This document shows, one piece after another, positions 1-64,000 of a stretch of 64,000 nt of DNA (its first letter is position 1; each line of letters opens with the position of its first letter). The position numbers and the translations under genes are program-made. The notes under the pieces were generated by a model. That model was given only the letters and a program-made list of their open reading frames with translations, was not told the DNA's origin and did no database searches. Source of the DNA: Pelobates cultripes (Eukaryota; Chordata; Amphibia; Anura; Pelobatidae); assembly GCA_933207985.1 (NCBI GenBank), contig OW240915.1, forward strand, positions 272,258,946 to 272,322,945, in the 5' to 3' direction.

Positions 1-1095
1 TGATAACGCCGTACTGCGAAACGCGTTTATGGTTATTATATTGTGTAATTTTAAAATATTAAAGTATATTTGGTAACTCTTAATTGTACCACTTTTCTTT
101 TTATACACATTTATTTACTATTTTACCTGGCATCCTTTTATCTCACCGGACTCCAAGTAATCCTAGGTGGGGATTATACCACCAACGCTAACTACAAGGA
201 GCAGTTGATCTGCTCCTATCTTGTGAGTACCCACTTTTATTACGTATATTTTATTTAAAGCTTTTATTCAGAGAACACTATTGGCTGTCTCTTTTTATCC
301 AAGTGTCTTTCATATTATGGACGGAAGAAATATACGAAGGAAATTTACGCCATATCCTATAAGCGGGGATCAAACTGCTGTACGCCTTTTACACCAGAGC
401 GGGTTCTAGCTCTTTTAAATGTGAGTTTGCAATCAAGATTTATATTTCTACTGCCTCTACTATCAAAATATACTACACTATTTGGTTCTGTATTTGTTTT
501 TATCTCTTGTATATGAGACGACCTACAAGGAAGATACAAATAAGGACTATTGTTCTGGACCAAGTACCACCATATAATACGACTCCAACAGACGTTTCCA
601 GATAAGACTTTCTCCTTTTATCCACTTATTTTATCTGGACTATTCGTATTATACAGAGTTTTATTCAAGCGCAGCCCTTACTTGTATTTATTTTTACCTT
701 TCTGTGTTTTGTTTAAGGGTTCTTGAGGGATTCCCTTATAAGGGTTGCTGCTACCTTGTGTTATTTAGCGCTTACTCATTCTGGTTTTATATATAGAAGA
801 CAGCCAATAGTGTTCTCAGTAGAATAAAATATGCAGTAAACATAAATAAAAATGTACTCACAAGTGAGATGCAGGAAAACTGCACTTTGATGTCAGCGTT
901 GGTGGTATGATCCTCGGATATACTTGGAGTCACACAAAGAAAAAAGGAAGCCAGGATAAAAATTCCAAACAAAAAAGTGTATTAAAAAGATGATTGGCAC
1001 AAAATTGTAACCAAAAAGCCTTTTATTTAAAAAAAATACACAATCAAAATAACCATAACACGTTTCACCTCTAAGGCTTTATCAAATGGGTTAGA
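1..1095. repeat. Foldback (long inverted repeat) element, left end cut by the window
   Basis: Two arms of roughly 280 bp (about 15-290 and the reverse complement of about 790-1080) match in the same order. Shared landmarks are an ACTCCAAGTA block, ATACCACCAACGCT, CTTGTGAGTAC and GAGAACACTATTGGCTGTC. The outer tips carry GAAACGCG/GAAACGTG followed by TTATGGTTATT. The 500-bp centre has no coding frame I recognise. The arms have drifted, so this is an old non-autonomous element. The family is unknown to me; a foldback DNA element or a head-to-head pair of retroelement ends are both possible. The small open frames here are not credible genes. Confidence 0.7.
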
Positions 1096-1166
1096 CCATA
1101 ATGCGTTTCACCTCTAGGGGTTTATCAAGCCCATTTGATAAAGCCCTAGAGGTGAAACGCGTTATG
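1096..1166. repeat. Near-perfect hairpin made of two head-to-head hammerhead-like motifs
   Basis: CCATAATGCGTTTCACCTC on the left is mirrored by GAGGTGAAACGCGTTATGG on the right around a loop of about six bases (GCCCAT), giving a stem of about 33 bp. Each half contains TTGATAAA, a short GCC/GGT stem and GAAACGC. That resembles a decayed hammerhead core, but the invariant CTGATGA is not intact. A third copy lies on the minus strand at about 1045-1090. Confidence 0.6.
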
Positions 1167-1196
1167 GTTATTTTGAGCCCCCCTGGAAACTTAATT

Positions 1197-1779
1197 AGAT
1201 TTCACAGGTTTTGTGCCTTATATTGGTGGATTGATTACTTGATTTGCTGTCTTTGATACAGCATATTGATTGGCCCACTTTGTTTGTACCCACTCTGCCT
1301 CCACAAAGGTATAGTCCAAGGTTTATACTACCGGGTGAGCCTCGGTTACTATTTTCATTAATATTATTGCCTATTATTATTACTCATAATTAATATATTC
1401 CCATTATTATTATTAATTACTAGTGCTCAGTCTAAATTTACTTTGAATATATCATAACTGCCTGCTTTTCAGCCGGTTACTTGCCCAGGTTCCTAATGCT
1501 CCATCATTCTGTCTCCTGAACTTGTTCTCCAGATTGACCCTGGTTTCTGACCTTGGCTCCACTTTCCATTTATCCTGACCTCTGGCTTCGGCTTACCCTT
1601 GACTATCCTTCTGCTTGTGACCTTGTCTGTACTGTGTATTGGAGCACCTTTCCTGCATAGCCCCGTGCAAAGATTCATGGTTCAGGTGGCTTCTTACCTG
1701 GTCACCTTGGACTATGTTTATCTGCAAGGGTGAGCGAACATATCTGCGCTACAGAATCCAACCAAGATAAGCCGTGACA
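1197..1779 (+). repeat. Unassigned sequence with an LTR-like right part
   Basis: 1197-1480 is AT-rich with ATT-type low complexity and shows no gene. About 1480-1779 resembles the pyrimidine-rich part of amphibian gypsy LTRs and ends in CCGTGACA, the terminus often seen in such LTRs. No left LTR end, partner LTR or TSD was found, so a truncated solo LTR is only a guess. The DIRS coding remnant starts directly after it. Confidence 0.25.
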
Positions 1780-2495
1780 CCGCCTCTATACAGGCGATTT
1801 TTCCAGGACCTCTTCACTATTGGGCCATGCAATGCCTGAAGGCAAGATTCCTCAGGCAACAACCTTCCTACAATCAGGTAATCCTGGTCACCCCAGATGT
1901 CAAGGAGGAACTTTGATGGTGGTTCTTAAACATGTTTGCTTGGAACGGCAAAGCAATCTTCGGACCAACTCTGGATGTTATCATAGAGTCAGATGAGAGT
2001 CTCTGGGGCTGGAGTGCTACATCCTCGACCTCGTCCACGGGTGGACCATGGACAATCGTGGAAGCCGATTTCCATATCAACAGATTGGAGTTGATCGCAG
2101 GCTCGTTCTCGATCTGCAGTCTGGTCAGCCACCTGTCAGATTGTTGTATCCTCTTGAGAAAGGACAACATTTTGGCGGTGCAATATATCAATCATTTAGG
2201 CAGGGCTCGGTCACGGCTGCTATCAGAAGTGAACAAGGAGATCTACGGTTTTTGTTTCCTCCGCAACATTACACTGCAAGCAGAATATCTGCCAGGGGTT
2301 ACGAACCTGACAGCAGATTGGTTTTCCAGGTATTGGAGGGAAACCAGTGACTGGCGCCTTCACCACTCGATTTTCCTTCACATCGAACAGTTGAGAGGAT
2401 CATTTGTGGTGGATCTATTTGCTTCCCGGACAAATTTCTTCAGCTGGCTACCTGTTTCCGAGTGCTCGGCCGTGGACGCTTTCCTTCAAGAGTGA
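1780..2495 (+). pseudogene. DIRS reverse transcriptase C-terminus and RNase H (pseudogene)
   Basis: An open frame of 187 codons (from 1932) reads as the RNase H region of vertebrate DIRS elements. Recognisable blocks are NGKAIFGPTLDVIIESDES, HINRLELIAGSF, LRKDNILAVQYINHLG, AEYLPGVTNLTADWFSRY and VVDLFASRTNFFSW. The same frame extends upstream to about 1780 with RT-like sequence (LHYWAMQCLKARFLRQ) and a single stop at about 1914. The frame ends at DAFLQE plus TGA, where related proteins continue with W, so the stop probably came from TGG to TGA. Non-functional remnant. Confidence 0.8.
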
Positions 2496-3624
2496 CCTTC
2501 ACGGAGCGCCTACGTCTTTCCTCCGTCTGCTATGATTTCCAGGGTGCTTCTGCAGATCCGTCGGCAATAGGTTACCCTGGTGTTGAAAACACCGCTCTGG
2601 CACAGCCAGGCCTGGTTCACGGACCTGCTGGACATCACTTGGCAGGATCCCCTTCTGCTCCCATCTATACCAGACCTTCTACTGGATTGAAAAGGCCAAC
2701 CATATCTGCTGGTATTGGAAGACCATCTCTGCCTAGTACCATGGAATCTTTCCGGGGAATCTGGAATATCAGCAGTCTATTGCAGATGGCTAGAGACCTA
2801 CTCTTGGACTCATGGGTGATGCCTGGAATGGGACACTGATCCCCTTACAGCCCCTGTTTCCGGAGTCTTAACTTTCCTTTTGCACATTTTGAGTTAGGAA
2901 GATCCTATCGGTCTATCAATGTGGTTTGCTTAGCAATTTCGGCAGCTCATGTCCTGATACAGGGATCATATAGAGGACAGGATCCCTTTGTCTTCAGGCT
3001 CCTACGGGGCATTAAATTATCTCGCCTTCACACCTCTGGTACGTGAATCTGGTGCTTTCTTTCCTTCGGAATTGGCCGAATAATGAGGATCTTTCCCTTT
3101 GACAACGCTTAGCGAAACTTACTCTTCTGCTATGCCTTGTTTCCATCTGTAGGGTCTCTGATGTCCTCGCTTTTGACTCTGATGCCTTTTCCATTTCGCC
3201 AGATGGAGTTACCTTCTCCATCTCAAAACAGACGAAATCTGACTCTGCTACGTTTTTTTACTCGTACTTCTATGACCTTCCCAAACTTTGTGTGGTTTCT
3301 ACTCTCTCCTGCTATTCGGAGATTACTTCTCCCCTCCGCCACTCCTCATCAGGTCAACTTTTAATTTCCTATGTGTGCCCTTACAAACCAGTCTCTACCG
3401 CCACCTTGGCACGATGGATCCGGTGGTTGCTATAGTAAGCAGTTGTCGACACCTTCTTTGGTGCACACTCAGTTAGAAGCGCAGCAGCATCGGGAGCCTT
3501 TCTGGCGGTTGCTTCACTTTCTGATATTCTATGTTCTGCGGACTGGTCACGGGAGGACACCTTTCATCGATTCTATTTTCGTCCTCCTCCGCATGCTTCT
3601 CTGGCATTGATTGAGAAGCATTAA
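2496..3624 (+). pseudogene. DIRS tyrosine recombinase (pseudogene)
   Basis: Translation between 2496 and 3624, with several stops, gives blocks typical of DIRS recombinases: LWHSQAWFTDLLDITWQDP, SFLRNWPNNEDLSL, LTLLLCLVSICRVSDVLAFD, PYKPVSTATLARWIRWLL and ADWSREDTFHRFYFRP. Catalytic residues can still be read in one frame: Arg I (codon at 3151), the H-x-x-R pair in HSVR (3466-3477) and the nucleophile Tyr in FYFR (3574). The frame ends with TAA at 3622. Stops near 2830-3110 and at about 3432-3437 make it inactive. Confidence 0.8.
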
Positions 3625-4436
3625 AACAGCAAAATATGAAGCCTCCTGCCATGTAATAAAATTGTAGATTATGCTAGCTTTAGTGTAAATATAATCTTAA
3701 TTTTCTTAATGACAGGAGGTGAATATTTTCCCACCCATTTTATTTCCCTTCCCTTCTTTCAATAGGGAGTTGACTGTCAGGATAAGGTGGGTATCTATAG
3801 CAAGGTTATTCTCTGATCGTTTAATCTTGCATTTGTATTTCTTGTCTATTAACTAGCAAGGTAGCCTTAATTATGAACATAATGAGTTGTTTATTCCTGT
3901 AAGGTATGCATAACTTTTACTACTCCATTTTCCTAGATTAATTCCTTTTTTCGACTGTTCTCTCATTTCAGTTTAAAGTTTCCTACAGACGCCGAGCTTG
4001 AAGCGAATTATTAGTCTGGTTATGGTTTTTCCTTTCACCTTATCGTCATTGACTGTTCCGTTCTGGTCTCTTCAGTTGCCTATCTCTACTCTGTTCCTGT
4101 TTGGATTATTTTGCAGCTTGAAAGAGGAAGTGACAACAGAGGAAGGAAGTTTTGTTGTTTTTTCTGATTGGTTAATGTGTTGCTAAGCAAACTTGTGCTG
4201 CTGTGGAGTTTAGTAAAGAGAGTTAAGCAAAATATTTGCCTCCTGTTATTAATAAAATTAAGATAATATGTACACTAAACCTAGCATAATCTACAATTCT
4301 CACTTTAGTAAAGAACCCTGTATGTATGACACATCTGACTCAAGTGACCTTTTTAAGCAGTACGTACGACAGCAAAATGCATTTCTTTACTAGATTAGTA
4401 CATTCTTTACAAATAAACAAAAAAAGTTAAAGGGAC
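3625..4436 (+). repeat. DIRS 3' region with inverted repeat
   Basis: No gene. The segment around 3660-3735 (GCCTCCTG, TGTAGATTATGCTAG, ACAGGAGG) recurs inverted at 4226-4300. The stretch between is T-rich and non-coding. 4300-4436 shows nothing recognisable. Confidence 0.55.
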
Positions 4437-4844
4437 ACTATAGTCACCCAAACCACTTCAGCTCAATGAAGTGGTCTGGGTGCAATGTCCCTCAGGTTTT
4501 TACCCTTCAGATGTAAACATAGTAGTTTCAGAGAAACTGCTATGTTTACATTTGGGGTTAATCCAGCCTCTAGTGGCTGTCTTCCGGACAGCCACAAGAG
4601 GTGCATCTGCGACGCTGGATGCAAATTTCCTATGGACACTTTGAATGCGCGCAGGGCCGCGCATGCGCATTCGACTCCACTGACGTCGCACAGGGGAGCT
4701 GACATTGGACGGGAAGGAGAGGTCACCAGCACCGAGGGAGCACGGTGCTGGATTAAAGTAAGTAACTGAAGGGGTTTTAACCCTCAGGGCACTATAGTGT
4801 CAGGAAAACCGCTTTGTTTTCCTGACACTATAGTGATCCTTTAA
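4437..4844. mobile_element. TTAA-flanked miniature inverted-repeat element
   Basis: Left tip TTAAAGGGACACTATAGTCA and right tip GACACTATAGTGATCCTTTAA are inverted copies, flanked by TTAA on both sides (4437-4440 and 4841-4844). TTAA targets are typical of Kolobok and piggyBac superfamilies; Kolobok is my preferred guess from the tip sequence, by recall. The interior carries its own inverted blocks (TAAACATAGTAGTTTC / GAAACTGCTATGTTTA) and no coding potential. Related copies lie at 38517, 42240, 49073 and 52034. Confidence 0.75.
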
Positions 4845-5419
4845 TAAAGATCACAAAATTCCACTGTCTTACTTTAGTTCCTGAGTCTGTGCACATTTCT
4901 GTGTTTGTAAACCAATGAGCAGTATCCCCCTCCCGCCCCCCAAAATACACTGAAGTCGGGGGAGGAGGTGGGGGGTAACAAGCAACTAAAGCATTGAAAG
5001 CTCCAGCAAGATTACCTCCCTGCATGTGACTTGCACAGCCTTCCATAAACACTTCCTGTAAAGAGAGCCCTATTTAGGCTTTCTTTATTGCAAGTTCTGT
5101 TTAATTAAGATTTTCTTATCCCCTGCTATGTTAATAGCTTGCTAGACCCTGCAAGAGCCTCCTGTATGTGATTAAAGTTCAATTTAGAGATTGAGATACA
5201 ATTATTTAAGGTAAATTACATCTGTTTGAAAGTGAAACCAGTTTTTTTCCATGCAGGTTCTGTCAATCATAGCCAGGGGAGGTGTGGCTAGGGCTGCATA
5301 AACAGAAACAAAGTGATTTAACTCCTAAATGACAGTGAATTGAGCAGTGAAATAGCAGGGGAATGATCTATACACTAAAACTGCTTTATTTAGCTAAAGT
5401 AATTGGAGTGTTCCTTTAA
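4845..5419. mobile_element. Probable remnant of a second TTAA-type miniature element
   Basis: Only the right tip is clear: GGAGTGTTCCTTTAA ending at 5419, the inverse of the AAAGGAACACTCC tip seen at 52037. The left tip was not found. The interior includes a G/C-rich tract at about 4925-4980 and no credible gene. Confidence 0.4.
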
Positions 5420-5969
5420 GTGTGTGCACACAAGCAGCAATTTCAGGTCATTAATTCTCCAAAGAATACTTCATGGACAGATAGGAAATTAACCTATGCA
5501 ATTTCATGTCATATTCTTTATGTGTGTTTAATAAATAAATGCATTTATTGAATAATCTATTAGAATAAAATTCCCCTTTTCAGAAATTTGCACCAACAAT
5601 TGAACTTTCTCCTTGATTTTTTCTTTTTGCCTCTCATGACAGATGCCTTTTCTGGACTGTTAAGATATAAAGGAATTTGCTTAATCCATTGTCAGGAAGG
5701 GATTAACGTTGATCCTTCTATTTAGTCAATCAAACGGTTAAAAAATCCTTTCTGTTTTTCAGCGATTATGTATGTACATCATATGACATCATAGACCAAC
5801 TTCTGTAAAGTAGTAATTGAAGTCCTCTAAGGTTGCCTGCAAAATAGCTACACTTTTAATTACCAAGCCATCTCCGTTTTATACAAGAGGAAATGGAAAC
5901 TCTTCTTTAGCATTTGAATATATTTAATGCTCTGATTTGTTAAGACTTATTTTTTTGACAATATTTACA

Positions 5970-6096
5970 AATACTACCAATCCTCTGGATAAAGCTACCT
6001 ATGAAAGAGTCTAGTCAGATAAAAGAGTAATGGTACAGACATGACAAATGCTTACCTTCAAATTTTCTGAGTATTGAACAGAGGATTGGTAGTATT
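5970..6096. repeat. 127-bp foldback with 18-bp perfect arms
   Basis: AATACTACCAATCCTCTG at 5970-5987 is the exact reverse complement of 6079-6096, with 91 bases between. It could be a small foldback element or a hairpin RNA precursor. No TSD was identified. Confidence 0.6.
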
Positions 6097-6232
6097 TCCC
6101 ATTGGTTGAGAACCCTGATCTTGGTTAATCATACCTCTCTATTTTTAGTTGTAAACAAAACATTTATTGAAGTGGAACTGCCATTCAGTAATTTCTTCTG
6201 AAACCTTATCTGTGGAAGCCAGGGGCATATAG

Positions 6233-6836
6233 CATGTTGCCAAAACGATTGTGGTGAGACCAAACATGATACAACTCCTCACAGTCCTAATACAAAATAC
6301 TATTATAAATCATCTACATATCTCAAATTGGAGTTTGAGAAGCCCTTCTTGGACATAGAAACTCAAGTCATGCTTCCACAACTATCCCAGAGTTCCCAGC
6401 TTGACATGCAAATGAGCGCAGACAGTCATCATTTTTCACACTTCATACTGCATTTCTGCAGATACCCTTAGCAATGGACACCATTTTAAACACAGTTTAG
6501 TTATTTTTTTCCGTTTGTTTTTATTTTTTTTAAAAAGCTTATGCTATGATCGAAAAGGATGAGCAGCCAGAGGCCAGCCTTGAACTGCAGTTTCAACCAT
6601 GTGGTTGTCATCAGCATGGCACTGGTTCTGGTCTGAAAGTTGAAGTCTTTTTATTAGAAAATATAGTTAGGCGCCAAAGAGATTGTGGTAAGACTAAACA
6701 AGATATAATTCCACACAGCGCAAATACAGAAATTACTGTTGTACATCATCTGCATATCTCAAGCTGAAATTTGTCATCTTTCAACAATTATCCCAGAGTT
6801 CCCAGTTTAACATGCAAATGAGCAGAGCAGTCAATA
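6233..6836 (+). repeat. Diverged tandem duplication (about 190-bp units)
   Basis: The two copies share GATTGTGGTRAGAC, CATCTRCATATCTCAA and a well-kept TATCCCAGAGTTCCCAG followed by an ATGCAAAT octamer. The spacing of blocks is similar in both. No protein frame is shared. Origin unknown. Confidence 0.55.
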
Positions 6837-6878
6837 GTACAGCAGAGGTAAATGTTAGAGATACTAAACTCTAAAGCA

Positions 6879-8725
6879 GGGGGGCGCAGTCTGACAGCCA
6901 AAGCGAATGGTCGCATGTGTATGGAGCTCTGGACCACGGGAGTCATAATAACCCTATTTTTGATACCCAGACCGGACTTACAGTGCCCTGTAACTCTACC
7001 CGGAGTGCTGCAGCCAGACGGGGAAAAAACAAAAAAACTGAGACAAGATGCGCCCCGAATGGCCATGAACATTGGGGATTTGTGGTGGCAGGCTCATGGC
7101 GCTCACGGGCCCAAAATGGTGTCCAATACTGGGGACTGGTCGTACCTCTCGGACGATACCTACCGGTTCAGGCACTTCCTCCACCGCCAACCCCCCTGAC
7201 AAAGCCAGACCCGGCTCCGGTGATGGCCACACTATTGAAAGAGCTACTGGTGGACTTACAAAAAACCTTCAGGCAGACATGGCCACGATACGCCAGGACC
7301 TGCAGGGCCTGGCAGGCTGAATTGGAGCACTGAAAACCACCTCACACTCCTGCAAGCAGCAGGTAACCACCTTCTTGCCGCCCTTGATGACTCCCGCCGC
7401 CGGAACAATCTAAAAGTTAGGGGACACTCTGAAAACATACCCGACGCGGAGCTTCCACACGTGCTGAGGAGATTGCTGACAGCCTTGCTAACACCCAATA
7501 GAACAATAGAGACAGAAGGAATATTCTGGGTGCCCAAACCCGCCTAAGCACCACCTACATCAACGAGGGATCTAATCATACAAATCCAAAAAGGAAAAGA
7601 TAAGGCAGCTCTCCTGAACGCACTGCAGGGCAATTTGTCATACTCCTTTGAAGACATACCACTGACATTCTATGCAGACCTCAGCGGTAGCACTTTGGCA
7701 TGGCGCCGGGAACTGAGGCCGCTTACTACCCTCCTACAGCAGCACAAAATCAACTAGATGGCGCCCTTCTCGTTCCTTGTCAATCCTCCATTGGACTTCA
7801 ACCCAAATCGTCTGAGACCTCCAGGAAGCTGCAACGATCCTGCAGCGCTTGGGAATCCCCCAACACTCCCTCAGCATTGACGCACCAGGTACAGCACCTC
7901 AACCAACCCACAGATGGAACCCGGGAACTTCTGTGGAATTTGTGCCCAGACAGGTTGCTCCGGGCACACAGGTCAGAGCCAAGACCTGACTTCAAACGGG
8001 ACTGCCTATTACAGGCCCAGTTCGGGACTCAAGTACTTGGGCGACCCTCTCCATGTAAGGCACAAAATCCCATGTCCTCACTTACACACAGAGTAGAATA
8101 AGTACCCTAACCCTTCTCAGACAGGATATAAATATTCTCCATCGTTCCCCCCTCTCCTCCCCCTTCTCTGGCCTAGGGGTTAATTGGGCTAGAAAGGCGT
8201 AAGCCACTCACCCGTGCATACTAGCCAAGAGCACACATATGTCCCACTGATAAGCTCCACGTCTCTAGTTAGAGATACTGTATGTTAACTTACCACCCTG
8301 TTAACGTTGGCATCTACCTTATGCTACAATTGGTTATGTTTTTATCGTTTATATTGTTTTTTCAGATGGCGTGCAATTCTATACTCACACACTAAACTCC
8401 TATGGGGCGACCGGGGGGGGGGGGGTTAATCACTCGAGGAACACTGCAAAGCACACCTAACCAACCCGCCTAACATAAATGCAACATTACATAACTTTCT
8501 TGCATTTTACTCTTCACTTTATAGGTGTACTATACTTTATCGTGCATACTTAAACGCTAAGCTAAGCCTGTTTATGTTTATGTACCACAAAACACAAATA
8601 TTGTGCCTATACTCATGCCACTGCTTAACATGCATATGATGTATACACTGTTGTGGCGTCTGACCTTGCAATGTACCTACCTGCATGACAAAAATAAAGA
8701 ATTAAAAAAAATATTAAAAAAAATT
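6879..8725 (+). mobile_element. ORF1-only L1-type retrotransposon (HAL1-like), with TSD
   Basis: The 1.85-kb insert is flanked by TAAACTCTAAAGCA (6865-6878 and 8726-8739), a 14-bp TSD of the kind made by L1 target-primed insertion. It starts GGGGGGCGCAGTC, carries a broken ORF1, then a 3' UTR with a C-rich block (8140-8170), a long G run (about 8411) and an A-rich end with AATAAAG. There is no ORF2 sequence between ORF1 and the 3' UTR. Such ORF1-only derivatives are known in mammals as HAL1. The part from 7620 on recurs at 30845-31952. Confidence 0.8.
7190..7990 (+). pseudogene. L1 ORF1 protein (RNA-binding, pseudogene)
   Basis: Frames give, in order, a coiled-coil piece (NLQADMATIRQDLQGLAG), an RRM-like piece (LAALDDSRRRNNLKVRG, ELPHVLRRLLTALLTPNR) and the C-terminal domain (DKAALLNALQGNLSYSFEDI, TFYADLSGSTLAWRRELRPL). 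In L1 elements ORF1p is a trimeric RNA-binding chaperone. There is a frameshift between coiled coil and RRM at about 7370, an in-frame stop after VPKPA at about 7546, and at 7757 a 2-bp loss (AACTAGATGG) against AACTATAGATGG in the second copy. Confidence 0.75.
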
Positions 8726-8739
8726 TAAACTCTAAAGCA

Positions 8740-10009
8740 TGTCCAAGTCTGAGCAATTGTGTCTTTCTGTGTTGCCCCGCACAAATATATATTTGGATAT
8801 TTTATTCCATGTACACTTATAGCTTTGTCCCCCGATTCATGCATTCATTCTCATGGGCTTCTTTGCACTCCTTTACAAGTTACCAATAAGATTTATTTTA
8901 TGTCAGTATCCGCCTTGACAACTTGTTACGATTTAAAATAAATAAATAAAAAAGAGAACTAAAAAATAATGAAGCCTCGTTAGTTGTTGTAGAGTTGGTA
9001 AAGTGGGTGAGAACAATTAAAATGTTGGTAATGGTTAAGGATGGGTGGCTCAGATGATTGCATGTAATCGAGTAAAAGGAATTATTTGATATGGAATGAT
9101 GGGAGAGATTATGAAGGGATCTGGTTCACAATAGCATGATTTAAATATAGAAATCAAAAGTATAATCATAAATCTCGAAATTAATGTACTACAATTTAAT
9201 ATGTACCCTTAAAACGATTTCACAAAAGTAGGCTATTTTCCGTACAAAAAGGTACAATAGGGAATCCACAATGGATAGACGATAAACGTAGCGTAAAGGT
9301 CAGGCTTGTCTGGCTCTCCTGTTATCGATATGTCCACAGAATTTGCTGAGCATCCAGCGTTGCATCAATTCAACTATTTGCAGCTATTTCTTTAGTAATG
9401 CAACCTTTACAAGGAGCTGCCATTTTATTTTTCCCAAAATAGACTATACTGTTAACCTACAGCCATGAGAGTAACTCTAATCCATCAATTTCTTCTGGGT
9501 GTTGAAAGCTTTTTCCATATGAAGGCTTTAAGGACACCTGTCTTATTTAACTATATTCAGTGTATCCCATGTGTAATCACTGTGGCATGTATATATAGCT
9601 TGCACGTTGCAGGGAGGTGCTGATAGAATTCTATCATACTGCCTTGAGGAATGCCTACAAATATGCATTAAACATGAAGCTTTTGGGAGTTTTAAAATAC
9701 TAAGTCACCAACTCACAGAGCATGCTTGTATGTGGCACTATATAGATTTTGTGAATATATATACACATTTGGATGGGAGCCATAGAAATCTTTCAGACTG
9801 AGTGCCAAAACTGATGTATATCTATTTCCGTGGTAAAGCTACTTTCTAAACATGGAGATAGCATCTTTAAATGCACAATGATAAATAGAGATCTTAATAT
9901 TCAACAGGGTCTTAAACATGTTATTGGGCAGAAAGTGTCTTTTGATTTATAGCCATTCATTTGCAGGCTAATCCATTTCTACGAAAGGAATTATTTCTGA
10001 TACATAACT
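8740..10009. other. No gene recognised
   Basis: AT-rich non-coding sequence, nearly identical at 31967-33236. The 60-64-codon open frames here are of chance length and resemble nothing I know. Confidence 0.6.
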
Positions 10010-10025
10010 TAGAACACTAACATTG
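10010..10025. repeat. Left TSD of the array
   Basis: TAGAACACTAACATTG, repeated at 13866-13881. It occurs once in copy B at 33237-33252. One or two bases at each edge are shared with the array, so the true length is 13-16 bp. Confidence 0.85.
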
Positions 10026-10325
10026 CCTAACAAGGCTGAAACGATCGTCTGGGGTTGCTGTATCTCTCGTGCAGAGAGAACTTGCTGGCATTTTGGATCT
10101 GGACTGCCCGTATGGGTGGGACCAGTCTGATATGTTTCAGATATGTTCTCTCTGTAATGGCACAAGATGAGCAAACATCAGCTTGAGAACTGAGCGGGGA
10201 CCGACCGAAGGGCAGGCTATTTCAGCTGCTGCCCGTCCTCAGTATTCTCTTGCGACCCATTTTTTGACTCTCTACAAGTTTAAAGGGATAATCCAGACGT
10301 GGACCCCTTGCTCACGGTGCCTAGG

Positions 10326-10395
10326 GAGATATCAGCTATGCCTCACTGATGATGCCTAACAAGGCTGAAACGATCGTCTGGGGTTGCTGTATCTC
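10326..10395 (+). ncRNA. Type I hammerhead ribozyme motif (array unit, well preserved)
   Basis: Stem I: GAGATA-CAGC-GCCTCA pairs with TGGGGT-GCTG-TATCTC, with a small bulge and internal loop. Core CTGATGA at 10346-10352. Stem II GCCT/AGGC closed by AACA. GAA at 10367-10369, then stem III ACGATCGT, a palindrome with essentially no loop, then C17 at 10378 (GTC cleavage triplet). The layout fits the family's catalytic core. One non-consensus point is a U-U at the 10.1/11.1 pair at the foot of stem II, usually G-C, so activity is unproven. A stem III this short often works as a dimer, which a tandem transcript could supply. Confidence 0.75.
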
Positions 10396-10653
10396 TCGTG
10401 CAGAGAGAACTTACTGGCATTTCGGATCTGGACTGCCTGTATGGGTGGGACCAGTCTGATATGCTTCAGATATGTTCTCTATGTAATGGCACAAGATGAG
10501 CAAAAATCAGCTTGAGAACTGAGCAGGGACCAACCGAAGGGCAGGCTATTTCAGCTGCTGCCCGTTCTCAGTATTGTCTTGCGACCCATTTTTGACTCTC
10601 CACAAGTTTAAAGGGATAATCCAGATGTGGACCCCTTGCTCACGGTGCCTAGG

Positions 10654-10723
10654 GAGATATCAGCTATGCCTCACTGATGATGCCTAACAAGGCAGAAACG
10701 ATCATCTGGGGTTGCTGTATCTC
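10654..10723 (+). ncRNA. Hammerhead motif, variant unit
   Basis: CTGATGA at 10674-10680 is intact. Stem II reads GCCT/AGGC and the base before GAAAC is A instead of T. Stem III reads ACGATCAT, so its pairing is weakened and the triplet becomes ATC. Confidence 0.6.
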
Positions 10724-10979
10724 TCGTGCAGAGAGAACTTGCTGGCATTTTGGATCTGGACTGCCCGTATGGGTGGGACCAGTCTGATATGCTTCAGATA
10801 TGTTCTCTCTGTAATGGCACAAGATGAGCAAACATCAGCTTGAGAACTGAGCGGGGACCGACCGAAGGGCAGGCTATTTCAGCTGCTGCCCGTCCTCAGT
10901 ATTCTCTTGGACCCATTTTTGACTCTCTACAAGTTTAAAGGATAATCCAGACGTGGACCCCTTGCTCACGGTGCCTAGA

Positions 10980-11049
10980 GAGATATCAGCTATGCCTCAC
11001 TGACGATGCCTAACAAGGCTGAAGCGATCGTCTGGGGTTGCTGTATCTC
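10980..11049 (+). ncRNA. Hammerhead motif, variant unit
   Basis: Reads CTGACGA at 11000-11006, tolerated because position 7 is variable. GAAAC has become GAAGC, which changes the first stem III base. Probably impaired. Confidence 0.55.
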
Positions 11050-11305
11050 TCGTGCAGAGAGAACTTGCTGGCATTTTGGATCTGGACTGCCGTATGGTGG
11101 GACCAGTCTGATATGCTTCAGATATGTTCTCTCTGTAATGGCACAAGATGAGCAAACATCAGCTTGAGAACTGAGCGGGGACCGACCGAAGGGCAGGCTA
11201 TTTCAGCTGCTGCCCGTCCTCAGTATTCTCTTGCGACCCATTTTTGACTCTCTACAAGTTTAAAGGGATAATCCAGACGTGGACCCCTTGCTCACGGTGC
11301 CTAGG

Positions 11306-11375
11306 GAGATATCAGCTATGCCTCACTGATGATGCCTAACAAGGCTGAAACGATCGTCTGGGGTTGCTGTATCTC
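11306..11375 (+). ncRNA. Hammerhead motif, well preserved unit
   Basis: CTGATGA at 11326-11332, stem II GCCT/AGGC, GAAACGATCGTC and the full stem I partner are all present, identical in layout to the unit at 10326. Confidence 0.7.
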
Positions 11376-11964
11376 TCGTGCAGAGAGAACTTGCTGGCAT
11401 TTCGGATCTGACTGCCCGTATGGGTGGGACCAGTCTGATATGCTTCAGATATGTTCTCTGTAATGGCACAAGATGAGCAAAAATCAGCTTGAGAACTGAG
11501 CGGGGACCACCGAAGGGCAGGCTATTTCAGCTGCTGCCCGTTCTCAGTATTCTCTTGCGACCCATTTTTGACTCTCTAGTTTAAAGGGATAATCAGACGT
11601 GGACCCCTTCCTCCACGGTGCCTAGGGGTATCAGCAGCTATACCTCACTGATGATGCCTAGCTAAGGCTGAAAAACGATAGATCTGGGGTTGCTGTATCT
11701 CTGGGTGCAGAGAGAGAACTTGCGCTACATTTTGGATCCTGGACTGCCGGTATGGGTGGGACCAGTCTGATGTCTCCAGATATGTTCTCTCTGTAATGGC
11801 ACAAGATGAGCAAAAATCAGCTTGAGAACTGAGCGGGGACCGACCGAAGGGCAGGCTATTTCAGCTGCTGCCCGTCCTCAGTATTCTCTTGCGACCCATT
11901 TTTTGACTCTCTACAAGTTTAAAGGGATAATCCAGACGTGGACCCCTTGCTCACGGTGCCTAGG

Positions 11965-12034
11965 GAGATATCAGCTATGCCTCACTGATGATGCCTAACA
12001 AGGCTGAAGCGATCGTCTGGGGTTGCTGTATCTC
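11965..12034 (+). ncRNA. Hammerhead motif, variant unit
   Basis: CTGATGA at 11985-11991 with intact stems I and II; GAAGC replaces GAAAC as in the unit at 10980. The neighbouring units at 11648, 12313 and 12634 have lost or scrambled core bases. Confidence 0.55.
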
Positions 12035-12937
12035 TCGTGCAGAGAGAACTTGCTGGTATTTCGGATCTGGACTGCCCATATGGGTGGGACCAATCTGATA
12101 TGCTTCAGATATGTTCTCTCTGTAATGGCACAAGATGAGCAAAAATCAGCTTGAGAACTGAGCGGGGACCGACCGAAGGGCAGGCTATTTCAGCTGCTGC
12201 CTGTCCTCAGTATTCTCTTGCGACCCATTTTTGACTCTCTACAAATTTAAAGGGATAATCCAGACGTGGACCCCTTGCTCACGGTGCCTAGGAAGATATC
12301 AGCTATGCCTCACTGATGATGCCTAACAAGGCTGTATTCTGCAGAGAGAACTTGGTATTTTGGATCTGGACTGCCCGTATGGTGGGACCAGTCTGATATG
12401 CTTCCTGTGATATGTTCTCCTCCTCTGTAATGGCACACAAGATGAGCAAACATCAGCTTGAGAACTGAGCTGGACTCAATCAAGGGCAGGCTATTTCAGC
12501 TGCTGTCTGCCCCTCAGTATTCTCTCTCTTTGGCGCAATCTATTTTTGACTCTCTACAAGTTTAAAGGGATAATCCAGACGCGGGACCCCTTTGCTCACG
12601 GGTGCCTTAGGGAGTGTGTATCAGCTATGCTCAATTGATATGCCCGCACAAAGCTGAAACGATCGCCTGGGGTTGCTGTATCTCTCGTGCAGAGAGAACT
12701 TGCTGGCATTTCGGATCTGGACTGCCCATATGGGTGGGACCAGTCTGATATGCTTCAGATATGTTCTCTCTGTAATGGCACAAGATGAGCTAAAACCAGC
12801 TTGAGTTCTGAGTGGGGACCTACTCAAGGGCAGGCTATTTCAGCTGCTGTCCGTTCTCAGAATACTCGTGACTCATTTTTTGCTTCCCATAAGTTTAAAG
12901 GGTAATCCAGACGTGGACCCCTTGCTCACGTGCCTAG

Positions 12938-13005
12938 GGTACCAGCTATGCCTCACTGATGATGCCTAACAAGGCTGAAACTATCGTCTGGGGTTGCTGT
13001 ATCTC
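12938..13005 (+). ncRNA. Hammerhead motif, unit with shortened stem I
   Basis: CTGATGA at 12956-12962, then GAAACTATCGTC. The 5' strand of stem I has lost the GAGATA block, so only the inner pairs remain. Confidence 0.5.
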
Positions 13006-13264
13006 TCGTGCAGAGAGAACTTGCTGGCATTTCGGATCTGGACTGCCCGTATGGGTGGGACCAGTCTGATATGCTTCAGATATGTTCTCTCTGTAATGGC
13101 ACAAGATGAGCAAACATCAGCTTGAGAACTGAGCGGGGACCGACCGAAGGGCAGGCTATTTCAGCTGCTGCCCGTCCTCAGTATTCTCTTGCGACCCATT
13201 TTTAGACTCTCCACAAGTTTAAAGGGATAATCCAGACGTGGACCCCTTGCTCACGGTGCCTAGG

Positions 13265-13334
13265 GAGATATCAGCTATGCCTCACTGATGATACCTAACA
13301 AGGCTGAAACTATCGTCTGGGGTTGCTGTATCTC
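13265..13334 (+). ncRNA. Hammerhead motif, variant unit
   Basis: CTGATGA at 13285-13291, stem II reads ACCT/AGGC, and stem III is ACTATCGT, so one pair is changed. Stem I is intact. Confidence 0.55.
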
Positions 13335-13592
13335 TCGTGCAGAGAGAACTTGCTGGCATTTTGGATCTGGACTGCCCGTATGGGTGGGACCAGTCTGATA
13401 TGCTTCAGATATGTTCTCTCTGTAATGGCACAAGATGAGCAAAAATCAGCTTGAGAACTGAGCGGGGACCGACCGAAGGGCAGGCTATTTCAGCTGCTGC
13501 CCGTCCTCAGTATTCTCTTGCGACCCATTTTTGACTCTCTACAAGTTTAAAGGGATAATCCAGACTTGGACCCCTTGCTCACGGTGCCTAGG

Positions 13593-13662
13593 GAGATATC
13601 AGCTATGCCTCACTGATGATGCCTAACAAGGCTGAAACGATCGTCTGGGGTTGCTGTATCTC
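13593..13662 (+). ncRNA. Hammerhead motif, well preserved unit
   Basis: CTGATGA at 13613-13619, GCCT/AGGC stem II, GAAACGATCGTC and full stem I. It is the last complete core before the array ends at 13866. Confidence 0.7.
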
Positions 13663-14766
13663 TCGTGCAGAGAGAACTTGCTGGCATTTTGGATCTGGAC
13701 TGCCCGTATGGGTGGGACCAGTCTGATATGCTTCAGATATGTTCTCTCTGTAATGGCACAAGATGAGCAAACATCAGCTTGAGAACTGAGCGGGGACCGA
13801 CCGAAGGGCAGGCTATTTCAGCTGCTGCCCGTCCTCAGTATTCTCTTGCGACCCATTTTTGACTCTAGAACACTAACATTGTCTCAGATTTCCTGGCCAC
13901 TATTTGGACCTTCGTAAGCACCACTAGAAAGTGCTTTCCCAACCAAGCTTCATGTGGTTTATTTGTTCAGTCCACAGGGGATTTACTGTTTGGAACGTTG
14001 TCAAACATGGATGACCATGGAGGCTACAAATAAATCCAAATTTAGTAGTGCTGTCCTGTCATCATTGCATGTAAATATCTAAAAATCTATTGCACCAATA
14101 AACTCTTTATATGGACTAAGGTTACATTGTATATGTCACGTCCTGTTACATTCTGCATATTATTTCTGTCTTGGCTTCTGGTATCCAGTATTCTTTTTAC
14201 AATTCTTAGTTTAGTTTTTCTTGGTTTTTCTGGTTCTGTGTTCCATGTCTGGTTTTCTTAATGATGGATTTTCTGGGTTCATTCCTTTACTCCATTCCTG
14301 GAATTGCCAGTCTCCTGGATTCCTTTAAATGTTTGTTTTTTTGTTGCCACACCCGATCCTTTGACATTTATCCCTTTGTTTCAGTGTGTTAATGCTAGCA
14401 GTGGTCTCATTTGTCTGCTCCTTTCCTTGCAGGTAAGTACTGTGTGTTTTATTGTTGTAATTTTAGTCACGCATATCTAGGCAGTTAGGACCCACCGTAA
14501 TTGGAGTACTTTGGCACAGTGGTGGGCTGCATACATCTTGGCCATTCAGGGGCGGATCCAGAACCTAATCTCGGGAGGGGCACTGGTAGGAACAATTCAG
14601 GCATTATAACCACTACAGCTCTTTGTAGAGGTTATGGTGCCAGGAGTGCTGTGGAACACTACCAAAGTAAGTAGTCAAACCATTTAAGAACAGTTTGACA
14701 CCTTACCTAGGGTCTGCCAGGGTAGGAGCTGTAGTAAGGGAAAGAGACTATAGTAGGGGATTGGGG

Positions 14767-15440
14767 TAGTAGTGTGTGCCATGTGTGGGGTGCAATGTGT
14801 GTATGAGGGGTGTGGTGTGTGTGAGGGATGCAGTGTGAGTGTTTTTGAGAAGGGTGCAGTGTGTGTGTGTGAGGGGTGCAATGTGTGTATGTGAGGGGTG
14901 TGGTGTGTATGTGAGGGGTGCAGTAAGTATGTGCACTGGGTGCAGTGTGTTTGAGTGAAGGGTGCAGTGTGTGTAAATGAAGGGTGCAGTGTGTGAGTGA
15001 GGGGTGCAGTATGTGTGAGGGGTACAGTGTGTGTGATAGTCTGCAGTATGTGAAGGGTGTAATGTGTGAGGGGTGTAGTGTGTGTGAGGGGTGCAGTGTT
15101 TGTGTGTGTGAAAGGTGCAGTGTTTGTGAATGGGGGTGCAGTGTGTGTGTATGGGGGTGCAGTGTGTGTATGGGGTGCAGAAAGTATATAGGGTGCATTA
15201 TGCGTGTATGGGGGTGCAGTGTGTGTGTATGGGGTGCAGTGTGTATGTATAGGGTTGCTGTGTGTGTATGCGGGTGCAGTAAGTGTATGGGGTGCAGTGT
15301 GTGTGTATAGGGGTGCAGTGTGTGTATGGGGGTGCAGTGTGTATATGGGTGCAGGGTGTGTATGGGGGTGCAGTGTGTGTGTATGGAGTGCAGTGTGTGT
15401 ATGTGGGTGCAATGTGTGTGTATGGAGGTGCGGTATGTAA
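14767..15440 (+). repeat. GT-rich minisatellite
   Basis: Imperfect units built on GGGGTGCAGTGTGTGTAT, about 16-24 bp each. All six frames are open over long stretches because the unit lacks stops, giving false proteins rich in His-Thr-Pro or Cys-Val-Gly. Copy B differs by about 38 bp of unit gain near 34660. Confidence 0.9.
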
Positions 15441-15462
15441 ATGTGTAGGGAGTTATTGTGTG

Positions 15463-15465
15463 GGG

Positions 15466-15518
<53 letters not shown>

Positions 15519-15525
15519 TTATTAT
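15463..15525. repeat. TA microsatellite and poly-T
   Basis: A TA run broken by TTTATA, followed by a T run. It is mirrored at about 34874-34930. Confidence 0.9.
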
Positions 15526-16093
15526 TAAAAATAAATATACTTTATATCCCCCCTCCCTTCTTACCTTTGCTGAGGGAGGGGGGATATTTCCTGCAATCCG
15601 TGGTGGTTCGGTGGAGAACCCTGGTGGTCCTAGTGGTTAGAGTGAACTCTAACCTGCAGCTCAGGCTAGCGTTCACTCTCGCGAGATCCGGAGCGTTGCC
15701 ACGGTAATCGCGGCAATGCTTCGTTCTTGCGAAAAGAGCACCAGGAGGCGCTGCAGGCTGAGCTATCAGCTCCTCTCTCCATCCGTCGCTGGTCGCTAGC
15801 AAAGTGCCTGCGGACTGGTGAGGGAGATCTCTGATCTCCCCTCCGGTCCGTGAAGGAACACAGCATGGGAGAGGTAGAGCTTTGGCTCTTTACTATTTTC
15901 TCAGGAGGGCTGGGGGAGGGGGGGGGTGACACTTGCCCTGTTGCCTCCCCCTCTGGATCTGCCAATGTGACCATTTATGTATGTCTAAATCTCCAATGTT
16001 TATTACATATATATAGTACTTAGTTATTTCTCCTCTTGTTTTGCCTTGTATTGTCTTGTTTTATTTTGTCTTATATTCCTAGTTCATGTACAG

Positions 16094-17222
16094 CAGTCAT
16101 GTCCAAAGTCTTGCAATTGGCCCACGTTCCGGTTTAATACGGCCCCACAGGTAGTTTGGCTAATCTATCTGTTGTGGCCCCCAGTGAATCCCTAAGCGCC
16201 GCTTAGGACTCCTGGGATATTTAAACGCTGTGGTCCTGAGCGGTGCTCTGGGATTCACTGGGGGCCAAGAGATTGTGAGAACGCAGACAGACATGCAGTG
16301 ACCTTGGTTCCTTCTCCCTGCTGGGACAGAAAAACCGAGAATGGACAGAATAAAAAGGTACAGAATAAAGAGGGACATAATAAAGAGAGACAGAATAAAG
16401 AGAGACAGAATAAAGAGAGACAGAAGGACAGAATAAAGAGAGACTGAATAAAGAGAGACAGAATAAAGAGGGACTGAATAAAGAGAAAAGGGACACAATT
16501 AAAGAGAGAAGGGACAGAATAAAGGGAGAAGAGTCAGAAAAAGAGAGAAGGGACAGAATAAAGAGAAAGAGAATAGACAGAATAAAGAGAGAAGAGAGAG
16601 AATAAAGAGAATAAAGAGAGAAGGGACAAAACAAAGAAAGAAGAGACTGAATAAATAGAATAAAGAGAGAGGGGACAGAACAAAGAGAGAAGGGACAGAA
16701 CAAAGAGAGGGGAGACAGAATAAAGAGAGAAGGGACAGAATAAAGAGAGAAGATAGAATAAAGAGAGAAGAGACAGAATAAAGAGAGAAGGGACAGAATA
16801 AAGAGAGAAGATAGAATAAAGAGAGAAGAGACAGAATAAAGAGAGAAGGGACAGAATAGAGAGTGAAGGTACAGAATAAAGAGAGAAGAGACAGAATAAA
16901 GAGTGAAGGGACAGAATAAAGAGAGAAGAGACAGAATAAAGAGTGAAGGGACAGAATAAAGAGAGAAGAGACAGAATAAAGAGTGAAGGGACAGAATAAA
17001 GAGAGAAGTGACAGAATAAAGAGAGAAGAGACGGAATAAAGAGAGAAGGGACAGAATGAAGAGATGAAATAAAAAGTATGCCATTTGCAATAAATTTTGC
17101 ATAAAATAGTTAATTTACATTCAATTTTAATGGTTCAAAGAATGTCAGGCAAAATGGTTGGCCCTCACGCATGTTCACTTCATCAAATCTGACCCTCTTT
17201 GAAAAAGGTTTGGACACCCCTG
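16094..17222. mobile_element. hAT-type non-autonomous element with purine minisatellite
   Basis: Left tip CAGTCATGTCCAAAGTC and right tip GGTTTGGACACCCCTG are imperfect inverted repeats. A perfect 8-bp TSD ATGTACAG lies at 16086-16093 and 17223-17230. The interior has a palindromic block (about 16165-16275: GGCCCCCAGTGAATCCC and its inverse) and a long purine minisatellite. Confidence 0.8.
16340..17055 (+). repeat. Purine-strand minisatellite, about 20-bp unit
   Basis: Units are variants of GAGAGAAGGGACAGAATAAA. One strand is almost pure purine, so triplex or slipped structures are plausible. The minus-strand Leu/Phe/Ser-rich open frame is an artefact of the repeat. In copy B the block differs, with extra variant units at about 36445-36530. 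Confidence 0.9.
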
Positions 17223-17542
17223 ATGTACAGCCATGTCCTGTTCTTGTTTCCCTTATATCTGGTGTACATGTTCACTGGGTTCTGCATTCTGTCCTGCTCC
17301 GGTTCTGGGTTCTTCTAGTCTTGTTTGGTGCCTATTCTAGTCTTGCCTTGTTTCTAGTACTAGATACATATCTGCAGAAGCTGCATCAGGGCCCTATTAT
17401 GTGGCCGCACAAACCCAGGTGCTCAACACCAAGGGGGTGTGTGGTTACCCTGCACCAGACCCTGATTGCTCATTTCCACACTGTAACTCCTACCATCATC
17501 AGGGATACAGGGGTCCCGGTTTCCACACCGCCACCCGTGACA

Positions 17543-18944
17543 GTATGCTGCTCTCCTTTCTCTTGGATGCTGAATATCTTGTTGTTCATTATTATCGTCC
17601 ATTGCTTCTCTGTTTACACCTAATTAAAAGTGATTTATAATAGATTACTACAGATTAATGCTGTCTGTTCCTGGTATATCTGCACTATTTAACAGAAAAA
17701 CTAAAGTGAAAAATATGAACGGTTCGCCGCGGACTCATCATTGAGTAAACTTTGACCCTGTACCTCACAGTCAGCAGACACATTCCAGCCAATCAGCAGC
17801 AGACCCTCCCTCCCAGACCCTCCCACCTCTTGTGGGGCAGTTAAGAGGAGGGGGCAGAGGGATGAAGGTGAGAAGAGAAGAGAAGTGAGGGTAATGGTTA
17901 ATGGGGGGGAGGGGTGGGCAGGGCAAATCTATATTTATAGAAATGCACATATCTACATATCTCTGCCCACTCACATTTGTGCAGTATAAAATCAAGGAAA
18001 AAGACCCAGGAGTTAGAAAAGGTTGATATTTTCCAAATTATAGTTTCCCAGGACCCGAGGCATACTGGGAAAACGCCTTAAAGGAAGTAATGTGATGCTT
18101 CTATAAATGTCCGGGTATATACAGCAAATACAGTTCTGTTCTGTGGGATCACTAAGTACAATTAGCCCTGCTAAACATTGCTTGCCAATTAATGTTTTGG
18201 TTAGACAGGTATTGGCAATGCTTTTCTTGTAATTTCCACTTTAACATAATCTGATTGGATCCCTGTTTTTGTCCATCGAATATGTGTCTGTAACATAGTA
18301 CATGCATATGAAACACTACACCATTAATTAGCATTGATTCCCTCATTCCAGACATGCTCTGTGTGCATTCGTATTAAAAGGCATGAAATATCACTTGTCT
18401 GCTAATCATTTCTTTGCATTATGCTAAAATCATTTGAGGGAGCATTTAAAAATTAGAGAATCTTACACAGATAATTGATTTCTTTGCAAAAATTGAGGGT
18501 ATGAAAGGAAAAAATGTAAATGATAGCTATAGAAAATGTGTCCAGCCTTAATGCCCATTGCAGCGTTCTAGATAATGTGTTATCCATTGTTACACATTCA
18601 TTGTGTTAGTACACACAGCAGGGATACATAGTTGCCTAACCTATGGGCAAATGGGATTTATAACTGAACTGAGCTGTCAGCTCCAATTAGTGTTCAAATA
18701 AATCATTATGGTATCTAACAATTAGTTACTCTATGAACCATACTTTCATTCTTCATGCCTTCCCAAGATATGTTTGTACCCGAGCTTATCAAACAATCCC
18801 AATAAATGCAGTTTTTGAACATGTCTACAAATTACTAGAGATTACTTAACTCCATAGGTCATCTATGGGAAAGGTAATTGTATGTTTGGTCTCAGTAATT
18901 GTGTTACATGTATAGACCATAACCTGACTCATTTCAATCACGTG
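17543..18944. other. No gene; fragment of the GTTCGCC hAT family
   Basis: 17720-17840 (GAACGGTTCGCCG, TCATTGAGTAAACTTTGACC, TTCCAGCCAATCAGCAGCAG) matches the miniature element at 43516-43923. The rest is AT-rich and non-coding, and is shared with 37044-38431. Confidence 0.55.
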
Positions 18945-19299
18945 TAGTGATGTCGCGAACCCGAAATTTTCGGTTCGCGAATGGCGAACGCGAACTTCCG
19001 CAAGTGTTAGCGAACCGGCGAACCGCCTGAAACGCCATTGACTTCAATGGGGAGGCGAATTTTAAAACACACAGGGACTCTTTCTGGCCACAATAGGGAT
19101 GGAAAAGTTGTTTCAAGGGGACTAACACCTGGACTGTGGCATGCCGGAGGGGGATCCATGCCAAACTCCCATGGAAAATTACACAGTTGATGCAGAGTCT
19201 GGTTTTAATCCATAAAGGGCAGAAATCACCTAACATTTCTAAATCACAATGAATATGGATTGACACCTGACATATGACATATTGACACCTTGACATATG

Positions 19300-19579
19300 G
19301 ATTGACACCTGTCCTCAGAGCCCTGATGCACACGGACACAGAGCAGAATAGAGACTGGTCCCCCTACATAGGGTCACTTGGCAGATATGGATTGACACCT
19401 GTCCTAAGGATCCCTGATACACACTGACACAGAGCAGAATAGGGACTGTTCCCCCTACATCGGGTCACTTGGCAGATATGGATTGACACCTGTCCTAAGG
19501 TTCCCTGGTACACACTGACACAGAGCAGAATAGGGACTGGTCCCCCTACATCGGGTCACTTGGCAGATATGGATTGACA

Positions 19580-19590
<11 letters not shown>
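19300..19590 (+). repeat. Three 91-92 bp tandem units (block 1)
   Basis: Units begin GGATTGACACCTGTCCTAAG and contain GATACACACTGACACAGAGC, AGAATAGGGACTG and GGGTCACTTGGCAGATAT. The series is interrupted at about 19580 and resumes as block 2 at 22205. Confidence 0.85.
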
Positions 19591-21960
<2,370 letters not shown>

Positions 21961-22204
21961 GTAACAGGCAGATGGAAGAAGATGCTTGGTTGGTCCTCCT
22001 AAACTGGGAGACTGTGTTGCTGTACCGGGTGGCAGGTGGAGCCATTTATAAAGTACACACTCAAGCTTTATAAAGCCATTTATAAAGTACACACTGGCTA
22101 AGCCGAACCCTAGTTGGTGGCAGATAAGTCACGCAAGTCAACAGGCATTCAGAGCTGAAATACAGCTGTTGACCATTTTAGCCCAAGCAGCCTATCTCAT
22201 CAGG

Positions 22205-22640
22205 CCTTACATAGGGTCACTTGGCAGATATGGATCGACACTCCGTCCTAAGGATCCCTGATACACACTGACACAGAGCAGAATAGGGAATGTTACCCCA
22301 ACATAGGGTCACTTGGCAGATATGGATTGACACCTGTCCCAGAGCCCCTGATACACACTGACACAGATCAGAATAGGGAATGTTACCCCAACATAGGGTC
22401 ACTTGGCAGATATGGATTGACACCTGTCCTAAGGTTCCCTGATACACACCGACACAGAGCAGAATAGGGACTGTTCCTCCTACATCGGGTCACTTGGCAG
22501 ATATGGATTGACACCTGTCCTAAGGATCCCTGATACACACTGACACAGAGCAGAATAGGGAATGTTACCCCAACATAGGGTCACTTGGCAGATATGGATT
22601 GACACCTGTCCTAAGGATCCCTGATACACACCGATACACA
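22205..22640 (+). repeat. Five 91-92 bp tandem units (block 2)
   Basis: Same unit as block 1 at 19300-19590 (GATATGGATTGACACCTGTC, ACACTGACACAGAGCAG). It runs directly into the gypsy polymerase fragment. Confidence 0.85.
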
Positions 22641-23110
22641 CCTACTTGGATGGTATAGACATTTTTAGCAGCTCCTGGCCCGAACACCTGACCTACATAG
22701 GAGCCGTAATAGACCGGATTAGGGAGTCCGGACTGACCCTAAAGCCCAGTAAGTGCCATATAGGAACGTGTAAAAACCTCCCCAAGATAGTAGTATGGGC
22801 CCCAGAGTGTGAACAGGCCTTCCAACAGCTCAAGACGGCGCTCATTAAATCACCTGTACTTTCTTCTCCCGATCCAACTAAACACTTTCTCGTCCATACA
22901 GACGCTTCTATGCTTGGATTGGGAGCAAGTACTGAGCCAAGTCGGAGCAGATGGTGGCGAAAACCCGGGCTTATCTTAAGCCGCAACTTTGCACAGTGAA
23001 GTATATTCACTGCCATTGAAAAGGAGTGCATAGCGTGGTGTGGGCCCCTCAAAAGCTGCAACCTACTCTTGTATGACACAACCGCTTACCTTACTCAGAT
23101 CACAAATAAA
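22640..23110 (+). pseudogene. Ty3/gypsy reverse transcriptase-RNase H fragment with internal deletion
   Basis: The open frame 22646-22999 starts at the RT active-site region (YLDGIDIFSSSWPEH; a D has become G in the usual YxDD), continues KPSKCHIGT, then jumps to LPKIVVWAPECEQAFQQLK and HTDASMLGLGAS of RNase H. The RT connection segment is deleted in frame. After about 22930 the frame shifts; RNase H continues to about 23100. A different gypsy lineage from the element at 25407. Confidence 0.75.
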
Positions 23111-23699
23111 TTTGGGCACTGCTGGCAGAATCTAATGTGCCACCGATAGGAGTGGTGTGTTTAGTACCATTGTTATCAGTTTAATCACTGTTACGTCCCC
23201 TATCCGTTGATGTGGAGCAAGACGCAGCAGCAGAAGAGACTCAGCCGTAGGAGGTTATGGAAGAGGATGGGAGTAGGAGGAGTAGAGGAGGTGGCAGCGC
23301 GACTGGCAGAGTACACGCCAGGGCTGACACACCTGCTTGAAGAAGATACTAACTGCTATTCAATCTATAACAGGAAAAAGTTTTTTGTTTTTAAATCCAA
23401 GCTATTGTGACACCAGTGAGTGAGTGGTGGCACTGGGCACAGTATCCACTGTGAGCCTGACACACCCGCTTTGAGACAACTAACTGCTATTCAATCTATA
23501 ACTGATGTTTGTTTCACAGGCAGAAATTGCCCTAAAAGATGGCGGCTTGAAACCTAGTTGGTGGCGGATCAGTCACGCAAGTCAACAGGCATTCAGAGCT
23601 AAAATACAGCAGCGTGTGGACCATTTTTAGCCCAAGGCAGCTCATCTCATCAGGCTTTTTTTAATCTAATGTATCGCCCAGTGTCAGTCCCTTCGGGAT

Positions 23700-23866
23700 C
23701 CATCCCTCATTCATCTTAATAAAGGTGAGGTAATCTAGACTTTTTGACCTAGGCGACTTCTCTTCTCAGTGACAATACCTCCTGCTGCACTGAAGGTCCT
23801 TTCTGACAGGACACTTGAAGCGGGGCAGGCCAGAAGTTCTAACGCAAATTGGGATAGCTCAGGCCA
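23700..23866 (-). pseudogene. hAT transposase C-terminal dimerisation region (truncated by gap)
   Basis: On the minus strand the sequence reads WPELSQFALELLACPASS, VLSERTFSAAGGIVTEKRSR and, after a one-base shift, DYLTFIKMNEGWI. This is the conserved hAT C-terminal pattern (L..A...L..P.SSV.SER.FS.AG.I). It enters the N gap at its upstream side. Stop and frameshift show decay. Confidence 0.75.
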
Positions 23867-23966
23867 NNNNNNNNNNNNNNNNNNNNNNNNNNNNNNNNNN
23901 NNNNNNNNNNNNNNNNNNNNNNNNNNNNNNNNNNNNNNNNNNNNNNNNNNNNNNNNNNNNNNNNNN
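23867..23966. other. Assembly gap of 100 N
   Basis: Exactly 100 unknown bases, the usual placeholder for a scaffold join of unknown size. Confidence 0.95.
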
Positions 23967-25075
23967 TATCAGAAGAACTACTCTCAATTTCAACTCAAAC
24001 TGAAAACTCATACAATTGTAACCATACCTTCCCAAAATCCTGGTGAGCCTATGCGTGGGGGGCATGGGTGTCCTAAGGAGAAGCCTTGCAGAAAACCCCC
24101 TGGGGTGTGTTCTTGCAATAACCAACAGCGGGCTCTCTTAAATCACAGTCAAAAAGCAGTGTGTGTGTGTGTGTGTGTGTGAAAATGAGGATTGAACAGT
24201 TACCTCCACACGCGTTCTTCAACTGTTTTATTTTATTTATTTATTTTTGGTCTGGCTATAAAAAAAGAAAAAAAGTTGCATCAAAGTACTCCACATGCAA
24301 TACCTTGGGGTGTCCACGTTTCAAAGTGTGTATCCTTTCGTGGCGATCTATAAAACTGGGCTCTGTGATAAGCCCCAAGCTAAAGATAGGCCTATCAGAA
24401 GAACTACTCTCAATTTCAACTCAAACTGAAAAGTCATACAATTGTAACCATACCTTCCCAAAATCCTGGCGAGCCTATGCGTGGAGGGCATGGGTGTCCT
24501 AAGGAGAAGCCTTGCAGAAAACCCCCTGGGGTGTGTTCTTGCAATAACCAACAGCGGGCTCTCCTAAATCACAGTCAAAAAGCAGTGTGTGTGTGTGTGT
24601 GTGTGAAAATGAGGATTGAACAGTTACCTCCACATGCGTTCTTCAACTGTTTTATTTTATTTATTTATTTTTGGTCTGGCTATAAAAAAAGAAAAAAGGT
24701 TGCATCAAAGCACTCCACATGCAATACCTTGGGGTGTCTACGTTTCAAAGTGTGTATCCTTTTGTGGCGATCTATAAAACTGGGCTCTGTGATAAGCCCC
24801 AAGCAAAAGATAGGCCTATCAGAAGAACTACTCTCAATTTCAACTCAAACTGAAAAGTCATACAATTGCAACCATACCTTCCCAAAATCCTGGCGAGCCT
24901 ATGCGTGGGGGGCATGGGTGTCCTAAGGAGAAGCCTTGCAGAAAACCCCCTGGGGTGTGTTCTTGCAATAACCAACAGCGGGCTCTCCTAAATCACAGTC
25001 AAAAAGCAGTGTGTGTGTGTGTGTGTGTGAAAATGAGGATTGAACAGTTACCTCCACAAGCGTTCTTCAACTACT
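23967..25075 (+). repeat. Tandem 424-426 bp repeat, about 2.6 copies
   Basis: Units begin TATCAGAAGAACTACTCTC at 23967, 24393 and 24817 and include a TG microsatellite (about 24159, 24583, 25008) and a TTTATTTATTTATTTTTGG block. The first unit starts at the gap and the third breaks off at about 25075. Identity between units is very high. No protein. Confidence 0.9.
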
Positions 25076-25406
25076 TCAGGGTGTCAACTTTTCAAATACA
25101 TGCACGCTCATGTCAAGAAAATACATTGGGATATCTGATAAGTCCCCCATAAGGTAGATCGGCAAAGAAGATATGTACAATTTGAAAAACGCATATCAGA
25201 CATTTTGCTTTGCATCCCCCAGTGAACCCGACAAACATATGCATGCGTGGTATAACTGTACCCGGGAGATGTTGCCGAGCACATATTGGGGTGTCCTTTG
25301 GCAGGAACACCTAACAGGAGGTTAGAATTTATGCTCAAAGTAGAATGTGTGAGTGAAAAAGTGAACATGAATGTGTGAGTGAAAAAGGACATCACAAAAA
25401 CGTTTG
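25076..25406. other. Non-coding flank of the gypsy element
   Basis: No gene. It contains GAATGTGTGAGTGAAAAAG twice (about 25343 and 25369). It ends GTTTG directly before the 5' LTR. Confidence 0.6.
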
Positions 25407-25909
25407 TGTGAGGAACTGACTCTGCTGGGTTTCGAACCCTCATTTACATGGTGCTAAACCTCTTCCTTACCAGTACACCAGCCTGCCTTTTGCAAATTTA
25501 CCTGAGATCTGATACCATTGCTTGTAGAGTCAAGGTTATCAGTGACAACTCACTTCAGCTGTGTCTAGTCAGGTGTCTGGTTCTTGGCCTATAAAAGCCA
25601 CTTCCTGTCTCTGTACCTTTGCCAGATTATTGTGGTTCCTGTACTCTCTAATCAAGCGTGTTCCTGTTTCTCCTTCCTGTTGCTGAATTTGGACTGTTTT
25701 GACTTTGCTGCTTCTCCTTCCAACTGACCTCGGCTTGCCTCACTACGATTATCATCTTTCTGTTCCAGTCTCCCATCTCTGCTTAAGACCAGAAGGCCAC
25801 TCAAGGCTCAGGGGCTCAACCACCTGGGTAACGAGTGGCTACCTCTGGCAGAAAACATTGCTGATCTGGCTACTGGACTCCAAAACTTTGGAACATCAAT
25901 ATCATTACA
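25407..25909 (+). repeat. 5' LTR of the gypsy element
   Basis: TG...CA termini. CCTATAAAAG at about 25590 is a good TATA box, so the element's promoter likely starts transcription about 25-30 bp downstream. The gag ATG follows only 18 bp after the LTR. I could not identify a convincing tRNA primer site in that gap. Confidence 0.88.
25585..25600 (+). promoter_or_regulatory. TATA box in the 5' LTR
   Basis: CCTATAAAAGCC, repeated at the same place in the 3' LTR (about 30522). Inferred from sequence only. Confidence 0.5.
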
Positions 25910-25927
25910 GAATAATCTGGCCCATTC

Positions 25928-27862
25928 ATGGAGACCGTCGGATCAGATTCTGCATTGGCCCAGCAGGTTGCTTTTAATGCAAGAACTATGCAGACCCAGG
26001 CACAGACCATTCAAGTGCTGCGGGATCAGGTAGCTGAACTGCAAAATGAAGTTCGATCAATGCATAGTGAGCTTACCAGCTACAGGGCACATGATGTTGC
26101 GGCTGCTGCTACTACTACTGTTACACCTGCACAAGATGCCCGCTTGCCTCTACCAGAAAAATTTGGAGGAGACCGCAAAAAATTCAGGGGTTTCCTAAAT
26201 CAATACCGTTTGCATTTCATGATGTTACCTAACCGTTTTCCATCTGAAAGAGAGAAGGTGGGATTTATTTTTTCCCTCTTCAAAGATGAAGCCCTGGCCT
26301 GGGGCTCCCCTTTTCTGGAACAGGACAGTCCAATCTTGGGAAACTTAAAAGACTTTCTTGAGGCCATGTGCCTAGTTTTTGATGATCCCAATCGCTGTGC
26401 TACAGCAGAAGCCACTCTCCTTCATTTACATCAAGGGAGGCGATCTGTGGCTGAATATGCTGCTAAATTCAGACAGTGGGTTACTGATACTACTTGGAAC
26501 CAATCAGCCCAGAGGTTCCACTTCAGAAGGGGTCTCTCAGAAGCTATAAAAGATGAGCTAGCTCGTGTTGATCTTCCTGTTGAGTTTGATGCACTTGTGC
26601 GGTTGGCTATCCGTATTGATCGGAGACTTTCAGAAAGAAGATTGGAAAGACAGGGCTCTTTTAAACCAAGTGCTACTCCTACTTTCTATTCAAGAATTTC
26701 TACTCCGACCCCACAAACACCTACAGACTCTGAACCTGAGGCTATGCAGGTAGATCTAATAAGAGGGCCATTATCCAATGAAGAAAAACAGTGGCGACGC
26801 ACTCACAACTTATGCCTGTATTGTGGTAGTGCAGGGCATTATGCCATCAAGTGCCCTAACAAGTCTAAAAGAACAATAGCTATGACTGCTGAGGGTGCAC
26901 AGATTCAACACCAATCCCAGATTTCAGACCAACTGGATTCTGTCACACAACCCTTGTTTTCTCTGGCTCAGGGTGAAGAAGGTATGATGACTCAACATCC
27001 TCATTTGGTGGTGACTATCACTTTGCAATATGGTAATAATAAAATTTCAACTACAGCTATGATAGATTCCGGAGCAGGCGGAAACTTTATGGACATTAAA
27101 TTTGCAGCAGGAAATAAAATTCAGTCTATCCCTAAATCTTCACCTGTGTTAATGGAAACAGTAGATGGTTCTCCACTTACGTCAGGCCCGGTTACACATG
27201 AGACTGTGCCCTTAAAATTGATTCTGGAAGTGAATCACCATGAGTCTATATCTTTCCACCTAATTTCCTCAACACAGTTTCCAGTGATTTTGGGTATACC
27301 CTGGCTTGCTCTGCATAACCCACAGATTGATTGGAAGACTAGAACTTTGTCCTTTCCTTCAGAACACTGCTTAATGAATTGTCAACCCTCTAAGGCGACA
27401 CCTGTTACCACAACAATTAATGAAATGGTTGCTACAAACTTAACTAAGCTTCCGCTACAATATCAGGATTTTGCAGATGTCTGTGATAAGAAGAATGCTG
27501 ATCAGCTTCCACCTCACAGGCCTTATGATTGCCCCATGGAGCTGCTACCTGGAGCTGCTATCCCATTTGGCCGTATATACTCCCTTTCTGAGCCTGAATT
27601 GAAAGCACTTCGTGAATACATACAAGAAAATCTTGCCAAAGGCTTTATTCGACCATCCACTTCTCCAGCAGGAGCTCCTATATTCTTTGTAGAAAAGAAA
27701 GATGGCAGTCTGCGGCCATGTGTCGATTACAGGGACATTAATAAAATCACTGTTAAAAACCGTTATCCCTTGCCTCTCATTTCTGAACTTCTGGAGAGAC
27801 TTCGTTCAGCTAAAATATTTACGAAGCTTGATCTACGGGGGCATATAATCTGGTTCGCATAA
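25928..27862 (+). CDS. Gypsy Gag-protease-RT (N-terminal part of the polyprotein)
   Basis: 644 codons. Residues about 14-50 form a heptad-rich coiled coil; about 75-230 match the gypsy Gag capsid region (LPEKFGGDRKKFRGFLNQY). A CCHC zinc knuckle has Cys296, Cys299, His304 and Cys309. The aspartic protease has DSG at 380-382. RT begins after about 540 and shows FVEKKDGSLRPCVDYRDINK. The frame ends at 27862 because one G is missing from a G run at about 27837-27841, inside the LDLR.. RT motif; the next part continues in another frame. The ATG at 25928 is the first in frame and sits just after the LTR. Confidence 0.88.
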   Translation: METVGSDSALAQQVAFNARTMQTQAQTIQVLRDQVAELQNEVRSMHSELTSYRAHDVAAAATTTVTPAQDARLPLPEKFGGDRKKFRGFLNQYRLHFMMLPNRFPSEREKVGFIFSLFKDEALAWGSPFLEQDSPILGNLKDFLEAMCLVFDDPNRCATAEATLLHLHQGRRSVAEYAAKFRQWVTDTTWNQSAQRFHFRRGLSEAIKDELARVDLPVEFDALVRLAIRIDRRLSERRLERQGSFKPSATPTFYSRISTPTPQTPTDSEPEAMQVDLIRGPLSNEEKQWRRTHNLCLYCGSAGHYAIKCPNKSKRTIAMTAEGAQIQHQSQISDQLDSVTQPLFSLAQGEEGMMTQHPHLVVTITLQYGNNKISTTAMIDSGAGGNFMDIKFAAGNKIQSIPKSSPVLMETVDGSPLTSGPVTHETVPLKLILEVNHHESISFHLISSTQFPVILGIPWLALHNPQIDWKTRTLSFPSEHCLMNCQPSKATPVTTTINEMVATNLTKLPLQYQDFADVCDKKNADQLPPHRPYDCPMELLPGAAIPFGRIYSLSEPELKALREYIQENLAKGFIRPSTSPAGAPIFFVEKKDGSLRPCVDYRDINKITVKNRYPLPLISELLERLRSAKIFTKLDLRGHIIWFA

Positions 27863-29496
27863 GACCAAATGATGAATGGAAAACAGCTTTCAGAACCAGG
27901 TACGGACATTACGAATATCTAGTAATGCCATTTGGGCTTTGTAATGCCCCTGCAACTTTTCAGCATCTAATCAATGATGTACTACGGGATCTCCTGGATC
28001 AGTTTGTTGTGGCATATTTGGATGATATCCTGATATTTTCTGATAATCTTGAAAATCACAGAAAACAGGTCTGCATTGTTCTTGAGCGCCTTCGTACCCA
28101 CCACCTATACATTAAACTGGAAAAATGTGAGTTTGAACAAACAGAAATTCAGTTCCTGGGGTATGTAATAACTCCTAAAGGTTTAAGTATGGACGCAAGT
28201 AAAATTAAAGCTGTGCTGGACTGGCCCATCCCCAAGAATGAAAAAGATATACAGAGATTTGTAGGGTTTGCCAATTTTTACAGGCGTTTCATTAAGAATT
28301 TCTCTGCCGTTATTACACCGATCACTGAACTTACACGTAAAGGGACTCCTTTTCAGTGGTCCAATAAGGCTGACACTGCATTTTCCAGATTAAAGACTCT
28401 GTTTACATCTGCCCCTATCTTGGTACATCCTCAGCCAGAATTGCCATTTACTGTAGAGGTAGATGCTTCTGATTCAGCTGTTGGGGCTATACTGTCTCAA
28501 AGGACTGGACCTAAGATGTTGTTACATCCATGTGCCTTCTATTCCCGCCAGATGTTACCAGCAGAAAGAAATTATGACATAGGGAATAAAGAACTTTTGG
28601 CTATAAAAGCTGCCTTCACCGAATGGAGACATCTCTTGGAGGGAGCCACCCATCCAATTACTGTCCTCACAGATCACAAAAATCTGGAATGTATCCAATC
28701 CGCTAAGAGACTGTCAGCCAGACAAGCACGCTGGTCCCTATTTTTCTCAAGGTTTAATTTTTTTATTTCATACCGCCCTGGTTCCAGAAATGGCAAGGCG
28801 GATGCCTTGTCTAGGATAGCTGACCCCCTCCATACTACGGTAACCAAGGCCACCATCTTGCCAGAGAGCAGATTTTTAGGAGTTACCTTTCCTTCTGATC
28901 TAATGTCTCGCATTAAAAAGGGCTACTCTAAAGATCCAGTTTTTCGTGATCCTCCTCGTGATCTTCATATGACCATGCTTAATGGGTTTTGGATTTTTCA
29001 ACAACGTCTGTTTGTTCCAGAATCAGTGCGACTGGACGTTTTACGCCTCTACCATGACTCTAAACCAGCAGGTCATCCAGGAATCCGAAAGACACAAGAA
29101 CTACTTACCCGATCCTTTTGGTGGCCTAAATATTATGAGGATGTTAAGAAGTATGTGTCCTCTTGTGATGTATGTGCCAGACATAAGACTCCTCGCTCAT
29201 CCCCTGTTGGCTTGCTTCAGCCTCTTCCGATTCCTCATCGTCCCTGGGGATCTATATCCATGGACTTTATTGTGGAACTACCTCCCTCTAAGGAACACAC
29301 TACTATTCTTGTTGTTGTGGACCGGTTAACCAAGATGAGTCATTTCATACCAGCTCGTGGTCTCCCTTCAGCTAAACAGACTGCTGACCTTGTTATTCGG
29401 GAAATATTTCGCTTGCATGGAGTGCCTGATGAAGTAATTTCTGACAGGGGAGTGCAGTTTACATCTCATTTTGGAAATATTTTTGTTCTATTCTAG
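27842..29496 (+). CDS. Gypsy RT-RNase H-integrase (middle part, frameshifted)
   Basis: Continues pol after the first frameshift; the first Met is at 27925. RT active site YLDD at residues 31-34 from that Met. RNase H region has VEVDASDSAVGAIL and LTDHKNLE. Integrase has the zinc-binding H-x3-H (HDSKPAGH region) with C-x2-C (CDVC), then DFIVELPPS and VISDRGVQFTSHF, carrying the two Asp of the DDE triad. The frame ends at 29496 where one T appears to be missing from TTTT in the motif after TSHF. Splitting is likely recent or an assembly error. Confidence 0.85.
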
Positions 29497-30353
29497 GTAT
29501 TAATGTAAATCTGTCTTCAGCTTTTCATCCACAAAGTAATGGACAGACTGAGCGAACCAACCAGACTTTAGAACAATATTTGCGGTGCTATATTAGTTAC
29601 CTGCAGGATGACTGGCTGGATTTTCTACCCACAGCGGAGTTTGCCTATAACAATGCCCAACACTGCTCCACTTCTCTGAGCCCATTTTTTGCCAATTATG
29701 GTTACCATCCAACCTTTCTAGTGAGTCTCCCAATTACTACTCCCATTCCTGCAGTCACTGACCGGCTAACCGCCTTACGAGATTCCCAAGAACTGTTGAA
29801 GGAGACTCTTTCGGAGGCTCAGGAATGTTACAAAAGAGCTGCTGATAGGCACAGAAAGGAGGCCCCAGTTTATCATGTTGGTGACAAGGTTTGGCTGTCA
29901 ACAAAGAATCTTAAGCTTAGGATTCCTTCTCATAAATTGGGTCAAAAGTTCATGGGACCTTTTAAGATAATCGCTCAGATCAATGCAGTCACCTTCCGTC
30001 TGCAACTTCCGGATTCCATGAAAATACATCCGGTGTTTCACGTGGCACTGCTTAAACCTTTTCATGAAAATACTTTCCCTGGTCGAGCCTTGCCTGCCCC
30101 ACCACCAGTCCTCGTGGATGGTGAAGATGAATACGAGGTGGGAAAAATTCTTGACTCCAGGATCTTCCGCAACAAGCTTCAATACTTGGTTCATTGGAAA
30201 GGCTATGGTGAGGAGGATAGATCATGGGAACCAGTGGACAATATTCATGCTCCTGATCTTCTTCAGTCTTTCCATGCACAGTACCCTGCTAAACCAGGAA
30301 ATAGGGCATCCAGAGGCTGCGCCTGTAGAGGTGGAGGTAATGTGAGGAACTGA
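29497..30353 (+). CDS. Gypsy integrase C-terminus and chromodomain (frameshifted)
   Basis: Starts in the third frame with INVNLSSAFHPQSNGQTERT, which supplies the catalytic Glu, then LPTAEFAYNNAQH. The C-terminal GPF/Y-like region (LGQKFMGPFKII) is followed by a chromodomain: YEVGKILDSRIFRNKLQYLV, HWKGYGEEDRSWEPVDNI. The stop TGA at 30351-30353 lies 13 bp inside the 3' LTR, normal for compact gypsy elements. Confidence 0.85.
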
Positions 30354-30844
30354 CTCTGCTGGGTTTTGAACCCTGGTTTACATGGTGCTAAACCTTTTCC
30401 TTACCAGTACACCAGCCTGCCTTTTGCAAATTTACCTGAGATCTGATACCATTGCTTGTAGAGTCAAGGTTATCAGTGACAACTCACTTCAGCTGTGTCT
30501 AGTCAGGTGTCTGGTTCTTGGCCTATAAAAGCCACTTCCTGTCTCTGTACCTTTGCCAGATTATTGTGGTTCCTGTACTCTCTAATCAAGCGTGTTCCTG
30601 TTTCTCCTTCCTGTTGCTGAATTTGGACTGTTTTTGACTTTGCTGCTTCTCCTTCCCACTGACCTCGGCTTGCCTCACTACGATTATCATCTTTCTGTTC
30701 CAGTCTCCCATCTCTGCTTAAGACCAGAAGGCCACTCAAGGCTCAGGGGCTCAACCACCTGGGTAACGAGTGGCTACCTCTGGCAGAAAACATTGCTGAT
30801 CTGGCTACTGGACTCCAAAACTTTGTAACATCAATATCATTACA
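30341..30844 (+). repeat. 3' LTR of the gypsy element
   Basis: Matches 25407-25909 with few changes (for example TTTTGAACC for TTTCGAACC, CCCTGG for CCCTCA, one added T at about 30635). A purine-rich GTAGAGGTGGAGGTAA precedes it and may serve as the polypurine tract. Confidence 0.88.
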
Positions 30845-31952
30845 GCACTGCAGGGCAATTTGTCATACTCCTTTGAAGACATACCACTGACATTCTATGC
30901 AGACCTCAGCGGTAGCACTTTGGCATGGCGCCGGGAACTGAGGCCGCTTACTACCCTCCTACAGCAGCACAAAATCAACTATAGATGGCGCCCTTCTCGT
31001 TCCTTGTCAATCCTCCATTGGACTTCAACCCAAATCGTCTGAGACCTCCAGGAAGCTGCAACGATCCTGCAGCGCTTGGGAATCCCCCAACACTCCCTCA
31101 GCATTGACGCACCAGGTACAGCACCTCAACCAACCCACAGATGGAACCCGGGAACTTCTGTGGAATTTGTGCCCAGACAGGTTGCTCCGGGCACACAGGT
31201 CAGAGCCAAGACCTGACTTCAAACGGGACTGCCTATTACAGGCCCAGTTCGGGACTCAAGTACTTGGGCGACCCTCTCCACGTAAGGCACAAAATCCCAT
31301 GTCCTCACTTACACACAGAGTAGAATAAGTACCCTAACCCTTCTCAGACAGGATATAAATATTCTCCATCGTTCCCCCCTCTCCTCCCCCTTCTCTGGCC
31401 TAGGGGTTAATTGGGCTAGAAAGGCGTAAGCCACTCACCCGTGCATACTAGCCAAGAGCACACATATGTCCCACTGATAAGCTCCACGTCTCTAGTTAGA
31501 GATACTGTATGTTAACTTACCACCCTGTTAACGTTGGCATCTACCTTATGCTACAATTGGTTATGTTTTTATCGTTTATATTGTTTTTTCAGATGGCGTG
31601 CAATTCTATACTCACACACTAAACTCCTATGGGGCGACCGGGGGGGGGGGGGTTAATCACTCGAGGAACACTGCAAAGCACACCTAACCAACCCGCCTAA
31701 CATAAATGCAACATTACATAACTTTCTTGCATTTTACTCTTCACTTTATAGGTGTACTATACTTTATCGTGCATACTTAAACGCTAAGCTAAGCCTGTTT
31801 ATGTTTATGTACCACAAAACACAAATATTGTGCCTATACTCATGCCACTGCTTAACATGCATATGATGTATACACTGTTGTGGCGTCTGACCTTGCAATG
31901 TACCTACCTGCATGACAAAAATAAAGAATTAAAAAAAATATTAAAAAAAATT
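30845..31952 (+). mobile_element. 3' part of the ORF1-only L1 (copy B)
   Basis: Same as 7620-8725, with the downstream flank TAAACTCTAAAGCA at 31953-31966. The ORF1 C-terminal domain reads on past HKINYRWRPSRS without the 2-bp loss seen in copy A. The 5' half is absent because the gypsy LTR replaces it. Confidence 0.8.
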
Positions 31953-31966
31953 TAAACTCTAAAGCA

Positions 31967-33236
31967 TGTCCAAGTCTGAGCAATTGTGTCTTTCTGTGTT
32001 GCCCTGCACAAATATATATTTGGATATTTTATTCCATGTACACTTATAGCTTTGTCCCCCGATTCATGCATTCATTCTCATGGGCTTCTTTGCACTCCTT
32101 TACAAGTTACCAATAAGATTTATTTTATGTCAGTATCCGCCTTGACAACTTGTTACGATTTAAAATAAATAAATAAAAAAGAGAACTAAAAAATAATGAA
32201 GCCTTGTTAGTTGTTGTAGAGTTGGTAAAGTGGGTGAGAACAATTAAAATGTTGGTAATGGTTAAGGATGGGTGGCTCAGATGATTGCATGTAATCGAGT
32301 AAAAGGAATTATTTGATATGGAATGATGGGAGAGATTATGAAGGGATCTGGTTCACAATAGCATGATTTAAATATAGAAATCAAAAGTATAATCATAAAT
32401 CTTGAAATTAATGTACTACAATTTAATATGTACCCTTAAAACGATTTCACAAAAGTAGGCTATTTTCCGTACAAAAAGGTACAATAGGGAATCCACAATG
32501 GATAGACGATAAACGTAGCGTAAAGGTCAGGCTTGTCTGGCTCTCCTGTTATCGATATGTCCACAGAATTTGCTGAGCATCCAGCGTTGCATCAATTCAA
32601 CTATTTGCAGCTATTTCTTTAGTAATGCAACCTTTACAAGGAGCTGCCATTTTATTTTTCCCAAAATAGACTATACTGTTAACCTACAGCCATGAGAGTA
32701 ACTCTAATCCATCAATTTCTTCTGGGTGTTGAAAGCTTTTTCCATATGAAGGCTTTAAGGACACCTGTCTTATTTAACTATATTCAGTGTATCCCATGTG
32801 TAATCACTGTGGCATGTATATATAGCTTGCACGTTGCAGGGAGGTGCTGATAGAATTCTATCATACTGCCTTGAGGAATGCCTACAAATATGCATTAAAC
32901 ATGAAGCTTTTGGGAGTTTTAAAATACTAAGTCACCAACTCACAGAGCATGCTTGTATGTGGCACTATATAGATTTTGTGAATATATATACACATTTGGA
33001 TGGGAGCCATAGAAATCTTTCAGACTGAGTGCCAAAACTGATGTATATCTATTTCCGTGGTAAAGCTACTTTCTAAACATGGAGATAGCATCTTTAAATG
33101 CACAATGATAAATAGAGATCTTAATATTCAACAGGGTCTTAAACATGTTATTGGGCAGAAAGTGTCTTTTGATTTATAGCCATTCATTTGCAGGCTAATC
33201 CATTTCTACGAAAGGAATTATTTCTGATACATAACT
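31967..33236. other. No gene recognised (copy B of 8740-10009)
   Basis: Non-coding, nearly identical to the other copy. Confidence 0.6.
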
Positions 33237-33252
33237 TAGAACACTAACATTG
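33237..33252. other. Empty target site of the ribozyme array
   Basis: TAGAACACTAACATTG occurs once here, continuous with the sequences that flank the array in copy A. Confidence 0.85.
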
Positions 33253-33917
33253 TCTCAGATTTCCTGGCCACTATTTGGACCTTCGTAAGCACCACTAGAA
33301 AGTGCTTTCCCAACCAAGCTTCATGTGGTTTATTTGTTCAGTCCACAGGGGATTTACTGTTTGGAACGTTGTCAAACATGGATGACCATGGAGGCTACAA
33401 ATAAATCCGAATTTAGTAGTGCTGTCCTGTCATCATTGCATGTAAATATCTAAAAATCTATTGCACCAATAAACTCTTTATATGGACTAAGGTTACATTG
33501 TATATGTCACGTCCTGTTACATTCTGCATATTATTTCTGTCTTGGCTTCTGGTATCCAGTATTCTTTTTACAATTCTTAGTTTAGTTTTTCTTGGTTTTT
33601 CTGGTTCTGTGTTCCATGTCTGGTTTTCTTAATGATGGATTTTCTGGGTTCATTCCTTTACTCCATTCCTGGAATTGCCAGTCTCCTGGATTCCTTTAAA
33701 TGTTTGTTTTTTTGTTGCCACGCCCGATCCTTTGACATTTATCCCTTTGTTTCAGTGTGTTAATGCTAGCAGTGGTCTCATTTGTCTGCTCCTTTCATTG
33801 CAGGTAAGTACTGTGTGTTTTATTGTTGTAATTTTAGTCACGCATATCTAGGCAGTTAGGACCCACCGTAATTGGAGTACTTTGGCACAGTGGTGGGCTG
33901 CATACATCTTGGCCATT

Positions 33918-34873
33918 CAGGGGCGGATCCAGAACCTAATCTCGGGAGGGGCACTGGTAGGAACAATTCAGGCATTATAACCACTACAGCTCTTTGTAGA
34001 GGTTATGGTGCCAGGAGTGCTGTGGAACACTACCAAAGTAAGTAGTCAAACCATTTAAGAACAGTTTGACACCTTACCTAGGGTCTGCCAGGGTAGGAGC
34101 TGTAGTAAGGGAAAGAGACTATAGTAGGGGATTGGGGTAGTAGTGTGTGCCATGTGTGGGGTGCAATGTGTGTATGAGGGGTGTGGTGTGTGTGAGGGAT
34201 GCAGTGTGAGTGTTTTTGAGAAGGGTGCAGTGTGTGTGTGTGAGGGGTGCAATGTGTGTATGTGAGGGGTGTGGTGTGTATGTGAGGGGTGCAGTAAGTA
34301 TGTGCACTGGGTGCAGTGTGTTTGAGTGAAGGGTGCAGTGTGTGTAAATGAAGGGTGCAGTGTGTGAGTGAGGGGTGCAGTATGTGTGAGGGGTACAGTG
34401 TGTGTGATAGTCTGCAGTATGTGAAGGGTGTAATGTGTGAGGGGTGTAGTGTGTGTGAGGGGTGCAGTGTTTGTGTGTGTGAAAGGTGCAGTGTTTGTGA
34501 ATGGGGGTGCAGTGTGTGTGTATGGGGGTGCAGTGTGTGTATGGGGTGCAGAAAGTATATAGGGTGCATTATGCGTGTATGGGGGTGCAGTGTGTGTATA
34601 TGGGGTGCAGTGTGTATGTATAGGGTTGCTGTGTGTGTATGCGGGTGCAGTAAGTGTATGGGTTGCTGTGTGTGTATGCGGGTGCAGTAAGTGTATGGGG
34701 TGCAGTGTGTGTGTATAGGGGTGCAGTGTGTGTATGGGGGTGCAGTGTGTATATGGGTGCAGGGTGTGTATGGGGGTGCAGTGTGTGTGTATGGAGTGCA
34801 GTGTGTGTATGTGGGTGCAATGTGTGTGTATGGAGGTGCGGTATGTAAATGTGTAGGGAGTTATTGTGTGGGG

Positions 34874-34926
<53 letters not shown>

Positions 34927-35375
34927 TTATTATTAAAAATAAATATACTTTATATCCCCCCTCCCTTCTTACCTTTGCTGAGGGAGGGGGGATATTTCCT
35001 GCAATCCGTGGTGGTTCGGTGGAGAACCCTGGTGGTCCTAGTGGTTAGAGTGAACTCTAACCTGCAGCTCAGGCTAGCGTTCACTCTCGCGAGATCCGGA
35101 GCGTTGCCACGGTAATCGCGGCAATGCTTCGTTCTTGCGAAAAGAGCACCAGGAGGCGCTGCAGGCTGAGCTATCAGCTCCTCTCTCCATCCGTCGCTGG
35201 TCGCTAGCAAAGTGCCTGCGGACTGGTGAGGGAGATCTCTGATCTCCCCTCCGGTCCGTGAAGGAACACAGCATGGGAGAGGTAGAGCTTTGGCTCTTTA
35301 CTATTTTCTCAGGAGGGCTGGGGGAGGGGGGGGGTGACACTTGCCCTGTTGCCTCCCCCTCTGGATCTGCCAATG
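33918..35375. mobile_element. hAT non-autonomous element with GT minisatellite (copy B)
   Basis: Same tips and flanks as 14547-15967. The minisatellite at about 34138-34850 has gained units near 34660 (GGGTTGCTGTGTGTGTATGC repeated). Confidence 0.75.
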
Positions 35376-35501
35376 TGACCATTTATGTATGTCTAAATCT
35401 CCAATGTTTATTACATATATATAGTACTTAGTTATTTCTCCTCTTGTTTTGCCTTGTATTGTCTTGTTTTATTTTGTCTTATATTCCTAGTTCATGTACA
35501 G

Positions 35502-36723
35502 CAGTCATGTCCAAAGTCTTGCAATTGGCCCACGTTCCGGTTTAATACGGCCCCACAGGTAGTTTGGCTAATCTATCTGTTGTGGCCCCCAGTGAATCCC
35601 TAAGCGCCGCTCAGGACTCCTGGGATATTTAAACGCTGTGGTCCTGAGCGGTGCTCTGGGATTCACTGGGGGCCAAGAGATTGTGAGAACGCAGACAGAC
35701 ATGCAGTGACCTTGGTTCCTTCTCCCTGCTGGGACAGAAAAACCGAGAATGGACAGAATAAAAAGGTACAGAATAAAGAGGGACATAATAAAGAGAGACA
35801 GAATAAAGAGAGACAGAATAAAGAGAGACAGAAGGACAGAATAAAGAGAGACTGAATAAAGAGAGACAGAATAAAGAGGGACTGAATAAAGAGAAAAGGG
35901 ACACAATTAAAGAGAGAAGGGACAGAATAAAGGGAGAAGAGTCAGAAAAAGAGAGAAGGGACAGAATAAAGAGAAAGAGAATAGACAGAATAAAGAGAGA
36001 AGAGAGAGAATAAAGAGAATAAAGAGAGAAGGGACAAAACAAAGAAAGAAGAGACTGAATAAATAGAATAAAGAGAGAGGGGACAGAACAAAGAGAGAAG
36101 GGACAGAACAAAGAGAGGGGAGACAGAATAAAGAGAGAAGGGACAGAATAAAGAGAGAAGATAGAATAAAGAGAGAAGAGACAGAATAAAGAGAGAAGGG
36201 ACAGAATAAAGAGAGAAGATAGAATAAAGAGAGAAGAGACAGAATAAAGAGAGAAGGGACAGAATAGAGAGTGAAGGTACAGAATAAAGAGAGAAGAGAC
36301 AGAATAAAGAGTGAAGGGACAGAATAAAGAGAGAAGAGACAGAATAAAGAGTGAAGGGACAGAATAAAGAGAGAAGAGACAGAATAAAGAGTGAAGGGAC
36401 AGAATAAAGAGAGAAGTGACAGAATAAAGAGAGAAGAGACAGAATCAAGAGATTTGAGATGGAATAAAGAGACAGAATAAAGAAAGAAGGGACCGAATAA
36501 AGAGAGAAGAGACAGAATAAAGAGAGAAGAGACGGAATAAAGAGAGAAGGGACAGAATGAAGAAATGAAATAAAAAGTATGCCATTTGCAATAAATTTTG
36601 CATAAAATAGTTAATTTACATTCAATTTTAATGGTTCAAAGAATGTCAGGCAAAATGGTTGGCCCTCACGCATGTTCACTTCATCAAATCTGACCCTCTT
36701 TGAAAAAGGTTTGGACACCCCTG
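35502..36723. mobile_element. hAT non-autonomous element with purine minisatellite (copy B)
   Basis: Same tips and ATGTACAG TSD (35494-35501 and 36724-36731) as 16094-17222. The minisatellite at about 35748-36560 is longer, with odd units such as ATTTGAGATGGAATAAAG. Confidence 0.8.
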
Positions 36724-37043
36724 ATGTACAGTCATGTCCTGTTCTTGTTTCCCTTATATCTGGTGTACATGTTCACTGGGTTCTGCATTCTGTCCTGCTC
36801 CGGTTCTGGGTTCTTCTAGTCTTGTTTGGTGCCTATTCTAGTCTTGCCTTGTTTCTAGTACTAGATACATATCTGCAGAAGCTGCATCAGGGCCCTATTA
36901 TGTGGCCGCACAAACCCAGGTGCTCAACACCAAGGGGGTGTGTGGTTACCCTGCACCAGACCCTGATTGCTCATTTCCACACTGTAACTCCTACCATCAT
37001 CAGGGATACAGGGGTCCCGGTTTCCACACCGCCAACCGTGACA

Positions 37044-38431
37044 GTATGCTGCTCTCCTTTCTCTTGGATGCTGAATATCTTGTTGTTCATTATTATCGTC
37101 CATTGCTTCTCTGTTTACACCTAATTAAAAGTGATTTATAATAGATTACTACAGATTAATGCTGTCTGTTCCTGGTATATCTGCACTATTTAACAGAAAA
37201 ACTAAAGTGAAAAATATGAACGGTTCGCCGCGGACTCATCATTGAGTAAACTTTGACCCTGTACCTCACAGTCAGCAGACACATTCCAGCCAATCAGCAG
37301 CAGACCCTCCCACCTCTTGTGGGGCAGTTAAGAGGAGGGGGCAGAGGGATGAAGGTGAGAAGAGAAGAGAAGTGAGGGTAATGGTTAATGGGGGGGAGGG
37401 GTGGGCAGGGCAAATCTATATTTATAGAAATGCACATATCTACATATCTCTGCCCACTCACATTTGTGCAGTATAAAATCAAGGAAAAAGACCCAGGAGT
37501 TAGAAAAGGTTGATATTTTCCAAATTATAGTTTCCCAGGACCCGAGGCATACTGGGAAAACGCCTTAAAGGAAGTAATGTGATGCTTTTATAAATGTCCG
37601 GGTATATACAGCAAATACAGTTCTGTTCTGTGGGATCACTAAGTACAATTAGCCCTGCTAAACATTGCTTGCCAATTAATGTTTTGGTTAGACAGGTATT
37701 GGCAATGCTTTTCTTGTAATTTCCACTTTAACATAATCTGATTGGATCCCTGTTTTTGTCCATCGAATATGTGTCTGTAACATAGTACATGCATATGAAA
37801 CACTACACCATTAATTAGCATTGATTCCCTCATTCCAGACATGCTCTGTGTGCATTCGTATTAAAAGGCATGAAATATCACTTGTCTGCTAATCATTTCT
37901 TTGCATTATGCTAAAATCATTTGAGGGAGCATTTAAAAATTAGAGAATCTTACACAGATAATTGATTTCTTTGCAAAAATTGAGGGTATGAAACGAAAAA
38001 ATGTAAATGATAGCTATAGAAAATGTGTCCAGCCTTAATGCCCATTGCAGCGTTCTAGATAATGTGTTATCCATTGTTACACATTCATTGTGTTAGTACA
38101 CACAGCAGGGATACATAGTTGCCTAATCTATGGGCAAATGGGATTTATAACTGAACTGAGCTGTCAGCTCCAATTAGTGTTCAAATAAATCATTATGGTA
38201 TCTAACAATTAGTTACTCTATGAACCATGCTTTCATTCTTCATGTCTTCCCAAGATATGTTTGTACCCGAGCTTATCAAACATTCCCAATAAATGCAGTT
38301 TTTGAACATGTCTACAAATTACTAGAGATTACTTAACTCCATAGGTTATCTATGGGAAAGATAATTGTATGTTTGGTCTCAGTTATTGTGTTACATGTAT
38401 AGACCATAACCTGACTCATTTCAATCACGTG
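37044..38431. other. No gene recognised (copy B of 17543-18944)
   Basis: Non-coding. Lacks a 15-bp C/T-rich tract present in copy A at about 17802. Confidence 0.6.
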
Positions 38432-38516
38432 TTAATCAGTTACAATTGGATATACTCTGCTATATAACTTGTACAACATCATACATGGGATATTTCCTAT
38501 TCTGTGACTGCAGAAA

Positions 38517-39451
38517 TTAAAGGAACACTATAGTGTCAGGAATACAAACATGTATTCCTAACACTATTTATTTATTTATTTATAAAATATTTTACCAGGA
38601 AAGATACATTGAGATTTCTCTCGTTTTCAAATATGTCCTGGGTCCCCAAAACATTGCATTGATACAATAGGGTACAATAAAATACAAAAACAATATTAAT
38701 ACACAATACATACAAAATTTAAAAAAGAACAGGTAGGAAATATATAATCAACCATGACAGGTGAATTCTGTTTTGAGGTATGTAGAGAGGGATCTCTTAA
38801 AGGATTTTAGACCAGGGAAAGATTTGAAATTGTGCGGGAGGTCGTTCCATAATTGTGGTGCTCTGAAGGAAAAGAAGGATCGGACTGCTTTCTTTTTGTA
38901 TTGAGGTAGGCTAAATAAAGTGCTGGTACTGGATTGGAGGTCATAGAAGGTGGGAACAGCCTATAGTACTGGTGTGGCTGTTTAGGTCCATGCAGAGCAG
39001 TCAGAGCAGTGAGGAGGTGATTTTACTCACCTTTTTTGCAACCCCATTCCGGTCTCGCAACAGCACCATTGCTGAGGCCATCAATCTTTATGATCTCAGC
39101 CATTCCCATAGGAAAGTATTGGGAGGTTATTGCACATGCATGGCAAAAAGCAGTGCTGCACCAATGTGCATCTCCTCATAGAGATGCATTGAACCACTTA
39201 GGGAAAGTTCAGCATCTACAAGCAGAGAGAGTGTGGAGACTTTGAGCATAGGTGCTGCACATGTGCAGCATTGACACAGGAAGTACCTCTAGTGGCCACT
39301 TGAGTGACTGCAACTAGAGGTGTAACTAGTCAGCAGTGGATTTTCTTTTAAAAGGCAGCATTTACATTGAAAAGCCTGCGGGGACAAGCAGTAGACACCA
39401 AAACACTTACATTAAACTGTAGTGGTTCTGGTGACTATAGGGTCCCTTTAA
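38517..39451. mobile_element. TTAA-flanked miniature element interrupted by a LINE tail
   Basis: Left tip TTAAAGGAACACTATAGTGT and right tip GACTATAGGGTCCCTTTAA with TTAA at 38517-38520 and 39448-39451. The interior resembles the element at 42240 (GATGCATTGAACCACTTAGG, CTCTAGTGGCC). A LINE 3' end occupies about 38565-38990. Confidence 0.7.
38565..38990 (-). mobile_element. LINE 3' end (CR1/L2-like), minus strand
   Basis: The minus strand encodes the terminal residues of a LINE reverse transcriptase: KKAVRSF, FRAPQLWNDLPHNFKSFPGL and KSFKRSLSTYL, then a stop. It ends in TAAATAAATAAAT, the short-repeat 3' end of non-poly(A) LINEs. Everything upstream is missing (5' truncated). Confidence 0.65.
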
Positions 39452-40741
39452 TATGTTGGGCTGAGAGTGAGACCTCTTAAGACTTCCTTTAGCGATCAAT
39501 CTCTTATTATTAAATATGAGTCAGAATTTCATAAATGAATCCTTTGAGTTTATAATATTAGAAAATAGATTGGATTCCGAGGTATGTATTCCTTTTAACA
39601 TTTGTCACAATGTATTCACAAACGAAAAATGCTGAAAACCTGGACTGTTTTAAAGTAATATGAACATCTGCTGCTTCTACCAGACTTTAACATCTCTTCT
39701 AATTGTCGATTTTGTATTTCAAGAACAAATGTATTAAATATGTACTTTGAATGTGAATACTTATTCAATACATGTTTCTCTAAAATCGGATTATTTCAGT
39801 TAGGTTGGAATAATAAATGTGTTACGTTATGTCTTGGACATATATACTTGGTATATTGTATGTTCTTATACTTTTTGTCTTAGATATATACTTACGTATA
39901 TTTGGATGTAGACATAAGACTTTTTTCCTATGACTTTTTTTGATCTTGAGATATTTTATGATCTGAAACTTAGCAAATAGCTTTGAAAAAGTAAATTCAG
40001 AACGAAACCCATAAGTCAGCAGGAAGTACACAGGGAAGACTGCCCAGAATGATCTCATGGGACCTGGAAGTTCTCCAACTTTCATGAAATCAGTCTTTAT
40101 CTGATGATCTAGCGGGTGAAGCAGGAGATCTGTGCCTCCTGTACATAGCCTGGTCCTTGTCACTCTCTTTCTAGTGAGCAGACCTTTAGACAGACAGACA
40201 GTGAAGTGATGTGACTTCACATATTGATGTTTGGTAATACGACTGAGAACATGATAGGAAGCAAGGAAGAGAGAGCTGTGTAGTATGTGTGCACAGAATT
40301 AATTTAAAAATACAATTGTAAAATACAGAAATTGATACATATACTATATCAACATCTGTGTTGTTTTCTGTAATACATTCTTCTTTATTAATGGCACCAT
40401 GTAAGCATTTTATTAAGACAGCTAAATTAACCACATTTTGACCAGCAGTGTTGTAACTTCACTGTATCCTATAACAATCTGGGGACTGAGTGTATTGACC
40501 TGTGCTAGCAGAATATCCTTTTTTTTCTTAATGAGAGAACGTTGGAAGGAGAGAAATAGAGCAATAGAATATTTGTATACTCAGTATCTCTATAGCAGAT
40601 GTTATTAGACTAATATTTAATGCTAATTATTACAAATATTTAAATGAATAAGATATTATTGATGTCATAAGAATCATTATAATCATAATGACACATTGTG
40701 AATACACATGATACCTGCATACGTAAGCATTATAAATATAA

Positions 40742-40778
<37 letters not shown>

Positions 40779-42239
40779 TAGGATCCTGGGTGAGCATATG
40801 CAAATTAGTTTAACAAAGAATCAAATTTTTGCCTCATTTTAAACATGGATTCCTTTGAGTCTGTGTTTGCTGTATACAATCGCTTTGACGTGATTTTTTG
40901 TTAAACTAATTTGCATATGCCCGACAGAATCCTTCGCGGTAGTAACATCACTGCAAATTTGTGATTTCTGTGGGAAAAGCAAGTCTTATTGCTTGACTGG
41001 TTTGCAGACTTTTGTTTAACATTGTATTAACTATCCACAGACTTCAGGTGTAAGGGGTTTTCAATCACAATTTTCCCCCCACCATAACCTTTTTGTTTTT
41101 TGCTTCCCAAGCACTACCAAGCCTCAATCGCAAACCAGTAACTAACCTCTGGCTGATGATTTGCATTAACAATGAAACAGCTGTCCATGAGTGATTCACT
41201 GGCTTTGCTTCTTTTCCTAAGTTGTGTTTCAAAGCTGCTGTATACAGCAAACACAGATCTATATAAACTAACTGTATATATAAAAACAGTATATCATTTG
41301 TGATTTTGTGTAACTCAGAATGAATCAGAGCGATGCGTAAGATTGTGTGTTTGTCAGTTAACCCGTAAAATGTAGAAGCCCACATCACAGACTGCAAAGT
41401 CCACCAAAGAGTAAATGCTATGTAATCCTCCGAGACAAACATTTAACACGCACTCTTTGCTATGCAGGTGACCTTGAAAACCATGACGAATGAAAGATCC
41501 TGTCTTAAAACGGAATTCGCTATCAAAGAAGAAAAAACATATGAGAAGCTACAAAAGAAAGTCATAGTTCAGCATTTGTAAAGAACAGAATTAATTTTGG
41601 CTCTAACATTTTAGGAAACCATAGCATCATATTGCATAGTAATACTTCCCTATTTGTGTTGTTTACCATCGTTATAATAATCAATAGCCATGTGGTTTGA
41701 CATTTTGTGCTACTTTTATTTTATTTAAATTTACATATGTTCAAATGTTTAGGTTTTTTTTTTTCTATTGGCAAAACAAGAGTCTAGTCTCCTGGTTATG
41801 ATACAGATTAATATTGGTCATAGAGAATATTGGTCAGTAATTCAGCACCATTCATGTAGAATGCATTTTTCGGGTGTGCCCCCAATCCTTTTTGTGTTAG
41901 TCTCCTGGTTATAGCATATTGCCAATGGACTTTTACAAAATGTTGGTGATTAATAACTGACTTGGCGGTCAGATCAGTTAACAAAATTTCTAATATTAGT
42001 AATATATAGGATTTTGTATATGTTACCTTGTGACGTGGTAAGCTAGTTGGGCTCTACCTTTGGGTCACATGAGAAGAGATATAAGAAGACAAATAATAAA
42101 TAGAGACATGAGAAGAGAAATAACTAATATAGACTGTTTCTGCCATAATGACACACAGTGCTTCATTAGGGACTAAAGACTTGAAGGGTTATTTACTATT
42201 CACATGTCTGAATGTCAGAAACTCTTGGCCTTTTTTTTT
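39452..42239. other. No gene recognised; TA microsatellite and short inverted repeat
   Basis: AT-rich, no recognisable coding. TA microsatellite at about 40746-40774. Inverted repeat at 40788-40925 listed separately. The 125-codon minus-strand frame at 41065-41442 matches no family I know and lacks supporting signals. Confidence 0.55.
40782..40931. repeat. Short foldback with arms of about 35 bp
   Basis: GCATATGCAAATTAGTTTAA near 40793 and its inverse near 40900, extended outward by GGATCCTG/CAGAATCC and inward by CAAAGAATCA/TGATTTTTTG. About 80 bases between. Likely a small miniature element; TSD not resolved. Confidence 0.6.
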
Positions 42240-42795
42240 TTAAAGGAACACTATGGGGTCAGTAACACAAATGTGTTCCTGACCCTTTAGTGTTAAAACC
42301 ACCGTTTAGGTGGCTTGCCCCCTGTACCCCTGTAGCCACCTTAGAAAGAGTTAAAACGTACCATTTTTCCAACAACATGCGGGTCCGCCAGTGCTGTCCC
42401 CACCCCCGATCCACCCCTTTTGCTGACATTATCAGCATTTATAATCTCAGCCAATCCAATGGTTTTTCCATTGGATTGGCTGAGATCGCCAAGGGGGCGG
42501 GTGGGGGAGGGGCCAAACACCATCCTGGCCAATCAGCATCTCCTCATAGAGATGCATTGGATCAATGCATCTCTATGAGGAAAGTTCAGTATCTCCATGC
42601 AGATGGTGCAGCACAGCCCCAGGAAGCACCTCTAGCAGCCATCTGAGGAGTGGCCAGTGGAGGTATCCCTATGGGGCAATGTAAACACTGCAATTTCTCT
42701 GAAAAAAAACTGTGTTTACTGCAAAAAGTCTGCAGGGAATGATTATAGAAATACAATAAACTGTAGTTGTTCTGGTAACAATAATGTCCCTTTAA
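42240..42795. mobile_element. TTAA-flanked miniature element
   Basis: TTAAAGGAACACTATGGGGT on the left, AATGTCCCTTTAA on the right, TTAA on both sides. The interior contains inverted GATTGGCTGAGAT and GATGCATTGGATC / GATCAATGCATC blocks. No coding capacity. Confidence 0.75.
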
Positions 42796-43017
42796 CTTAT
42801 TGCCAATATGATAAGAGCACTGTGGAATTTAAAGAAGAACTGTCACTTCTCTGGAATTTACACAATTACCCACTGATTAACATCCGCAACCTGCTAGATC
42901 TTGTAGCATAGAAGCTGCCAGTAAACATAAGCAAACATAAGCAAACATAAGCAATAAGGCTGCCTTTTAGTGGTTACCGATTTGTCTTGAAATTATTGCA
43001 ACAAGCATGAAAATGAG

Positions 43018-43085
43018 ACCTATGTTAGTTACACCTGATAAAGATCTCTTTGCCGGACTGAAAGGTTGGTACAATAAAGTCCAAC
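43018..43085 (+). repeat. Possible decayed hammerhead of a Penelope-like element
   Basis: ACCTGATAAAGATC, later CTGAAAGGTTGG and then AATAAAG, resembles the CCTGATGAAG...GAAACGTTG...AATAAA signature of hammerheads in Penelope-like element ends. The core is mutated (TGATAA, GAAAG), so it is a relic at best. Confidence 0.3.
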
Positions 43086-43257
43086 TTCCTCTGTCACTGG
43101 TCCTAGCCAGAGGTAATTCACAGACTATTAGGCACAACCAGCATTGCTGCCGCCAAGTATCTGTGTATCCTGGACTGGCCGATGTTGAATAGCCAAAAAT
43201 CACAGCGGTGATCATTTTGTGTACAACAACACAAATACAGTTAGGTTTATTCATCCC

Positions 43258-43507
43258 ATCAGACTCTCACCTAGTCTTCAGTCTTTTAAGAAGTATCTAA
43301 AACTCCACCTCTGCAGAATAAGTTATGGACACCTAGGATAACTGTCATTGTGCTCTCAACTTAATTAGTGGGTTCATTTCTTAATTCACTCTCACCTTAC
43401 AATTCTGTTACTATCCCTCACACATTGTGTTTTTACACCCCACTTTATTTTGTAAGCTCATGAACATGGTCCTCACCAACCTATTCTTACTGTTAAAATT
43501 ACTGATA
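43258..43507 (+). mobile_element. L2/CR1-like LINE tail
   Basis: A frame reads QSFKKYLKLHLCRISYGHLG, matching the usual end of LINE reverse transcriptases (SFKxxLKTHLF..), followed by TTGTAAGCTCATGAACA, typical of L2-like 3' ends. It runs up to the hAT miniature element at 43516. Confidence 0.55.
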
Positions 43508-43515
43508 CTGAAAAC

Positions 43516-43923
43516 TAGTTCGCCGAACGGTTCGCCGAACGGTTCGCCAAGGATGGTGAACATATGCACTGTTCGGTCCGCCCCCATGTCATCATTGAGT
43601 AAACTTTGACCCTGTACCTCACAGTCAGCAGACACATTCCAGCCAATCAACAGCAGACCCTCCCTCCCAGACCTTGCCACCTCCTGGACAGCATCCAGTT
43701 TACATTCATTGTGAAGCTGCATTCTTAGTGAGCTGTCCAGGAGGTGGGAGGGTCTGGGAGGGAGGGTCTGCTGCTGATTGGCTGGAATGTGTCTGCTGAC
43801 TGTGAGGTACAGGGTCAAAGTTTACTCAATGATGACACGGGAGCGGATCGAACAGCGCATATGTTCGCCATCCGTGGTGAACCGTTCGGCGAACCGTTTG
43901 GCGAACCATTCGGGACATCACTA
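43516..43923. mobile_element. hAT-type foldback miniature element (GTTCGCC family)
   Basis: Starts TAGTTCGCCGAACGG and ends CGGGACATCACTA, with flanks CTGAAAAC and TTGAAAAC, 7 of 8 matching. Almost the whole element is an inverted repeat: AGACCCTCCCTCCCAGACC near 43656 is mirrored near 43750 by GGTCTGGGAGGGAGGGTCT, and ATCATTGAGTAAACTTTGAC by its inverse at 43817. Open frames across it are not genes. The left tip has lost the TGATGTCCC part. Confidence 0.8.
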
Positions 43924-43931
43924 TTGAAAAC

Positions 43932-44852
43932 CTCTCCAATGCAGCTTGCCTATTTTCAGATAACATTTGCAGATTTCCTGTCAATTCTCACAATCTCCAA
44001 GTATTACAAAAAAAACAAACAAAAAAACTTTCAGAAATGACACGGAAACATTGTAAAATATTATTAATATATTTTACTGTAAACATTAGTTGCTGTAACA
44101 CATGAAAACTGCCACACAAGTCCTATTATATACTTTGAATACTATACATTTTGAATACAAATTTGCTGCCAAGATGTTTAGCATGCAATGGTTAAGAAAG
44201 CAGCTAAATATAAGCCATGTGTGTATTTGTGGAGCTCTCTTTAGTTATTTGTGACAATTTATCTCACATTGCGCGGCGCATCTATAATGGAAGTATTTGG
44301 CCATGGTTACAGTCAGAGAGATGTCTGCTGGGATAAAGAAGGCGGTTAATTCCTTCAAGCTCCATCTGTGGATACGATAAAGTGCGTCCATTATGGTAGA
44401 CTACCAAGTTAAATTAATTAAGCTTTTCCATTATAGTGCAGACTTCTGAAGATGATTGCAATTTCCTCCTTAAATGCCATTATCTCTAGGTCTATTTTGC
44501 AGCTGATGCAATTGAGGTGAGCTTAATGTAAAGTTAACAATTCAAATAACACTTCCCTTCATGTATGTATGTTTGAAAAGTGCATGTAAAAGCTAAATTA
44601 TCCTTCTAGATTCCAACATAAACAACTCCTAGCACGTTTTTTCTCTCTCTTTTTTTTCTTTAAACAAACCTAACAAACAAGGGCTGTTTGGACACTTTTC
44701 TTTGGTGACTACTTGGATCAATACGTAAACCTTGTGTTTTCATGTTTCCAGTAACATAACGCTAAGATATCTCCTTACCTATTCTTGCCGGTCAGAAAGA
44801 GACTCTTTCTTAGCATACACACTTCTCCAATCCTACCAAACAATTACATTCT
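43932..44852. other. No gene recognised
   Basis: AT-rich with an A-run block (CAAAAAAAACAAACAAAAAAAC type) near 44010. No family recognised. Confidence 0.55.
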
Positions 44853-45065
44853 TACATAGTAATACAGGAGAAAAGGGACTTTAGTCAATCAAGTTCAGTC
44901 TTTCACACATCTGTTACTGCTGCTCACCCAAAAGAAGGAGAAATACCTCATTTGAAGTGATTTCCCTGTTATGCCACAAAATGGGGAAATAATTCCTTCT
45001 TGATTTCAAAATATCCGTCAGTTTTCTCCTTGGAGCAACAAGCAGTAGAGGATGTGACAACAATG
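44853..45065 (-). mobile_element. CR1-like LINE 3' fragment
   Basis: CATAGTAATACAGGAG, ATCAAGTTCAGTCTTTC, CAAAAGAAGGAG, AATTCCTTCTTGAT and CTCCTTGGAGCAACAAG follow the order of a common vertebrate CR1-type tail read in antisense. Assigned by recall. Confidence 0.4.
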
Positions 45066-45240
45066 AGAATAGGCAAAAATGTAAGTTAGTAGTTAGTGGT
45101 TAGTCCCTACTCTGGTCTCAAACAAGCTTCAACTCATGCGTATTATTTCAAAGAGAAGTTCTACCATTTGCCTATCATTCTTATCTCACCTGTAAGAGCA
45201 GTCTAGATCCAAAATTCAGAGAAGGCCCTTTTGCGTGAGA

Positions 45241-45300
45241 AATATGTTAACTTCAAACAAACCGTTTCAGCCTTCATTAGGCCTCATCAGTAAACTATAG
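45241..45300 (-). ncRNA. Isolated hammerhead-like motif, minus strand
   Basis: On the minus strand: CTGATGAGGCCTAATGAAGG then CTGAAACGG (45263-45290). The CTGATGA and GAAAC core are intact and stem II (GCCT/AGGC) equals that of the 10026-13866 array. The stem III side (GGTTTGTTTG) and stem I are poorly paired, so it is probably a relic. Confidence 0.45.
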
Positions 45301-45310
45301 TTGATGCTTC

Positions 45311-47627
45311 ACAAGGTACAGTGAGCACAGATTCCAAGTCTGGATTACCCTGTTAACTGAGGGATACATTAAACACATGCCTTTAAATAATTAGCTTTGG
45401 TTATAGTTTAGTGATATGACTTTGCAACTCCAAACATATTGATCCATTATTTTCATTGCCAATGATTTTTACATTTAATACACAATTTCCTAAACTCCAT
45501 TTCATTTAACAACAAAAAATATTCTTTTATCTTATTGAATTATCATTTTGTAATATTTGATACATATGCCTATATCCAGCATTCATTGTTATCAGAAGCC
45601 TAAATTCTCTTTCTTTTAATAGTATATGGAGTGAGTTTTTTTTCTCTACTATGTCACTTGAAGAATATACACATCATTGATCCTGTAATATGAAAAGTGA
45701 CCATTTAAAATCATCATTGTCACTCGAACTCAAACCTGTCTTTTTTTACAATTATAAAAATACTAAATTTTTTAACAGTTTTCCTGAACTTATAACTTCC
45801 TTACTACTAATATATAGGATAATATCAATAAATTAAAAAAAAGGTTAACATAAAGCTTAAATCCAGGGCGCACACGCATCATTTCAAATGAATTCCATCC
45901 AGAATTATTTTTCTAAAAAAAAAATAAAGTCTAAAGTTACATTTTCTGGAGGAGTTAAACCCTAATGGTAACACTTGTGTCAGAGGAAAAGCTAATGTAA
46001 ATCAGGAATAGGCTCCAGGTGACTCTTTGAAAGACAGGGTTATCAAAACTCTTAGAGATTGATTATAATCTTACATGTGGTCTCCAAAATGACAGAGCTA
46101 AAGAAAACATTGGAACTTGCTGTTCTTTGGTTATACTGAGTAGAAGTAAAAGCTGCTTCTATGAAAACCTTTCCAGGCTGTCCCTTTGAAGCTGCAGTGG
46201 ATGCCAAGGTGCTCCTATCTGCATAAAGGTCGTGTCTGGTGGACCATCAAGAGACATTCGTTGAGCTGGTCATCAGCTGGTCACCATGGGAATCCACTTT
46301 TTTAATCTCTGTCAGTGCATAAATCTTTATTACAAGTCACTGACATAGTCATTTAGCAAGGTTATTTTTTACTATATAATGCAATTTGGATTGCAAAGAA
46401 TTTCTGGAGCATATATCGGTATTTTCTTTTTTTTTTTTTTTATGTCAAAGACAGTTACATGAGGCCCATACTTAATTCAAACTGGAGGAAGGAAACTGGG
46501 AGTAGAATTCCGTAGACATGGTTAAAACTGCTTACTGGCCTAATGTGGTAGTCTCCCATAAACACATTCCACTGGCTTTAGAAAGCCATACGTTGTCCTG
46601 ATAGTTAAACCACAGTGAATGTTTATTTGATAGAATAATTTGCAATGATTTGTTTTCATTTCATTTCAGTTACTAGTACATGAAAGTCTGAAATAGGTTG
46701 GCCACCATCATAATGGACAGGAAAGTGGAAAATAATGATGTTTAATGAAGATGTATTTGTCTATTTTTCTCTTTATTTGCATGGGAGAATTAAAATCAGT
46801 TGGTAATTGTGAGAATAAAATACATTGCAGAGGAAAACATATGAGTGAAATTAACTGAAGTTTTGCTGGAATGAATGTGGGACCTGTAAAGTAGTAAAAT
46901 GCTCCACATACATAAAACAAACAAAGCAATAAAGAACAAGGCGGAATAATTTTAGACAGTTATATTAAACATTTAGATATCTTTTTTTGTTTTTGCCATA
47001 GCATTGTTGCTGGCACAATGGGATAATAAATGGGTACAATCACAAACAGGTACATTGACAAAAGTTCAGCTCTGAACCTTTGCATCATTTTTACTTCCGA
47101 GAAGAAAGACATTGGGAGTACCTCTGGGCTTTTTTGGAGTAATTTGAGTCATTTGCATGAGACATCAGTGAAAATAAATGAGTGAAAGAAATCAGTCGGT
47201 CTTTTGATGCATATTCCACATCAAAACCAACAGACTCTAAATGCCATTTGATGTGGACAACTTTTCCTTTGACCCTAACTAATAAGGACATTGCTGTGTG
47301 TGTGTTTCAAGGTAATAAAATGGTCATAAAATGGCATATAAAATGTTTTTCTTTAAGCGTTGGATGTTCCAAAAACAATATCCAGTTAATCTCCAGTGAT
47401 AATATAACTTAATTATCTAATCTTGTGTATGTTAGATATAAAAACTAGAATGTGTATGTGCCCTCCTCCAATGAAAATATCAATGATTTAAAACAAATAG
47501 TACACTGAATTAAACAAATATCACCCTGACTAAAATTCACACATATAAAAAAATATAAATGATTTATTGAGCATGAATGTATCTTTAAAATGAAAATCAA
47601 TTGTATAAATTAAAAAGCAACAGTGTA
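45311..47627. other. No gene recognised
   Basis: AT-rich non-coding sequence with poly-T at about 46428. Short open frames have no known similarity. Confidence 0.55.
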
Positions 47628-47830
47628 TTATTATTTTATTATTGTTATTTTATTATTTATATAGCCCCAGCAAAATTCCGTAGCGCTGAACAATGGGTGG
47701 ACTAACAGACACGTAATTGTAACCAGACAAATGGTTACCAAACGCACGGGAACAGAGGGATTGAGGGCCCGGCTCAATGAGCTGCCATGCTAGAGGGAGT
47801 GGGGTATAGTGACACAAAGGGTATAAGTAG
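47628..47830 (-). mobile_element. L2-like LINE or SINE 3' end
   Basis: TTATTTATATAGCCCCAGCA followed by AATTCCGTAGCGCTGAACAA is the antisense of a common L2-like 3' end, with ATT-type short repeats at its end (47628-47660). The upstream part on the minus strand is non-coding here. Confidence 0.6.
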
Positions 47831-49072
47831 GGGTAATGAAATAGGTTGCTAGAAAAATATTCACTGAGAACTTAGTAGGTTATTTTTGACAGTTGCAGGA
47901 GAGGAGTCATGGGGGGGAAGGGAGAGAAATGAAAATCCGCTAACTGTATCTAGCTATTATCACAGTACTGGTCACAGGTAAGGGGATTATGTATACAATC
48001 CCCCCCAAAATGCTTGCCACAGTTTCAGATACATAAGAAGCAGTTTATGACAATCCAAAATGGGGAATATATGCAGTCAAATGGTATCACTCCTAAATTA
48101 CACAAAATATAAAGGAGAGAATACTGAATCACCATAAAAGTGCTCAGAAATGAACACACTAGCTATAAGGGAAAATATCCCACCAACCAACCCCAACAAT
48201 TTTGCGGTACAAAGCTATCATAAAAAAAAAAAATAAGTGTAGTGCTAGCACAAAAAACTAATGTCCTGGTAGAAAAATCCCCAGAAAGTGCCTGACCACA
48301 GAGGTGCCCCTTCGTGATGTAAAAAAGGGGGAGTGCCAAGTCCTGAGCAAAGATTTAGCAGATGTGTCTGGCTCCAAGACGGAGCCTTAACGGCAGCGCA
48401 AGAGGAGTCTTAGGGGATCAATGTAGCTGCTCCCTCCTTCCAATTTACTATGAATTGGTGAAGTTCAATGATGTGTCAATTACATTGTATTTCTCAAGGT
48501 GATCACCTACATGTCATTGGATTGGATAGAGCTGCAGTAGGTGGACTAAAAAAACTTGCACGGCTGTATTCTTATTTACATTGTCTTAACAAACCAGGGA
48601 GTGACCAAAGATGTCTGCCGTATCAAAGTTAATAAATAGCACTAACCATGAATATCTTTAAGATGAGCCATGAACTGAGCGGAGTGTAGCAGTGTAGGAT
48701 TTACAGCGTATGCTACAGTAATCTATGCTTAACTACACAACGTATATAATGACCATAATAAACCAAACCTACTGCATAGTGATGATTTTTAACAGCTAAT
48801 TCCGTTCATTCAATCACTTAATTCCTTTCACATTTGTCAAATTTGATTTTTCATTGCTTTAAAATTTAATCCTTGATGATCATCTCCTGACAGCAATTTT
48901 AGAATCTTCTGACTAATACATAATTAATTTCATGTCATGCATGAATACATTTAAGTCCATATTGCCATGGAAATAATGCAAATAAAGCAATACACGGTCA
49001 ACGTGCTTAGTCGCCATATAAGTACCGCCATCGATGGTAGGAAAACTCAGTGGGCACAGCATGAGCATGACA
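47831..49072. other. No gene recognised
   Basis: Non-coding, with short A and C runs. Nothing identified. Confidence 0.55.
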
Positions 49073-49559
49073 TTAGAGGGACACTTATTGTCTGAATAAA
49101 AAATATCAATAAGAATAAATAAATCAATATTAAGCCAATATACCCCAATTAAAAAATGCATGCATTTATTGCTGAATTTCTGCATTGGGCGTATATCTAA
49201 TAATAGCTTGTAACAGTTGCAGATCGCTTGTCTGCCTTTGCAACCCTCCTCTTCTACCCCGCTCAGGCTTTCTGTGGCTGTCCAATCACAGATGTCTTAA
49301 TGTAGCTGAATGGGAAGTTTTTACAAGGCAGGTGAGCTGGGCAATTGACTCACTCTTGAGTTTAGCTCCACTGTTCTAACCAAACCAGCAAGTAACAGGA
49401 CTTGTTGTCTGATTGACAGCTGGGGGTGTAACAAGGTTACTTTATTAAAGTGCCAAAATCAATTGAAAGCTGTACTTTTGTAAAATGAAAAATGTGGATA
49501 CACTCAACATATAAAGCACTTCAAGAAGCTACAGTTTATGTGTCTGGAGTATTCCTTTA
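49073..49559. mobile_element. TTAA-type miniature element (decayed)
   Basis: Left tip TTAGAGGGACACTTATTGTC and right tip GTCTGGAGTATTCCTTTAA. The left TTAA has changed to ATTA. The interior is non-coding. Confidence 0.5.
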
Positions 49560-50329
49560 ATATGTTTTCTTGTAGAGCCAGCAACATTGAGAATAGGGTG
49601 CTTAGAGATGGAAGCATAGGTTGAGAAATCACCAACTGACAGAAAATAGAATATTTAATAATAATCACATACCTGAATTGAAACAAAAAACAACATACTG
49701 AATTACATTAAGATATATCTTAAATCTATAACAAAAGAGCATTATGTGAGCTTCAGAAGACATAATTTATATTAATATTAGTAATTATCATGTCAAACAT
49801 CTAAAATAAAATAAAAGAAAAAAAGTGCAGTCTAAATTTGGAATCTATGGATTAATATTTATTTAAACATCAAACTAGTTTATCCTAACTGAAAAATAGT
49901 GAGAGACTGAAAATAACTCACATGTATCTTTAGAATGTTCTGAAATTCTAGCAGAATGCTTTAATAAAAAGAGATCTAAGTTAAGAGAAAGGAATGGTTG
50001 TTGCATGGACCACACACATGTTTCTAAACAGGAATCTTTTGTCTTTGTTATATAATACTACATATTAATTAGCATCTTTAAAATTCAGGCAATTGTTCTT
50101 GTCTATTCAACATAAAGGTTATTCACCTAGCATTAATGTAGACCATACCAAGTTCTAAGTCACAGGAAAATGGCATATTTCTAATCTATTAAGTGCCACC
50201 ATATGTCTGTTGTAATTTTAAACCAGACGGTAACATCAAGGGTTAATCATATTATGTATTTGGGAAATATTGAAAATGTAAACATATTCTGCAATGCTTT
50301 CCAATTTTAAAGAAAGGCTATAAAAAAAC
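49560..50329. other. No gene recognised
   Basis: AT-rich, nothing identified. Confidence 0.55.
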
Positions 50330-50696
50330 GACAGTAGCAAAACAGGTTAGAGTGTCCATGATTACTGTGGGGATGTGAGCATCAGAATTGGTCCATGGAG
50401 CAATGGAAGGAGGTCCCTGGTCTGATGAATCACGTTTTGTTTTAAATCAGGTGGATGGTTGAGTGAGTGTGCATCATTTATCTGGGTAAGAGATGGCAGC
50501 AGGATGCCCTATGGGAAAAAGGCAGGCCTGGGCAACCTTGGGTCCTGGCATTTATGTGGATGCAACTTTGACTCGTGCCACCTACTTAAAGATATTTGCA
50601 GACTACATACCCCCTTGATGGCAATGGTGTTCCCTGATTGAGTGGGACCTACACAATATTAGGCAGGTGATTTTAATGCTATGGCTGATCAGTGTA
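50330..50696 (+). pseudogene. Tc1-like DNA transposon remnant
   Basis: The sequence encodes pieces of a Tc1-type transposase: WSDESRFVLNQVDGRV, including the DE/RF signature near the second catalytic Asp, then LGPGIYVDATLTRATYLKIF and PLMAMVFPD. It jumps straight to the 3' end GGACCTACACAATATTAGGC, AGGTGATTTTAATGCTATGG and CTGATCAGTGTA, so the C-terminal catalytic part is deleted. The 5' end is missing too. Confidence 0.7.
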
Positions 50697-52033
50697 AACA
50701 AATAAAATAATAATTAATATTGGAAATATGTAACAAAGTATGTTTAGAACAAAGCTTATTTAAGGGATAATTGATCACTGGTTTATAAACGTTTACTATT
50801 TTACAGTTGCAAGGTCCAAAATATCTGTGCTTATGTTATTCAAATAATTACAGAGTAAAAACAGCAGATGAGAATTATTACTTAATTCTAGTTAGATAGT
50901 CACAATGTAAATAGATAAATAAATCACATTATATATGCTTTCAGTTCGGCTACTCTAGCCTTAAATTTGAAATTCACTTTGAATAACTAAAGTTATTCAC
51001 TTTAGTAAATAACCCGGTCAATTTCAGTTTGATTCTTGGTTATTTCATTATTTGTGTACCTAGTTAATAATATATGCAAGTAATGCCCATCGGCCTATAT
51101 ATTACAACATGAACTAAGCCTCTAGGTAGACTTGTCCATGTCAGCATGAAATATGTTCAGCCATTTTGTTTTCCAGGGAGCGGCTGTGGCATATTATTAA
51201 CACAGCTACAAGGCAAAGGGTTTGCACAGTGTTCTTAAAACAGAGCCAGCAATAATACGAGGCTTAGCTTTTGAAAAAAAAATGAAATGAAGATGTCGTG
51301 AACGAAAACAGTAGTTTTTCTGCCACTGCATTACTCGATCCATATGTGGGCTTAAAGACAGGAAATACTCACCAATCACCGCAATCAAGTCAGAGGCCTA
51401 TGCATCAGAAAGTGCCTTGTGGAACTAATTGTCCGTTATTAAGATTGTCATTGACATGAGAAAGCGTTTTGAAATTTTTAAATCAGAACATGCAATGTAT
51501 ATAGAAAAAGATAACACTCTTCGGTTTGATTCCATAATATAAAACAAAAGTTGTGCTTGCATTTAAAAGGATGGATCATACGAGAGATGCCTGAACAAGA
51601 TATCCTGTGTGAACCACGGTTTGTTGATATGTTTGTGTTCTATAGTTTTATGTTTTCTTTAAAATATCAATCTTTCCAACGTATGCAAGTTTCACTGAGC
51701 AGCTATTGGCAGAACTTCACAGTTTTTGAGTACCCTGACTTTGCCAATTTAAAATTATATTAAACAAGATTTGTGGCACATTTTAAGAAACCAATATTTG
51801 CTCAGAAGTAGTTGAATCAAATTTTTTTTGTGTGTGCGTGTCAGAACTAACTTGCCAGAATGTATCTGGGATGTTTTAGAATTTCATAATTTACACACCT
51901 TTTTCTAAATATATTTTTTTAGGTGGGTAAAAAGGAATTTCATTATACAAATAAATCAGACATAATTGCTCCAACATAACAGATCACTTAATATTGTATA
52001 TAAGTAGTTTTGTGAAAAGAAAACAACAATTAA
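50697..52033. other. No gene recognised
   Basis: AT-rich non-coding sequence. Open frames of 60-70 codons only. Confidence 0.55.
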
Positions 52034-52486
52034 TTAAAGGAACACTCCAGGCGCCCAGACCACTTCTGCCTACTGGAGTGGTCTGGGTGCCAACTCCCAT
52101 TACCCTTAGCCCTGCAACTGTAATTATTGCAGTTTCTATAAACTGCAATAATTACCTTGCAGGGTTAAGTCCTCCTCTAGTGGCTGTCTATTCTTAGAAC
52201 ACGAAAAGTGTTTTAAGCGACACTATGTGAGGATTAAATAATGCTTTCCTATGGGGAGGTCTAATGCACATTAGGTCTCCCCCGCCGACTGACGTTGGCG
52301 GGGGTGAAGAGTAGGCGGAGCCTGACCCAGCGCCGAGGGACATCAGCGCTGGACTCCGGTAAGTCACTGAAGGGGTTTTAACCCCTTCAGCAACTTGGGA
52401 TGGGGGTGGGAGGGAGATGGGCACTGTAGGGTCCTGCAGTGCCAGGAAAACTAACATGTTTTCCTGGCATTGGAGAGTCCCTTTAA
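52034..52486. mobile_element. TTAA-flanked miniature element
   Basis: Left tip TTAAAGGAACACTCCAGGCG and right tip GGCATTGGAGAGTCCCTTTAA with TTAA on both sides. Internal inverted copies include CAGACCACTTC / GGAGTGGTCTGG, GCAGTTTCTATAAACTGC and a GTAAGTCACTGAAGGGG block shared with the element at 4437. Confidence 0.75.
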
Positions 52487-54528
52487 GAACATGACAATGA
52501 TCCCAACACCTACCCAATGTCCTGTTTTGTTTTGCCTTCCCAGCTTGACATTGTCAGAGGACTCCTGCACTTTTAGTTTTCTACCTTTTCTTTCAGGCCA
52601 TTGTTCTTCTTCTTTTCTTTGGCTTTTTTTCTACCTATAATTTTGATATTTTTGCCCACCTGTCCTATTTGTGTTCATCTTATACTCATTCTTATTTATA
52701 GGTCCATTTTTGTTCTACATCTGTCTATCCCTGTGTCCCTATTTTTAGAGAACTACGAGGACCTTAAACACACATAAATGGTATATAAGATGTTAACACT
52801 TTAAATTGTTCACGTGTTATTTCATTCTAGAAAATCACAGTTTATTTCCATTCGTTACCTAATATTATTTTTTATCCCCCAAATCCTACTACTTGAGGGC
52901 CCTGCTCTACTTGTCCATTGACACTTCATAGCATATAGCTCTTACTAGATTTTTCCAGGATTCTACTACCTGTTTTATGTCCTAACCTCTCTTCTGACTT
53001 CATTCGATGTTGTCCTGGCACTGTTCTGCTAATATCCTCTGCTAGGCATTCTCATGCTTTTCCTCTTATTTCCTTTCTTTATATTATATTATAATGACAC
53101 TCATGCCTTATAGTCCCACTGACTGCAATCATTGCAATTACAATGTAGAGACGACTGAATATATTGATGGGTAGAGTTGTTTCATTTGCTGTGAGTAGTG
53201 TTTTGTAACCTCTATGGCCATTTTCTGTCTTGCTGTTGGTGGAGATAACTAAATCAGTAAAGCAGAAAAAAAATTCTGTTTGACCCCTATGACACAATAT
53301 TCCTTTTCAAAGTTGTCGATATTTCCATATTCCCTTTTTGAAGTTGTCCTTCATTAAGCACAGTTCCCACTTATTTGGGGGAATACTCAATATTTACATT
53401 TTCCTGATGGTTATAACAATATGGTAATCAAATTAAAAATAAGGAATCTTAACAAAGCACAGATTAGCCCTGCTCAGCATGTGTTAATGTCCTTATCTGA
53501 GATGATACCAAAAGCATTAGTACACTTTTTTAGGGTTACACAATGGGAGTTATTCACTAAAAATCTAATTATAGAGTACCAAAAACTAAAATGCTAAACT
53601 TAGGCAATAATTGCTGATTTTAGAAAAGAACGTTTTCTAAAGTCACAGCTCGGGTATTTAGCCTAAATTTCATAACTTAGTTTTCAATTTGCTACAATTT
53701 TGTATTAAGTGAATAGACCCAAATACATTTTATCATTTTCTTGAGGACTGTAAAGACGTGGTAATCAAATGCAAAACCAACAAGGGAACTTTAGCAATGC
53801 AAAGTGTGGGTTATTTGAGTGCATATTGCTAAATGCTGAGATATATTATCTTGTTAATCAATAAATGTATGCAGTATATTCCAAAGAATTTCTTGATTAC
53901 TAAATTTATCTTCCATCATACACCATATGAATGTGTCATACTACAGGGTCGAATATTTCATTAGTTTATAGAATTGATATGTGTCTAGAAAATCACGTAT
54001 CAGAGTCCTTAAATGTCACGCTGTTTACCTTGATTATATTAATTAGTGGTAAATATTTACGCATGTGACTTATCCATTTCTCAGGTTATTATATTCCTTG
54101 TTTAAGGTCACAACAGATTTATGCGATTTATAGAAAAGAGAGCTAAGGTAATATGAATAAGGAAAACAGTACTAAAGTTACCAATCATACATTTCAAATA
54201 TAAAACATGCACATTAAGTATTTATACAAATATCACATATGACATCAGAAAAACAAGTAAAATACATACCCCACAGAATTATCACTGGAATTAAAAAAAA
54301 ACCCATCACCTGAGTACCCATAATCAGGTTTACTTTTGAATGTAAGAATTGTCAGGATTTATCAGAATTAAAAGTAAATTAAAAATAAAACTACATAATA
54401 ATCAAACTGAAAATGTTGCTAGTTAGACTATTCTTGTGAATTTTAAAAATTCATTAAAGGTATATTTTCCAAATCGGCTATATTTGTTTAGTGATATTTT
54501 CCAAATCAGCTATATTTGTTTAGTGAAA
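52487..54528. other. No gene recognised; one short tandem duplication
   Basis: AT-rich. ATTTTCCAAATCRGCTATAT is duplicated in tandem at about 54464-54524. Nothing else identified. Confidence 0.55.
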
Positions 54529-54536
54529 ATTTAGAG

Positions 54537-54826
54537 CAGGGGTTTCCCAAAAAGCAGATGCGTGGATGTTTTTAAACTACAGCTACCATGATGCTTTGTC
54601 ATTCTCAAGCAGGCTTCCTCAAACTCCGGCCCTACAGATGTTGCTGAACTACAACTCCCATGATTCTCAGCCTTTTTCACTTATAGAATCAAGGGAGTTG
54701 TAGTTCAGCAACTTCTGGAGGGCCGGAGCTTAGGGAAGCCTGTTCTAAAGCTTTCTAAAGGCACGCAAAGCATCATGGGAGCTGTAGTTCTACATCATCT
54801 GTGGATCTACCTTTTGGGCACCCCTG
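54537..54826. mobile_element. hAT-type miniature element (outer)
   Basis: Tips CAGGGGTTTCCCAAAAAG and CTTTTGGGCACCCCTG, flanks ATTTAGAG and TTTTAGAG (7 of 8). Inner inverted blocks include AAACTACAGCTACCATGATG and its inverse near 54775. It is interrupted by a second element at 54610. Confidence 0.75.
54610..54742. mobile_element. hAT-type miniature element (nested)
   Basis: Tips CAGGCTTCCTCAAACTCCGG and CCGGAGCTTAGGGAAGCCTG, flanks TTCTCAAG and TTCTAAAG (7 of 8). Nearly the whole 133 bp folds back (AACTACAACTCCC / GGGAGTTGTAGTT). Confidence 0.75.
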
Positions 54827-54834
54827 TTTTAGAG

Positions 54835-56640
54835 AATAACTCATAGAATTGCTGACAGTTCCCACTTCAGAGATTTATTCTGACTTGGGTATTTACTAAT
54901 GTGAGAAATAAAAGTGAATTCAAAGTGAATTTCAAATTTAAGGAAAAAATATCCGAGCGGATAGAAAATCTCTAAGCCAGCTATACTTCTAGTTTTGAGA
55001 TTTTTCCTAAAATTTGAAATACATTTTATTGAATAACCTTGTGAGTGGTTGAAGAAAAATCTAAATGAAGAAAGCTGTGATTGATGTTTAGAAGACAGGC
55101 CACGGAAATTCATTTTACTTTATATTCCCTTTGTTATTTGAAAAACTTCTCTCTAGATAGAATGGTATTCTTTACTATCTTTTCATATTTTTTATAACAA
55201 ACACAAAAGCACGATAGATGACATGTATTGAGTTTGCAATGTTTACTCCCTTTTTTTACTCATGAGTTTCCAATAAAAGCGTGTTAATCCTATCAACAAA
55301 TGTAATTTAATATGTTGCTTAGGACAGTTCCTAATTTTCGGTACAAAAGTAGGAGAGAATTTCAGGGTAATAAATGTAATCTGTTTACATTAGTCATGGT
55401 TGTAAACTCCTAAATTGTGTTCAGATTTGCTCAGAAACAAATTTATTTTCTTTGATGAAAATGTGGACTTCTTTGCATCACCAATATAAGTTTTATTACA
55501 AACATTTTATTTTTAACCAGATACTTATTGTCAACAAGTAGAATTTACAGAAGAAGATGGTAAATGTAATAAACAAAGCAACATGTAAACTGATTTATGT
55601 ATAAATCGATTTTAGTGTAAAAATACAGGAAAATAACTATCGGATTGAATTAATATCTGATTATTCTTTATTGTTCTGGTTTTTTTTTTAGGAGGAGGCC
55701 ATGGTTATTTTTAATTGCTGTTGTTTTAGTATAGATGTACATGTAGATATGTAAAATAATATTTTTTGGAAAAATTTGTTATTTTCTTAGGAAAATCTTT
55801 GCCAAGGTTTACACATAAGCCCCATCAAAAATGTTGTACCAGAAAATATAGCGAGATGGCCATGCAAATAGTCCATGCAATGCTTTCTACTAATTCACTA
55901 ATTCTGCTAACTCTACTCATTCACCTCTCTCTGCTATTGGTCCAGGAGATCTCATTTTGCCCTTATCTGCTCTATTCCATGGGTGCGTGTTACTGCAGAT
56001 TTCACTCTGATGACATTATACACATCCAGTCTTTGTTCTCTGGTAATACATCAACATGCTCTGCAAAGATGTGCCATGGATGCTCTACTTTTACCCCTCT
56101 AGTCTTTTTTTCCCTTGACGTTGCTGTCATTGTTTTTCAATGTCACGTAGATGATGCCCCAAATTTACCTCCCCTGACTTCTCATTTTGTATCCTGTATA
56201 AAATTACAAGGTGCATTTTTTTTCTAGATGCCTCATTGCTACCTGAAATGTAACCTACAGGAAATTGAACTAATTATCTTCCTTTCTTCCATATCTTCCT
56301 TAATAACAACCATTGAATTGAATTAGCAACATTGATATCATCAGCTATCCAAACGTCAATGATCATAACATTTTCAATTCTTATCTTCAATATACCCCTT
56401 CAGTATAAAAAAAACCTTTGTCCAGTCCTTCTGCCTCCACATAAACTATATTTCTATAGTCTGCCACATCTTACTTTAAATGGAACATATAGTTTTGAAA
56501 ATAATTGTTATTTCGGCACTCTAGGTTCCCCTCTGTTCACTCTCCTTTTATCTACCCCCTTTTGTGGTGTAAAAATTAAGAAAAAATTATTTTACTCAAC
56601 TTGTTTTCCAGCATTAAAACTCCTCCACTGCAGCCTCCAG
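54835..56640. other. No gene recognised
   Basis: AT-rich. The 153-codon frame at 55766-56227 and 107-codon frame at 56332-56655 have no motifs I recognise and end in simple sequence. An eroded repeat is possible. Confidence 0.45.
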
Positions 56641-57780
56641 CTCCTCCTTTGGTGAAGTCAGCTAGCATGCTGACATCACCCACAATCTCGTCCAATCCAA
56701 TGCTTCTCTATCAATATCATTTGATTCCAAGACCGAGTTTTGCTTGGTCTTTACGAGGAAGCCCCTAGAGGCTGATTAAACCTTGCAATGTCTTACATTG
56801 CAGGGATAAAACTAGAGGACCTGATACTGAAACTGTAGGGAAGCTGCAATGATAAATCCAATATCTCCACTGGTAGTCTGTAAAACATCAAAGAAAGTGC
56901 AGTTCAGCAGTATAATCCCAATTCCCCCAGTAACCGGACGATACACAGTTCTGGGAGTCAACTGTTTAATGGGAGCCACACATGGACATTTATGTGTGTC
57001 CCCATGCAAGGGGTTTACTGTAACACATTCCAGGGGCATTCCCCACTGAACTTGAGAGCGGTCAGTGACAAAGTACACAACATAATTACACTACCTCTCA
57101 GATCCAGGACATGTACATTAATAAACACCACAAAACACACCTTTAACAATAAGGTAACCCCTCAAGTACTATATCCCCGGGTAGCCTGGATCTGATCGCC
57201 CAATATATCCCGAAAGCACACGAGGCACCTGCCCAAAAGAATTCCATGAATTCAGGCGGAGCGATCGGTCTCTTTCAGGAGTACGAAAAACAATAAAATA
57301 ATGTAACTGTTTGTACATCAGTTGGTTGTGGGCCCCTCGTTCGGGAGTTTGCTCCCAACGAATGGGGCTCTTCTCAGGTGAATGGAACTGAACACACGTA
57401 GAGGTGGAAGTCCCACGGGTGTTCGCGCAGTCGAGTGTCCAATTATAGTTGCATGCACTTGATGACCAAACACCACTGTACGTGTTTGCGGCTAAAGATG
57501 GCCGCCGCCATGTGTTTGGTCATGCAAATGACGGCCACCCAGCCAACTGCCTAGAACGTTGCGGTCTAAGTGTGAAGGAGGTTAATAGGGTCAATTGGCA
57601 GCACACAACTCCCTTATGTGGTCTAACTGTTCTGGAGTTTGTTCGGTATCCGAACAACACATTTATAACCTGTTCGGTGGACCCCAATTGCTGAACCAGA
57701 TAAGTCCATGATTTAAAAGAAAGGCACATAATCCAAATAGACAATGAGTTTCTGTGGCAGGAACCAACCACCTAAGTCAT
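56640..57780. repeat. Unclassified repeat-like sequence
   Basis: 56650-56830 resembles the interior of the TTAA miniature elements (AGCTAGCATGCTGACATC, CCCCTAGAGGCTGATTAA, CATTGCAGGG). 56830-57780 is GC-richer than its surroundings, with repeated GTTCGG words. No coding family recognised; low confidence that it is mobile. Confidence 0.35.
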
Positions 57781-59383
57781 ATACGAAAACTGTCATCATT
57801 TTATTATTGTAATACTATTTTATATAACATATTATATGTCATATTGACTTGTAGTGTATTATTTTGTAATTAATGCATACAAGTTGTTAACTATTAAGTG
57901 AAACTCAAGACTTACCCTTGCCCTGTGGGTCCTCCATCTTTAGCCCTCTTGGTCAAAAACACAACTAAGACATTGCATGCTCGCAGCCTCAGCACACACA
58001 GTCTTCAACACATCGATTGGAGGAGGTAGTAAGGATCAAGACACCAAAAGTCAAAGTTAAGCTCACAGGCAGGTGAATTAAACTGACTCCTAACTGACTC
58101 TATGATTTGTGAGTGCTTCAAGTTACCTCACCATTTTAATTTGCTTTTACATACTATACCTTGATGTTTCTTTGTACCATATAGGTTGTATCTGTCACTA
58201 CTATCTGTGATGTATTTTAACCATTGTGTGTGCAATCACCACACTGTCTATTGGCTTACGTATGTATCAACCGAAAGGGAGTTGACAGAGACATGAGCAT
58301 GAGACAAATAGAAAGACATTGAAAACAAGATACTGGGATAAACAAGGAAGGCAGAGTGATTGGCAGAGGAAGAAATTAGAGAGGAATAGTGGTGAAAAAC
58401 GGGATAGAGATTTGGGCAGCAAATGTTTTCCTAGGACAGTAAAACTCTATGCAGTGGCCCTGGGGCCACCTAATCACTCAAATTTTATTTAATAAAAAAT
58501 ATGTAAGAAAAAAGCATATTTCATATTAGACCTGAAAAAGATGATGAGTCACAAGCTCACAAACTCACTTCATGACGTAAATTTAAAGCACTAAATCACA
58601 GCTGCTGTTAGCAATTATTATGCTGTTGAAAGACGCCATGCCAGGGCTGGCTAGTGAAGGATGTATACACTAATTAACACTTAATCAGCACCTGTCTCCC
58701 TCCGGAATTCTCCTAGTAGCAATATGAAGCTTATTTAAATTGTGCTTGTGCTTTACTGTCTGTCTCACGATGTGCGTAGGTATCTTTAAAAACAGGACAT
58801 ACTGCGTTGGAAAAAGAAAATCCACATTCAAACAGATGTTCGTGAAATGGCTATTTTACTGCTAGTTTTATATATTTTAGCTTCTCTTTTTTTTTTGTCT
58901 GGAAGATATTTTGTTACTTCTTAAAGAATTATCTTGGCATTCAGGAAAGGTTGTCTTTTTTCTATTTTACCAATTTACTATTTACTAATAGTGTTCAAAC
59001 TAAATCTTGGATGCTTATACCAACATTCTCCACATTTTGTTCATGAATTGTTTAGAGATTATCAAAAAGTATCTGGAGGCTGGGAACTGGAAAGGCAGGA
59101 TATGATCATCACGGTGGATCTAGCAAATCCTCTGAAGCCAAAATAAGCAAATTGACAAACAGCAGTGACTCTCAATATAAAATTATATAAAAGTAGGGTG
59201 TCATAAAGATTTAATGTAAGAATCAGTGTTAGTACGCCAGCACAAGTTAAAGGATACAAAGAATGTCAATGTGTACTCATGCAATCATCTTGAAAACATT
59301 GCTCATTTTCTTTAACATTGTTCCTTTACAAGAAGTATTTAATAAGAACATATAGCAGTATTACATAAAAATTCAAGTCATAG
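57781..59383. other. No gene recognised
   Basis: AT-rich non-coding sequence. Confidence 0.55.
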
Positions 59384-59475
59384 AAACATAGAAACATAGA
59401 ATGTGATGGCAGATAAGAACCATTCAGCCCATCTAGTCTGCCCAATTTTCTAAATACTTTCATTAGTCCCTAGTC

Positions 59476-60620
59476 TTATCTTATAGTTAGGATAGCCTTA
59501 TGCCTATCCCACGCATGCTTAAACTCCTTTACTGTGTTAACCTCTACCACTTCAGTTGGAAGGCTATTCCATGCATCCACTACCCTCTCAGTAAAGTAAT
59601 ACTTCCTGACATTATTTTGAAACCTTTGCCCCTCTAATTTAAGACTATGTCCTCTTGTTGTGGTAGTTTTTCTTCTTTTAAATATGGTCTCCTCCTTTAC
59701 TGTTTTGATTCCCTTTATGTATTTAAATGTTTCTATCATATGCCCCTGTCTCGTCTTTCCTCCAAGCTATACACATTAAGATCCTTTAACCTTTCCTGGT
59801 AAGTTTTATCCTGCAATCCATGAACCAGTTTAGTAGCCCTTCTCTGAACTCTCGCTGAAGTATCAATATCCTTCTGAAGATACGGTCTCCAGTACTGCGT
59901 ACAATACTCCAAGTGAGATCTCACCAGTATTCTGTACAATGGCATGAGCACTTCCCTCTTTCTACTGCTAATACCTCTCCCTATACAACCAAGCATTCTG
60001 CTAGCATTTCCTGCTGCTCTCAACAATCCTATCCTTTAACATGGTTTCCATTACTTTCCCCTCCACTGAAAGTACTGGCCTAAAGTTGCCCGACTCCTCC
60101 CTATTACCTTTCTTGTGAATTGGCACAACATTTGCTAACTTCCAATCTTCTGGGACTACTCCTGTTAACAATGATTGGTTAAATAAATCTGGGTTAATAG
60201 TTTTGCTAGTACACCACTAAGCTCTTTTAATAACTTTGAGTGTATTCCATCAGGTCCCATTGACTTATTTGTCTTTACTTTTGACAGCTGGAATAGAACC
60301 TCTTCCTCTGTAAACTCACGTGTAATAAATTACTCATTTATCCTTTTTTCTAACTGAGGTCCCTTTCCTTCATTTTCATCTGTAAATACTGAACAAAAAT
60401 ATTCATTGAGGCAGTCAGCTAGACCTTTATCCTCTTCTACATACCTTCCTTCTTTTGTTTGTAATCTAAATAATCCTTGTTTTACTTTCCTTTTCTCATT
60501 TATGTATCTAAAAAAGGTTTTGTCCCCTTTTTTTACTGACTGTGCTATTTTCTCTTCGGTGTGTGATTTGGAAGCTCTTTTAACTTGTTTAGCCTCTTTC
60601 TGCCTAATCTTATAGATCAT
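59476..60620 (-). pseudogene. CR1 linker and reverse transcriptase remnants (pseudogene)
   Basis: Upstream piece at 60330-60620 has AQSVKKGDKTFFRYINEKRK and LADCLNEYFCSVFT, followed by SMGPDGIHSKLLKELS of early RT. After the deletion, 59736-60026 has LVRSHLEYCTQYWRPYLQK and VQRRATKLVHGLQDKTYQER, and 59476-59739 has YFTERVVDAWNSLPTEVVEV. This is the CR1 C-terminal order. No catalytic site remains. Confidence 0.8.
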
Positions 60621-60833
60621 TCTGTCTTCCTCACTCTGGGTTTTTTTATAATTACTAAATGCTAACTTTTAGTTTTTTACTATTTTGGCCACACCTGCGG
60701 AGTACCACAGTAGTTTCTTGAATTTTTTGCTTTTACTGACAAGTCTAATGCAATTTTCTGTTGCCTTCAGTAGTGCAACTTTTAAATAATCCCATTTCTC
60801 TTGGACTCCATTTAAATTGCTCCAGTCTAATAA

Positions 60834-61600
60834 TCACTCCTTTATACATATTCTAATTTTAGAAAAGTCTGTTTTTCTAAAGTGTAAAAATTTTGTTTTT
60901 GTGTGGTGTGACTCAGTCACTGTTCTTATTTTAAACCACACTGACTGATGATCACTGGATCCTAGACATTCACCTACAGTAATATCTGATACCAAATCTC
61001 CATTTGTTAACACTAAATCTAGTATGGCCTCTTTAAGAGTTGGCTTCTCAATGACTTGTTTTAGAGACAATCCCAGTAGGGAGTTTAGAATATGTGTGCT
61101 CCTGGCACAAGCAGCTTTTTTTGTTTTCCAATTTACATCAGGAAGATTAAAGTCACCCATGATGACAACTTCCCCCTTCTATTTCCTCAACTAGTAGATT
61201 ATCTAACTGTTCAATTTGTCCTGGGGGCCTATAAATCACACCTACATGAGTTACTGTGTGATTACCAAATTCTAACGTAACCCAAACGGACACTATGTTC
61301 GCCTCACTAACTTTTATTATGCTAGATTTTATGCTATCCTTCACATACAGGGCCACCCTCCCCCTTTCTTGCCTTCCCTGTCTTTTCTATATAAAGAGTA
61401 CCCCGGTATTGCTATGTCCCAGTCATTTTTCTCATTACACCATGTTTCAGTAACAGCGACTAAATCTACACTATCAGTTGCCGTTATTGCCACAAGTTCA
61501 TGGATCTTATTCCCTAAACTGCGAGCATTTGTAGACATGACTCTAAGCTTATCATTTTTTAACACACTTGCTACAGGCACTTTCTGTCCCAGGTCAATTT
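60834..61600 (-). pseudogene. CR1 AP endonuclease domain (pseudogene)
   Basis: Pieces in order: RVMSTNARSLGNKIHELVA, DLVAVTETWCNEKNDWDIAI, GYSLYRKDREGKKGGG, VGVIYRPPGQIEQLDNLL, MGDFNLPDVNWK and LGSSDHQSVWFKI. These hold the ET, RxPP, GDFN and SDH motifs of LINE endonucleases, which nick the target for priming. Frameshifts near 61360 and 61150 break it. Confidence 0.8.
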
Positions 61601-61625
61601 ACTAAAAAAAAATGCAATCTGTTTC

Positions 61626-64000
61626 TTTTCCAACTGGGTCAACATTTTGGACTGCATTTAAAGCCTGTCCAGCGTAGCACCCACCAGACACGACAATGTA
61701 AGCAACTAACAGTCTAATCCTCAAACTAGGGAAAGATTATTCCCTTTGCAGGAGCTTCCATTGTATTTTTTTTAATTAATGCTGATCATAAATTATTCTT
61801 TAAAAAGTTAGCTCTGCACTTAAGCCCATTACTGGGGGAGCCAGTCTGACCAAGCAGGGTTTGTCCTGTCAAAGAAGGTGAGAGTTTTCACAATAAAAAA
61901 TTATAAAATCTGATTAAAGACCAAATCTATGGACGTCTCGTCCCTGATGCTTACAGATTCACGCAGAAAACCCTTTGAGAGGGAGGACTGATCTTTTCTA
62001 TTTTCCTCTCTTGAATATTTGGGGATTGCCCTAGAAAGACTTTATGGATTCAAGCATTATATACCAAGGCCATGGTGAGAATACAAGCAAATAAAGAAAA
62101 CTCTCACAAAATAGCAGTACCTCACTCAAAGGAACTTAATGGGGGAAAAAAATATCTTGAGAAAGAGTATTTGTGATATTTTATATATTTATTTTCATTA
62201 TTTTTTATTAACAAACCTTCTTTTCCCTTATTTGGTGTAGTGGCACATACCTCTATTTTGTTATATTTTAATAATTCTCCAAACCTTTTGATTTGTAATC
62301 AAACACAGCAACCTTCCTGATGCTCTTTGTGTTCATTATGGACCCTTTACTCCAAGGGCAGCATGAAAAGTATGGTAGTATGGGACAATTCAACATTTAA
62401 GGCTTTGAACAAGGCTCAAATACCTACAAGACAGCTATATAACATATATAAATCAAACTCTCCAGTTTACGATTTTCCAAATGCATTGAGAGGTTATATT
62501 GTTAAAAAAATAAAAAAATAAATAAAAGAAAGAAAGAAAAGAAAAACAATGCTGATTCCGAAATACATAAATAAAATAACTGGTATTTAAGATTTTTTTT
62601 TTTTTTTTATTTCTGAGTTCTCTATAGTCAGTATAAATAAATTCATGACAAGTATTGGCACACAAACCATGAAACAGAATTTCACAATTTGTCATTCAGT
62701 ATTTAAAAGACTTCAAAATATTTGCTTTAAGTTTCTAAGGAAACAATCACGTAACTTAAATTCTACAAAATGTAATTTAACCCAGACTAATCTTCATCTA
62801 TAATTGTATAGCCCAGGGAACATTAAGAAGCAGCAAGCAAATAATTACCAAAGGTGAAAAAGAACTCATTGTTTTAGCCATACTAGAACATAATTATGTT
62901 AAAGAAGCACTTAGTATTGTAAAAACACATACCTGATCACACACACATACACTGTATATTAATGCACATAAGCTACAAATGAACTTGTCATTATTCGAGC
63001 AGGAAGTGAAAGATTTTCCCACTGGATGAAATAACATTATTATTGGCCATAAGTAAGGTATATTTAATTTATATATGTGTCCAACAGCTTGTTCTCCCTC
63101 AGCTTTCTGGAAATATTTCAAATAAAGGGGAGTTCACAGTTTCTGCATGCAGCACTGAATATATCTCTCTTGCATGTAAACAAGTAGACCATTATGTTTC
63201 TTATTGAGATAAAGAATACAATGATAAGTGGGGACTTCCAGGAGACAAAGGGCTTCCTATTGCGAGTGTGGATAATCTTCCAGAAAACTCTGTGTTTTGG
63301 CAAATCTCACCAGATTAATCTATTAGGCATCTCCTTTCATTATCAAATTTCCGCTGCCTATCACAGTGACTGCCTTATCGTGCACCCGTTTTTCAATAGC
63401 TGGCCTATTCCTAAGATTTCAGGTGTAGCCTCCTTAGCTCAGAAAACAGGTGTCTCTTCTGTTTCCCGGCAGCAAAGGTCTTACGCAGAAGCCTGGGAAA
63501 GGGCAGGGGTATCAGCGACTGTTCTACCTGAAGGAACAGGTAACTGAAAACTGTTGATTCAATGAATTGAACTTAATTGGCACACATTAGCTCTCAGTAA
63601 GTGTTTTCTGAATAATAATAAAAAGCATTTAAACCATTCTCACAAAAGAATTAAAAAAAACAAACAAAAACAAATTTTTTTTTAGATGATATACATTCTG
63701 TAGAACTTGATTGTGATTTTTTTTCACTGTAGTCTTTTTCTTGCCCTTTTTCCCGGGTATGCGCACTGCTAGACTCACTTCTTATACCCACAAGTAAATC
63801 GATCCTGAATCTCAACATAAAAGCTAATATTGCAAAACAATTAGCATGGTGTATCATGTTTTCCACATCTCAATATGCATGCACGCCAACTTGCATTTTC
63901 TCTTTCTCTCTCCTCTTTCCTATTTAATAAAACTGGGCATTTCATCCTCTCCAGACCTTTTGTACTTTTAGCTGAAGAGGTCCAGCTGGACATCTACTTA
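61626..64000. other. No gene recognised
   Basis: AT-rich with A/T runs (about 62500-62610 and 63650-63725). Open frames up to 117 codons show no known motif. I see nothing else in it. Confidence 0.55.

Follow-up and report, generated by a model that had tools for sequence, protein, structure and literature searches.

We analysed a window of 64,000 nucleotides (the whole stretch of DNA under study) from contig OW240915.1 of the frog Pelobates cultripes. On its plus strand, at 10026..13866, lies an inserted array of 11.7 head-to-tail units of 328 bp. Tandem Repeats Finder reports the 328-bp period at 10024-12334 (7.0 copies) and at 12340-13866 (4.6 copies), and the ends of the array are set, to within one shared T, by an array-free copy of the same locus described below; they agree with those given in the initial annotation, whose tandem array of about 12 units of about 328 bp is confirmed. 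If the first base 3′ of the cleavage site is counted as unit position 1, the array starts inside hammerhead stem II and ends at unit position 221; its 3′ end does not coincide with a cleavage site, and poly(A) is absent there. Inside the insert the units are the sole repeats. The unit length falls inside the range of 150-450 bp published for animal retrozymes, and the G+C content of the array is 49.8%, near the top of the published range, the animal-retrozyme criterion being <50% in the text and <45% in the figure legend. The RNA of the unit at 13318-13645 is predicted to form a stable, highly self-paired fold (-128.9 kcal/mol, z -5.44 versus 100 shuffles). Small indels abound in two stretches, ∼11575-11785 and 12330-12960, which look like poorly polished assembly.

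The array is an insertion: it lies between exact direct repeats of 15 bp, of which a second copy of the locus in the window, free of the array, has just one. The left target-site duplication, AGAACACTAACATTG, occupies 10011..10025 and the right one, with the same 15 bp exactly, 13867..13881 (16 bp each with T10010 and T13866 included; all on the plus strand). A match of this length between flanks was not equalled in 282 random pieces, the best of which reached 13; the published criterion for animal retrozymes, where a duplication is present, is >4 bp. The single copy of the 15 bp in the array-free site lies at 33238..33252 (plus strand) within the second locus copy, 30845-38432. The two locus copies show 21 substitutions in 7471 aligned bases (99.7% identity by substitutions) and four indels.

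Somewhat short of an even chance, in our estimate, is that the array-free site represents an uncollapsed other allele placed beside an assembly gap, the array then being a presence/absence variant in this individual. Both the small divergence just given and the position of the locus copies on separate contigs linked by a run of 100 N speak for such an origin; against it, the homology ends at 7620/30845 and at 18945/38432 and is not taken up again in the window. Allelic copies would be compatible with insertion, and would make it younger.

The hammerhead motif occurs at 11 sites of the array, all on the plus strand, with a complete core (CTGANGA, GAA and a UH cleavage site) in eight and a broken core in three, so that the earlier claim of a hammerhead in every unit stands for the presence of the motif but not for its integrity. 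At the first complete site, 10326..10395, we could read all the type I hammerhead parts listed in the initial annotation: stem I GAGATA-CAGC-GCCTCA, CTGATGA at 10346, stem II GCCT/AGGC, GAAAC, the palindromic stem III ACGATCGT, GTC ending at 10378, and TGGGGT-GCTG-TATCTC; cleavage is expected after C10378. Only 3 of the 11 sites have the exact palindrome, which also occurs in the partial unit 10026-10049; at canonical sites stem III consists of two pairs and a tetraloop, AC-GATC-GT.

Two further complete sites lie at 11306..11374 (predicted cut after 11358) and 13593..13661 (after 13645). The sites at 10980..11048 (CTGACGA core at 11000, predicted cut after 11032) and 11965..12033 (core at 11985, predicted cut after 12017) carry GAAG in place of GAAA, and the site at 12936..13004 (predicted cut after 12988) has TATC as loop III. 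In the site at 10654..10722 (core complete at 10674, predicted cut after 10706) stem III contains a C-A mismatch, and in that at 13265..13333 (core at 13285, predicted cut after 13317) stem II contains one A-C mismatch. The motif is broken at 11625..11700, where small insertions disrupt it (core near 11652), at 12293..12367, which is without its 3′ half (core near 12314), and at 12615..12683, where TTGATAT replaces CTGATGA near 12642. The U-U at the base of stem II, flagged earlier as non-consensus, is present in seven of the eight complete sites, while the site with the core at 10674 has U-A; the same U.U is described for the axolotl motif HHR_Amex2 in PMC7229834, and natural U10.1-U11.1 mismatches are recorded in passages of PMC3088659.

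A strict descriptor of the motif, composed after the motif had been seen and with the first stem II pair left free, matched six sites, all within the array (those at 10326, 10980, 11306, 11965, 12936 and 13593; the sites at 10654 and 13265 were missed), and had no match on either strand in any of 150 versions of the window shuffled with dinucleotides preserved. A relaxed descriptor found the same six and two minus-strand sites in the window, with none in 600 shuffles. The first refuting condition named in the initial annotation, no hammerhead hit above the Rfam threshold, literally applies: the whole window gave 0 matches at the gathering score. When matches up to E 10 were admitted for 9900-13950, there were five, one of them a hammerhead (HH9, 15.6 bits, E 5, in one unit); the four others, to snoRNA families, were taken as chance. 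Rfam Hammerhead_1 aligns end to end with the unit site at 13593-13661 at 23.8 bits, below the gathering score; this match was seen only with an 81-base query, for which filtering is less strict and little sequence is searched, so its E-value is not comparable with that of the whole-window search. For a covariance model of the sites, 10 of the 11 array sites and a diverged copy served as input and so match it necessarily; 12293-12367, 9999-10065 and 6567-6632 did not go into it. Covariation was not significant, two pairs having changed on both sides, a number reached in 58 of 500 shuffles. The most stable predicted fold of the motif differs from the hammerhead (-31.4 versus -21.6 kcal/mol for the hammerhead). 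In viral contigs the motif pattern had 0 matches.

Besides the array, the window contains one more, dispersed unit copy, a diverged single unit on the minus strand at 45098..45363 (nhmmer E 1.2e-28) that spans the cleavage site and has its hammerhead at 45240-45310; among Rfam families it matches Hammerhead_3 only (18.2 bits, E 0.07). No target-site duplication of this copy was seen, 235 of 300 random pieces scoring as high as its flanks. No kinship with the 328-bp unit was shown for the DNA around the third hammerhead, its score being reached by 38 of 196 background pieces. Pfam searches of 6600-8400 and 1500-3200 (three plus-strand frames each) and of 7620-10025 (six frames) returned 0 families, and the scanned parts of the window yielded no Penelope protein. 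The window also holds an open reading frame of an LTR retrotransposon, whose ten closest relatives are seven named frog proteins and three fish proteins, an indirect pointer to the amphibian host proposed in the initial annotation.

Most probably, the array is a non-autonomous animal retrozyme of the non-LTR kind, which entered the locus as a single block of ∼3.84 kb. The target-site duplication with its array-free counterpart, the dispersed copy and the agreement of the motif with HHR_Amex2 all support the initial reading of the array as a retrozyme copy, and we file it as a further member of the non-LTR animal retrozymes. Counting against this reading are the lack of an Rfam match at the gathering score, with a single sub-threshold HH9 match in the search to E 10, the best predicted fold of the motif, the non-significant covariation, the G+C content, the missing poly(A) and the diverged copy, at which no target-site duplication was seen. 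If the array behaves as its published relatives do, the tandem units would be transcribed and the RNA would cut itself after GUC in every unit; given a stem III of just two base pairs with a self-complementary 8-nt arm, the hammerheads would most likely act in pairs. RNA of this kind, possibly circular, could then be reverse transcribed by an enzyme borrowed from another element, and its insertion at a staggered nick would produce the 15-16-bp target-site duplication.

What served as template may be read from the differences among units. Unit statistics were computed for 11 units, without the 24-nt partial unit 10026-10049 and without the columns of a noisy unit lying in 12018-12667; a less noisy set of eight was picked by eye, leaving out the units at 11359, 11685 and 12668 for clustered indels or substitutions. 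Differences from unit to unit exceed those of the locus flanks, and variants shared between units are reshuffled. All 11 units together carry 79 substitutions from the consensus, versus 4.9-9.8 expected had they arisen in place since the locus copies parted; the eight less noisy units carry 35, versus 3.5-7.1 expected. Of the 21 pairs of sites with shared variants in the 11 units, nine show all four combinations, as do two of three pairs among the less noisy units. Neighbouring units are no more alike than distant ones (Mantel r -0.12, with 3993 of 5000 permutations giving at least this value; with 7 sites the test is weak).

Because the substitutions exceed the expectation and the shared variants occur in all four combinations, we tentatively suggest that the template was a mixed multimer, either a transcript of an older array that had stayed uncut or the product of an enzyme jumping between different monomers, and not one monomeric circle copied repeatedly. 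Only if the array-free copy represents the older state does it follow that the block arrived already mixed, and the partly noisy assembled sequence weakens this reading. In general terms, and with similar reserve, vertebrate retrozymes could be able to move as long mixed multimers, here as a preformed block whose 11.7 units came from several different source units, placed at an L1-like TTCT/AA nick without poly(A). If true, such movement would replace, for this retrozyme family, the model presented in passages of PMC7229834 and PMC7761336, in which one monomeric RNA circle is reverse transcribed several times round and then inserted. That the published model holds unchanged, with unit differences due to changes after insertion, gene conversion from other copies or assembly error, we regard as rather unlikely: the differences are too many for the age given by the flanks, and the four combinations of shared variants also argue against it. 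In its favour, besides its standing as the published model, are the four units (10050, 11033, 13318 and 13646) with just one or two differences from the consensus each, and the 3′ end lying off the cleavage site, where a linear self-cleaved RNA would be predicted to end.

Less probable again is an old array that predates the parting of the locus copies and was lost from the second through recombination between the 15-bp repeats. Unit differences could then have arisen in place with no need of a mixed template, and deletion between direct repeats does leave a single copy, but the deletion would have had to be exact between 15-bp repeats 3.86 kb apart; the identity of the array would be unchanged. 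An ordinary satellite expanded by unequal exchange, with the hammerhead incidental, is very improbable given the target-site duplication and array-free site, the dispersed single copy at 45098-45363 and, weakly, the Mantel result, even if head-to-tail units with reshuffled variants are usual in satellites.

For a retrozyme, a young insertion with both ends, its target-site duplication and an array-free site offers the nick site, the 3′ end and variants among units whose source loci can be sought. Both the enzyme that moves animal retrozymes and whether its template is a single circle are left open in the relevant passages of PMC7229834 and PMC7761336, where Penelope-like or other non-LTR elements are suggested as the mover and the repeats are said to hold no deciding motif. 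By itself this locus is a lead; with a few dozen such loci from one genome, the question of enzyme and template could be put to a direct test.

Among known systems, the plant LTR retrozyme differs from the array: it has a type III hammerhead in LTRs and a 4-bp target-site duplication, whereas the array has a type I hammerhead, no LTR that we found and a duplication of 15-16 bp. Duplications of 15 bp, described as LINE-like, are reported for Nematostella repeats in a passage of PMC4918200. The minimal hammerheads of Penelope-like elements are, like those of the array, of type I, in tandem and thought to act as dimers, but the published descriptions give them as without stem III or loop contacts. 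Among the matches listed we found no paper on an anuran retrozyme; the nearest is a statement in PMC3088659 on Xenopus tropicalis, a frog which by that description also has hammerheads in (interspersed) repeats; its passages contain neither a unit sequence nor an insertion site or tandem structure. Newt satellite 2 and the HHR_Amex1 retrozymes (∼330 bp), as far as their published descriptions go, resemble the array in unit length, tandem order, expected action as dimers, an extended stem I with an internal loop and a short stem III; their stem III has a single pair, in contrast to two pairs here, and the passages of PMC7229834 on these motifs report the U.U, which the array has, for HHR_Amex2 and not for HHR_Amex1. 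The axolotl non-LTR retrozyme with HHR_Amex2 (Rtz_353) shares with the array tandem repeats of ∼330-350 bp and a type I hammerhead and, by motif description, a two-pair stem III capped by a tetraloop and the U.U at the stem II base, and differs from it in unit length (∼350 bp versus 328 bp) and in its host, an axolotl and not a frog; according to PMC7229834, HHR_Amex2 lies in tandem repeats of ∼350 bp, cuts as a dimer and occurs as circular RNA.

The array of retrozyme-like units at 10026-13866 is most simply explained as an insertion that left a target-site duplication, as judged from an array-free copy of the locus, the repeats that border the array and a chance test. The window consists of two contigs (1-23866 and 23967-64000, with 100 N between them), and the flanks of the array recur in the second: the left flank, 7620-10025, corresponds to 30845-33252 (4 substitutions over 2406 aligned bases) and the right flank, 13867-18945, to 33238-38432 (17 over 5065); there are four indels in total. 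In this second copy the array is absent and the left flank joins the right directly, with a single AGAACACTAACATTG at 33238-33252; in the first copy AGAACACTAACATTG occurs twice and brackets the array (10011-10025 and 13867-13881). Owing to a shared T, the length of the duplication is 15 or 16 bp. The 15-bp match between the flanks was equalled by none of 282 random pieces, the best of which reached 13. The duplication and the array-free copy also fix the ends of the array, which agree with the initial annotation; its estimate of about 12 units of about 328 bp likewise agrees with the 11.7 head-to-tail copies of 328 bp that we found.

Array aside, the duplicated stretch covers ∼7.5 kb (7620-18945 and 30845-38432), its two copies lying on separate contigs that flank the 100-N gap and differing by 0.28% (21 substitutions in 7471 aligned bases). 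They represent either a recent segmental duplication or a pair of alleles that the assembly did not collapse next to the gap. Their homology stops abruptly at both ends, the left stop being the end of a Ty3/Gypsy-type LTR retrotransposon in the second contig (25407-30845). This element has three ORFs, with matches to gag, protease, reverse transcriptase, RNase H, integrase and chromodomain; its LTRs are 98.6% identical, and by eye the outer five bases on its two sides do not match. Among the best 120 of 6379 matches listed for its ORF 27925-29496, the ten closest relatives are seven named frog proteins, from Lithobates pipiens (66% identity over 57% of the query), Leptobrachium, Phyllobates and Aquarana, and three fish proteins, which indirectly makes a frog the probable host.

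Supposing that the array-free copy shows the older state, the insertion took place after the two copies had separated, and mutation in place should then have produced 4.9-9.8 substitutions in all 11 units and 3.5-7.1 in the eight less noisy ones (those at 11359, 11685 and 12668 being dropped by eye for clustered changes). We observed 79 and 35, respectively, with mean pairwise divergence between units of 4.06% and 2.3%. Variants common to at least two of the 11 units occur at seven sites, and all four combinations are present in 9 of 21 site pairs; the eight units have three such sites, with all four combinations in two of three pairs. Such an excess and such combinations are unexpected from plain repeated copying of one circle and expected from a mixed multimeric template, a source that we consider possible, if somewhat short of probable. 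Neighbouring units are no closer in sequence than distant ones, which, in a weak test, fits units taken from a pool. One way out is that an old array later disappeared from the second copy; another is that gene conversion brought in the unit variants. Assembly error could explain part of the variation but accounts poorly for variants common to clean units. Clusters of small indels and substitutions at 11575-11785 and 12330-12960, within an otherwise regular array, look like poorly polished long-read assembly.

The 3′-end of the array carries no poly(A) and lies at unit position 221 (counted from the first base after the cleavage site), six bases past a run of five T and away from the cleavage site. 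Copying from the end of a linear self-cleaved RNA would give an insert ending at the cleavage site, and internal priming on a circle or an uncut multimer would place the end elsewhere; the end at 221 thus does not choose between circle and uncut multimer. Were the template hammerhead-sense RNA, the bottom strand would have been nicked first, at TTCT/AA, close to the L1-type consensus TTTT/AA; a resemblance of this degree is not rare when either of two boundaries and either orientation may be chosen. These inferences on movement come from one locus.

A hammerhead had been proposed for each unit. We found a type I site in every full unit, always in the same orientation; of the 11 array sites, eight have a complete core and three a broken one, where the damage looks at least partly like assembly noise. 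A covariance model made from ten array sites and a diverged copy, searched to E 1, matched the window 14 times: the array accounts for 11 of these, its left-end partial unit for one and the minus strand for two. We also wrote a strict descriptor from general hammerhead knowledge after the motif had been seen, leaving the first stem II pair unconstrained; it found six sites, all inside the array, and 150 dinucleotide-shuffled versions of the window gave none. The suggested Rfam check gave no match at the gathering score; Hammerhead_1 did align from first to last position with an 81-base piece (23.8 bits, E 3.2e-4), below the gathering score of 34, a shortfall close to the cost expected of a stem II that starts with U.U and of G.U pairs in stem I. 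At 49.8%, the G+C content of the array lies at the upper limit of published values.

The motif is predicted to fold best into a structure other than the hammerhead (−31.4 versus −21.6 kcal/mol, by energy rules that do not include tertiary contacts), in which part of CUGAUGA pairs with the cleavage-site strand. Poor activity is expected of the monomer. Passages in PMC7229834 report poor cleavage of axolotl monomers (6% and 22% within one hour) and far better cleavage of dimers. Two copies could pair with each other through the self-complementary ACGATCGT, giving a stem III of eight base pairs. A whole unit has strong predicted self-pairing (z −5.44).

The diverged copy, a single unit at 45098-45363 on the minus strand, was detected with a profile of the doubled unit (E 1.2e-28) and spans the cleavage site. 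Both CTGATGA and GAAAC are retained, and stem II has G.U at its base; stem I has U-A at one inner pair (C-G in most units) and A-U at one outer pair (G-C in most units). Across the whole hammerhead structure 91.7% of cells are paired, against at most 45.7% in slid versions. The two double changes were equalled in 58 of 500 shuffles, so that covariation is no proof. The alignment of this copy starts (45363, minus strand) at unit-profile position 222, next to the position at which the array ends, perhaps by chance; its boundary is uncertain.

A hammerhead-like motif of different sequence lies at 6567-6632 on the minus strand (core 6614, cut site GTT 6583), with a palindromic TGCA loop atop a two-pair stem III. 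It scored 21.5 bits with the covariance model (E 0.0028) and was matched by a relaxed descriptor that found nothing in 600 shuffles; Rfam searched to E 10 gave no hammerhead there. Two old direct copies (6673-6833 and 6239-6428, 68% identical at E 3.2e-20 and spaced by ∼405 bp) enclose it, so a second retrozyme family may have left it behind as a relic. Neither descriptor found anything in the other tandem arrays, at 19295-19582, 20999-21998, 22209-22638 and 23967-25072, with units of 91 bp (two places), 172/335 bp and 424 bp (adjoining the assembly gap).

Several features of the array have counterparts, as far as the passages cited describe them. The initial annotation's observation of a U.U at the base of stem II holds; its concern over activity is answered by axolotl HHR_Amex2, which has the same mismatch, a two-pair stem III with a tetraloop and repeats of ∼350 bp (PMC7229834). 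Natural U10.1-U11.1 mismatches are on record in a hammerhead survey, where no other mispair supported as much cleavage as this one, and Xenopus tropicalis hammerheads were located in interspersed repeats (PMC3088659). Nematostella repeats have LINE-like 15-bp target-site duplications, and for a citrus retrozyme an element-free orthologous site is recorded (PMC4918200). Compared by description with the axolotl and Xenopus repeats, the array joins an already known kind.
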